Shown: piece by piece, positions 1 through 41,003 of the stretch
How the letters are laid out: every line of letters begins with the position of its first letter
How positions within the stretch are numbered: position 1 is the first letter of the stretch
NCBI GenBank assembly: GCA_015233245.1
Contig: JADFYB010000010.1
Span: 1-41,003 of the forward strand
Direction: 5' to 3'
DNA length: 41,003 bases
From: Nitrospirota bacterium
GTDB taxonomy: Bacteria; Nitrospirota; Thermodesulfovibrionia; Thermodesulfovibrionales; Magnetobacteriaceae
Made by a program: the position numbers and the translations under genes
Notes under the pieces: generated by a model
The model's input: only the letters and a program-made list of their open reading frames with translations
What the model was told of the DNA's origin: nothing
The model's database searches: none

Positions 1-2
1 AG

Positions 3-197
3 GGAGAGGGGATAAGCCATCAGAATATAGAGAGAATCTTTGATCCATTTTTCAGTACAAAAGACAGAGGCACGGGGTTGGGGTTGGCCATAGCGTCAAA
101 GATAATGCTGGTTCATGACGGAGCAATAAAGGTCAAAAGCGAGCCCGGCAAAGGCAGCAGCTTTGAGATGAATCTGCCGGTAAGTAAAATATTATGA
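3..197 (+). CDS. Sensor histidine kinase, C-terminal fragment (truncated by window edge)
   Basis: Frame 3 reads GEGISHQNIERIFDPFFSTKDRGTGLGLAIASKIMLVHDGAIKVKSEPGKGSSFEMNLPVSKIL*, i.e. HATPase F box, G2 box and typical C-terminus. Confidence 0.9.
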   Translation, partial: GEGISHQNIERIFDPFFSTKDRGTGLGLAIASKIMLVHDGAIKVKSEPGKGSSFEMNLPVSKIL

Positions 198-231
198 CGG
201 TTTAAGTGTAGTTTTTTTCTTATTGAATACA

Positions 232-1842
232 TCAGGTAATCTCTATGCCGTTATTTTGAGTTTCATTCTTTTTTAGTGTTATATGGTAGAGGCTGATATC
301 AGTTTTTTTAGGAAAATCCGATCTGAAATGTGCTCCTATACTGTTTTTTCTGTAAAGTGCTGCTGTCACTATCAGAAACGATGTTTGAAACATGTTCTTT
401 ATTTCGTTTTCATAGCGGGTCATATAATTTGATGTTAAAATATGCCCCCATTTTTCTAAAACACCAAAGGCCTCAGTCAACGATATGTTACAGCGGATAA
501 TGCCGGCCTTTTCCCACATGAGTTTCCTTAAAAGACTTCTCAGTTCATCAGGTTCCTCGATAGTGTCAGTTTTAGAAGATAACACAATATCTGAAGACTT
601 AAACGATGAGTAGTCAACGTTTTCATTAAGGGCGCTCATCCCAGCCCTTTGGCCAAACACAAGCCCTTCAAGCAGACTGTTGCTGGCAAGCCTGTTAGCG
701 CCGTGAACTCCGGTATCGGCCACTTCTCCAGCAGCAAAAAGCCCTTTTATGTTTGTCCTGCCATAATTGTCCGTTCTTACTCCCCCCATCATGTAGTGTG
801 CGGCAGGAGAAATAGGTACAAGCTCCGATGTTATATCTATGTCGTATTTCAGGCAGGTTGTATATATCATGGGAAAACGCCTCTTTACGTAGTCCTTATC
901 AAGATGTGTTGCATCAAGGTACACAAATTGGCTGTTTGTTCGCACCAATTCAGACACTATAGCCCGGGAAACAATATCTCGTGGAGCAAGCTCAGCCGAG
1001 GGATGGTATAGCCTTAGAAACCGCTCTTTGTGTATGTTTTTTATGAACGCTCCCTCACCGCGCAATGCCTCAGTTAACAGAAACTGAGGAGCTGAGGGCG
1101 CATACAGTGTCGTTGGATGAAATTGTACAAACTCTATATCCTCTATTGCTGCCCCTGCTCTGAAAGCAACGGCTACACCATCCCCTGTAGCCACAGCAGG
1201 GTTTGTTGTGCGAGAAAATATCTGGCCGGTACCGCCTGTTGATAAAATTGTGGCCCTCGCAAGGAGTGCTATCACTTTGTTGTTTCTTATCACATAAGCG
1301 CCGTAACAGATGCCGTCCTTTACAATTAAATCAAGAACATATGAAAAAGAATATTTCCTGACTGAATCAAAGCTGCGCGCTTTGCTTATTAAAACCCGCT
1401 CTATCTCCTTACCGGTTGAATCCCCGTGAGCATGCAAAACCCGACGTCTTGAATGTGCTGCCTCAAGCGTAAATTCAAGCTTTGTGCCACTTTTGTCAAA
1501 CTCCATCCCCCATGACATTAGCTCCACAATCCTCTCCGGCCCCTCCTCCACTAATACCCTTACGGCCTCCTCTTTGCAAAGCCCATCCCCAGCCTTTATC
1601 GTATCTTCAAAGTGAATTCCTATTGTATCCTCATCACTTAAAGCCACTGCAACACCACCCTGAGCATACTCCGTGCACGATTCACTCACAACGTCCTTTG
1701 TTATGACGCAAACGCTGCCGTAAGATGCTAACTCTATGGCGGCTCTAAGCCCTGCCACACCGCTACCGATTATCAGGTAATCAAAATGTTCTTGTGTTAG
1801 CACTCTCTTATTAGTCAGGTAATAGTTCGCTAAAGCTGTCAA
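232..1842 (-). CDS. nadB: L-aspartate oxidase (start may be GTG at 1803)
   Basis: N-terminal FAD motif DYLIIGSGVAGLRAAIELA, CTEYAQGGVAVAL, HPTTLY, APRDIVSRAI, AAHYMMGGVRTDNYGRTNIKGLFAAGEVADTGVHGANRLASNSLLEGLVFG. The annotated ATG overlaps the upstream ORF by 32 nt; a GTG at 1803 lies just past that ORF's stop. Confidence 0.95.
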   Translation of the reverse strand: MTALANYYLTNKRVLTQEHFDYLIIGSGVAGLRAAIELASYGSVCVITKDVVSESCTEYAQGGVAVALSDEDTIGIHFEDTIKAGDGLCKEEAVRVLVEEGPERIVELMSWGMEFDKSGTKLEFTLEAAHSRRRVLHAHGDSTGKEIERVLISKARSFDSVRKYSFSYVLDLIVKDGICYGAYVIRNNKVIALLARATILSTGGTGQIFSRTTNPAVATGDGVAVAFRAGAAIEDIEFVQFHPTTLYAPSAPQFLLTEALRGEGAFIKNIHKERFLRLYHPSAELAPRDIVSRAIVSELVRTNSQFVYLDATHLDKDYVKRRFPMIYTTCLKYDIDITSELVPISPAAHYMMGGVRTDNYGRTNIKGLFAAGEVADTGVHGANRLASNSLLEGLVFGQRAGMSALNENVDYSSFKSSDIVLSSKTDTIEEPDELRSLLRKLMWEKAGIIRCNISLTEAFGVLEKWGHILTSNYMTRYENEIKNMFQTSFLIVTAALYRKNSIGAHFRSDFPKKTDISLYHITLKKNETQNNGIEIT

Positions 1843-2506
1843 TAGAGTGGAGTTCGCTATTGTTTGAAGTTATCTCACGTGAGCTTGCCATGTTTTTTAT
1901 CAGCACATAACCGATACCGTAGTGTGCCGCACTACGTGCTACTTCAAGTGTATCGTCAATAAAAAGGACGTCTTTTTTGTTAAACCCAAGTGTTTGTTGA
2001 GCACTTATCCAAAACCCCTCATACTCCTTCGGCACACCCATATCAAGCGATGTGACCACTTTATCAAAGTACTTACCTAAAGCGGTTTTTTTCATTTTAA
2101 ACGCTATTGTCTTATAGTGTGCATTTGTTGTCAGCACTACATGTTTCTTATGTTTTCTAAGTTCTTTTAGGAAATCCTCAACGTGCGGGTGCACGTCAAC
2201 AAGGTGATGAATCTGCTCCTTAAGTGCAGGGATGTCAATCCCCAACTGCTCAGTCCAGAAATCAATATCAGTCCAGTTGAGGGTTCCCTCGTGGTGTTTG
2301 TAAAGAGCTAAGATTTGCCCTGTGGCACTGCCAAAACTAATATTATGCCTTTCGGCATATGTCTGAGGTACTAGATGTTTCCAAAAATAATCGTCAAAGT
2401 ACTTATCAATAAGAGTGCCATCCATGTCAAGAAGCACATGAGTTATGTGTCCATGTGTGTGTTTTTTGTCTCCCCACAGTGCTGCCCTTACATCTGAGAT
2501 GCTCAT
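1811..2506 (-). CDS. HAD-superfamily hydrolase (phosphoglycolate phosphatase-like)
   Basis: LLDMDGTLID motif I, VVLTTNAH motif II, K and VLFIDDTLEVARSAAHYG motif IV. Confidence 0.88.
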   Translation of the reverse strand: MSISDVRAALWGDKKHTHGHITHVLLDMDGTLIDKYFDDYFWKHLVPQTYAERHNISFGSATGQILALYKHHEGTLNWTDIDFWTEQLGIDIPALKEQIHHLVDVHPHVEDFLKELRKHKKHVVLTTNAHYKTIAFKMKKTALGKYFDKVVTSLDMGVPKEYEGFWISAQQTLGFNKKDVLFIDDTLEVARSAAHYGIGYVLIKNMASSREITSNNSELHSIDSFSELLPD

Positions 2507-3174
2507 AAACTATTTTCTCCCTGTGCAGTCGTAGTTGTTTTGGAACAGCCACAAGTGGAGATATCAATCATTTCCTCATTAAAGTAGTCAAGCACCATTT
2601 CGGCTACAGTTTTTTTTATCTTCTGAAAAAACGTAAACTCAATCCTGAGTTGTTTCTCAAGAGCGGCAAGCATCGAGTAGTGTGAGGTTCTGTCAAAGTA
2701 GAAGTCGGGGTTGAATGTGCCGTCAGCGTCTTTAGCATAATTTTCCTTAAATCTGTTACAGCCAGGCCATTGTTGTTTTGGGGCTGTGTTGACTTTTAAC
2801 ACTGAGGGGACGCCGTGTGAGCGGCAAATGAGCGGCCTGTTTTCATATACAATGCATTTATCGTTAAAATTGAGAGGACACATTATTCTTAACGACTCCA
2901 TGTTAAAGGGGTTTTTTGCGACTTCCTTAAAGTACATCTCGGCTCTCATAAATATCACTTTCAAAAGCGCCTGATCGGTTATTTTTGATAGTCCCTCGCT
3001 AAGGTAGAAATACTCAAGCAATGTGTAGTGGTTAAACACGGTGGTGCAGCAGTTATCGGAGCAACCACTACAGGTAAAACCTCCGTAGTGATCTTGAGCA
3101 GCTTTATAGTCGGCATCTATAGCTGAAAAGATTTCTGATAAACGTATCATGTAGATTGAAATATCTGATTCCAT
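2503..3174 (-). CDS. YkgJ-type cysteine cluster protein
   Basis: CSGCSDNCC, MCPLNFNDKCIVYENRPLICRSHG; 4-nt overlap with downstream HAD gene. Confidence 0.82.
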   Translation of the reverse strand: MESDISIYMIRLSEIFSAIDADYKAAQDHYGGFTCSGCSDNCCTTVFNHYTLLEYFYLSEGLSKITDQALLKVIFMRAEMYFKEVAKNPFNMESLRIMCPLNFNDKCIVYENRPLICRSHGVPSVLKVNTAPKQQWPGCNRFKENYAKDADGTFNPDFYFDRTSHYSMLAALEKQLRIEFTFFQKIKKTVAEMVLDYFNEEMIDISTCGCSKTTTTAQGENSL

Positions 3175-3320
3175 AGTTTTAAGACCTCCGGATTTTTGAC
3201 GTTAACATAACTTTAGATACCACAATCAATTCTATAACAATACAACACATTTGTAAAGGGTATAATGACCAGCAGAGCGGGATGGCGTCAAAACCTGCAA
3301 TTTATTCTTTCATGGAAGTG

Positions 3321-4172
3321 TTAACAGTGTACATCATCCTTAGCCTTGATATAATTTATAAATGCTGAACAGATAACTAAAAAGAATTTGGCATCTTCAA
3401 AGCGTATGGTTGACGATTCCATGAGGGCATGTCTGATACCGTTTTCGTCAGACGTATATCCATAAAGATTGCTTAGTGCGGACTTGAGTGCTGAGTGCAA
3501 CTCTATTTTTTTGTCTTCAAGTTTTTTGATCAACTGACCAAGTGTTCCTTTCTCATCGCCAACGGTAATTTTGACCAAACTCTCTACCGCAGATATTGCT
3601 TCCTTCATAGAATTGCGGTAGTCGGGATTTTCACGGTTAGATAACAATTCCAGTGATCTATGGAGATGTGTTTTCACTGAATCCTGAGCACTATCAATCG
3701 CACGTTCAATCGCCTCAATTTCTTGCGGTTCGGTAATCCGAGTGATCTTGCCACCGATGAATCGATAGGCGGAGACCTCCTTCTCTAATATATGGTTGCA
3801 GGTTACAAGAAACCACTCTTTATTGCCTACGTAGTTGTTTGCTATAAATTCAATAAAGTCATAAACCTCATACCATTGACACTCAAAGAAATATTTTCGT
3901 ATATAAGTGTGAACAACGCTCCAGTCGTTATCTAATGTATCTATAGGTTTATTGAAGTAGTGCAACCATAGGCGGATACACAACTGATTGAATGTTTTAT
4001 TAAGGGGGTTTGAAAGGCTTTGGTCTACATATCCGTTGTTAGAATATTGTACGTGTTTCCAGATATAAATATCCAACAAGCTCCACAGCCCATTTCTTAG
4101 TGGCTCATCCATCGACTCTATTTGAACAACGTCTCGGATTTTCGTATAATTATATCGTTCAGAAAATTTCAT
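3321..4172 (-). CDS. AbiJ_NTD4-domain-like protein with C-terminal helical domain (abortive infection-related)
   Basis: N-term FSERYNYTKIRDVVQIESMDEPLRNGLWSLL and C-term PDYRNSMKEAISAVESLVKI...ALSNLYGYTSDENGIRHALMES...AKFFLVICSAFINYI match my recollection of the AbiJ_NTD4 family layout. Confidence 0.7.
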   Translation of the reverse strand: MKFSERYNYTKIRDVVQIESMDEPLRNGLWSLLDIYIWKHVQYSNNGYVDQSLSNPLNKTFNQLCIRLWLHYFNKPIDTLDNDWSVVHTYIRKYFFECQWYEVYDFIEFIANNYVGNKEWFLVTCNHILEKEVSAYRFIGGKITRITEPQEIEAIERAIDSAQDSVKTHLHRSLELLSNRENPDYRNSMKEAISAVESLVKITVGDEKGTLGQLIKKLEDKKIELHSALKSALSNLYGYTSDENGIRHALMESSTIRFEDAKFFLVICSAFINYIKAKDDVHC

Positions 4173-4309
4173 CTATTGCAAAATATGACGACTTGCTATC
4201 GCTCCACGCACATTAAGCGTTGTCTAATATCAATGTCATTTTTATCTATGTACAATTATACAATTTATCCTCCTTTTTGTTAAAGCAGGTTTCAGTTACA
4301 CATATTAAA

Positions 4310-4837
4310 CTATTCATGTGTAAAATAATTCTGAATGACTGCCATAGGCAGGAAAAGCCGGTATGAGTAATTAATCAATGGGATAAACTGGAAATGCTCA
4401 TAAAACGATCTGGCCTTATTGTCTTTGGCATCAACAATTACAGCCACTGAGCCTATCTGTTCCGTCAATTTAAGAGAACGCCGGAGAGCATCCACAAGTA
4501 AGAGTTCGCCATAGCCTCTGCTCTGATAATGGCGGTCAACCGCGAGTCTGCCAATTAGTGTTGCGGGCATTATGGGATAGTGCGGCAGCTTTCTAACAAC
4601 CGGTTCCGGCAACTCCACAACATCAACGTTGGTAGAGGAAAGCGTGTAGTATCCGGCAATTGTTGATAGCGTATCACCCAAAAGGACAAACGAGGCAGCA
4701 ACCTTTTTTTTGACGTCCTGCACGGCCAGTTGCCGGATATAGCGTGTAAGCCCATCTACGTCGCAATCAAAAGCCGCACGGTTGTGATGTTTGCTTAGCA
4801 GCTCTATGACCGGATTAGAATCGGACGCCGCCGGCAC
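4310..4837 (-). CDS. GNAT N-acetyltransferase, TacT-like toxin of a type II TA pair
   Basis: GRLAVDRHYQSRGYGELLLVDALRRSL acetyl-CoA binding motif, VIVDAKDNKARSFYEHFQF; directly downstream of a DUF1778 gene. Confidence 0.88.
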   Translation of the reverse strand: MPAASDSNPVIELLSKHHNRAAFDCDVDGLTRYIRQLAVQDVKKKVAASFVLLGDTLSTIAGYYTLSSTNVDVVELPEPVVRKLPHYPIMPATLIGRLAVDRHYQSRGYGELLLVDALRRSLKLTEQIGSVAVIVDAKDNKARSFYEHFQFIPLINYSYRLFLPMAVIQNYFTHE

Positions 4838-4839
4838 GG

Positions 4840-5136
4840 TCAGTCCATAGTTTTTTTATAGCGTATTACAGCTTTTTTTAACCGTCCGGGTGGTATTACA
4901 GGGTTTAAGAGCGCAGAGACAAAGATTTCCCGATCCTCTTTAGTAAGCTCCATGACCTCATGGTTATGAATGACTTTCGTTGCCTCAGTTTGCAGTGTGG
5001 ATACTACAAAATCGGTCAGTGTGATACCCTGTAGTTGAGCAGCCCGTTTGAACAAGCGTTTTTGCTCACTGCTAATTCTGGCCTCTAAACGTCCGCCTTT
5101 TGAGCCGGTTTTGTACACTTCTTCTGTTAATGGCAT
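4840..5136 (-). CDS. DUF1778-family (RHH) antitoxin
   Basis: RLEARISSEQKRLFKRAAQLQGITLTDFVVSTLQTEA; 98 aa; 2-nt gap to the GNAT toxin gene. Confidence 0.88.
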   Translation of the reverse strand: MPLTEEVYKTGSKGGRLEARISSEQKRLFKRAAQLQGITLTDFVVSTLQTEATKVIHNHEVMELTKEDREIFVSALLNPVIPPGRLKKAVIRYKKTMD

Positions 5137-5157
5137 AGTATCTATCCTCTACCGTTT

Positions 5158-5186
5158 ATAGTACGACAAATAGCCGTACAAGTCAA
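5158..5186 (-). promoter_or_regulatory. Putative TA promoter with embedded inverted repeat operator
   Basis: Minus strand TTGACT-N17-TACTAT (plus 5186..5158), with inverted repeat GTACG-N9-CGTAC at 5161-5179. Confidence 0.5.
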
Positions 5187-5216
5187 GCAGACGAATCGCC
5201 TCATTCCAGACGCTCC

Positions 5217-5801
5217 TTACAGAGTGCCCTTAGTTGAAGGAACACCTTTAACGCGTGGCTCTATCTTTACGGCTGTGCTCAGGGCCCTGCCAAAGGCTTT
5301 AAATATGGACTCAATCATGTGGTGCGTATCCCTACCGTAGTGAAGCCGCACATGGAGATTGAACAAACCATTATTACTTACTCCTCTGAAAAAATCCTCA
5401 AAAAGCGATACCTGTAAATCCCTGAGTGTGTAGTCCCCTCCGGGCACATTATAAACCATATACGGTCTGCCGCTTAAATCAATAATAACCTCCGAGAGGC
5501 TTTCATCCATAGGGACTAAGGCACTGCCAAATCTGGTTATTCCCTCCTTCGTTCCTAACGCTTTTGCAATGGCAGCTCCCATAGTCAGCCCCACATCCTC
5601 CATCAAGTGGTGATAATCAACTTCAATATCTCCGGTTGCCTCCACGGTTAAATCAAACAGCCCGTGTTTACCCATAAGGTCAAGCATGTGGTTTAAAAAC
5701 GGTATCTGTGTGTTTATCTTCGTTACACCGCTGCCGTTGAGGACGATTTCCACTGTTACATCGGTCTCTTTTGTCTTTCTTGTTACTTTTCCTTTTCTCA
5801 T
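5217..5801 (-). CDS. hisB: Imidazoleglycerol-phosphate dehydratase
   Basis: FLNHMLDLMGKHGLFDL, DYHHLMEDVGLTMGAAI, RDTHHMIESIFKAFGRAL. Confidence 0.97.
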   Translation of the reverse strand: MRKGKVTRKTKETDVTVEIVLNGSGVTKINTQIPFLNHMLDLMGKHGLFDLTVEATGDIEVDYHHLMEDVGLTMGAAIAKALGTKEGITRFGSALVPMDESLSEVIIDLSGRPYMVYNVPGGDYTLRDLQVSLFEDFFRGVSNNGLFNLHVRLHYGRDTHHMIESIFKAFGRALSTAVKIEPRVKGVPSTKGTL

Positions 5802-6859
5802 GTTGTCCTTTTAGTGTTTAATATTTTTTCTATACAATTTAAAAAGAAGGTGTTTTCCTCCGGTGTTCCCACTGTCACCCTGAGGCAGTCATTTAGAGCA
5901 GGCACAGCCGCTCCAAAACTCTTAACGGCAACCCCGCTTTCCAAAAGTTTACTATAGAGCTCAACTCCTTTCATGCGCAAGGGCTTTATTAAAAAGAAGT
6001 TTGAATCAGAGGGATAAACCCTGAGTGCGTTAAATTCGTTAAGTCTTTCCATGAGGCGATATCTTTCAGAAATGATTGTCTGTATGTCTTCAGAAAGCTC
6101 GCTCTGTTTTTTAGACAGCAAGTCAACTGCAATTGTCTGAGAAAGAGAGTTTACGTTATACGGAAGCCTGAGTTTATTGATTTCCTTTATGATGTCCTCT
6201 CTACCAATTACAAATCCAAGCCTCAAAGCTGCAAATCCGATTTTACTCAGTGTCTTCATTACAACAAGATTGTCATAATTGCCAATATATGAGACAAATG
6301 ACGGTTTATCAGAAAACGACTGATACGCCTCATCAACCACTACGAGCCCTTTGGATTCCATTATAATCCTATGGATATTTTCAACTGCAAACGCATTTCC
6401 TGTCGGGTTATTTGGAGAACTTATGAAAATAATCCGAGGATTTTTCTTATGTATTGTTTTAATAATAGCATCAGTATCAAGTTCAAAATCCTCGTTAAGT
6501 GCAATCGGAAGTGTAGCCTCCGAGAGAGACTTTGCGATTATGCTATACATCACAAATGTTGGCGTTGGATAAAGCACCGGGCCGCCCGTAGCCATGATAC
6601 AATAGTAAATGAGTTCATCGGAGCCGTTACCGTGCAAAATGTTTTCAGGCGGGACATCCCACATTTTTGAAAGAATCGCTCTCAACTCCCTTGCCTCAGG
6701 GTCGGGGTATTTATTGGTTTTAACTAAGTTAAGCGCTTCTGGGCTTATATCAAAGCCAAACGGGCTTTCATTGGCATCAAGTTTAGCTTTGCACTCAAAA
6801 TCATTAACCTTGTAGGCACTAAGGTTAATGACATTTTGTTTTATCAGGCTTACTAACAT
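5798..6859 (-). CDS. hisC: Histidinol-phosphate aminotransferase
   Basis: LDANESPFGF, HGNGSDELI, SSPNNPTGN, VVVDEAYQSF, TLSKIGFAALRLGF PLP-site motif; 4-nt overlap with hisB. Confidence 0.96.
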   Translation of the reverse strand: MLVSLIKQNVINLSAYKVNDFECKAKLDANESPFGFDISPEALNLVKTNKYPDPEARELRAILSKMWDVPPENILHGNGSDELIYYCIMATGGPVLYPTPTFVMYSIIAKSLSEATLPIALNEDFELDTDAIIKTIHKKNPRIIFISSPNNPTGNAFAVENIHRIIMESKGLVVVDEAYQSFSDKPSFVSYIGNYDNLVVMKTLSKIGFAALRLGFVIGREDIIKEINKLRLPYNVNSLSQTIAVDLLSKKQSELSEDIQTIISERYRLMERLNEFNALRVYPSDSNFFLIKPLRMKGVELYSKLLESGVAVKSFGAAVPALNDCLRVTVGTPEENTFFLNCIEKILNTKRTT

Positions 6860-6879
6860 TCTATTTTAAAATACCATAA

Positions 6880-6940
6880 TTTACTGTATAGTCATTGTAA
6901 CAAAAAAACTCTATTTTTTAACAATACTATACAGAGTAAA
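6880..6940. repeat. Imperfect inverted repeat / stem-loop
   Basis: Left arm TTTACTGTATAGTCATTGTAA; reverse complement of right arm TTTACTCTGTATAGTATTGTTAA; ~18-nt T/A-rich loop. Confidence 0.55.
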
Positions 6941-7228
6941 CGCATTTCCAGAGAAAATAATATTATCCATGTAGTTATCGTTCCACCCAGCTTTAAGTCT
7001 TTTATTTTTAACACCTATTGTTGTAGTTTTTTTCTTTTTTAAAAGATTTAATTATGTCCCTCCTGATAACACTGATACATGTTACTTAAAATAACAACTC
7101 TATACTAACTATAGTGACAGAGTCAATTACTGATATATGATCATTTATGATGAAAAATCTTTTTTAGGAATTTATGAAATTTTATACAGAACTATCCATA
7201 ATAAATTTTAAAATCAATAATTTTTAAG

Positions 7229-7257
7229 TTGACAAAATATTAGATTTATGGTAGAAC
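7229..7257 (+). promoter_or_regulatory. Putative sigma70 promoter of the tubulin-like/ASKHA/stator locus
   Basis: TTGACA (7229-7234) - 17 nt - TAGAAC (7252-7257), ~125 nt upstream of the first ORF. Confidence 0.4.
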
Positions 7258-7380
7258 TTAAGCAGTAAGATATTTTTGCATACATTTTAAATGTAATAGT
7301 GCGTAAACTCCATCCGGTAGCAAATGCTATATACCAGTTGTTGTGTAGTTTAAATATTAAGAAAGACGAGGTAACATGGC

Positions 7381-8388
7381 TTGGGAAGTAGGAAGAAGAA
7401 AAAGAAAGACAGGAAAGAACATAGCAATAAACCTAAGAGCAATACAGAACAAGATGAAACAGAGCAAATCATTAGTGAGCTGAGCATGACAGAACAAAGC
7501 GAGACAACGCAAACTAAAACATATAGTTTCTGTAGAAATCTGATACTATGGTATAAATTTAAAATCCTCCGTTTCAACCGTGACAAAGAAATTGAGCAAC
7601 TATTTTATGACAAAAAGTTAAAAGATATAGTTAATGAAGTTAAAAACTCGGCTATTAACAAGAGTACTGATTGCTCTAAAAAAGACTATGTTGAATTAGT
7701 AAGTGTGATTGCACATACATCAAACGCATTCAAGGCAAGCAGATGGGCTTTTGTATCTGCTCTTGCAAGTGTGGTACTATCAATTGCAACTCTCTTCATA
7801 TTGTTTATTACAACGCGCCAACTATATCAGATAACCAACCAAACAAAAATACAAAGCGAACAAACAAAAATACAGAGCGAACAGCTTATCACTACCAATT
7901 TTCGTAAAGCTATTGAGAACCTCAAAGTTAATATAGTAGCACGTGAAAACACAGACAACAAGACAGTTACAGGTCGTTTTCAGTTAGATAATAAAGAACA
8001 CAATAAAGAACACTTCAGTGAGAAAATCAAATCTAAATTTAATGAAAATGTCATAGAAGTAGAATTTACAAATATTGAAAAACAATATATTGAATTTATA
8101 GATATAAGCATAGATTTTGTAGATAGAAAATGTGAAATTAAACCATGTGAAATTGTGCCATGTGAACACATTAATCGTTATTTTTTGAAACATGAAGACG
8201 CAAAAAAGATAACTAATAATGATAAGTATCGCATTAGTAAATCTAAAGACAATAATAGCATAGAAAATCGCATATCTACATATCTAAAAAATCGAGACAA
8301 TAGTGAAGCTACTCTGTCAGAAATCGCATTTGAAGTTCGAATACAAGCATATGAAGATAAATATATTGAAAGCGTGTTTAATAAATAA
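7381..8388 (+). CDS. Single-TM protein with Lys/Glu-rich cytoplasmic N-terminus; first gene of the locus
   Basis: 335-aa ORF with TTG start after GAGG; hydrophobic segment WAFVSALASVVLSIATLFILFI then tandem TKIQSEQ TKIQSEQ. Confidence 0.7.
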   Translation: MGSRKKKKKDRKEHSNKPKSNTEQDETEQIISELSMTEQSETTQTKTYSFCRNLILWYKFKILRFNRDKEIEQLFYDKKLKDIVNEVKNSAINKSTDCSKKDYVELVSVIAHTSNAFKASRWAFVSALASVVLSIATLFILFITTRQLYQITNQTKIQSEQTKIQSEQLITTNFRKAIENLKVNIVARENTDNKTVTGRFQLDNKEHNKEHFSEKIKSKFNENVIEVEFTNIEKQYIEFIDISIDFVDRKCEIKPCEIVPCEHINRYFLKHEDAKKITNNDKYRISKSKDNNSIENRISTYLKNRDNSEATLSEIAFEVRIQAYEDKYIESVFNK

Positions 8389-8420
8389 TATAAGAAACTA
8401 TTTATTAATGGTAATATTTA

Positions 8421-9764
8421 GTGGTGATAATGTTATATATTAGAAGATATATTCTTTACTTTTTGGTGATTGTTTCAATTATAAACACTAATTTTGCTTG
8501 TAAAAAGCAGACTACTGACAGCCATGCTATAAACTGTGATGGAATAAGCTCTGACACTAAGGTGTTTTTGAGTAAAATGAAAGATGTAGGGAAAATATAT
8601 TATGAGATTAAAAGACCAGATGACCATAAAGATTTGCATTCAGAAATAGCAACCATAATCGAATGTCAAGCAGGTGTAAGATATTTGCAGTTGGAACTTG
8701 ACGATACGGAGTTTGAAGAATTTAAGAAAAGGGACGATAAACCTATTGAAATAGGTTCTTTTGATTATGATAACAATTCTATTAATGTTTTGACTTATGA
8801 TATGTTTATAGGAATAAATCATTATGTCGAAAATAATCAAGGTATATATAAAAAAGATTTTATAAACAAAATAAACAAAATAAAAAGTGGTACTGAAGCA
8901 ATGTATTATGTGATGGAGAAGAATAAACTACACTTGTTTGTTATAGATAATAAAACTAAATCTGTTACGCCTCTTTTCCCTGATCCTACAATAAACTCTT
9001 TGAGTAAAGGGGAATACAATCAAACTATAGAAGTTGCTAATCAGTTAAGAAACAATCCTAACATTGTGTTTAAATTCAAAGTAAAATTTGCAAAAGGTAC
9101 GAAGGTAAACTTCTACTGTTTTGCTAACAATAAAAACTGTGAAGATCGCGATTTTGAGCCGAATGGAGCTCCAGGTAATGTGAAAACTTTAAAAACAAAG
9201 CCAATATCCTTTGATAATTTCACAAAAACATACAATGAATTATCATTTAGATCTTTCACTGAAAGTGAAGATAGTTTGCACTGTGTAAACTTTAATCCCA
9301 TTACAGCATTGAAAAACCATGAAATAGATGCAACAAAGCCACACGATTGTTCTCCTAATGACAAACTTGCAAGTTCCCCTGATAATGTAGTTCACTTTGA
9401 TGAATGCAAAGACAAATTAACACCTTCTTTTAAAAAAGATATTGACATTTTTATTAAACATAAAAATAACTTGCATGTCATAGGATACGCAAGTAACCAA
9501 AGATGTACAGACAGAGCCTCAAAAGATAAAGATATTAGTTGTTTTAACAAACAAATAGCAAAACAACGAGCCGAGGCAGTTAGAGATTACATAGAACAAG
9601 TTACACGCAAAAAAGTTGACTCATCTTTTATCTGTACATCTTTTGAGAATAAGACAGATGTTGAAATAATAAAATCAAAAGATATAACTGAGGAGGTCAG
9701 AAAACAAATGTGTCCCAATGGCAAATTGATGCTAACAGAAGAAATAAAAGAAACATGTAAATAG
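8421..9764 (+). CDS. Exported (possible lipoprotein) OmpA-C-like domain protein
   Basis: N-term hydrophobic signal ILYFLVIVSIINTNFAC; C-term VVHFDECKDKLTPSFKKDIDIFIKHKNNLHVIGYAS...IAKQRAEAVRDYIEQ resembles the OmpA peptidoglycan-binding core. Confidence 0.68.
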   Translation: MVIMLYIRRYILYFLVIVSIINTNFACKKQTTDSHAINCDGISSDTKVFLSKMKDVGKIYYEIKRPDDHKDLHSEIATIIECQAGVRYLQLELDDTEFEEFKKRDDKPIEIGSFDYDNNSINVLTYDMFIGINHYVENNQGIYKKDFINKINKIKSGTEAMYYVMEKNKLHLFVIDNKTKSVTPLFPDPTINSLSKGEYNQTIEVANQLRNNPNIVFKFKVKFAKGTKVNFYCFANNKNCEDRDFEPNGAPGNVKTLKTKPISFDNFTKTYNELSFRSFTESEDSLHCVNFNPITALKNHEIDATKPHDCSPNDKLASSPDNVVHFDECKDKLTPSFKKDIDIFIKHKNNLHVIGYASNQRCTDRASKDKDISCFNKQIAKQRAEAVRDYIEQVTRKKVDSSFICTSFENKTDVEIIKSKDITEEVRKQMCPNGKLMLTEEIKETCK

Positions 9765-9802
9765 TTTAAACGCTAAAAAGAGAATAGAACACGGAGGGCA
9801 TT

Positions 9803-11200
9803 TTGAGGGTTTTGCGTACTTTTAATGGTTTGAAAAACAATAACAGAAACAGATGTTTATTAATAGCAACTTGCTTATTTTTTTTATTATTTACTCAGGC
9901 TACATATTCTTATGGTGAGTTAGCCGCACCACCACCGGAGGAGATCAAGTTAAACATTTTAGAAAGTACAGATAATAACACTGTCATAAATATTTTTTTT
10001 GATGGTAGTTTGTCTATGAAGGGTTATGTTGTCTCGGAGCGCTTTACCTCATATAAGACTCTCGTAAATAATTTGGAATCCATAATAACAGCAAGGTGGC
10101 CTAAGAGCATATTAAATATTTATAAGTTTGGCTCAAAGGTATTTAAGTTAAAAGAGAGAAATGATGTGCTGATGGCTGTAAATTCAGCGTTCTATGAAGA
10201 GAAAGGAATATCTTTTAAGACATATATCGATAAGGTGTTTGACGAAAACGGCGTATGTGACAATAACACCATGTCCGTTGTAATAACAGACTTATTTCAG
10301 TCCGATGGTGATATTAACAGAGTATTAAAGAAAATAAATGAAAAATGTATGGAAAAATCAGTTGCAGTCGGGGTTATAGGGATTAAAAGCGAATTCAAAG
10401 GCGTTGTCACAGACATAGGTTTATATGAAAAGGGGCTTCCATATAGCTCAAAGAGAGACTCTAAAGACACATACAGACCTTTTTATTTACTCATATTCGG
10501 ACCCTATAACAATGTGTTGGATTTTTTTGATTCATTGTCTGAAAAATTACCGGCGGTCAGCACGGATATGTATGAGTTTAAAGATAAAATGACAATATTT
10601 TATTCACACATGGTAAATCCCCTTATTTCATTTGAGGGCTCAAAATTTGAGAGTTTAAACAAAACCGCAAGAGAAACATCCGGTTTAATTAATAATAAGA
10701 CATATCAGAAAGAAATTGTTAAACAATACAGAGTATTAAACGAAGCAGGGGCAGGAGTGCGGCTGTCATTAAAAACCCACCCTCTAAAATATATCCCTGC
10801 TTTTTGCGAATCCAAAATCAAGGCTACATATAAAATAGAAAAATTTTTCAACGGCCAATTTATTACAAAAGATGATTTCTTTAATATAAGCTCAGGCACT
10901 GAGGACAACAATACTATATTTATAGAAGTTAAAATAAAAAAGAAAATTTGGGATGGCGGGTTGTTTCGGATATCGGTTACTCTGAATGCTGAAAAAGAAG
11001 CTTTAAATAATAATGAAAATTGGTGGAATGATTGGAATCTGAAATTGGATGACCTGGATAAGTGGAGGAAATTTCAGTTTTTGTTTCCAGGTTATAAGAC
11101 AGTAAATCTAAACACATTTATGAGTTCTCTTTCAGATATGACCATACAAAAGAGCGACTTAAAGCTCGGTCAGTTGTATTTTTATCTTATGATTGATTAG
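9803..11200 (+). CDS. Exported von Willebrand factor A-like domain protein
   Basis: TTG start after GGAGGG; signal CLLIATCLFFLLFTQATYS; MIDAS-like FFDGSLSMKGY (DxSxS) and SVVITDLFQSDGD. Confidence 0.75.
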   Translation: MRVLRTFNGLKNNNRNRCLLIATCLFFLLFTQATYSYGELAAPPPEEIKLNILESTDNNTVINIFFDGSLSMKGYVVSERFTSYKTLVNNLESIITARWPKSILNIYKFGSKVFKLKERNDVLMAVNSAFYEEKGISFKTYIDKVFDENGVCDNNTMSVVITDLFQSDGDINRVLKKINEKCMEKSVAVGVIGIKSEFKGVVTDIGLYEKGLPYSSKRDSKDTYRPFYLLIFGPYNNVLDFFDSLSEKLPAVSTDMYEFKDKMTIFYSHMVNPLISFEGSKFESLNKTARETSGLINNKTYQKEIVKQYRVLNEAGAGVRLSLKTHPLKYIPAFCESKIKATYKIEKFFNGQFITKDDFFNISSGTEDNNTIFIEVKIKKKIWDGGLFRISVTLNAEKEALNNNENWWNDWNLKLDDLDKWRKFQFLFPGYKTVNLNTFMSSLSDMTIQKSDLKLGQLYFYLMID

Positions 11201-11238
11201 AGAGATTAACAGTACTGAAATATGAGGAGGGGCTAAAG

Positions 11239-11703
11239 ATGGTTAAACATTTTTTGAGCATTGTGCTTATCGTGGGTGTAGGGGTTTGTTTTTATATCGC
11301 AACGGCATACGAGGTGGATTTCATTAGAAAGTTTGTGATGCTGTCATCGGATGTTACTACAGACGATGAGTTCACAGAGGTGTTTACCCGATGGGGTAAG
11401 TATATAGTTGCGAGCTCGGTTGCAACCGCACTTATCTGGTATATAGTCGGGTGGTTCTATAAAATTAATGACTGGCGAATTATTTCAAAAATGAAAACCG
11501 TATGGTATGCGTTATTCCTTCTGCCAATTTTAGTTGTTGGGGTAGCATTGTATAAGGCACCAGTTATAGAGAAAGGGACGGCATGGGTGGTAATATTTTA
11601 TATAACAAACAGCTTGATCCTGTTTTATTTTTCAACGTTTCTACTTTCGCCCCCATCGTTTAAATACATTCCTATTGGCGCTTGCAAGGCAAGACGCTGG
11701 TAA
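11239..11703 (+). CDS. Small multi-TM membrane protein
   Basis: 154 aa with about four hydrophobic segments (FLSIVLIVGVGVCFYIA; YIVASSVATALIWYIVGWFY; WYALFLLPILVVGVALY; AWVVIFYITNSLILFYFSTFLL). Confidence 0.7.
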   Translation: MVKHFLSIVLIVGVGVCFYIATAYEVDFIRKFVMLSSDVTTDDEFTEVFTRWGKYIVASSVATALIWYIVGWFYKINDWRIISKMKTVWYALFLLPILVVGVALYKAPVIEKGTAWVVIFYITNSLILFYFSTFLLSPPSFKYIPIGACKARRW

Positions 11704-11735
11704 AAGCAACCAATAAAACGGCTCAGGAGGAATAG

Positions 11736-13259
11736 ATGAATTTCTACGCTATTGGAATAGGCGGCACAGGGGCAAAGTGTATGGAGGCTCTTATACACTC
11801 TTGTGCAGCCGGATTAATGCCTAAGGGCAGACTTAGCTGTCTGTACATAGATCCGGACAGATCAAACGGCAGTGTAGGCCGTTCTATGGTTTCACTCAAT
11901 AAGTATATAGAGTGTAAAAAACTGAGTTTGGGAAATATTGAATTATTTAATAATAAGCTTGAAATTTTAAAACCCGGTCTTTGGTCGCCAATTGCAACGC
12001 ATATTCGTCCGACTCTGTCTAATTTTTTTAGATATGACACAATGAAAAGCGAGCGTCCCGAGGCAGCACATCTCATGGATGTTCTCTACAGCAATAAGGA
12101 AAAAGAAACTACCCTTGAGCAGGGCTTCAGGGGGTATCCATCAATCGGGGCAGGGATAATGTCTATGGCCATAAATGATAAATCCGAACCGTGGAGAACT
12201 TTTGCTCAAAAAATAGTACAGGATTTAAAGGCCGGAGATGGGGCGAGAGTTTTTCTTTTTGGCTCGATTTTTGGAGGTACCGGCGCATCGGGGCTTCCTA
12301 CGATAGCCCGAAAAATAAAAAACACCGTCATGGAAGAGCTAGGCAGAGCAAATGCTCAATCTATGGTAAGTGAAAAGATACAAGTTGGCGCTGCTATGGT
12401 GCTGCCTTATTTTTCTTTTGTATTTTTAGAAAAAGAAGACGAACTTAAAGCCAAGTCTGAGAACTTTTTGCTAAATACGCAGGTAGCACTGAAATACTAC
12501 CATCAAATGGATAGTTTGAAAATATACGACACCGTCTATTTGTTTGGCGATGAAACGCAAAGTCCGGTAAGCAAGGCAAGCCTTGGAGGTAAGACTCAGG
12601 AAAACGAACCTCATTTTATTGAACTTTATGCCGCTCTGTCAGCTATTGATTTCTTTAACGGCCAGGACCACATTGGATATCTCATGGTGGCAAGAGCAAA
12701 TAATAAGGTCATTGACTGGCAGGATTTACCGGACAAAAGAGGTACATCTATTATTAAAAATAAAATAGGACAAATGACGAGATTTGCATTTGCTTATTTA
12801 AGTACATACTTTCCCATGATTGAGGATATAAAAGAAAAAGGCAACCCGTGCCAGGCACCCTGGTTCATAGATCTTTTTGAGCGGGAAAACATCAAGCTGA
12901 GTAAAGAGGAGGTTTATCAGAGTCTTTTGGATATTAAAGACTATTGTGAAACATACCTCAAATGGATTTCCAGTATACATGAGTCGGTAAAAGACGAAAG
13001 CATAAACTTAATTAAATATGATGCTTTCACACACATGCAAGATGAGGAAGAGGTAAAAAGGGGGGATTTGCTCCGGGATTTTAAGTTCACCGAATTCAAC
13101 AACCTGGTATATCCATTTGCACACCGCTCACGAAACGGGTTGGGGCAGCTATGGGATAAAATGAGTGATATCTCTGCAAGCGATTTTAAGGGAGAACAGG
13201 TTGACGGTATAGGTAAATTCATAAATGCATTATATAAAAAATGTTCTGTTAAGCAATGA
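11736..13259 (+). CDS. Tubulin/FtsZ-like GTPase (Tubulin_2-like)
   Basis: N-term AIGIGGTGAKCMEALIHSCAAG nucleotide-binding start and RVFLFGSIFGGTGASGLPTIARKIKN, the GGTGSG-like tubulin signature; ~507 aa. Confidence 0.82.
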   Translation: MNFYAIGIGGTGAKCMEALIHSCAAGLMPKGRLSCLYIDPDRSNGSVGRSMVSLNKYIECKKLSLGNIELFNNKLEILKPGLWSPIATHIRPTLSNFFRYDTMKSERPEAAHLMDVLYSNKEKETTLEQGFRGYPSIGAGIMSMAINDKSEPWRTFAQKIVQDLKAGDGARVFLFGSIFGGTGASGLPTIARKIKNTVMEELGRANAQSMVSEKIQVGAAMVLPYFSFVFLEKEDELKAKSENFLLNTQVALKYYHQMDSLKIYDTVYLFGDETQSPVSKASLGGKTQENEPHFIELYAALSAIDFFNGQDHIGYLMVARANNKVIDWQDLPDKRGTSIIKNKIGQMTRFAFAYLSTYFPMIEDIKEKGNPCQAPWFIDLFERENIKLSKEEVYQSLLDIKDYCETYLKWISSIHESVKDESINLIKYDAFTHMQDEEEVKRGDLLRDFKFTEFNNLVYPFAHRSRNGLGQLWDKMSDISASDFKGEQVDGIGKFINALYKKCSVKQ

Positions 13260-13292
13260 ACATATTTAGATATTATAGGGAGGGAAACTGAG

Positions 13293-16200
13293 ATGCCATC
13301 ATATCCACCGTTAACGCCGAAATTAAAAATAAATGAAACCAACTCCGTAGCCAATTTTGAGTCTCCTGGTAAATGGTCAAACCGCTATAAAGATGCACTC
13401 TTTGCATTAAGTGAAAGTCTCGACCTTGAAGAGGGATTGGGAAAAAATACGGAACTAACAGGAATACCTGATATGTGGGCAAGGCCTAGATTATTTGAAA
13501 TGGCGCTTTTTGACGCGAAGCATCCGTTAAACGCTAAAACCATAGGAGAGTGGCGGGGGCTATTAGCTATGCTCGCTCTCAAGGAGTTTCTGGACATTCC
13601 TCTTGAGGCTGTTGAGCTAAATCTGGACAATAACCCTGAACAGTTTGACTTTATAGCTGCTGCAAAGGCTTTAAAACCGACTAATCAGCTTTTTGAAGAC
13701 ATCGATTGGACTACTGTCTATATCATATTGTTTAACAAGTTTCCTGTTGGAATGACCTCCCCTACCACGTTAGTTTGTACTGCTACGAATTATTTTAACA
13801 GAATAAACAGAGTCAAGTGGTATAACGGTTCCATTCTTACCGACCCTGTTAAAGAAGTTCGCAGAGAGAGGGGACAGTTATCGGCATGGCTTACAGAACT
13901 TTCAAATAAATTATCAGAAAAGATGAGTGAAAGTGGAAAAAAAGCACCGGATGAATATCATAATATAGTTGCTCTCTTGAAAGGTGAGAGAGGGTTTATA
14001 ACTGAGCTTGGTCAGGCGGATAAAACCTGTGATTACTCAAACAATGTCTATGGTTTTAAGAGGGTTTTTTTTAGTTTCATCGATAAACCACTGTCTTTAG
14101 GCGGAGATAAGGAGTCTCATATTGAAATAGTTACTGAGAAAGAGGTTGATACACGATTACTTCTTGTTGAGCACGACATATGCTCCAATTGGAATATTGA
14201 TGAAAGAGATTTATTAGTTTATAACCACATCCCTTTTTCTCAGATAAGGCCTGAGGAGATATTTCCGGAAACTCATAAGTTAGGAAGTATAACACTACCA
14301 ACTAACGTAGTGGTGAAGACTGCTGATAGTTTTTTTACGAAAAAGTTATTTTTGATAGAACACCCAAATGCTTTTCCGGGCACAGCATCTGTAAAAGGCT
14401 CTACAGGACTGACGTTTCAGGGAAACGATGTTACGTCTGTGTTACCACTCAGTGGTGAACTTCTCGATTATTATACATCTGAGACTCTGTCAAGGCGGAT
14501 TTCAATTTATAAAAACAATGATGATGACATAACTGTAACTTTTACGGTACCGTTAAAAGGCCCTGAGAAAGAATCTGTTAAACCTTATAACAAATCTGCG
14601 ACAAACGGCGCTAAAAACATAAAAACAAAATCAAAAGACTATACAATATCTAAAACGTACAAGAAAAGCGACGGTGACGTGCAAGTGCTTTATGCCCCTC
14701 CTTCTATAGCAATTTGGCCGCATTTTAAAGTAACCGGGGATAACAACTGGAGCCTTTACTTTACATATTTTTCAACACGAGAGGAGAATACTTTTTATGG
14801 AGAACCTCTGCCCAAAGCCGGTAAGAGTGCAAAAACAACTAAAAGGCAGAACACTTCACATACAACAACAGAGATAACAGAAATGAGCATGTATCCGGAG
14901 GCAATAGCCTGTAAGTTTGATAACAACGGTGAAAAAGAATATGAAGATATAGGCATATTGCTGCTTGAAACACCACCTGAGGTTGAAATAGCCGCAAACA
15001 ACTCATGTGAGATTGGAGTTGACCTGGGCACAACCGCTACAAACGTGTACTACAGAGCAAACGACAGGTCACAACCCATGCCAATGACATTTACGGATAA
15101 TCTGTTTTTACGGGTAACAGAAACACCTCAGTCGCCGGAGTACTTACGAGGCTTTATTAACGATGTTTTGATTGATTTGCCTTTTCTGTCAATCTATGAT
15201 GTGCTGGATATAACGGCAAAGGATCCGTTAAACCCATTTAAAGATGGACATATTTTCTACATATATGCTTTTGCAGATTTTTTTGAGGATGCTGTTAAAA
15301 GAAAGACTATAGAGACAGATCTTAAGTGGGGCAGACTAAAGGAAAATATATATACTGCCGCATTTCTAAAACAGATTTATCTGCAGAGTGCTGCTCAGGT
15401 AGTATCTGAGGGAATAAATCAGATAAAATGGAAATTTTCATATCCTGTTAATTTTAGATTTTACAAAGCGTTTAAAGCAACATGGCAAGACATAATAGAG
15501 TATTACAACGACAAACTCAATCTTAAACTCACGCAAAGTGAAATGCTTAGCGGAGAGACGGAAAGTGTTGTGGCAGCCCGCTATTTTGCAAGAGAGAATA
15601 CTTTTAGAGCCTCCTTTAATACCGGAGCGATTTGTATAGATATTGGCGGAGGAACCTCCGATTTTTCCATTTGGTATGAAAATAACTTAATACACCAGAC
15701 GTCGGTAAAATTTGCAGGCAGAAATATTTTTATAGACCTTTTCAGTGCAAATGACTTTGCTATTCTTAAAAGTCTTGAGGATAACGATATTTATGAAAAG
15801 TATAAAGGGGCACGGGATCAAAAGTACTACTACGCAATGCTTGAGAGTTTGGTTATAGGACGTTGTAATAGCAAGGGCGGTAATGGTGAAAATTGGTTTA
15901 AGCGGCTGGCTGCGCGCAGTGATGAGCCGGATTTCAAAAAGTTTAAACAACTTTTAGCAGTTGGTTTAGCAGGGCTTTTCTACTACAATGGTTTGCTAAT
16001 GAAATATGTAAAAGAGGGCGGACTTACAAAGGACAGAGCAGAAATCACTAAAATTTATCTCGGCGGACGCGGCGTTAATGCCATTCACTGGCTTGGTGAC
16101 GGTATCTATAATGAAAAAACAGAGATAAACGATTTATTTAAACATGCTGCGGCCACTGCTTTTTCAGATATGGAGGAGGAAAGAGAACGAATTGTCAAGT

Positions 16201-16634
16201 CTCTTGAAATAAAACTTTCTTTGAAACTTAAAGCGGAAGCAGCTATAGGACTCGTATCTGAAATTGATACAAAATTATCAGTTGGTGAGCATATTAGTGA
16301 GCCACAAGTGCTTGCTTGTGAGAAATGTAAAGGTGCAGATGAACACAACTGGAACACAATCTTGAAAGAAGATGATTTTATCGCGGGAATAAAGGTCGAC
16401 AAAGAACTTGAGCAGCTTAAAAGTTTTATTAACGCCTTCAATAGTCACTGCGGTAAATACAAAATTGAACAAATTACAGGAAGCGATATTATGTACAACA
16501 GCATTTACACGAAAGTGGATCAGAGCGTAACCAATATGAGGAATGGAGAAAAAAACACACTAATCCTTGAACCGATCTTTATTACGGAATTAAGAGAACT
16601 CCTTTACCACATGAAAACTGCATGGGGAAGGTAA
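13293..16634 (+). CDS. Large protein with C-terminal actin/Hsp70-like (ASKHA) ATPase domain
   Basis: 1113 aa; phosphate-1 CEIGVDLGTTATNVYYR, phosphate-2 AICIDIGGGTSDFSIWYENN, possible adenosine motif IYLGGRGVNAIHWLG; ~570-aa N-terminal region of unknown fold. Confidence 0.82.
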   Translation: MPSYPPLTPKLKINETNSVANFESPGKWSNRYKDALFALSESLDLEEGLGKNTELTGIPDMWARPRLFEMALFDAKHPLNAKTIGEWRGLLAMLALKEFLDIPLEAVELNLDNNPEQFDFIAAAKALKPTNQLFEDIDWTTVYIILFNKFPVGMTSPTTLVCTATNYFNRINRVKWYNGSILTDPVKEVRRERGQLSAWLTELSNKLSEKMSESGKKAPDEYHNIVALLKGERGFITELGQADKTCDYSNNVYGFKRVFFSFIDKPLSLGGDKESHIEIVTEKEVDTRLLLVEHDICSNWNIDERDLLVYNHIPFSQIRPEEIFPETHKLGSITLPTNVVVKTADSFFTKKLFLIEHPNAFPGTASVKGSTGLTFQGNDVTSVLPLSGELLDYYTSETLSRRISIYKNNDDDITVTFTVPLKGPEKESVKPYNKSATNGAKNIKTKSKDYTISKTYKKSDGDVQVLYAPPSIAIWPHFKVTGDNNWSLYFTYFSTREENTFYGEPLPKAGKSAKTTKRQNTSHTTTEITEMSMYPEAIACKFDNNGEKEYEDIGILLLETPPEVEIAANNSCEIGVDLGTTATNVYYRANDRSQPMPMTFTDNLFLRVTETPQSPEYLRGFINDVLIDLPFLSIYDVLDITAKDPLNPFKDGHIFYIYAFADFFEDAVKRKTIETDLKWGRLKENIYTAAFLKQIYLQSAAQVVSEGINQIKWKFSYPVNFRFYKAFKATWQDIIEYYNDKLNLKLTQSEMLSGETESVVAARYFARENTFRASFNTGAICIDIGGGTSDFSIWYENNLIHQTSVKFAGRNIFIDLFSANDFAILKSLEDNDIYEKYKGARDQKYYYAMLESLVIGRCNSKGGNGENWFKRLAARSDEPDFKKFKQLLAVGLAGLFYYNGLLMKYVKEGGLTKDRAEITKIYLGGRGVNAIHWLGDGIYNEKTEINDLFKHAAATAFSDMEEERERIVKSLEIKLSLKLKAEAAIGLVSEIDTKLSVGEHISEPQVLACEKCKGADEHNWNTILKEDDFIAGIKVDKELEQLKSFINAFNSHCGKYKIEQITGSDIMYNSIYTKVDQSVTNMRNGEKNTLILEPIFITELRELLYHMKTAWGR

Positions 16635-16718
16635 CTGAATATGCCCGGATATATGATTTAAAGTCTTTCAATGAAACACTGATGACTTTGATTAACTAAC
16701 TTTAGACAAGGTGGAATT

Positions 16719-18377
16719 ATGCTTATGAAAAGTTTCTTATCTTTTGTCGTGATTTTTATGTTTTTTTTGATTAGTTTTAATGTATATGCTGGAAGTGGTC
16801 AAAATGGAAAAAATGCACATAAACAAGCAAAAGCTGGGGAAAATGCTGTTGAAAAAAATGAAATTACTCAAGAAGAGAAGAAGATAAGCGATGAATTGAA
16901 TAGGTGCAAAGAGGCAGTTGATGTGATAGGAAAGCTTATTGCAGAGTACAAAAAAAAACCTAAAAATTATACGCTCGATAATTTAAAAAACTGGAAAGAT
17001 GAAATAGAAAGTATAGAAAAGGAAATTAATACGATTGATGCGAGCATATTGAAAAAATATAAAAAACTAAAAGCAGATTATGATCAGTCACAGGTGTTAG
17101 TAAAAGATATTTTAAGAAAAATTAATAAAGAAGTTAATAGCCTTATACTTTCTCAGGTTCAAACATGTATAAATAAAATAGAACCTCTGATTAAAAAAAT
17201 ATCTGATAACATTACAAAAATTGAAGAAATGAAAGAAGAAGGGATTTCTAAGAAGAGAGATGAAATATTAAATTATCAGCAAACACTAGACGCACTATTA
17301 AAAGAACAAAAGGAATTGGAGGATACGTTTACAAATGAGTTTGTGAAAGTAAATCCCCTGGATACAGGTGCTTTTAAAGCATTAAAAAAGACTATTGAAG
17401 CTTTAAATACACGTATAAACAAATTGTTAGAAGAAATAAAAAATCCTTCACCAAGTCCCTCAACAAAACCAGAAGAAAACCTTAATGTGAAACAAGACAA
17501 TAAACATGGGAAAAAAGAAACACCATCACCTGAACCATCACCTGATGATGAAAATACATCTCAACTTAAAATCCGTTATAAAACAGATGATCGTTGGGTA
17601 ACTTTGTTTTTTGGATTTATAGGTGGTATTGCAGCAATTTTGGTATTATTCTTAATACTACCAATTTTCTCTGGCAAACAGCAGAGAAGAGGAAATGACA
17701 CACCTGATACTCAAGGTATGCAGAAAAATATTGAGACGCAATTACAAGGAGGTCAAACATTACTTTATATTCAACAACGGCTTACTCAAAATGAATATGA
17801 TATTGATGCGTTAAAAGCAAGTATAAATACAATATTTAGAACAGCTAATGATGTTACAAAAGAAAGGCAAATCCGAAAAGGCGAACAGAGTCAGGATCGG
17901 GAAAACGATTACTCTACAACTAAAGATAGATGGCCTGCAACAGAATATAAAACAGAACCTAAAGGACTTGCTGATAGAGTAAACGACTTCATTCAACAAT
18001 ACAACGAGGATGTAAACACAGGACAGATTCAATTAACCACGAAATTTGACATTACTAAAATTGGTATTCAAAATATGCAAGAACTTATAAATAGTCAAAC
18101 TGCTAAACCAATTTTTGAAGTTATGTTAAGCGGTAATTATTGGTGTATAAAGGAGCAGGACGTCTATTTAGCGGTTCCACGTCCTCTGATGCCGCTTAGG
18201 GCTGACGATTATCATTCTAATGCGTTAAATCAGGTCTTTATGTTTACCGGTTACAATCCTAACTTAATTTACAGAAAAATAAATGTAAAAAAACCGGCTG
18301 TTTTCAAATTAAGCGGTACTAATGCTCAAATATATAAGAAAGGCGAACTGATTCTCGGACGTGGTGAACCGGCATGA
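16719..18377 (+). CDS. Exported coiled-coil protein with Pro-rich linker, one TM helix and a cytoplasmic C-terminal domain
   Basis: Signal MKSFLSFVVIFMFFLISFNVYA; long Lys/Glu heptad-rich region; NPSPSPSTKPEE..TPSPEPSPDDE; TM WVTLFFGFIGGIAAILVLFLILPIF; soluble C-terminus. Confidence 0.72.
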   Translation: MLMKSFLSFVVIFMFFLISFNVYAGSGQNGKNAHKQAKAGENAVEKNEITQEEKKISDELNRCKEAVDVIGKLIAEYKKKPKNYTLDNLKNWKDEIESIEKEINTIDASILKKYKKLKADYDQSQVLVKDILRKINKEVNSLILSQVQTCINKIEPLIKKISDNITKIEEMKEEGISKKRDEILNYQQTLDALLKEQKELEDTFTNEFVKVNPLDTGAFKALKKTIEALNTRINKLLEEIKNPSPSPSTKPEENLNVKQDNKHGKKETPSPEPSPDDENTSQLKIRYKTDDRWVTLFFGFIGGIAAILVLFLILPIFSGKQQRRGNDTPDTQGMQKNIETQLQGGQTLLYIQQRLTQNEYDIDALKASINTIFRTANDVTKERQIRKGEQSQDRENDYSTTKDRWPATEYKTEPKGLADRVNDFIQQYNEDVNTGQIQLTTKFDITKIGIQNMQELINSQTAKPIFEVMLSGNYWCIKEQDVYLAVPRPLMPLRADDYHSNALNQVFMFTGYNPNLIYRKINVKKPAVFKLSGTNAQIYKKGELILGRGEPA

Positions 18378-18458
18378 TTACATTATTAATTATCACGTTA
18401 AATTTGTCTTAAAAACATAGCGGATTACATATAGTATGAGCTTAATGGAGGGATTGAA

Positions 18459-20591
18459 GTGACAGAGGATGAAATGTTTAAAGTGGGCGTTGATGTGACG
18501 TTCAAAATAATTATATATATTTTAAAGGCGTCTCATATGTTTTCAGATAATTTTCTGACTTTTATTACACCTGAAAACACAATAGCCCTTAATATCATAT
18601 ATATTCTTACTTCAATTTTTGCTGTCTGGTTTCTTTTTTTGGTATTTAAGTCCGTTATTTTAGTTAGAACATCCCGTGTTTTTTCAAAACTCAGTAATAT
18701 TAACTTTCTTTTAATTGCACTTGAAAACTATGAGGCTGATAAGAAGCGTCAGGAACATGTGCAAGTGAATCAATTTAAAAATGAAGCCTTAAATGAGTAT
18801 ATTAAAAAAATGAGCCTTCCTAAAAAACACATAGCAGTCTCCCATCTGTCTTCAATATTTAGCGCCGGCCTTAAAGATACATACTTTGATATAAATAGCC
18901 AGCTTACTTATGTAATACATAAAATATTCGGTTCTAATTCAATTTTCAAGGCTGTTCTTGGCACTTTTATAATTATTGGACTGCTTGGCACACTGTTTGG
19001 ACTGGCCGATTCCCTATCTAAAATGAATTTCGATTTCGATGGCCATAGTTCCATTGAATCGAAAAACTCCGATAAAGCCCAAAATATGAAACATGAACTG
19101 CAGGATTTTCTCAGTAAGCTTAAAAGTGCTTTTGCGCCAAGCATCTGGGGCGTTGCTCTCACTATCGTGGCCATGTTTTTCTATCTAATTTACATAAGGA
19201 TTATTTGCAACCCCTTACGCTCAAAGATAGAATTTATTACTTTAAATGTTTTGATACCGGAGCTCTACCCTACTCCCTCCCAAAAGTTTACTCAGGCCCT
19301 TCAGGTTAGTTACAAAGAACTTAGCGGTCATTTTGATTCCGCACGTCAGGTTGCTGATATGGCAAACAACATGAAAGGCGATGTTAGAACTATGACCACT
19401 AATCTGGGAGTTGCTAATACTGCCTTAAAGTCACTTGTACCCGCTGTAGATAAAATAAACAAAGCATCTGACAAAATCAATGATCAATTTGCAAATAATC
19501 TAATTAACTTTTCAAAAACTTTTGGTGACAGCGTAAATGCGCTTACGTCTTTTCAGGGAGAACTCAAAGTCTTGTACTCTCAGTTGCTTAGTGAATCATC
19601 TACCTTTCAGACAAACGTAAAAGATACCCTTAAAATTCAGCACACTGAAATCAGCGAAATTCTCAACACCCTGAGAACGTATGAAAAGTCCTATCTTGAC
19701 GACAGAGCTAAGATTGAAGAGGGCATGAAAGAATACATCACACTTGCTGTAAACATAAACGAGAAAATAGATAATTACAATGCCAACTACACCTCTTCAT
19801 CAATGGAAAAAATAAGTTCCGGGCTTAACAATGTAAAGGATTCAGTACACAGTAAGCTCAATGAACTAGTTACCAGATTCAACACATTTGAAGTGCCGAT
19901 GCAACAAGCTGCTACAAAAATGAGCGGCTCCTTTGAGAACTTTTTTAAGCAAATGAACCTGCTGTTTGATGAAATGCGCAAGGAATATTCCAAAGAAATT
20001 CAGGCCAACGCCGCTCAAACATTGGAGTCAAACGAGTTAAAAATGAAAGTGGCAGCCCTTTTTGAAAAGCTCTCAACCTCCTGGGATTCTCAGATTAGTA
20101 GAATCGAGGGGCTCTATACTCACATGACAACTCTAAGCAAAGAAATCAGCTCACTTGGCCTAAACATCACGTCACTCTCCTCCGGAGCACAGAGTTTTGC
20201 CTCATACATGGGTGAAATGGGAGAAACCATGCAAATATTTAAGAAAGCTCCTGAAATATTTAATGATTTCTACAAAGATTTGGTTCCTGTCGCTGATATC
20301 GTTTCCGAATTTACGACAATGGTAAAGGAGATAAAAAAGAGTGTAAAAAGTTTTGACGAAATCTTACAAACAATAAATAGTACTGAATTTACTCCGCCAA
20401 GCTACAATGAATTAACGGATAACGTTAAAGGCCTCTCTGCCTCCATAAATGGCTACACTAACACTATGTACAGTTTCATAGACGAATTTAAGAATTTAAC
20501 CATGAATTTGAGAAATATTAGTATCTTCACTCCTCAACAAAATGATACGTCCATTGCTGAGTCAATTTTAATGAGAAAGCGGGTTTTTTAG
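18459..20591 (+). CDS. MotA/TolQ/ExbB (ZorA-like) proton-channel stator protein with long coiled-coil tail
   Basis: GTG start; TM pair AVLGTFIIIGLLGTLFGLADSL and FAPSIWGVALTIVAMFFYLIYIRII typical of MotA/ExbB/ZorA TM3-4, followed by ~430-aa predicted helical tail. Confidence 0.85.
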   Translation: MTEDEMFKVGVDVTFKIIIYILKASHMFSDNFLTFITPENTIALNIIYILTSIFAVWFLFLVFKSVILVRTSRVFSKLSNINFLLIALENYEADKKRQEHVQVNQFKNEALNEYIKKMSLPKKHIAVSHLSSIFSAGLKDTYFDINSQLTYVIHKIFGSNSIFKAVLGTFIIIGLLGTLFGLADSLSKMNFDFDGHSSIESKNSDKAQNMKHELQDFLSKLKSAFAPSIWGVALTIVAMFFYLIYIRIICNPLRSKIEFITLNVLIPELYPTPSQKFTQALQVSYKELSGHFDSARQVADMANNMKGDVRTMTTNLGVANTALKSLVPAVDKINKASDKINDQFANNLINFSKTFGDSVNALTSFQGELKVLYSQLLSESSTFQTNVKDTLKIQHTEISEILNTLRTYEKSYLDDRAKIEEGMKEYITLAVNINEKIDNYNANYTSSSMEKISSGLNNVKDSVHSKLNELVTRFNTFEVPMQQAATKMSGSFENFFKQMNLLFDEMRKEYSKEIQANAAQTLESNELKMKVAALFEKLSTSWDSQISRIEGLYTHMTTLSKEISSLGLNITSLSSGAQSFASYMGEMGETMQIFKKAPEIFNDFYKDLVPVADIVSEFTTMVKEIKKSVKSFDEILQTINSTEFTPPSYNELTDNVKGLSASINGYTNTMYSFIDEFKNLTMNLRNISIFTPQQNDTSIAESILMRKRVF

Positions 20592-20594
20592 TTA

Positions 20595-21311
20595 ATGGAA
20601 TATAATTCGCTTAATTCATACAATGAGGATGAGGATTTCAATTTTTGGCCATCCTTTGCCGATCTGATGCTCTCCATTGTGCTTATACTTGTTTTAATTA
20701 TGTTTACCTCCATAGTTTATATCTCTCAGGGAAAGCTAAACTTAAGCCAGGTTACTAAAAAACAAATGGAGGTTATACACGATATTGCAGCTGTAAGCGG
20801 CGTGGATGTGCAATGTAAGAGACAACTCGGAGATGAATATAACGAATGTGTAATTGAAGAGCAAGGGATAGCTGTTAAAAACGAATTGACACTCCAGCGA
20901 TTTACATTTTCAGACAATATTCTCTTTTATTCAGACAGTTATGAGATTAACGAAAAAGGCAAACTCGTTTTATCCAAGGTAGGGAATGAATTTAAAAAAA
21001 GAATTAAATATATAGGTGAAATTCAGATTCAGGGCCATGCCGATACTGATAATACAACTATACACGGTACAAACATGAAATTGGCTGCGCTTCGCTCTAT
21101 TGCTGTGTTTGAATTTTTGAGAGACAACGTAGGAATAGACCCTGTCAGACAATTTATGTCTGCCACATCCTTTGGTGAGTACATGCCTGCTTGCCGTAAA
21201 CCCGGAGATTCTTTCGATCTTAAACGGTTAAAGGAATGTAATAAAAATAACGAAGATAAAAGAAAAAATAGGCGTATAGAAATCCTTTTGTTTTACAAAA
21301 ATATTTCATAA
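20595..21311 (+). CDS. MotB/ZorB-like protein with OmpA peptidoglycan-binding domain
   Basis: Single N-term TM with conserved Asp: NFWPSFADLMLSIVLILVLIMFTSIVY; OmpA core GEIQIQGHADTDNT...KLAALRSIAVFEFLRD...KRKNRRIEILL. Confidence 0.92.
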   Translation: MEYNSLNSYNEDEDFNFWPSFADLMLSIVLILVLIMFTSIVYISQGKLNLSQVTKKQMEVIHDIAAVSGVDVQCKRQLGDEYNECVIEEQGIAVKNELTLQRFTFSDNILFYSDSYEINEKGKLVLSKVGNEFKKRIKYIGEIQIQGHADTDNTTIHGTNMKLAALRSIAVFEFLRDNVGIDPVRQFMSATSFGEYMPACRKPGDSFDLKRLKECNKNNEDKRKNRRIEILLFYKNIS

Positions 21312-21328
21312 CGGATGTTTATCATGTA

Positions 21329-21453
21329 ATACCAATTCGTAGTCAGAAGTATAACAAGGCGGCAAGGAGAAAGCGACGCAGGCGTACTTTTAGTACGCTG
21401 AGGAGCTTTTGACGCACGCCAACGAAGTTAGACGATTGAATGCAGATTGGTAT
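21329..21453. repeat. ~125-bp element with terminal inverted repeats and internal palindrome (MITE/REP-like)
   Basis: Termini TAATACCAAT / ATTGGTATAA; internal GCGTACT-TTT-AGTACGC perfect hairpin (extendable to CAGGCGTACT/AGTACGCTG with a bulge). Sits in the convergent intergenic gap. Confidence 0.6.
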
Positions 21454-21475
21454 AACACACTATTGCAAAGTCCTG

Positions 21476-22594
21476 TTAACTGCCGAGTAAATTTTTGTAG
21501 AGTTTTACAGCGGATTGTGCCATTTTTTCTCTTGTAAAGAAGTTCATAAACCGTTCCCTGCAATTAATAGAAAACCTGTTGTACATCTCCTTTCCGTTTA
21601 GAATCAACTTAATGGCATGAGAAAGTTCGGCGGGGTCCCCGGGCTCCACATTAATACCTGTCACGCCGTGCTGGTTAACCCAGCCTACACCGGCAAGTTT
21701 TGTAGCTACCACCGGTTTGCCAAACGACATAGCTTCAATAATAACTATTCCAAATGCCTCAGAGCGTTCAACCGAGGGCAGGCAAAATAAATCACAAGCC
21801 TCATAGTATGTGCCCAGTTGCCGGTCTGGAATATGTCCGGGCAGAAAAACCCTCCCTGCAAGTCCCATTGATTTTACCATATTGCTTAGACGCTCTCTAA
21901 GCGGGCCCTCTCCGGCTATTATTACGGAGTAGCCCTCCCCAAGCTCTGAGGCAGCTTTAATTAAATGCTCATACCCCTTGTAGTAGATCAACCGGCCAAG
22001 GCTGAAGATTATTTTCTTACCCTCATGGAGTTTTCTAATGGCTGCAACCTCCTCTTTGTCCGAGGTAAGATGCTCTGTTGCCACTCCGATTGGGATTGTC
22101 ACAGCCTTATGTTCAAACGGATTAAGATGCCTGGAGCAGGTAATGTAGGTAGGGGTTGTGGTAATTATAGCATCTGCTCTTTTCATAAGCCAGTGCATTA
22201 CCGGCGCATATAGTTTAAGCAGCAGACGTTGTCTTACAATATCGCTATGCCAATGAAGGACGACTTTATTTTTCGGTTTGGCAAGCAAAACAGCAAGGTT
22301 TGCCAGCGGGTCAGGGAAATGCACGTGGATAATGTCGTAGTTTTTGTTTATATCCATAAATTTCGAGATCAACTGGGGTGAGACTGAGGTAGAGAGTATC
22401 TTTCCGTAGGACTTTGTACGGATTATGTTGTAGCCGTTATAGATTTCCTCAGAATAGGTGGCATTGGTGTTAGAACAGAGGACATCGCACCTTGTGCCCT
22501 CTTTGTTGATTCCCTCGGCAAGGTTATACATGACAACTTCTATGCCGCCAGGTGGTGCTGGAGGATAGTACTTTCCAAACTGCAGCACTCTCAC
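21476..22594 (-). CDS. Glycosyltransferase family 4 protein
   Basis: PPAPPGGIEVVMYNLAEGI, FSLGRLIYYKGYEHLIKAA, GEGPLRERL, PSVERSEAFGIVIIEAMSFGKPVVATKLAG. Confidence 0.93.
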   Translation of the reverse strand: MRVLQFGKYYPPAPPGGIEVVMYNLAEGINKEGTRCDVLCSNTNATYSEEIYNGYNIIRTKSYGKILSTSVSPQLISKFMDINKNYDIIHVHFPDPLANLAVLLAKPKNKVVLHWHSDIVRQRLLLKLYAPVMHWLMKRADAIITTTPTYITCSRHLNPFEHKAVTIPIGVATEHLTSDKEEVAAIRKLHEGKKIIFSLGRLIYYKGYEHLIKAASELGEGYSVIIAGEGPLRERLSNMVKSMGLAGRVFLPGHIPDRQLGTYYEACDLFCLPSVERSEAFGIVIIEAMSFGKPVVATKLAGVGWVNQHGVTGINVEPGDPAELSHAIKLILNGKEMYNRFSINCRERFMNFFTREKMAQSAVKLYKNLLGS

Positions 22595-22598
22595 TCTA

Positions 22599-23768
22599 TT
22601 AATACTCTCTTGTTTGGTTTGTATAAACTATTTCTTTAAATACCTTTACATGCTGCTCTGAGACTCGCTCCCAGCTAAAGGACTCAGAGCGTTTCAGTCC
22701 GTGCTTAATCATGCGTATCCTGAGTTTTTCATTCGTAAGCATTTCCCTTAACCCCTCGGCAATAGTTTCAGTCTTAAGCGGGTCAAAGTATAGGGCAGCT
22801 CCCTTACATACCTCCTGCATGGGTGCAATATTTGAACAGACCAAAGGACAACCGGATGCCATTGCCTCAACAAGAGGAAGCCCAAACCCCTCGTACAGGG
22901 ACGGATGCACTGTCACGGCAGCAAGGTTATAATAGTATGGCAAATCAGCATCACTTAAAACGCCTTTGATTAAAACATGCTGGCTGAGTTGTGCATCTTC
23001 GTTAACAGCCTTCAGAAATTCATCATCACCTGTTCTGAACCCCTCCGTTTGGCCAACTATAACAAGCCTCAGGTCTTTGAAGCCAGGTTCGGATAGAAGC
23101 ATCTCAAAAGCCTTAAGCAACCTCATCAGATTTTTATGTGGTTTCACATTTCCCACATAGAGGATAAATCTCTCCGGCAGGTTTAAGCGCTCTTTGAGTT
23201 GTGTCAGAGCTGCCTTATCCTCATATGGTTTAAAAACCTCTCTGTCCACTCCATTATGTATGGCAACTACCTTAGAGGATGGCTGCTTTGTGTATTTTAT
23301 TATTTCAGATTTTGAAAATTCAGATACTGTAATAATCTTATCTGAGAGTGAGGCTGCCGTGTTTAACATAACCTTGGAATATAATTTCTGTTTCATAGTG
23401 AGTGTGTTGAAATGGGCAAGCAAAAACATGTCATGTATAGTAACAACACGTTTAATGGTTTTAAACGGATAAATCGGTACATTAAAATGTGGGGCGAAAA
23501 AAAGGTTACATTCCGGAGGAAGCATGCTAAGCATATATAGTTGCTCACTCATAGTGAATACGGAATCGGTGTAGTGAATTATTCTGTGGCTTTCGGGGTT
23601 ACTTAAAAGAGGATAGATTTTTCCCCTGTCGCCTATAAATGTAAGATTGATGTCATCACGGTTGGATATAGCTTTTAAAAGGCAAGAGATATACCTTCCA
23701 ATTCCTGAGGAGCCGATTAGGCGGACATCTATGGAAACATTACACCCCATAATGAAAGTTATGTGCAA
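22599..23768 (-). CDS. Glycosyltransferase family 4 protein (mannosyltransferase-like)
   Basis: GSSGIGRYISCLLKAI, LYVGNVKPHKNLMRLLKAFE, HPSLYEGFGLPLVEAMASGCPLVCSNI. Confidence 0.93.
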   Translation of the reverse strand: MHITFIMGCNVSIDVRLIGSSGIGRYISCLLKAISNRDDINLTFIGDRGKIYPLLSNPESHRIIHYTDSVFTMSEQLYMLSMLPPECNLFFAPHFNVPIYPFKTIKRVVTIHDMFLLAHFNTLTMKQKLYSKVMLNTAASLSDKIITVSEFSKSEIIKYTKQPSSKVVAIHNGVDREVFKPYEDKAALTQLKERLNLPERFILYVGNVKPHKNLMRLLKAFEMLLSEPGFKDLRLVIVGQTEGFRTGDDEFLKAVNEDAQLSQHVLIKGVLSDADLPYYYNLAAVTVHPSLYEGFGLPLVEAMASGCPLVCSNIAPMQEVCKGAALYFDPLKTETIAEGLREMLTNEKLRIRMIKHGLKRSESFSWERVSEQHVKVFKEIVYTNQTREY

Positions 23769-23989
23769 GCATCAAGTTGCACTCCTTCAACCTGCCATAA
23801 ACGGGAGCTTGAGCAGCAACACAACATATAAAAACATTTTCGGCCATGATTTATATAATACCAAAACCATATTAAAAATAAAAAGTGTCAGGCTATTGAT
23901 AATAATTTTCTTTAGCGGCATAAACCTGTATAAACATTTCAACGCTCTGATGTGTCTTAACTGTAAAAAATTTCTTAAAAAACAGGCAA

Positions 23990-25018
23990 TTGACAAGCAG
24001 ACTCTTTCGTATATATGCTACAATGACAGTTAGGCATAGAAAAATGTTGGAACAAGAGAAAATACATCAAGTTGAATGTCAAATATCTATTGTGGTACCT
24101 ATGTACAACGAATCGCCAAATGTGGCAGTATTCTTTCAGCGGTTAGTCCCAATTCTTGAGTCAACCGGATTAAGTTACGAAATAATTTGTGTTAATGATG
24201 GAAGTGACGACGACACTCTTGTCAGACTTCAGAAGGAGAGACAAAATAACCATGCCATTGCAATTATTGACCTTTCCCGTAATTTTGGTAAAGAACTGGC
24301 TCTTACTGCAGGGCTTAACTTTTCAAGAGGAAATGCAGTTATCCCAATAGACAGTGACCTCCAGGACCCACCGGAGTTAATTATCTCAATGATTGCAAAG
24401 TGGCGTGAAGGCTATGATGTTGTTTATGCCGTCAGAAGTTCACGCTCCGGGGAGTCTTTTATGAAACGCCTTACTGCAAAGATGTTTTATAATACTATTA
24501 ATTACATTACCGATATAGACATCCCAAGAGATACCGGTGATTTCAGGCTTCTTGACAGGCGGGTCGTTGACGTGCTTAACAAAATCCCTGAAAACACCAG
24601 ATTTATGAAAGGACTCTTTGCCTGGGTGGGTTTTAAGCAAACCGGTATATTTTTTGACAGAGATCCGAGGTTTTCCGGTGAAACTAAGTGGAATTACTGG
24701 AAACTTTGGAATTTTGCTATAGATGGCATAACTCTTTTCAGTGCAACACCGCTTAAGGTATGGACGTATGCGGGGTTTTCCATTGCTTTGCTGTCTCTTT
24801 TGTTTGCAGTCTTTGTGATAATAAAAACACTGGTTAAAGGGATAGATGTTCCAGGCTACGCCTCCATAATGGTCACAGTACTGTTTATCGGGGGAATTCA
24901 ACTTCTAAGTGTGGGAATTATGGGTGAGTACATTGGGCGGATTTATACAGAGGCCAAAAGGCGGCCCCTTTACATAGTTAATAAGGTTTACGGTATAAAG
25001 GACGACAGTACAACCTAA
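23990..25018 (+). CDS. Glycosyltransferase family 2 (ArnC/GtrB/DPM1-like, C-terminal TM helices); true start likely ATG 24023 or 24044
   Basis: ISIVVPMYNESPNVAVFFQRL, CVNDGSDDDTL, IPIDSDLQDPPELI, RDTGDFRLLDRRVV, two C-term TMs. Confidence 0.93.
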   Translation: MTSRLFRIYATMTVRHRKMLEQEKIHQVECQISIVVPMYNESPNVAVFFQRLVPILESTGLSYEIICVNDGSDDDTLVRLQKERQNNHAIAIIDLSRNFGKELALTAGLNFSRGNAVIPIDSDLQDPPELIISMIAKWREGYDVVYAVRSSRSGESFMKRLTAKMFYNTINYITDIDIPRDTGDFRLLDRRVVDVLNKIPENTRFMKGLFAWVGFKQTGIFFDRDPRFSGETKWNYWKLWNFAIDGITLFSATPLKVWTYAGFSIALLSLLFAVFVIIKTLVKGIDVPGYASIMVTVLFIGGIQLLSVGIMGEYIGRIYTEAKRRPLYIVNKVYGIKDDSTT

Positions 25019-25156
25019 GTAAAACTCAAGAACTTTTTGCCTTTTCACCAAAGACATGGATGACATAAGACAATTGTACGAATGTGCATTGACATTACCC
25101 TGCATAGACTGTTAGAATTACCACTCAATGTTCAACTAACATTAAAGGGAGGATGA

Positions 25157-26275
25157 ATGAAAAAGTCTGTTAGAGTTTTCTTTGTTGTTTTGACTTTGTT
25201 ATTGTCATTTTCCAGTGCGGTTTACAGCGAAGATTGTTCCGGCTTAAAGCAGCCATTTAGTTTTATAGTTTTTGGAGACAGCAGAGCTGACAGGAAAATT
25301 GACGCTGCTGTAAGCCCATCACTTGCGCCATTAGTTGCTACAATTAAAGCCTATATAGATAATCCTCAAAAATATTACAAAAACGGTATTAAACCGTCAT
25401 TTATTATGTTTAACGGAGACCTTGCAGTAAGGGCTAATAAGGAAAACTATGCAACCTGGAAAAAAATAATGCAGCCGCTTTACGATGAAAAATTACCAAT
25501 TGCTATAGCATTGGGTAACCACGAGCTTTACGATTCCACTACCGAAGAGGGATATTTGCAAAAACAGAAGGATTTTTTAGACTTTAACAACGAGGGGCTA
25601 AGCAAGTTCCCAGAGCATGGGAGATGTATCAAGGGGTGGAATAATAATGCCGCATATTCGTTTATGTGGAATAATTCTTTGTTTATCACCATGGATACGT
25701 ATCTGTTTCCCCATGAGCTTAACGAACACAAAAAATACGACTTAAGCGGATGGATGGATAAAGAGCAATTAAATTTTGTCAAACATGAGTTAATTGCAAA
25801 TAATAAAGCAACGTTTACCTTTGTATTTGCACATACACCTATTTTTACTGTATTTAATTCTTATCATCCTCTTACTAAAGGTCAGAAAGCATTTGGTGGA
25901 ACTTACAACGAAAGTCTGCAAAAACTGTGGCAGACTCTCGATAACACAGATGGAGATAAAGCCTATCGCCATATAGATGCCTATTTTTCTGGACACGATC
26001 ATTTTTATGCAAGAAAGCTGATTAATAAACAGATAGACTCAAAGTGGAAAAACAGTATTCTTGAGGTTGTCTGTGGCGGTGCCGGAGCTCCTTTGGCAAA
26101 CTCCGAAGGCTGCCTGACTGACAGCGAAAAATGTATAACTTTCGATACTCCGCCGGAAATCAGCAGCCAGTTTCACTTTGTTGTGGTTAACGTATATGAT
26201 ATGTTTGTAACTCTGCACGTTTTTAACACAGAGGGTGCAGAAATAGATCACTATCTAATCGAAAAAGTTGACTAA
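25157..26275 (+). CDS. Exported metallophosphoesterase (calcineurin-like)
   Basis: Signal peptide; FIVFGDSRAD, FNGDLAV, ALGNHELYD, FAHTP, YFSGHDHFY. Confidence 0.92.
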   Translation: MKKSVRVFFVVLTLLLSFSSAVYSEDCSGLKQPFSFIVFGDSRADRKIDAAVSPSLAPLVATIKAYIDNPQKYYKNGIKPSFIMFNGDLAVRANKENYATWKKIMQPLYDEKLPIAIALGNHELYDSTTEEGYLQKQKDFLDFNNEGLSKFPEHGRCIKGWNNNAAYSFMWNNSLFITMDTYLFPHELNEHKKYDLSGWMDKEQLNFVKHELIANNKATFTFVFAHTPIFTVFNSYHPLTKGQKAFGGTYNESLQKLWQTLDNTDGDKAYRHIDAYFSGHDHFYARKLINKQIDSKWKNSILEVVCGGAGAPLANSEGCLTDSEKCITFDTPPEISSQFHFVVVNVYDMFVTLHVFNTEGAEIDHYLIEKVD

Positions 26276-26289
26276 AGGAGCGTTTAGTA

Positions 26290-28173
26290 TTGGAAGAGCA
26301 CTTAATAAAAACTGACTTGATATGTTCATATCTGCAAGAAGACGACATATTCTCAAAAGCTAAGAATGCAGAACTTGCGCGGCTATTGCCTTACGTTGCG
26401 ATTAAATCTTTTACTACAGGACAGACTATATATACTCAGGGGCAGCGCGCCCAGTTTCTTTATATGGTGATAACCGGAGAGGTAAAGCTATTCTCTGAAA
26501 TTTCCTCTATGACAATTACCTGCAAGGGGAAAATTGGGCTTGAAAGCTGCTCTGAACTTCCTCAATATGTAACATGTGCCACTGTGCTTACCGATGCTGT
26601 TGTTTTAATGATTCCGAGGGACAAAATTGACGCTCTTAAAATATCACGTGAAATTAAAGGCGATTTTATCCTCTCTCTGCTGGAGAATTTTACTGGTAAC
26701 AATGTAGCCTTAGAGAACGAGAAAAACAAAAAAATTGATGTAACAACAGACAAAAAGAAATCTAAGGATAAACACAAGGTGCCGCTTAACAAGGCCATAG
26801 GCTGGATTTGTGTAATTATCTTTTCCCCTTTAGCTCTGTGGCAGAGTTACACACATGGTCTGGATTTAAATGCAATTTTTTTTATAGGAATATTCACCGC
26901 AACCGTACTTATGTGGATTTTTAAGCTGGTTGACGAGTTTGTTCCTGGACTTTTTGCGATATTGGCTTTTTTGTGTATAGGAGTTGCAGACACGGATGTT
27001 GTGCTTTCAGGTTTCATCTCAGATGGATTTTTCCTTGCTATGAGTGTTCTTGGTTTAGGTACTGTTATTGTCATATCCGGGCTAAGTTATCGGGTTATAC
27101 TTATTTTGATATTGAAATTACCTAAAACCCAGTATGTCTTGAACTTAATATTAATTTTCACAGGTATTGTGCTTACTCCGATTATTCCTACCGCTAACGG
27201 CAGAATTGCTCTGCTTAGCCCTTTTCTGAAAGATATTATTGAAACCTGTAAGTTAACTCCCGGGAAAAATGCTGCATCAAAGCTTGCATTTTCAACATTT
27301 TCCGGTACCACGCTGTTGTCAGGGATGTTTATCACCAGCAAGTCAGTTAACTTTGTGGTTTTGGGTATGATGCCAATGCAGGTACAGGAGGAGTTTCAGT
27401 GGTTGTCGTGGCTTGTTGCATCCCTTGTAACAGGTGTTATTGCTCTTGTAATTGTGTATGTAGCTGCAAATTTAGTGTACAGAAATAATGAAGCCATACA
27501 AGTTTCAGCCGACCAAATTCGAGTGCAGCTCAGGCTCCTTGGCCCCCTGTCTTTACAGGAGTGGTCAGCCATAATAGGGGTACTCTTTTTTGTGATCGGG
27601 ATTCTAACGTACTCTCTCCATAAGATACAACCTCCATGGATTGGCTTGTCAATTCTCTATGGGTTATTGCTTTTTGGATGTCTTAAAAAAGATGATTTCA
27701 GAGAGAAAGTTGACTGGCCGTTTTTAATTTACCTTGCCTCGGTTGTCGGCATAATTCAAACTATGAAAAGTGTAGGTCTTGATACTTTGATAGCTAAGCA
27801 TCTTTCGGTGCTGATACCTTATATGCACTACAACTTTGGTATTTTTGTACTGATACTGGCCGGTATTATGTTTATTATGCGTATTGCGATGCCGATTAAT
27901 GCAGCGATTATCCTTGTGGCAGCCGTGTTTATGCCCTTAGCAGATGTTGCCGGACTGAACGCATGGCTTGTAGGATTTATTATTTTAGTTTTAGGTGAAA
28001 TGTGGGTGTTTCCATATCAGTGTTCTTACTACATGCAGTTTCAGGATTTGACTTTAAAAGATAAAATCTATGAGGAGAAATCATTTTTGAGGCTTAATAT
28101 GTTGGTTAATGTAATAAAACTTGTAGCGATTTACGCGGCTGTTCCGTATTGGAAAATGCGGGGGATACTATGA
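26290..28173 (+). CDS. Cyclic nucleotide-binding domain fused to SLC13/DASS-family anion transporter
   Basis: TTG start; N-term Crp-like IKSFTTGQTIYTQGQRAQFLYMVITGEVKLFSEI; ~11 TM helices with TPIIPTANGRIALLSPFLKDI and MRIAMPINAAIILVAAVFMP. Confidence 0.82.
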   Translation: MEEHLIKTDLICSYLQEDDIFSKAKNAELARLLPYVAIKSFTTGQTIYTQGQRAQFLYMVITGEVKLFSEISSMTITCKGKIGLESCSELPQYVTCATVLTDAVVLMIPRDKIDALKISREIKGDFILSLLENFTGNNVALENEKNKKIDVTTDKKKSKDKHKVPLNKAIGWICVIIFSPLALWQSYTHGLDLNAIFFIGIFTATVLMWIFKLVDEFVPGLFAILAFLCIGVADTDVVLSGFISDGFFLAMSVLGLGTVIVISGLSYRVILILILKLPKTQYVLNLILIFTGIVLTPIIPTANGRIALLSPFLKDIIETCKLTPGKNAASKLAFSTFSGTTLLSGMFITSKSVNFVVLGMMPMQVQEEFQWLSWLVASLVTGVIALVIVYVAANLVYRNNEAIQVSADQIRVQLRLLGPLSLQEWSAIIGVLFFVIGILTYSLHKIQPPWIGLSILYGLLLFGCLKKDDFREKVDWPFLIYLASVVGIIQTMKSVGLDTLIAKHLSVLIPYMHYNFGIFVLILAGIMFIMRIAMPINAAIILVAAVFMPLADVAGLNAWLVGFIILVLGEMWVFPYQCSYYMQFQDLTLKDKIYEEKSFLRLNMLVNVIKLVAIYAAVPYWKMRGIL

Positions 28174-29204
28174 AACGGAAGTATTTTAATCTATTGATTA
28201 TTTGTTTCATTTTTGAAGTTATATTGATGCTGTTGCCGTTTAATCTCAGCAAAAAGCGGGTGCTCATCTTGCACAGTTATGACACAAGCTATGGGTGGGT
28301 AAGGGACGTTAATGTTGGAATTAATCGTGTATTAAAAAACAAAACCCATTATTTTGTCAGATGGCACTATCTTGATACCAAGCGTCATCCATGGCGTGAG
28401 TTTAAAGAAAACGCAGGGAAAGTAGCAAGGAGTATGATTGATAAGTGGCAGCCTGACATCATCATAGCAGTGGACGATGACGCACAGGAGTATGTTGCTA
28501 AATATTATAATAACAATCCAAAGATAGACATTGTATTTTCAGGCGTTAATAATGAACTTAAGGACTATCAATTTGACAAAGCGCACAACGTTACCGGCAT
28601 ACTTGAACGACTGCCTTTAGATGCACTTAATGAGGGGTTACAGGCGTTTTCACATATAGCAGGTAAAACAGGTCTAATAAAGGTGTTTTTTATAGGTGAT
28701 AAATCTGAAACCGTAATGGGAGATGAGAAATGGATAAAACAATACAACTGGAATCCAATTAAACTTGAGGGCACATGTTTAGTCAACACACTGGATGAGT
28801 GGAGGGATGCGGTTGATAATGCCTCTAAAAGCGCGGATTACATACTTGTTTCAAACTACAGAAAGATATTACGTTCTAAGGGCACATCTGAACTTGTACC
28901 GCCTAAAGAACTGATAGATTTTACTATAAAACATTCTAAAGTGCCGGTTATAGGTACAAACGCATTCTTTGGTGATGATGGTGGAATGTTGGCTATAGCC
29001 ACGTCTCCTTTTGAACAGGGTACGGTAGCAGCTAAGATGGCTGTAGATATTCTCGATAATAAAACGCATCCAAAAGATATTCCTATTGCCGTAACCTCAC
29101 AGTTTGTGGTTTCAATGAATGATTCGAGAATTAAAGAATACCACTTTAATTTACCAAAGGTGTATGAGGCAAGCGCAAGAGCAAGCAACCATTTCTATAA
29201 GTGA
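28170..29204 (+). CDS. ABC_sub_bind-type periplasmic substrate-binding protein
   Basis: ATG at 28170 overlaps the upstream stop (ATGA); N-term hydrophobic segment; KKRVLILHSYDTSYGWVRDVNVGINRVL, IIIAVDDDAQEYVAKYY, IVFSGVNNE, GTNAFFGDDGGMLAIATSPFEQGTVAAKMAVDIL. Confidence 0.85.
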   Translation: MKRKYFNLLIICFIFEVILMLLPFNLSKKRVLILHSYDTSYGWVRDVNVGINRVLKNKTHYFVRWHYLDTKRHPWREFKENAGKVARSMIDKWQPDIIIAVDDDAQEYVAKYYNNNPKIDIVFSGVNNELKDYQFDKAHNVTGILERLPLDALNEGLQAFSHIAGKTGLIKVFFIGDKSETVMGDEKWIKQYNWNPIKLEGTCLVNTLDEWRDAVDNASKSADYILVSNYRKILRSKGTSELVPPKELIDFTIKHSKVPVIGTNAFFGDDGGMLAIATSPFEQGTVAAKMAVDILDNKTHPKDIPIAVTSQFVVSMNDSRIKEYHFNLPKVYEASARASNHFYK

Positions 29205-31168
29205 AAACGTACGTTATGAAAAAATATAGCACGATAGCGATAATTTTAGTAGTTTGTCTTTTTTTTGTATTGATTCAAGGTAAGACTCATGCCTTTGCTA
29301 AAAGCGTTCAATATGATAAGCATGTGTTGTTGCTAAACTCTTACAACAAAGGCTATCAATGGACTGACAATCAAGTGAGGGGAGTGGAGTCTTTGTTTAA
29401 AGAAAAGGAGGAAATTACCCTTCATATTGAATATATGGATACAAAACGTATTAAAAGTGCTGAGTATTACAAGATATTGAGTGAATTATTCGAACATAAG
29501 TACAAAAAAATACATTTTGAGATTATAATCGTAACCGATGACGATGCTCTTGACTTTGTCAAACAGTACAGAGAGGAGCTTTTTAAAGGAGTGCCATTTG
29601 TTTTTTGCGGCATAAATGATTACACACCAGAAAAAACAGCATGGTATAAGGATTTTACAGGTGTTAATGAAGGATCAGATTATGAAGCCACAGTGGAGGT
29701 CGCTTTAAAGCTAAATCCTCAGTTAAAGCAATTTATCGTTATAAGTGACATGATGACAACAGGCATTTTAGAAAAGAACTCATTCATTAATTCAATCAGT
29801 AAGTATAAAGATAAAATTAATTTTACTTACCTTGATAACTCAACAATGGATGAGGTCAAACAATATGTCAGCAAATTAACAGCTGATACGGCTGTATTTT
29901 ATCTTTCCTTCTTCAAAGACAGAAACGGTGAAGATTTCACGCCATCAATGGCTGTGTCTCAGATAACAAAGGCATCATCAGTGCCTGTGTATGGCGGGGT
30001 TGACTACATGCTGGGGTATGGGATAGTGGGAGGTATGCTTAAAAACAGTTTCTATCAGGGTGAGTCGGCAGGTAAACTGGCTATTAGAATATTAAATGGC
30101 GAAAAAGCAGACAATATACCTGTAATTATGAAAAGTCCCAACACTTTTATGTTTGACTATATTGTGATGCAGAGGTTTGACATAGATATTTCATCTTTGC
30201 CTGCCGGGGCCATAGTTATAAATAAACCAGAGACATTTTACTTCAAATACAAACGTGTGATATGGGGAGTTACGGCGCTAATAACCGTTCTGATTGTTTT
30301 TATCGTTATCCTCCTTGTTAACATCCGGCAGCGAATCATGGCTCAGCATGAATTGTTAAAATACCAGAATCATTTGGAAGAGCTCGTAGCTGAGCGCACA
30401 AGCGAGTTAAAGAAAGCTACGCAGCAGTTGGCGGAGTCTGAGAAAATGGCAGCTCTTGGTGGATTGGTAGCCGGTGTTGCCCACGAAATCAATACTCCGA
30501 TAGGTATTGCTGTTACCGCTGCCTCACATCTGCAGGATGTGACAAGCAAACTCTCAGTTGCGATAAGTAATAAGACAGCAAAAAAGGATGAGCTTTTTAA
30601 CTATTTTACACATGCCACAAAATCCAGCGAGCTTATTTTGGCTAACCTTGAGCGAACCAGCGAACTCGTTAAGAGTTTCAAATTAGTCTCAGCCGATCAA
30701 ACATCTCATGAGAAGCGTATATTTAACATCAAAGATTATATCGAAAAGGTTATAACAAGCCTGAGTCCTAAATTAAAACACACCTCTATCGAAATTAAAC
30801 TTGATTGTCCCCCCAATATAGAGATAAACAGTTACCCAGGAGAATTGGCACAAATAATCACAAATTTTATAATGAACTCCCTGATGCACGCTTATAACGA
30901 AACTGACAAAGGGGTCATAACTATAGGAATATCAAAAACTGATGACTCTTTTACGTTAAAATATATTGATGACGGAAAGGGAATCCCAGAGGAGAATCTA
31001 AGCAAGATATTTAATCCATTTTTTACTACAAACAGGGCAGGGGGAGGCACAGGGCTAGGCTTGCACATACTTTACAACCTGATAACCCAAACCTTTAAAG
31101 GCACAATTCATTGCGAAAGCACTGTGGGCAAGGGAACCACCTTCACTGTGACAATACCTGCAAGTTAA
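29201..31168 (+). CDS. Sensor histidine kinase with periplasmic ABC_sub_bind sensor domain
   Basis: HVLLLNSYNKGYQWTDNQVRG, VPFVFCGINDY, TM at ~350, GGLVAGVAHEINTPIG H box, FIMNSLMHAY N box, DDGKGIPEENLSKIFNPFFTTNRAGGGTGLGL. Confidence 0.93.
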   Translation: MKTYVMKKYSTIAIILVVCLFFVLIQGKTHAFAKSVQYDKHVLLLNSYNKGYQWTDNQVRGVESLFKEKEEITLHIEYMDTKRIKSAEYYKILSELFEHKYKKIHFEIIIVTDDDALDFVKQYREELFKGVPFVFCGINDYTPEKTAWYKDFTGVNEGSDYEATVEVALKLNPQLKQFIVISDMMTTGILEKNSFINSISKYKDKINFTYLDNSTMDEVKQYVSKLTADTAVFYLSFFKDRNGEDFTPSMAVSQITKASSVPVYGGVDYMLGYGIVGGMLKNSFYQGESAGKLAIRILNGEKADNIPVIMKSPNTFMFDYIVMQRFDIDISSLPAGAIVINKPETFYFKYKRVIWGVTALITVLIVFIVILLVNIRQRIMAQHELLKYQNHLEELVAERTSELKKATQQLAESEKMAALGGLVAGVAHEINTPIGIAVTAASHLQDVTSKLSVAISNKTAKKDELFNYFTHATKSSELILANLERTSELVKSFKLVSADQTSHEKRIFNIKDYIEKVITSLSPKLKHTSIEIKLDCPPNIEINSYPGELAQIITNFIMNSLMHAYNETDKGVITIGISKTDDSFTLKYIDDGKGIPEENLSKIFNPFFTTNRAGGGTGLGLHILYNLITQTFKGTIHCESTVGKGTTFTVTIPAS

Positions 31169-31213
31169 AATGGTTTAGTTTTATTATTTCCTGTTGAAGA
31201 GGCAAATACCAGA

Positions 31214-31771
31214 GTGACAGCATTTTTAGCATCAGTACTTGTAGTGTTAATTGCCGAGATGGGAGACAAGACCCAGCTTCTAGCGATGTGCATGGCGGCA
31301 AGGTACAAGTGGCATACGGTAATGTTGGGGGTATTTGTGGCAACCCTTGCCAATCACCTGTTAGCTGCCCTGGCTGGCACATATGTTACACGGATAGTTC
31401 CAATGGTTTATATAAATGTGACTGCAGCAGTTGCGTTTATTATGTTTGGACTTTGGACTATTAAGGGAGACAACTTGCAGTGTGAGGATAAGAAGTCTGA
31501 GATGAGCCCGTTTTGGACTGTTGCAGTGTCATTTTTTGTGGCCGAGATGGGTGATAAAACACAACTTGCTGCAGTAACTCTTGCCGCAAAGTATAACTCT
31601 ATGATGGCCGTTTGGCTCGGTACTACAGTTGGAATGATGGTAGCCGATGGCTTTGGTATTATTGTTGGGGTGGTGATGGGTAAAAACATTCCAGAAAAAA
31701 TTGTTAAATGGATCGCCGCTCTTATTTTTATACTCTATGGTTTATACAGCCTCTATGTCTTAATACCATAG
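31214..31771 (+). CDS. TMEM165/GDT1 (UPF0016) family cation transporter
   Basis: Two E-x-G-D-K-T-Q motifs: LIAEMGDKTQLLAMCMAARY and FVAEMGDKTQLAAVTLAAKY; GTG start. Confidence 0.95.
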   Translation: MTAFLASVLVVLIAEMGDKTQLLAMCMAARYKWHTVMLGVFVATLANHLLAALAGTYVTRIVPMVYINVTAAVAFIMFGLWTIKGDNLQCEDKKSEMSPFWTVAVSFFVAEMGDKTQLAAVTLAAKYNSMMAVWLGTTVGMMVADGFGIIVGVVMGKNIPEKIVKWIAALIFILYGLYSLYVLIP

Positions 31772-31816
31772 AATCATACAATCACTTTAACGTTAGCAAC
31801 CGTTGTGCCGCATTTG

Positions 31817-32626
31817 CTAACTTTGCTTATCGCCTTTTGATTTTACTTTATCTATAAGCGGATCAAAATAGCTGCCAATCTGCTTTCTAAGGGCCTTAAT
31901 CATGGTTTTAGCAACAATTGTTGCCGCTCTGCTTCTGGGATGATCAGCTATGGCGTCAATAATCATTAATTCATCAACAAGGTCCTCTTTACACAGCCTC
32001 TTGCTGCCCTCAAGCATACTAACCGACGGACACAGACTTACCCAGCCTATCAACAAAGAGATAATGATTGACTCTACCTCGTTATCATCTTCAAAGGCCG
32101 TGTGTTTGCTCTTTTCATATATGTGCTTGATAAATCCAGGTTCTTTAAATGTCTTTGCCTTTGTTTCTTTTTTATGCTTCTTAAAATGTTTTACTCCACT
32201 CTGGTACTTTTCCTCCTCTTTGATAACAAGCTGATGGAACTCACATTCTGTGCATCTTCGTATTTTAGCGGCATAAGATTCTTTCTTTTTTCCAATAGAA
32301 GGTAAAATTGCCCAGCACGCCCTGCCTGCATTTATTCCCCCATGAAGTCCGTTGAAAGATGTTGCCGTTGCTACCGGACACAGCCCAAACCTCTCCACAT
32401 GCTTACCGCCAGGTTCTCTCCCGCAATTATGAAATTCCCAGCAATTCAGTTTTTTAATAGTTTTGGGCTTCTCGACGATATTTCGCACCACAATAACTTT
32501 TGGTTTTTCTTTGACTTCTATATTTTCAATTTTTTCTATTGTAATGGCCATATTACTGCCATTTCCGCTACCACCATTGTCTCCGGTTATTACCGGCTCC
32601 CCAAATACCTGCTTATCATCTGACAT
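31817..32626 (-). CDS. Two-CW domain-containing protein
   Basis: LNCWEFHNCGREPGGKHVERFGLCPVATATSFNGLHGGINAGRACWAI ... CTECEFHQLV. Confidence 0.8.
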   Translation of the reverse strand: MSDDKQVFGEPVITGDNGGSGNGSNMAITIEKIENIEVKEKPKVIVVRNIVEKPKTIKKLNCWEFHNCGREPGGKHVERFGLCPVATATSFNGLHGGINAGRACWAILPSIGKKKESYAAKIRRCTECEFHQLVIKEEEKYQSGVKHFKKHKKETKAKTFKEPGFIKHIYEKSKHTAFEDDNEVESIIISLLIGWVSLCPSVSMLEGSKRLCKEDLVDELMIIDAIADHPRSRAATIVAKTMIKALRKQIGSYFDPLIDKVKSKGDKQS

Positions 32627-32790
32627 ATCTTAGACCCCCCCGGCTTGTCCGCAGTACCCTCATAGTTTGCGCATACATCACTCTGCCTGTCATACAACTC
32701 TTACAACACACAATACAAACTAACACTTTTAATCTGATGTTGTCAATGATTGTTTCTAAATAATTCTTGTCAGAAGTAACAGTGTTTTGT

Positions 32791-32830
32791 TAACATAAAT
32801 GTAACAAAATGGAAATACCCTGTCTATCAT
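32791..32830 (+). promoter_or_regulatory. Putative Pho-box-like promoter of HD-GYP gene
   Basis: TAAC half sites 11 nt apart (GTTAAC-ATAAA-TGTAAC) followed by TATCAT at 32825-32830. Confidence 0.35.
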
Positions 32831-32878
32831 ACAAAGGCTATAGTTTAAGCCTCTACTCACCCTCAAAAGTGGTGTTCT

Positions 32879-34762
32879 GTGACTGATAAAAATATTCCCA
32901 TTGATTTACAAATGCTTTTTAACACTGTCCCCATAGGCGTTGTTTATATTGGGGCTGATATGAAAGTCCTGAAAGTTAACGGCTTCATAGAAAAATTAAC
33001 CGGTAAGACAAATGTTGCGCTAACAGGGAGACCTTGTTATGAGATAATAGCCGAAAAGGTAGATGGCCAAAACAAAGACAAAGGGTCTGAAATGTGCAGC
33101 TTTTGCAGAAAACAGCAGTGTCTCTTAACTAAAAATTCTGCTGTTGTGGAAAGATCATTTGGCGAAAAACATATAAAAATAACACTCACTCCTAAATTTA
33201 ATTCCAAGGGAGAGGTAACTCAATATCTTGAGGCCATCGAGGATATTACATCCAAACTTGAGACTGAGCAGAAGATAGTCTTAAACTCTCAGATGCAATC
33301 AGTGGTTGACTTAATACTTCAAATCTCACTTGAACCTATAGACTTAAAGGAACAGCTTGAGCGTATCCTTGATTTTATATTTACAATTCCAAGACTGGCT
33401 CTTGAATCAAAAGGTTGTGTGTTTTTAGCCGACGAGGAAAAGAAGAAACTTAAGATGAAAGTACAAAGGGGATTAACCGAGCCGATTACGACCCTTTGTA
33501 ATGAAGTGCCTTATGGCAGGTGTATCTGCGGTAGGGTAGCCCAAAGCAGGGAGGCAGTATATGCCCCGGACATAGACGACCGTCATGAAATACGTTATGA
33601 CTCTATGCCTGCGCACGGCCACTACTGTGTACCGATCATTTCGGGACAGAAGCTGCTTGGAGTTTTGAACCTGTTTATCGGACACAATCACAAGAGGGAC
33701 ACCGATGAGGAGGAGTTTTTGGCAACTGTGGCTAACACGATTGCTAACGTTATAGAGCGAAAAAGAGCAGAGGAGGTTTTAAGAGATCAGAAGGAGTTCC
33801 TCCGCTCTATAGTTCAATCAACTCAGGATGCCATAATTACAATTAACGCTGATGGCATTGTATTGTTTTGGAATGACGGCGCAGTAAGAACATTTGGTTA
33901 CAGTACTGACGAGGTTGTAGGAATTCCTCTTAATTTCATAATTCCGGAGCGGTTAATACACAAACACGATGAGTGTATTAAACGAGTGCTATCTACCGGG
34001 GATTCTGAGGCTATAGGCAAGACCTTTGAGCTTGTGGCCCAAAACAGAGAAGGGGGTGAATTCCCAGTTGAGTTGTCTTTAGCTTCATGGAAAAATCAAA
34101 GAGAAACTTTTTTTACAGGAATAATAAGGGACATAAGCAGGAGAAAAAGCGCAGAGGCAGAGCTTCAGCAGAGTGTTGAGAAGTTAAGAAAAGTAATAGG
34201 CGGCATAATCCAGACAATAGCTATGACTGTAGAGGTCAGGGACCCCTACACCGCAGGGCATCAGCGGCGCGTGGCTAATCTTGCGCGGGCAATAGCCACT
34301 GAGATGAAACTCAATGAGGATACGATAGATGCCATACGAATGGCCGGCACTATTCATGACATCGGAAAAATCTATGTACCTGCAGAGATACTGAGTAAAC
34401 CGGGGAAACTTAGCGATATAGAATTCGAACTGATAAAAATGCACTCTGAGGTTGGTTTTGATATTTTAAAAACCATAGAGTTTCCGTGGCCTGTGGCGCA
34501 GATTGTGCTTCAGCACCATGAGAAATGGGATGGCAGTGGCTATCCTATTGGGCTTAAGGGTGATGGGATATTGCTTGAAGCCAGGATAATATGCGTTTCG
34601 GATGTAGTTGAGGCAATAACATTCCACAGACCATACAGAGCCGGACTCGGCATTGAAAAAGCCATCGAGGAGATACAAAAAGCAAGGGGTACTCTTTTTG
34701 ACCCCGATGTCGTTGACGCTGCTACAGCGCTTCTTACCGAGGAGAGGTTTAAATTTGACTGA
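32879..34762 (+). CDS. PAS-GAF-PAS-HD-GYP signalling protein (probable c-di-GMP phosphodiesterase)
   Basis: PAS-like N-term, GAF (GRCICGRVAQSREAVYAPDID), second PAS (VQSTQDAIITINADGIVLFWNDGAVRTFGYS), HD-GYP core (MTVEVRDPYTAGHQRRVANLA, AGTIHDIGKIYVPAEIL, HHEKWDGSGYPIGL). Confidence 0.92.
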   Translation: MTDKNIPIDLQMLFNTVPIGVVYIGADMKVLKVNGFIEKLTGKTNVALTGRPCYEIIAEKVDGQNKDKGSEMCSFCRKQQCLLTKNSAVVERSFGEKHIKITLTPKFNSKGEVTQYLEAIEDITSKLETEQKIVLNSQMQSVVDLILQISLEPIDLKEQLERILDFIFTIPRLALESKGCVFLADEEKKKLKMKVQRGLTEPITTLCNEVPYGRCICGRVAQSREAVYAPDIDDRHEIRYDSMPAHGHYCVPIISGQKLLGVLNLFIGHNHKRDTDEEEFLATVANTIANVIERKRAEEVLRDQKEFLRSIVQSTQDAIITINADGIVLFWNDGAVRTFGYSTDEVVGIPLNFIIPERLIHKHDECIKRVLSTGDSEAIGKTFELVAQNREGGEFPVELSLASWKNQRETFFTGIIRDISRRKSAEAELQQSVEKLRKVIGGIIQTIAMTVEVRDPYTAGHQRRVANLARAIATEMKLNEDTIDAIRMAGTIHDIGKIYVPAEILSKPGKLSDIEFELIKMHSEVGFDILKTIEFPWPVAQIVLQHHEKWDGSGYPIGLKGDGILLEARIICVSDVVEAITFHRPYRAGLGIEKAIEEIQKARGTLFDPDVVDAATALLTEERFKFD

Positions 34763-34819
34763 CTGAGGTTTAATATACTCAATGGGCATTACCAATTAAC
34801 TCCACTTATTTAATCTAAA

Positions 34820-34869
34820 TGTAACGAACATGTCACTCTTTTGTAACAATTGAAGTGTTAGACTATATT
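34820..34869 (+). promoter_or_regulatory. Probable Pho box and -10 element upstream of pstS
   Basis: Three half sites at exact 11-nt pitch: TGTAAC (34820), TGTCAC (34831), TGTAAC (34842); TTGTAA (34841-34846)-N17-TATATT (34864-34869). Confidence 0.7.
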
Positions 34870-34958
34870 TGTGTATAAGACTGCAGTTAGTGGTTATGAG
34901 TAAGTGAGTTTTAAACCAAAAACCATTTTAATGGTAAAACCGAAACAACAAGGAGAAT

Positions 34959-35972
34959 GTGGCTATGAAAGCAAAGTTAGTAACTTTTTTGATCTTCCTT
35001 TTTTTAGCAGGTCTAACAGGCATGGTTTATGGAGAAACTGCAATTGTTAAGGCAGATGGTTCCTCAACGGTGTTTCCAATATCGGCTGCAATGGCAGAGG
35101 AATTTCAAAAAGCTGAAAAGGGTAAAATTAGAGTTACTGTTGGATTATCCGGCACGGGGGGCGGTTTCAAAAAGTTCTGCAGAGGTGAGACAGATATAAG
35201 CGACGCCTCAAGACCAATAAAAGAATCGGAGGCTGAGCTTTGTAAATCCAACAATATAAAATACATCGAAATACCTGTGGCATATGACGGAATAGCAGTT
35301 GTTGTAAACCCAAAAAACACGTGGGTAAAGGATATTACTGTAAGTGAGCTCAAGAAAATCTGGGAACCAGAGGCACAAGCTAAAATTTCAAAATGGAATC
35401 AGGTTAGAGCAAGCTGGCCGGATAAGGAAATACATCTGTTTGGTCTTGGTGTTGACTCAGGCACTTACGATTACTTTACAGAAGCCACGGTTGGTAAGGA
35501 ACACTCAAGCAGGGGGGATTACACATCAAGCGCAGATCCCAATGTTTTAGTACAGGGGATATCATCCGATGTTAATGCTCTTGGCTTTTTTGGCGTTGCC
35601 TACTACGAAAATAACAAGGACAAGTTAAAATTAGTACCTGTGATAAATGATAAGAAAGGAAACAGCACAACTGCAGTGCTTCCGACTTATGACAATGTAC
35701 TTAAGGGCGTTTATCAGCCGCTTTCAAGGCCAATTTTTATCTATGTGAGCGTGAAATCGGCTGAGAAACCAGAGATTCAGAAATTTGTAACATATTATTT
35801 AAAAAGTGCCCCAAACATTGTAAAAGAGGTTGGCTATATTTCCCTTCCTGCAACTGCCTATCCTTTAGGGCTCAAAAGATTTGAAAAAAGAATGGAGGGC
35901 TCAGTCTTTGGCGGTCACGGCTCTCAGATTGGCGTAAAGATAGAGGACCTTCTCCAGAAAGAGTCTAAATAG
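34959..35972 (+). CDS. pstS: Phosphate ABC transporter substrate-binding protein PstS family (GTG 34959 or ATG 34965 start)
   Basis: Signal peptide; [62 protein letters not shown]. Confidence 0.93.
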
Positions 35973-35995
35973 AGACTTTCCATTTGATTTGAGGC

Positions 35996-37141
35996 TCATA
36001 CCGAGGTATCAATCTCTATAATTGTTACCTCGGGGGGCTCAAATAGGCGTATGGGAGGGCCCCACGTGCCGGCTCCGCGGTTTAAGTATATGGATGAGCC
36101 GTTTGTGAGTTTAGTATAGCCGGTGTTTATCTTAAATACCAACAGTGGAAAAACATTGTATGGGAAAATCTGTCCGCCATGGGTGTGCCCTGAAAGTTGA
36201 AGGTCAAAAAGACCTACAGAGTCAGGATTTATAATTGGCTTGTGCTTTAGTAAAATTGTGAATTTATCTTTTGGCAGAGCTGATAGCAGGTCTGTTTCAG
36301 TTCTTGTCTCGATAATGTTAAATCTGTGAATTTCTTTGTCATCCACTCCGGCTATGTTTAGAGGCCCAATAGTAACTGTCTCATTTCTAAGCATTGTAAA
36401 TTCCGATTTCTGGGTAAACTCCAGAGAGTCTTTGAGCCCTGCGTAGAGTTCGTGATTTCCAATTACTGCATATTTGCCGGAGGGAGGATGTAGCTCCATA
36501 AACAGATTTGACAGCCCGTCTAAGTGATCAAGCTGTCCGTCCACAAAATCTCCGGTTGACAGTATTATATCCGGATTTTCCTTCTTAAGTATGGAAATGA
36601 TGGGTCTGATTCTGCTTTCCCTGACAAGAACTCCGATGTGAACGTCTGATATTTGGGCTATCTTAATTTTACCAACGCCTTTAGGTATCTTTGGAGTTTT
36701 TATTGTAAGATGCACTGTACGTATCACTCGTGCCTCTATAAAGGCATAGAGGTAAGCGGAGAGTGTTATTAATATAGTCAGTAAAAAGACTGTTCTGCTT
36801 GTGATTTTTAGCTGTATCATTTTTGAGAAGAAACCAGACTGTGATATTAAACGTATAATTTCAAAAGATATTGAGGCAGGAATAAAAATAACGACAAGCC
36901 CCATCCATGTATAACCAACGTTAGCGCTGAGTGAGGCAGCAGTTTCATAGCCGTGGCGTTCTGCAAGCCTTATAAGTATAGGGGTAAAGACCATGAGCGC
37001 CATAAAAATAACAAGGACAACCCTCAGGTGAACCGGCAGCGGGAAAGCGTTCGTTATACGGCTATAAATGTAGTAGTGGATAGAGCTGTAGAACGCCACA
37101 AAAACTACGACGAATAATTTCATCGCCGTTTTAGTCTGCAC
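35996..37141 (-). CDS. Membrane-anchored metallophosphoesterase (YaeI-like)
   Basis: N-term TMs; KIAQISDVHIG, ILSTGDFVDG, VIGNHELYAG, LLKHKP, QLSGHTHGGQ. Confidence 0.93.
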   Translation of the reverse strand: MQTKTAMKLFVVVFVAFYSSIHYYIYSRITNAFPLPVHLRVVLVIFMALMVFTPILIRLAERHGYETAASLSANVGYTWMGLVVIFIPASISFEIIRLISQSGFFSKMIQLKITSRTVFLLTILITLSAYLYAFIEARVIRTVHLTIKTPKIPKGVGKIKIAQISDVHIGVLVRESRIRPIISILKKENPDIILSTGDFVDGQLDHLDGLSNLFMELHPPSGKYAVIGNHELYAGLKDSLEFTQKSEFTMLRNETVTIGPLNIAGVDDKEIHRFNIIETRTETDLLSALPKDKFTILLKHKPIINPDSVGLFDLQLSGHTHGGQIFPYNVFPLLVFKINTGYTKLTNGSSIYLNRGAGTWGPPIRLFEPPEVTIIEIDTSV

Positions 37142-37226
37142 TTGCTGATTTCTGTCATATTAATTAAAATAATAATATCTTATTGTAAAACAAGAGCATA
37201 AAATAAATCAGCAAGGGGTAAGCAGC

Positions 37227-37559
37227 ATGGCTTTTAAAATAAAAAGAATTGAACTTGAAAAAAAAACTGTTAGGAAAATGATTTCGCTATACTGCAGGAA
37301 AAACCACAAAACTTCGGCTAACACACTATGCCCCGACTGCCAGCCACTCCATGATTACGCTCAGGCACGCCTTGACAGATGTAAATTCCATGACAGTAAA
37401 CCTAATTGCAGCCACTGTACAATACACTGTTATAAACCCGATATGAGGGAGAAAATCAAGGCCGTTATGCGCTTTTCAGGCCCAAGAATGATTTTTAGAA
37501 ACCCCATCCTTGCCTTTCTGCATTCAATTGATGGAATCATTAACAAAAAAAGCGGCTAA
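37227..37559 (+). CDS. YgbA_NO-type ('nitrous oxide-stimulated promoter') family protein
   Basis: MISLYCRKNHKTSANTLCPDCQPLHDYAQARLDRCKFHDSKPNCSHCTIHCYKPDMREKIKAVMRFSGPRMIF. Confidence 0.85.
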   Translation: MAFKIKRIELEKKTVRKMISLYCRKNHKTSANTLCPDCQPLHDYAQARLDRCKFHDSKPNCSHCTIHCYKPDMREKIKAVMRFSGPRMIFRNPILAFLHSIDGIINKKSG

Positions 37560-37615
37560 TACAAAGGCGGCTGCCCCCTGTTGTGGAAGGGGTTGCCTGC
37601 CTTCTCTGATGCCTG

Positions 37616-38119
37616 TTATTTAGCTGCGGCTAATGCCTTACCGTAATCCGGCGGATTGGTAATTTCCGGCACGATTTCTATGTATTTAATAACATCGTTC
37701 TTATCAACAACAAAAATAGAGCGAGTAAGGAGCCTTAGTTCTTTAATCAAAACACCGTAGTTTAAACCAAACGATGCATCCTTGTAATCGGAAAGGGTTT
37801 TAGCGGCGTTAATGCCGGCAGTGGCACAAAACCTTGCATTTGCAAAGGGTAAGTCCATGCTTACGTTTAACACAACAACATCAGCGCCTGACTTTGCTGC
37901 CTCTTCATTAAATTTCCTTAACTGGGCGTCGCACACAGGAGTATCAAGAGACGGGGTGACACTGATTATTTTTGTTTTCCCAGCAAAATCCTTAAGGGTA
38001 ACTGCTCCAAGGGCGTTGTCTGTAAGTGTGAAATCAGGCGCTTTGCCGCCAACCTTTACTTCGTTTCCCGTAAGAGTTAAGCCGCCTCCCTGAAATGTTA
38101 TAACTCCAGTCCTGTCCAT
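37616..38119 (-). CDS. tpx: Thiol peroxidase
   Basis: KAPDFTLTDNALGAVTLKDFAGKTKIISVTPSLDTPVCDAQLRKFNEEA; LPFANARFCATAGI. Confidence 0.96.
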   Translation of the reverse strand: MDRTGVITFQGGGLTLTGNEVKVGGKAPDFTLTDNALGAVTLKDFAGKTKIISVTPSLDTPVCDAQLRKFNEEAAKSGADVVVLNVSMDLPFANARFCATAGINAAKTLSDYKDASFGLNYGVLIKELRLLTRSIFVVDKNDVIKYIEIVPEITNPPDYGKALAAAK

Positions 38120-38162
38120 ATAACCTCCTGCTATTTTTTTTATTGGAATCCTTCTTAAGATT

Positions 38163-38188
38163 TTATAATATATTACAAGTGCTTGTAA
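38163..38188. promoter_or_regulatory. Overlapping inverted repeats in the tpx promoter region (possible redox-regulator operator)
   Basis: TTACAAG-TG-CTTGTAA (38173-38188) perfect arms; overlapping TTATAAT-AT-ATTACAA (38163-38178), one mismatch. Confidence 0.4.
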
Positions 38189-38211
38189 AGATTCTTTTTT
38201 TAATGGATAAC

Positions 38212-39099
38212 TCAGTGAAGTCTATCTATTTGTTTGGAGATTAAATCATAAAGCCTTTGGAAATCATGAGGCTGGTTTTCTATAGGCTTATTTACCAGGT
38301 CGTTTGTTATGGCTTTCATTTTATCCTTACCTTGAAGAGGCTTCTTGCCAGTACCCTTTACCTTAAAACACTTGTCTATGACTAATGGCAAGATAGGTTT
38401 TCCCTTTATCAGCTCAAGCCATTTCCCCGTATTAAATTCTAATTTATTGTCACTACCTGTAAGAAGATTGTAATATTTGTCATATGTATCTTTTAGGTGT
38501 TGTAGTGATGTTTCTAAACCAATCTTATTTTTGAATTTATTAAAATCATTTAATTCAGTTAGTTTTTTTATTGCATCTTCATTACTTCTAAATTCTTCTT
38601 TTTTATCAAATAGATTAATCCAATTCTGTTTAAAATTTTCTCTTATTTCCAAAATAACCAAATTTGCGGTGTCTATGAAAATTCTTTCATTGCAAAGATT
38701 TTGTATACAATTTTCCAGTTCGTCAAAAGATACGGTTAAATATTCCGACTGTTTAATATAATCAGGGATTATAAAGTAGTTTTCGATTTCACGTCTTGGC
38801 CATACAAGTAAGTTTGATTCGTCAGGGTCAGGGAAATTACTCCAGCGTTGTTCAATAAAAGCGTCATCATAATGATCTCTGTCAATTAAGAAGTAGTACT
38901 TGGGATGATATTTATACATGGCCTCTGCCGCACTTCTTATATGATAAGAAGGCCCTAATGGTTTTACTCCAATTTTTCCGCCTAATAACTTAGAAATCAC
39001 CTGTGGATCAAGAGAATTTTCGTCGCCCTCTACAAACAGAGTATGTTCTGCTCCTTGTTTGAACTCCTCTGAGCTTACATTTGTTTCTACTTTTGGCAT
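38212..39099 (-). CDS. DUF4435/TOPRIM-like protein (possible PARIS AriB-like effector)
   Basis: HTLFVEGDENSLD, YYFLIDRDHYDD (DxD) and LLVWPRREIENYFIIPDYI; directly downstream of an AAA ATPase. Confidence 0.7.
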   Translation of the reverse strand: MPKVETNVSSEEFKQGAEHTLFVEGDENSLDPQVISKLLGGKIGVKPLGPSYHIRSAAEAMYKYHPKYYFLIDRDHYDDAFIEQRWSNFPDPDESNLLVWPRREIENYFIIPDYIKQSEYLTVSFDELENCIQNLCNERIFIDTANLVILEIRENFKQNWINLFDKKEEFRSNEDAIKKLTELNDFNKFKNKIGLETSLQHLKDTYDKYYNLLTGSDNKLEFNTGKWLELIKGKPILPLVIDKCFKVKGTGKKPLQGKDKMKAITNDLVNKPIENQPHDFQRLYDLISKQIDRLH

Positions 39100-39113
39100 T
39101 TAATCATGTAGGG

Positions 39114-40166
39114 TTATCGCAGTATTATCCGTCTGTCCTTATCTACTGAGTCAGCAATATCCTCAGAATGAGTCGCTATAATATATTGGTTATTTGGAGC
39201 CATGATATTTAGCTGTCTTATAAAATTTTTGTGCCACTCGTGATTAAGATGTAGTTCAGGTTCGTCTATTAAAACAACAGCCGATGAATTCTGTGTATAA
39301 TGCCAAATTAAAAACAAAGTGGATATGATTTCCTTTTGCCCTGAACTCAAACCGTCAAAAGGAAAAGACTTACTGCCGTTTACTGGAGTTACTCTGAAGT
39401 CAAAGGTACTATCGGCATCAGCAGTAAGTTTTTCAATTGTACCTTCAGCATAATTTGTGAGTAGGTTGTTAAGTTTGTTTAATACATCTGATGAATCCTT
39501 AGGGTCAAGGTTTTCAATTAGACCGGCTTTTCCCGTCATAGCTTTTAATACCTCGACCTTAAAAATGCTGTTTAACGGTTCTTTGTAAAAATGTCCTGAC
39601 CTAATAACATTTCGTTCCTCTTTACGGTCTAACATCATTCCTAACGGAGTTCTTCCCTCACGGACTTTTCTATAACTATGAAAATACAAAAAGCTGGAAA
39701 ACAATAAAGGTTCAGAGCCGTATCCCGCTAAAATTTGAAGAAAAGTTTCAAACATTATATAATCTTCATATAAATCGGTAGTATCTAAGTTACGAGGGTA
39801 TAAAGTTATTTCGCCCTTTTTGGTTAATGTCAATGATACCGATCGCTTTATTTTGTTTATTTCTACAACAGCCTCTATTACAGCCTCATCCGAACCTGAA
39901 CGTATCCATAAATCAAAAAAATTAATCGGTAAATCTATATTTCCGCGGATTCCGAGGTGTGTTCCGCTGGTAATGGCTAAAACTAAAAGAGTGCAGGCCT
40001 CCAGTATAGAGGTCTTGCCAAGGCCGTTAACGCTTCCCATAACAAAAACATCTGGTTCATTCTTAATTTTTGGTTGAGGGAATTCTATTTCAATAGAATC
40101 AATTGCTTTAAAATTAGTAATCTTTAAGCGCCTGATTTTTAACTTATTTATATCTTTTCTTGTCAT
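39114..40166 (-). CDS. AAA/ABC-type ATPase (OLD/AAA_15-like; possible PARIS AriA-like)
   Basis: GSVNGLGKTSILEACTLLVLAI Walker A, GLSSGQKEIISTLFLIW signature, AVVLIDEPELHLNHEWHKNF Walker B, YIIATHSEDIADSV. Confidence 0.87.
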   Translation of the reverse strand: MTRKDINKLKIRRLKITNFKAIDSIEIEFPQPKIKNEPDVFVMGSVNGLGKTSILEACTLLVLAITSGTHLGIRGNIDLPINFFDLWIRSGSDEAVIEAVVEINKIKRSVSLTLTKKGEITLYPRNLDTTDLYEDYIMFETFLQILAGYGSEPLLFSSFLYFHSYRKVREGRTPLGMMLDRKEERNVIRSGHFYKEPLNSIFKVEVLKAMTGKAGLIENLDPKDSSDVLNKLNNLLTNYAEGTIEKLTADADSTFDFRVTPVNGSKSFPFDGLSSGQKEIISTLFLIWHYTQNSSAVVLIDEPELHLNHEWHKNFIRQLNIMAPNNQYIIATHSEDIADSVDKDRRIILR

Positions 40167-40280
40167 TTTATATCATTCTTTCACTTCAATTATAGACACA
40201 TAATAACATTTTCCTGCCTTACTGTAAAGTGCACGAATTACCTCTCCTTAAAAAACATTATACAAACACATGAAAGATAC

Positions 40281-40309
40281 TTGACATGACTCATATAAAG
40301 TATTATAAT
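40281..40309 (+). promoter_or_regulatory. Consensus sigma70 promoter of dnaJ-like gene
   Basis: TTGACA (40281-40286) - 17 nt - TATAAT (40304-40309): both hexamers perfect. Confidence 0.85.
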
Positions 40310-40346
40310 AAAGACAGTAAATATATGAAATGAGGGACTAAAAGAG

Positions 40347-41003
40347 ATGGCAACAGGCACAAAAGACTATTACGACTTATTAGGAGTTGGGAAAAAGGCG
40401 ACGGCAGAGGAAATAAAAAAATCATTCCGAAAGCTTGCCCGGAAATATCACCCTGACCTTAACCCTGAAAATAAAGCCTCTGAGGCAAAGTTTAAGGAAA
40501 TCAGCGAGGCTTATGACACCCTTGGCGACCCTAAGAAACGCAGTGAGTACGACAACATGAGGACAAATCCGTTTGGTTTCCAGGGCGGTTTTGACAGAGC
40601 TGCCGGTAATAATTTTACAGGGGGTTTTAGAGGCTTTACAGACAAACGTGCTGGCGCAAATTTTGATTTCGGAGGTTTTGGCGATATTTTTTCGGAACTT
40701 TTTGGATTTCAGGAAAGACCCTCCGGTTCAGCCTCGATGTTTTCCCGGGGCACTGATATTGCAACTAATCTTACTCTTACCCTTGAGGAGGCATTTACTG
40801 GAGTTACTAAATCCTTGAATTTAAGACGGGATGCGCCATGTAAGAATTGTAGTGGCTCAGGCAAAAGAAACAAAACACCTTGCCGCGTTTGTAATGGCAC
40901 AGGGAGCACACATGCTAACGAAAACATAAAGGTTAAGATTCCCCCTGGGGTTTCTCAGGGCTCAAAGGTTCGTCTTAAGAGCAAGGGCGCTCTTGGCACA
41001 GGA
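40347..41003 (+). CDS. DnaJ/Hsp40-type co-chaperone with reduced zinc finger (truncated at window end)
   Basis: [45 protein letters not shown] region; only CKNCSGSG and CRVCNGTG before the C-terminal domain [24 protein letters not shown] verified by reading; absent from the supplied track because it is open at the edge. Confidence 0.92.

Follow-up and report, generated by a model that had tools for sequence, protein, structure and literature searches.

Makarova and Koonin (2010) described gene neighborhoods in which the FtsZ-like protein FtsZl1 is accompanied by vWA and OmpA proteins and proposed a role in membrane remodelling, and a reviewer of that paper already suggested a transport or signalling role (PMC2875224). 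FtsZl1 is presented there as a protein of ~1000 aa with an N-terminal FtsZ domain, an extended coiled coil and a helical C-terminal domain (PMC2875224). Kaur et al. (2020) classed tubulin/vWA/HSP70 systems as conflict systems, with tubulin and HSP70 forming non-overlapping themes within the DO-GTPase/GAP1 systems (PMC7159879). In the ZorAB stator of Zorya, the long tail of the A subunit, ion flow and peptidoglycan binding are all required, and in type I ZorB the residues H186, L199, R203, R254 and R259 are needed for both peptidoglycan binding and defence (PMC11890865).

The window analyzed in this study is a stretch of 41,003 nucleotides on a contig of a metagenome-assembled Nitrospirota genome, and the locus consists of nine ORFs at 7381-21311, all on the + strand. 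The original prediction, made from the sequence, described nine co-directional ORFs with short gaps and no intervening gene, and we confirmed both the coordinates and the gaps, the largest being 84 nt (16634-16719) and 81 nt (18377-18459) with no gene in between. The nine ORFs exist, but the conserved unit is smaller than the nine-gene unit that had been proposed, as the first two genes are specific to the window and had no homologue in any other locus in a profile search of the loci. The first of these (7381-8388) is an accessory gene for a 335 aa protein with a charged N-terminus and one transmembrane (TM) segment. The second (8421-9764) encodes a putative exported protein or lipoprotein of 447 aa with an OmpA-like C-terminal domain, although this match (22.2 bits) is under the Pfam cut-off of 27.2. 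Domain searches of the nine products gave no usable match for proteins other than the tubulin, the ASKHA protein, the stator pair and 8421-9764. A sequence search of the PDB with the tubulin, ASKHA and stator A proteins returned nothing useful, only chance matches to hexon and MHC.

As had been proposed, the product of 11736-13259 is predicted to have the fold of the FtsZ/tubulin superfamily of GTPases, and it carries the T1 and T4 glycine loops. It matches PF13809 (Tubulin_2) with 30.8 bits (cut-off 27), and PF13809 was detected in 47/55 members of the family. An AlphaFold2 model of the window protein, made with the 55-sequence family alignment, has a pLDDT of 90.7 and matches FtsZ with Z=18.0 and 3.4 A over 185 residues within 1-311 (VIA-align). 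Foldseek matches of the model at E<=0.001 are exclusively FtsZ, TubZ or tubulin; their TM-scores are low (0.2-0.4), and therefore the C-terminal half is diverged. The GG(T/S)G and FGGTG loops are invariant, with G9, G10, G12 and F179-G183 present in all 55 sequences of the family alignment. Full-length homologues are ~470-565 aa long, the window protein is 507 aa, and its model has no long coiled coil. The nearest homologue in named records is from a Nitrospirae MAG, and no homologue was found in phages in the collection searched.

Directly downstream, 13293-16634 encodes a protein of 1113 aa whose sequence similarity to MreB and FtsA is weak in domain searches. Its AlphaFold model (pLDDT 84.7) matches MreB (Z=16.5) and DnaK (Z=15.8) over residues 570-1003, which bears out the earlier call of an actin/Hsp70-fold ATPase, and with this both a tubulin fold and an actin-type fold are present in the models. 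The first 570 residues are predicted to be mixed alpha/beta and then beta-rich. Seven residues, D577, G579, D783, G785, G786, D790 and G925, are invariant in 48/48 homologues, and by model and alignment the protein is assigned the ASKHA fold with the phosphate-1 DxG, phosphate-2 DxGG and adenosine GG motifs.

The exported protein at 9803-11200 had been called a vWA protein, and we agree with this because of its metal-binding MIDAS motif (DGSLSM) and the conservation of that motif, with DxTxSM and variants found in 46/48 homologues, even though the window protein has no Pfam vWA match. About 40 of the 48 homologues have a lipobox-like motif, which is absent from the window's protein. Between this gene and the tubulin gene, 11239-11703 encodes an inner-membrane protein of 154 aa with ~4 TM segments. 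Downstream of the ASKHA gene, 16719-18377 encodes a bitopic protein with a signal peptide, a long periplasmic coiled coil, a TM segment at ~293-317 and a conserved C-terminal domain that is cytoplasmic by predicted topology. We searched for this protein by its C-terminal domain only, because its coiled-coil profiles had polluted the first HMM search, and its PADLOC matches to LmuB and JetC were rejected as coiled-coil noise.

The last two genes were predicted to encode a MotAB-like stator pair, which we can confirm from domain matches: 18459-20591 matches MotA_ExbB (PF01618) with 23.1 bits against a cut-off of 22.9, and 20595-21311 matches an OmpA domain with 39.7 bits (both in Pfam). By sequence, the two belong to the MotA/TolQ/ExbB-MotB/TolR stator superfamily. 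Stator A has three TM segments, GLLGTLFGL and APS motifs, of which GLLGT is nearly invariant across homologues, and a cytoplasmic coiled-coil tail of ~400 residues. Stator B has a TM aspartate (Asp23 in WPSFADLM) that is invariant in 13/13 B subunits, followed by an OmpA-type peptidoglycan-binding domain in which H148, N160, L163, R167, R226 and R227 are kept in 12-13 of the 13, with the arginines in 13/13 and the histidine in 12/13. These peptidoglycan-binding residues resemble those required in ZorB (PMC11890865). Judging by its residues, the stator looks functional.

A single-sequence search of genome contigs returned no match; a search with a five-row alignment yielded 118 relatives from public genomes, and we retained 79 loci from these. 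They are found in Nitrospirota, Acidobacteriota, Aminicenantes, KSB1, Poribacteria, Cyanobacteriota, Bacteroidota, Ignavibacteriota, Calditrichota, Pseudomonadota, Thermodesulfobacteriota and Bacillota. Across these more than 10 phyla the genes for the vWA protein, the small 4-TM protein, the tubulin and the ASKHA protein follow one another in a strikingly constant order. When the window is counted with the loci that have a called tubulin gene, 79 in total, the ASKHA gene is immediately downstream of the tubulin gene in 73/79 and the small multi-TM gene immediately upstream of the tubulin gene in 71/79. The exceptions are mostly contig ends, fragments and inserted genes, with one or two (L067 and L045) being real or unclear. 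The vWA gene was found by a window-type profile in 48/79 loci; in diverged Bacteroidota loci a similar-sized exported protein occupies its position, and in one of them (L076) a MIDAS-like stretch can be seen by eye. The C-terminal domain of the 16719-18377 protein is encoded again immediately after the ASKHA gene, or a short way behind it, in the stator clade described below (14 loci), with weak matches in Cyanobacteriota, Ignavibacteriota, Thermodesulfobacteriota and Pelagibacteraceae. Given these constant neighbors and this recurring domain, we define a core of five parts: the vWA protein, the 4-TM protein, the tubulin, the ASKHA ATPase and the bitopic protein.

What follows the ASKHA gene differs among lineages. 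In cyanobacterial loci it is followed by WD40 propellers, zinc ribbons and coiled coils, and mainly in Bacteroidota by HSP70 (7/86 sampled neighbors) and by TerD and OmpA proteins. The stator of the KSB1 locus is preceded by a TIR/deoxyribosyltransferase-like domain with Lcl_C. Among the neighbor families surveyed, none was conspicuous as an effector nuclease or a toxin, and most loci are outside evident defence islands and have housekeeping genes on their flanks.

The stator is a lineage-specific module and not part of the five-part core. It is present in 15 loci, namely one in Bacillota (L042, a Phascolarctobacterium MAG) and 14 that belong to a single clade of the tubulin tree (SH-aLRT 92, not starred; 15 rows) and span five phylum-level groups, Nitrospirota, Acidobacteriota, Aminicenantes, KSB1 and Poribacteria. 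Stator A was found in every member of the clade with enough downstream sequence, the contig of L021 ending before the stator position, and B follows A in the stator loci except at contig ends (L018 and L026) and in L016. In the genome of this last locus (G004), the core retains A alone and a complete A+B pair of the same subfamily is found elsewhere, while another genome (G010, 92% complete) has the stator pair without a detectable core. Because of these two genomes, the linkage between stator and core is strong but not absolute. The association of tubulin and ASKHA that the original prediction implied is thus real across phyla, whereas its extension to the stator holds only in one clade and one Bacillota locus.

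The locus lies in an accessory segment (6851-21463), as matches to the closest congener (G003; 89-94% identity by blastn) run along the left flank up to 6850 and resume on the right flank from 21464. The 14.6 kb between these exact breaks in synteny are absent from this congener, and their GC content drops to 30-39% against ~40-44% on both flanks. The two flanks are on separate contigs in G003 and far apart in a second, complete genome (G001), so neither offers a clean empty site as a sign of insertion; since they are not neighbors in the congeners, a rearrangement was also involved. The tubulin gene was found in 5/149 relatives, with the window's genome counted, and is missing from three congeners. 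Elsewhere, the ASKHA gene is carried on cyanobacterial plasmids. In the window, an AbiJ-type gene is located 3 kb from the cluster.

We give an even chance to the reading that the locus encodes an accessory NTPase machine that spans the envelope, moves horizontally and functions in envelope stress or conflict, with a stator acting on the NTPase assembly. Of the possible roles, a response to envelope stress or to conflict with phages or toxins is the most likely, because of the mobility, the association with TerD, and the kinship in content with the tubulin/vWA/HSP70 conflict systems (PMC7159879). We infer that the vWA protein, which is usually lipid-anchored, and the coiled coil are periplasmic, and that the NTPases and the stator tail are cytoplasmic. 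In such a machine, the vWA and coiled-coil proteins would act as periplasmic sensors of a ligand or of damage, and the signal would pass to the cytoplasm via the 4-TM and bitopic proteins. There the tubulin-like protein may assemble or switch in a GTP-dependent manner under the control of its ASKHA partner. In the stator variant, the peptidoglycan-bound, ion-driven pair would act on this assembly through the long cytoplasmic tail of A, which by analogy with ZorAB (PMC11890865) would be the obvious connection to the two NTPases, and it might either energize the NTPase assembly or serve as a sensor of the envelope or of the proton-motive force. We infer the GTP/ATP cycling as well as the stator coupling. 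Since most loci have no stator, the core has to function on its own, and the stator would therefore be a lineage-specific input or energizer that was recruited to it. The original prediction of an ion-driven tubulin/actin motor can fit this one variant but not the family, since only 15 loci, those of one clade and a single one in Bacillota, combine the stator with the core. That a MotAB-type stator works on an assembly of tubulin- and actin-type NTPases there, coupling the proton- or sodium-motive force and peptidoglycan to a tubulin/actin polymer or switch in what would be a new type of bacterial machine, is a tentative proposal that we consider somewhat doubtful.

Membrane remodelling, as proposed for FtsZl1 (PMC2875224), is a serious rival, though in our judgement an unlikely one. 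It would make the locus a remodelling or trafficking machine in which a tubulin/actin cytoskeleton shapes or anchors the envelope and the stator pulls on peptidoglycan, with a housekeeping or niche function and not a defensive one. The vWA, OmpA and TM partners and the peptidoglycan-binding B subunit agree with this, and so do the housekeeping genes on the chromosomal flanks and the failure to find an effector near the loci, but the patchy presence between congeners and the plasmid carriage suit an accessory system better, and the fused coiled coil of FtsZl1 is missing in the window tubulin. Functional independence of the stator, the pair having merely been inherited beside the core, would account for its presence without the core in G010, its unlinked copy in G004 and its being missing from most cores. 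Neutral linkage would decay, however, and the stator follows the bitopic protein gene in all untruncated loci of a clade that extends over five phylum-level groups, as well as in the Bacillota locus, and we think it very improbable that the pair is such a passenger.

The anatomy of the stator, a 3-TM A subunit with a long tail and a peptidoglycan-binding B subunit as in ZorAB, together with the accessory island and the nearby AbiJ-type gene, would fit a Zorya-like anti-phage system in which the stator detects envelope damage caused by phages and the NTPases in the cytoplasm serve as a new effector. Most cores exist without a stator, however, and in the seven remaining proteins PADLOC detected no ZorC, ZorD, ZorE or other Zor effector, its only matches being the coiled-coil noise, in agreement with the absence of these effectors already stated in the original prediction. 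True Zorya systems from the same phylum served as positive controls, one of type I (G307, with ZorA, ZorB, ZorC and ZorD) and one of type II (G260, with ZorA, ZorB and ZorE). In a tree of B subunits, our system forms its own clade (97/96), apart from both the Zorya-like clade (98/93) and MotB. PADLOC does match the window's B subunit to ZorB, but with 67.5 bits this is below the score of a flagellar MotB (77.6 bits, for a MotB-like protein that adjoins a MotA-sized gene) and that of a true type I ZorB (146.4 bits), so we rejected the match as a sign of Zorya membership. The Zorya link that had been drawn is thus not upheld; by sequence, the stator of the window locus is not a Zorya stator, and the whole reading seems to us quite unlikely.

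To our knowledge, the stators characterized so far all power a rotor, a pathway of the outer membrane or a nuclease system, and none is known to act on a homologue of tubulin or actin. If the stator and the NTPases are coupled, ion-driven motors would here be put to a new use, and the locus would offer a bacterial example in which a tubulin-fold and an actin/Hsp70-fold protein function as an obligate pair. Even with the stator set aside, a core of five parts that is found in more than 10 phyla and has no assigned function is a defined and testable target, and part of it is accessible in cultured Bacteroidota and cyanobacteria. We found no description of the stator-tubulin-ASKHA combination in the openly searchable literature. 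Nor does the openly readable text describe the constant pairing of tubulin with a large ASKHA ATPase in the absence of DO-GTPase/GAP1, the core of five parts or the addition of a stator.

Among known systems, the Ter (TerD) stress systems touch this family through the Bacteroidota loci of the same core that carry TerD and OmpA proteins, while the window's cluster has no Ter gene. With MotAB, TolQR and ExbBD the stator shares the PF01618 channel motif, the TM aspartate and the OmpA-type domain, and differs from them in the long coiled-coil tail of A, in its gene neighborhood and in not being linked to flagellar, Ton or Tol genes. Like the ZorAB of Zorya types I-III, it is a MotAB-type pair of a 3-TM A subunit with a long tail and a peptidoglycan-binding B subunit with a TM aspartate, but unlike Zorya it has its own clade, has no ZorC/D/E and is adjacent to a tubulin/ASKHA/vWA core. 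The DO-GTPase/GAP1-N2 systems likewise have tubulin-family, vWA and HSP70 proteins (the last as a separate theme) in membrane-proximal operons; in contrast, tubulin and ASKHA are almost always together here, and the stator is found only here. GAP1-M (PF20014) had no match in the window's genome (93% complete), a TRAFAC DO-GTPase is not among the 25 commonest families of the 86 neighbors, and the nine proteins gave no P-loop GTPase match in Pfam. In the FtsZl1/Tubulin_2 neighborhoods, as the main text of PMC2875224 presents them, FtsZl1 differs from the 507-aa window tubulin in its fused coiled coil and helical C-terminal domain, a P-loop GTPase and a kinase occur that the window locus lacks, and an ASKHA ATPase and an ion-driven stator are not mentioned. 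They nevertheless resemble our loci in their PF13809 tubulin, their vWA and OmpA-type partners, several TM proteins and a patchy spread among bacteria. The original prediction named the right precedent, and the tubulin-vWA-OmpA neighborhood can be considered known in outline.

Next to the island, the accessory segment that holds the nine-gene cluster, there is a gene on the reverse strand (window 3321-4172) for a protein with AbiJ N-terminal domain 4 (PF18863, E 7.8e-39), a member of an abortive-infection family located 3 kb from the island. Sequence comparison placed the DNA of this gene in the congener G003 as well, indicating that it lies outside the acquired segment.

Extra genes are found at other core loci. 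In the KSB1 locus L019, a protein in which a TIR/nucleoside-deoxyribosyltransferase-like domain is fused to Lcl_C (16164-17225) sits between core part 5, the bitopic coiled-coil protein, and the stator, and might serve as an effector or a sensor. Downstream of the core, L055 (14983-17193) and L076 (16680-18661) encode TerD proteins along with an OmpA protein; one of the two is a Bacteroidota locus and the other comes from an unassigned MAG. Of the 86 neighbours scanned, 7 are HSP70-family proteins; in several loci (L048, L051, L053) such a protein is encoded downstream of the large ASKHA gene, a hint that each system may contain a pair of ASKHA proteins.

Two species belonging to a single genus have standalone stator pairs of the window's subfamily, with no linkage to the tubulin/ASKHA core (L104, 9811-12587; L112, 10494-12781). 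Many Nitrospirota genomes encode ZorB1-like B subunits (about 130-140 bits) similar to that of locus L147 (G245:C6, 7512-9741), which may represent a further family of orphan stators that is widespread in this phylum; at the one locus inspected, no Zor effector was obvious nearby. As controls we used genuine Nitrospirota Zorya systems, a type I locus with ZorABCD (L145, G307:C78, 769-7850) and a type II locus with ZorAB and ZorE (L143, G260:C101, 3887-6739).

Follow-up and report, generated by a model that had tools for sequence, protein, structure and literature searches.

FtsZ and FtsA form the standard bacterial tubulin-actin pair, and outside cell division few bacterial systems are known to combine proteins of these two folds. 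The canonical T4 loop of FtsZ and tubulin is GGGTG(S/T)G, and the canonical T7 motif is NxDxx(D/E). The 2010 paper that described the FtsZl1 (Tubulin_2) family listed VWA, OmpA, GTPase and kinase proteins as its partners and guessed that it remodels membranes (PMC2875224); an actin-fold partner, MotA and Hsp70 are not mentioned in the main text of that paper. In Synechocystis PCC 6803, sll0443-sll0449 are transcribed together as a single unit, for which a CRP site is predicted (PMC2633013). Domains of the Tubulin_2, FtsA and DivIC types occur in Sll0445, Sll0446 and Sll0447, respectively (PMC9880817), and sll0447 is a TM-type gene. Mutants of each of these three genes show impaired phototaxis and altered PSII fluorescence, and their products associate with the pilus-assembly proteins Slr2015 and Slr2018 (PMC9880817). 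Part of this association may be indirect, since it was detected by co-fractionation and affinity pull-down and photosystem proteins are among the partners (PMC9880817). Sll0445 and Sll0446 are also deregulated in a comFB mutant (PMC12313861). Thus the Tubulin_2/FtsZl1 family was already known, as was a tubulin-actin neighbourhood in one cyanobacterium (noted in 2021). A core cassette shared across phyla, or a Nitrospirota form of it with MotAB, was not described in the literature that we searched.

We analysed a 41,003-nucleotide stretch of Nitrospirota DNA (the window), for which a preliminary description had proposed a divergent tubulin/FtsZ-like protein, here called TUB. Its open reading frame (11736-13259, + strand) is unbroken, encodes 507 residues from an ATG, and has a good Shine-Dalgarno sequence (AGGAGG) a few base pairs upstream. 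Between TUB and its closest relative (49% identity), differences at the three codon positions amount to 38, 28 and 67%, as expected when a protein is under selection. The frame is therefore real, and it contains both motifs reported for it, GIGGTGAK (residues 7-14) and GSIFGGTGASGLP (residues 176-188). No transmembrane (TM) segments were found in TUB.

TUB matched the Pfam profile Tubulin_2 (PF13809) over residues 6-330 with E 2.4e-7 and 30.8 bits, above the gathering cut-off of 27 bits, which indicates that its motif match exceeds chance. The match to Tubulin (PF00091) was weak (E 0.012). All 11 members of the first TUB alignment matched Tubulin_2. An AlphaFold2 model built from seven sequences was of middling confidence (pTM 0.71, mean pLDDT 60.6), with poor modelling of the T4 loop, of some of the S6-H7 region and of the final 80 residues. 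The top solved structure found with this model by Foldseek was FtsZ (E 2.5e-4), and in a VIA comparison all 50 of the 50 best rows were FtsZ, CetZ or tubulin, headed by FtsZ 1rlu (Z 13.6, rmsd 4.5, 201 aligned residues). A better match to some other Rossmann NTPase family was looked for by structure, and none appeared.

Sequence comparison with solved structures gave fainter signals. A search with TUB found none similar, and the 11-sequence query returned CetZ 3zid alone (E 0.16). Full-length profile-profile comparison of TUB with FtsZ was weak (E 0.08, 26-28 columns, confined to the T4 region), while the global mode gave no meaningful alignment and did not locate T7. This weakness, together with the middling model, is what could be said for TUB being a non-tubulin Rossmann NTPase that acquired its GGTG motif by chance. 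Given a Tubulin_2 score over the cut-off and a structural list made up exclusively of tubulin and FtsZ proteins, we find that scarcely credible. On the evidence of the Tubulin_2 score, Foldseek and the VIA list, the initial identification was right: by profile and model, TUB is a true but unusual tubulin/FtsZ relative and a member of Tubulin_2 (FtsZl1).

Profile-profile comparison of TUB with five long Tubulin_2 proteins aligned the T1 region alone, so it is the Pfam profile that places the short group within Tubulin_2. Long members of about 1100 residues (L028 3641-6967, L030 6577-9879 and L031 8862-12173) start with V-I-V-G-I-G-G-(V/A)-G-K-S, and their genes lie in a different conserved neighbourhood in the same bacterial family. 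Long and short types occur on one contig of genome G237. Identity with FtsZl2, which has all motifs including T7, lacks conserved neighbours and is found in Proteobacteria, was rejected by comparison with that description: T7 was not found in TUB, its neighbours are strongly conserved, and its hosts are Nitrospirota, Cyanobacteria and Prevotella.

The relatives set comprised 31 loci from 30 genomes or records: two Nitrospirota MAGs (the first being the 49% relative), cyanobacteria, cyanobacterial plasmids, a Prevotella replicon and a MAG of one further phylum. The P0001 search of genome contigs gave no match; a three-sequence alignment then found six loci. No relatives of TUB were matched in phages. 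Across the 31 relatives, the TUB residues G9, G10, G12, S177, F179, G180, G181, T182, G183, A184 and G186 are invariant. The T1 loop is GG(T/S)GA in 30 and GGTGS in one, and the T4 loop is FGGTGA(S/A)G-x-P, with F179, GGTGA and G186 invariant. The divergent signature noted at the outset, GGTGA(S/A)G in place of GGGTG(S/T)G, is thus no private oddity of this protein. As the T4 variant is invariant among these relatives, the departure is a fixed property of the TUB subfamily.

No T7 motif (NxDxx(D/E)) was found in residues 1-420 of TUB or of the seven other relatives examined. Q288, N290, H293 and E296 (QxNxxHxxE, residues 288-296) are invariant in the 31 relatives, and the T7-equivalent loop may have diverged. 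Since TUB has no recognisable T7-type catalytic acids, filament-linked GTP hydrolysis is only a possibility. Judged from its loops, TUB probably binds GTP.

TUB is encoded in an operon of nine genes on the + strand, separated by short gaps, from 7381 to 21311. The probable first gene (7381-8388) encodes a single-TM protein (TM 125-143), lies 32 bp from the next gene and is specific to the window, having no relatives in other TUB loci. It is followed by a probable lipoprotein (8421-9764) with a signal-like N-terminus (segment 3-21) and an OmpA domain (PF00691 E 1.8e-4, just under the cut-off). The third gene (9803-11200) encodes a secreted VWA-like protein with a signal-like N-terminus and the MIDAS motif DGSLS...TDL; this assignment was by MIDAS-type motif alone, Pfam giving no VWA match. 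Its motifs D-x-S/T-x-S-M and TD are conserved in 25 sequences, and in most relatives the homologue is a lipoprotein. TM4 (11239-11703), directly upstream of TUB, is a small membrane protein of 154 residues with four hydrophobic segments. Downstream of TUB and of the gene for its partner ACT, the fifth gene of the cassette (16719-18377) encodes a signal- or TM-anchored coiled-coil protein (hydrophobic segments 6-24 and 296-314), whose conserved C-terminal domain resembles third-position genes of other loci. The last two genes encode a MotA/TolQ/ExbB-type channel subunit with a long coiled-coil tail (18459-20591; PF01618 E 6.4e-5, NCBIfam ZorA_1 8.9e-7) and a MotB/ZorB-like protein with an OmpA peptidoglycan-binding domain (20595-21311; PF00691 E 6.2e-10, PADLOC ZorB1 2.7e-19). 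This ZorAB-like pair is an add-on in the window; G237 has its MotA part only. The normal FtsZ of the host cell is encoded on another contig of the same genome.

ACT (13293-16634, + strand) has 1113 residues. Profiles matched FtsA/MreB around phosphate-2 and Hsp70 around phosphate-1 in its C-terminal part (about residues 570-1000), and its model, although of low overall confidence (pTM 0.44), gave VIA Z scores of 18.0 to MreB and MamK and 17.8 to FtsA. D577-x-G-T and D783-x-G-G-G-T-x-D (with D790) are conserved in 29 ACT sequences, and GG924-925 is also conserved, so that the phosphate-1, phosphate-2 and adenosine motifs appear in the actin/Hsp70 (ASKHA) order with actin topology. Model and motifs agree that this part of ACT, a predicted ATPase domain, has an actin fold. 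The N-terminal region of some 560 residues has no Pfam match, and ACT has no TM segments. The preliminary description had placed TUB outside any cell-division context. A family search indeed found no fts or mur gene nearby, but that description had missed the FtsA/MreB-type actin fold encoded directly downstream: TUB is not isolated from cytoskeletal genes, and its constant partner is one of them.

In 30 of the 31 loci the gene immediately before TUB is TM4. ACT is encoded at 29 of the loci, on the strand of TUB, and in 27 the gaps are below 640 bp. VWA is present in 25 loci and elsewhere in the genome for five more; the remaining locus is a second TUB copy in a genome that already has the full set, so every TUB-holding genome has VWA. 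TUB, ACT, TM4 and VWA are thus a core cassette found in Nitrospirota, Cyanobacteria, a Prevotella and one further phylum. Variants were also seen. A lone second tubulin gene without partners (L099, G479:C38) shares its genome with a full cassette (L096). At L088 (G441), TM4 is split into two ORFs and ACT shortened to 947 residues, perhaps a decaying cassette. In the MAG of the further phylum (L026 12223-17196), the cassette is followed by genes for a 908-residue protein that looks Hsp70-like by eye, two proteins that likewise look TerD-like by eye, and an OmpA-tailed TM protein.

TUB and ACT are inherited together. Searched independently, the two queries returned one and the same set of six plasmid-collection records and the same three of about 390 Nitrospirota genomes, where full-length ACT scored >1000 bits and the runner-up 33 bits. 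TUB and ACT distances correlated with r 0.98 over 406 pairs; shared history alone can produce such a correlation, so it supports co-inheritance and not contact. The presence of several copies on cyanobacterial plasmids, and of tubulin- and actin-fold proteins in one operon, would fit a TubZ- or ParM-like system for segregating plasmids or other DNA. Many copies are on multi-megabase contigs, though, the Gloeothece plasmid carries its own ParA/ParB, and the proteins that regularly accompany the pair are membrane proteins or secreted, all of which makes segregation most improbable.

The reading we favour, at a little better than even confidence, is that TUB and ACT are an envelope-attached pair of cytoskeletal NTPases acting on surface machinery and not on division. 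With no TM segments and intact nucleotide loops, both are probably cytosolic NTPases. TUB, tubulin-fold and probably GTP-binding, would belong to a compact Tubulin_2/FtsZl1 subfamily (about 500 residues, no long coiled coil) and form one half of the pair, with ACT, probably ATP-binding, as its fixed partner. TM4 and the TM-anchored fifth protein would keep the pair at the inner membrane. The VWA protein, of the metal-dependent adhesion type, would complete the assembly from outside; with TM4 and the fifth protein in the membrane and VWA beyond it, the cassette probably makes a trans-envelope complex. In the window's Nitrospirota genome this complex would also be linked to a MotAB/ZorAB-type proton channel and to OmpA-type wall anchors. 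Its job would be to control or place envelope machinery, most likely surface appendages. The folds, the cassette and its joint inheritance come from observation; nucleotide binding, attachment to the membrane, assembly of a complex in this organism and the role are inferred. A bolder form of this proposal, which we offer tentatively and with considerable doubt, is a mobile envelope machine shared across phyla: tubulin-fold and actin-fold NTPases would act together and be bridged through the membrane to VWA, and the Nitrospirota version would be coupled to a proton-driven motor of ZorAB-like type.

Surface appendages are proposed because the Synechocystis operon has the same layout and its mutants are impaired in phototaxis, which is based on type IV pili; these are the only relatives with a tested function. 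The type IV pilus gene PilM was found in 8 of the 9 cassette holders searched. In the window's own genome the top PilM match was a 99-position piece with two stops (G000:C273:2508-2804), either a decaying pilus gene or a broken assembly, and the Prevotella record contained none. A pilus role is thus doubtful in the window's genome, where PilM occurs only as a damaged piece, and may not be general.

The two ZorAB-like genes would also fit a different function, defence against phage or stress, in which the tubulin-actin pair would sense or trap infection at the envelope and the proton channel would be the effector. Besides the ZorB1-like (2.7e-19) and ZorA-like genes, this would account for plasmid carriage and for a patchy distribution (3 of 395 Nitrospirota genomes and 21 of 292 from cyanobacteria), and sll0443-0445, with sll0448, are up 4-6 fold in a lexA mutant of Synechocystis (PMC4759255). 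The window also contains defence genes of PARIS-like AriA/AriB and AbiJ (PDC-S32) type, but they do not adjoin the operon. Furthermore, MotAB is present in two loci only, PADLOC gave no match for TUB, ACT, TM4 or VWA, ZorC, ZorD and ZorE are missing, and the Synechocystis phenotype is one of motility. We consider defence unlikely. Zorya itself was rejected, as PADLOC found no ZorC, ZorD or ZorE match among the nine operon proteins.

On the - strand, 38212-40166 encodes an AAA ATPase and a 294-residue protein that resemble the AriA/AriB pair of the PARIS anti-phage system, and 3321-4172 an AbiJ_NTD4 protein with a strong match (E 1.6e-109) to PDC-S32, a candidate defence family of PADLOC. Also on that strand, at 4310-5136, is a TacA-type antitoxin with a GNAT acetyltransferase, likely a TacAT toxin-antitoxin pair.

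Membrane remodelling or vesicle formation, as suggested for FtsZl1 operons in 2010, would be served by the same types of partner that we see here, namely VWA, OmpA and membrane proteins (PMC2875224). That proposal was based on gene context alone and was doubted by its reviewer (PMC2875224). No result of the present analysis bears directly on membrane shape, and we judge this function to have a rather small chance of being correct. A relation to SrfABC was also considered, SrfB being a large protein; Pfam gave no SrfB match, and we found no link in the literature.

Our data suggest that TUB, which in several bacterial phyla is inherited jointly with ACT and with membrane and surface proteins, belongs to a little-studied cell-envelope machine and not to one for division. 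If the cassette is one complex, it would be a second, independent tubulin-actin partnership, spread over several phyla as well as plasmids, and it would let proteins of the cytosol communicate with VWA in the periplasm. The 31-locus conservation table points to genes and residues worth testing. As Synechocystis is genetically tractable and single mutants exist, the function of Tubulin_2/FtsZl1 is directly testable.

How does this locus compare with known systems? With FtsZ, CetZ and tubulin, TUB shares the N-terminal fold and the glycine loops; it differs in its GGTGA(S/A)G loop, the lack of a canonical T7 and its C-terminal part. ACT, unlike MreB, MamK and FtsA, has a 560-residue N-terminal region with no Pfam match, and it co-occurs with a tubulin. 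The Zorya proteins ZorA and ZorB have in common with the last two operon genes a MotA/MotB-type pair, a long coiled-coil tail and an OmpA domain, but in the window the pair stands at the end of a tubulin/actin operon without ZorC/D/E. The FtsZl1/Tubulin_2 systems share with TUB the domain match, a VWA gene in the operon (by motif), which most FtsZl1 operons have, an OmpA gene, which several of them have, and presence beside a normal FtsZ. TUB has 507 residues, compared to 981-1108 for five long members of related genomes, and its model lacks the extended coiled-coil or helical region after the domain that is typical of the majority, though not all, of that family. The window operon also has no P-loop GTPase or kinase, and has an actin-fold partner instead. 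With sll0443-sll0449 the window shares the layout VWA-TM4-TUB-ACT-fifth gene, in which two genes precede the Tubulin_2 gene and an actin-type gene and a further one come after it, a likeness of gene order and published domains, and one cyanobacterial locus of our set (L098) has seven genes in the sll0443-0449-type order. Unlike this cyanobacterial operon, the window version has a single fifth gene and, in addition, MotA/MotB-like and OmpA genes.

Follow-up and report, generated by a model that had tools for sequence, protein, structure and literature searches.

A predicted Hsp70/actin-fold ATPase encoded directly downstream of a divergent tubulin in a gene set that spans at least three bacterial phyla

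The window, by which we mean the whole stretch of 41,003 nucleotides that was analysed, contains a run of nine co-directional genes on the forward strand (positions 7381-21311) with intergenic gaps of 3-84 bases. Membership of the first two is uncertain. One encodes a 335-aa protein with a single predicted transmembrane (TM) helix (7381..8388), which forms a family of one, as no relatives were found in other loci; the other encodes a 447-aa exported protein (8421..9764) with a weak OmpA-like C-terminus (Pfam OmpA, 1.8e-4, below the cut-off), which is window-specific, the other loci having no relatives of it. Next comes a 465-aa exported protein (9803..11200) with a MIDAS-like DGSLSM motif. Its family, found in 22 loci, has a signal or lipobox and a TM segment, many relatives being lipoproteins, and combines the DxSxS/DxTxS motif with a conserved Asp163. 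It is called vWA-like here by motif, with no profile match for that fold among solved structures. The following gene encodes a 154-aa protein with four TM helices predicted from hydropathy (11239..11703), and a small gene with three to four TM helices occupies the equivalent position in nearly all loci that have upstream sequence. The 507-aa product of 11736..13259 is a divergent tubulin/FtsZ-like protein of the Tubulin_2, FtsZl1 type (PF13809, 2.4e-7; 30.8 bits against a curated cut-off of 27). Its GGTGAS loop is conserved, with a conserved block at G180-G186, and its family has 23 members.

Directly 3' of this tubulin-like GTPase gene, amid genes for membrane and exported proteins, lies the gene for a 1113-aa protein (13293..16634). 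The run continues with a 552-aa membrane coiled-coil protein (16719..18377), predicted from hydropathy to have an N-terminal signal or TM segment and a central TM helix; most relatives have a protein with one or two TM helices in its place. Then follow a 710-aa ZorA-like MotA/TolQ/ExbB channel subunit with a long cytoplasmic coiled-coil tail (18459..20591; PF01618, 23.1 bits against a cut-off of 22.9) and a 238-aa ZorB-like MotB subunit with one TM helix and an OmpA-type peptidoglycan-binding domain (20595..21311; PADLOC ZorB1, 2.7e-19). No nuclease or other obvious effector was found in the operon. This operon context, overlooked by the original prediction for the 1113-aa protein, is more informative than the protein itself.

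The ORF of the 1113-aa protein runs from an ATG to a stop without internal stops, immediately preceded by GGGAGGG, a ribosome-binding site. A homologue in genome G004 shares 37% identity with it (E-value of 7.9e-210), and a Xenococcus homologue covers residues 7-1112 (E-value of 3e-95). Since homologues in other genomes align along its full length, the ORF is more than a chance reading frame. The protein consists of an N-terminal region (N-region, residues ~1-565), a predicted ASKHA ATPase domain (~570-990) and a helical C-terminus. The domain, when begun at ~567, corresponds to 14992..16262 on the forward strand and includes phosphate-1 (D577), connect-1 (E757), phosphate-2 (D783) and an adenosine-type GG (924-925). 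Phosphate-1 and phosphate-2 were found in the C-terminal half where they had been predicted, DLGTT starting at D577 and DIGGGTSD at D783, although 206 residues rather than about 250 separate them. We aligned 21 ATPase sequences from Bacteroidota, Cyanobacteria/Sericytochromatia and the window. Many weak contig-search matches were FtsA-like or other actin-family proteins that aligned over short segments near phosphate-2, and these were removed. Few columns are conserved at 90% or more, and the nucleotide-site residues are among them: D577, G579, T580, K678, W679, E757, D783, G785-787, T788 and D790. The family profile pairs 'tESvApa...IDIGGGTtD' with 'NEPTAAA...FDLGGGTFD' of Hsc70, so that E757 and D783 correspond to what we take to be E175 and D199 in Hsc70 numbering.

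The motifs that characterise the ASKHA superfamily (phosphate-1, connect-1 and phosphate-2) are thus all present with their catalytic acidic residues, as is its two-domain actin/Hsp70-like fold in the predicted structure. When we checked the modelled C-terminal half with Foldseek, an actin-like fold, whose absence would have spoken against the original assignment, was evident from matches to MreB (2.2e-8), DnaK (3.8e-8) and Hsc70 (5.3e-8), each with a probability of 1.00. AlphaFold2 modelled the full-length protein with a mean pLDDT of 65; the ATPase region mostly scores 70-90 and residues 1-280 are poor. Motifs and model agree that the C-terminal half is a predicted ASKHA (Hsp70/actin-type) ATPase. 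It shares its fold and its phosphate-1/connect-1/phosphate-2 motifs with Hsp70/DnaK and MreB/FtsA, but it lacks a whole-domain profile match to any single ASKHA family. Pfam gave no match to PF00012 (Hsp70) at E ≤ 1, and the matches to MreB/FtsA profiles span only 33-41 residues around phosphate-2 and fall below the cut-off. Unlike Hsp70/DnaK, the protein has no substrate-binding domain, its C-terminus being short and helical in the model, and it differs from both groups in its additional N-region of ~565 residues, which is without a solved relative.

That the N-terminal half resembles nothing recognised, as had been noted from the sequence, is supported by both profile and structure searches. 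Residues 1-570 have no convincing match in Pfam, NCBIfam or PADLOC. For structural modelling we selected residues 1-563 of a Bacteroidales relative (L024) because its alignment is deeper there. The resulting model (mean pLDDT 83.8) is helical and alpha/beta as far as residue ~265 and has beta-rich, beta-sandwich-like domains beyond. Foldseek returned nothing significant among solved structures, the best matches being weak alignments to Ig-like beta-sandwiches (E-value of 1.8e-3 and TM-score of 0.12 for the top match; TM-scores 0.12-0.16). The two halves had been described as a fusion. They do lie in one protein, but the term fits only in part, since all full-length relatives have both. The family profile also aligns to an outlier (P0007) over N-region and ATPase (784 columns, E-value of 2.7e-38), and this co-occurrence indicates that the two form one conserved module. 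Near the C-terminus, the predicted CEKC motif is present at residues 1009-1012. Its standing as a defining insertion is not supported: none of the aligned relatives has it and it falls within a low-confidence loop of the AlphaFold2 model (residues 1008-1024), which makes it a lineage-specific detail. A redox or metal site at CEKC was rejected for this lack of conservation.

We found the block of exported protein, TM protein, tubulin and ATPase in the same order in Bacteroidota, Cyanobacteria and the phylum of the window. It occurs in 16 Bacteroidota loci, in Xenococcus, in a second cyanobacterial genome with a split ORF, and in four relatives within the window's phylum. Across the 24 loci examined, window included, the exported-protein family is present in 22 and the tubulin family in 23; the loci where either is missing are at contig ends. 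A Sericytochromatia contig with an ATPase relative is incomplete. Pairwise identities of the ATPase correlate with those of the tubulin (r = 0.965, Mantel p = 0.0001); for ATPase and exported protein, r is 0.903. This argues that the block has been passed on as a unit. Cyanobacterial plasmids carry the same block, two of them typed as mobilizable. Within the window's phylum the ATPase was detected in three of the 296 genomes sampled, a patchiness that depends on draft genomes, and searches of three other genus members did not find it. A phage origin was rejected, as phage records and viral contigs yielded no relative. These comparisons describe a predicted gene set without an earlier name that spans at least three bacterial phyla.

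In the window, as in 12 of the 16 Bacteroidota loci, the block is followed by MotA- and MotB-like genes. The pair is missing from the other four, from the cyanobacterial loci and from loci L016 and L017, while G004 has MotA only. The motor is therefore not essential to the core block, and in some bacteria the core has to function without a motor. Where the pair is present, its key residues are conserved. All 13 sequences share the MotB aspartate in FWxSYxDLM and invariant residues of the OmpA-type domain; in the window the aspartate is the ion-carrying Asp23 in FWPSFADLM. The channel helix of the MotA-like subunit has an invariant GL..T..G (G174-L175-T178-G181 in the window). Among PDB structures, the MotB family profile matched ZorB best (8vvn_B, 1.5e-19), followed by 8qyd_F (1.8e-8) and flagellar MotB (6ysf, 4.8e-6), and the best match of the MotA family profile was ZorA (8vvn_C, 5.8e-7). 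Chain lengths and names, taken with PMC11890865, suggest that 8vvn is ZorAB; 8qyh, 8qyk, 8qyy and 8qyd_A carry the ZorA label in the structure table. By these profile matches, the predicted motor pair is closer to ZorAB than to flagellar MotAB.

Zorya defence requires that peptidoglycan is bound, that ions flow and that ZorA has its tail, and infection leads to recruitment of ZorE to the membrane (PMC11890865). The ZorA/ZorB motor pair of Zorya has its counterpart in the operon, which likewise has a MotA-like subunit with a long cytoplasmic coiled-coil tail and a MotB-like subunit with an ion-carrying aspartate and a peptidoglycan-binding domain. However, none of the nine operon proteins had a PADLOC match to ZorC, ZorD or ZorE. 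In their place the operon encodes a tubulin, an ASKHA ATPase, a MIDAS protein and extra membrane proteins.

Two further sets of described systems share parts with the operon. The FtsZl1 (Tubulin_2, PF13809) family and its association with vWA/OmpA-type genes were published in 2010, and its operons were then proposed to act in membrane remodelling (Makarova and Koonin, PMC2875224). The Tubulin_2 protein by which such operons are recognised is present in the window, above the cut-off, together with an exported protein that is vWA-like by its MIDAS motif, an OmpA-type gene and several membrane proteins, and the patchy spread over several phyla is similar too. Compared with those operons, the window operon has no protein kinase or P-loop GTPase and has a giant ASKHA ATPase right after the tubulin. 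Neither Hsp70/DnaK nor MotB comes up in the main text of the paper, and one of its unnamed families B1-B9 might be the window ATPase. The other set comprises VMAP ternary conflict systems, with MoxR-like AAA, vWA, VMAP-C and EAD2 as hallmarks, and GTPase-centred conflict systems whose components include tubulin and HSP70 (Kaur et al. 2020, PMC7159879). The window operon resembles these in its vWA-like and NTP-driven modules, and some of them also have tubulins and HSP70, but it contains no MoxR, VMAP, EAD or GAP1 GTPase. The terms 'MotA' and 'ASKHA' were not found in the text of PMC7159879.

The MoxR/vWA/VMAP combination was found only at a relative in the same family as the window (G006). There, the N-region and ATPase module is part of a single 1632-aa protein (P0007), preceded by a vWA-like region with a DESSSM motif, and its neighbours encode a MoxR-like AAA ATPase and, each together with EAD2, a VMAP-C protein (1.5e-16) and a phosphoesterase. 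This is a single case, as no second vWA-fused or VMAP-linked copy was found among 396 genomes of the phylum. Another relative in G006 (P0006) is encoded directly upstream of HSP70-family ORFs.

The operon region in the window has a GC content of 0.355, against 0.42 and 0.40 in the flanks. A sister genome (G003) has both flanks at ~89-93% identity each, the left one (231-6850) and the right one (21464-31163) on different contigs, and in a closed genome (G001) the two are ~675 kb apart. The region between these flanks is the accessory operon. Its right-hand edge is marked by a MITE-like imperfect inverted repeat (21325..21462, no strand assigned) that lies outside the putative machine, and synteny with G003 resumes at 21464. 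The repeat is roughly 130 bp long and has ~40 copies in the genome, several at contig ends; because the right-hand junction coincides with it, a real rearrangement and a misassembly are indistinguishable there. Other genomes support the operon as such. The flanks are mostly housekeeping or unremarkable. Among 75 flanking proteins, a single strong candidate-defence match (PDC-S68, beside L022) could not readily be put down to a general regulator or protease; other above-threshold matches, to RtcR-like, mad3-like and RecD-like families, were not counted as evidence. With one strong candidate-defence neighbour among the 75 proteins and a few ambiguous matches, we do not claim defence-island enrichment.

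Gene order, the conserved ATPase site, the conserved ion-channel residue, topology from hydropathy and the kinship to ZorAB, all from sequence or prediction, are the basis for a model in which the operon proteins would form one machine. Its sensing side would comprise the exported MIDAS protein, the membrane coiled-coil protein and the MotB-like peptidoglycan anchor, which together would detect a change in the envelope. In the motor pair, the MotB-like side would be anchored to peptidoglycan and the MotA side would extend its long tail into the cytoplasm. Ion flow through the pair would move this tail, which would recruit or remodel a cytoplasmic tubulin-like assembly, and the ASKHA protein would set the state of that assembly by binding and hydrolysing ATP, while its N-region would bind the partners. 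Tubulin and ASKHA protein would thereby fill the slot of the ZorCD or ZorE nucleases of Zorya. Gene order is what suggests a physical interaction between these two proteins. That the 1113-aa protein works with the tubulin as the ATP-switch subunit of such an envelope-anchored machine has in our judgement an even chance of being right. As for its purpose, we tentatively favour conflict or defence, against phage or a similar attack on the envelope, at somewhat less than even odds; this is unproven. Counting for the explanation as a whole are the ASKHA fold and motifs, the co-occurrence across phyla, plasmid carriage, the ZorAB-like motor, the VMAP fusion in G006, the patchiness and the low GC. 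Absence of the motor from some loci, few defence neighbours, the missing effector gene, the singularity of the VMAP fusion and the motif basis of the vWA assignment count against it. A speculative elaboration, which we consider possible but doubtful, is an immune machine in which a ZorAB-type motor senses envelope damage and switches assembly of a tubulin-like GTPase instead of recruiting a nuclease, under the control of a giant Hsp70/actin-fold ATPase whose module VMAP-type conflict systems would also employ as a fused effector.

The same genes could serve envelope or membrane remodelling outside defence, with the tubulin-like and ASKHA proteins forming or regulating a membrane-linked scaffold that is ion-powered where the motor is present. 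The FtsZl1/Tubulin_2 kind of tubulin, the OmpA-type and MIDAS-type genes known from PMC2875224, the mostly housekeeping or unremarkable flanks and the scarcity of defence-gene clustering all fit such a cytoskeleton. Patchy presence, carriage on plasmids and a motor that is ZorAB-like rather than flagellar MotAB-like would be less expected of a housekeeping scaffold, and we regard this explanation as somewhat unlikely. The ASKHA protein might instead be an Hsp70-like chaperone dedicated to the tubulin-like protein and its membrane partners, in which the N-region binds clients, ATP hydrolysis drives folding or disassembly and no motor role is involved. Its nucleotide-binding domain is about as close to Hsc70/DnaK as to MreB, and the alignment of E757 and D783 to E175 and D199 of Hsc70 also fits, as do the HSP70-family ORFs after P0006 and the tubulin and HSP70 sets of GTPase-centred conflict systems (PMC7159879). 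Yet a dedicated chaperone seems improbable for a protein with neither an Hsp70 substrate-binding domain nor a Pfam HSP70 match, in an operon without DnaJ or GrpE genes. Such a chaperone would be compatible with the ATP-switch machine.

The original prediction had also raised a relationship to SrfB, presumably similar in size and likewise possessing an ASKHA domain. This was not borne out and we rejected it: Pfam gave no SrfB (PF07520) match to the 1113-aa protein at E ≤ 1, and a search of its own genome, the control of which was uninformative, gave none either. The ASKHA domain would suit a distant SrfB-type protein of an SrfABC-like set, but no SrfA/SrfC-like genes were seen, the conserved partners being the tubulin, the exported MIDAS protein and the ZorAB-like motor genes, which makes this assignment very improbable.

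The open-access literature yielded no described system whose operon encodes a tubulin-like GTPase together with an actin/Hsp70-fold ATPase and an ion-driven rotary-type motor, and nothing relevant to such a combination beyond the papers cited. The gene set is a novel combination of known parts, the tubulin family and its vWA/OmpA association being already known from PMC2875224. For FtsZl1 tubulins, whose role was predicted in 2010 to be membrane remodelling, the operon supplies a concrete and testable set of partners, and it suggests that ZorAB-type motors drive non-nuclease outputs as well. Examples of plasmid homologues that are open to direct biochemistry are WP_013325769.1 and WP_013325770.1 of Gloeothece verrucosa; in the annotations of the Gloeothece plasmid (Cy782204), the tubulin is a 'tubulin-like doman-containing protein' and the ATPase a 'hypothetical protein'.

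Synteny with the sister genomes stops at both sides of the accessory operon. The left-hand break lies at window positions 6850-7380: in the sister genomes hisC directly adjoins hisG, whereas in the window the accessory operon comes next after hisC, and the hisG of this genome was found on a separate contig (C129). The right-hand break coincides exactly with a MITE-like inverted repeat at 21325-21462 (folding z-score of -4.75), which occurs about 40 times in the genome, in several cases at the end of a contig.

Two relatives of the ATPase were found in G006, a genome of the window's family. At L015:9893-18608, a VMAP-type ternary locus, a vWA-like protein carries the same module of N-region and ASKHA domain as a fusion of 1632 aa, adjoined by genes for a MoxR-like AAA protein, VMAP-C with EAD2, and a phosphoesterase with EAD2. 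The second relative (L014:142-6432) is incomplete at the contig end; downstream of it are an HSP70 gene broken into two ORFs that overlap, and a protein of 568 aa that could be assigned to no clear family.

On a mobilizable plasmid of Picosynechococcus sp. PCC 7003 (L084, 8483-19009) the block lacks motor genes, and a prefoldin-domain protein, one unknown and a TM2-domain protein are encoded after it. One Flavobacteriaceae locus contains a tandem pair of MotB-like genes (L035:15893-17334), possibly encoding a heterodimeric stator. On a Sericytochromatia contig, the beginning of a second ATPase-family ORF (L019:5650-6372) sits roughly 3 kb past the first, which suggests a tandem pair. Directly upstream of the Gillisia locus, PADLOC identified a PDC-S68 phage-defence-candidate helicase (L022:488-4294, 1300 bits).
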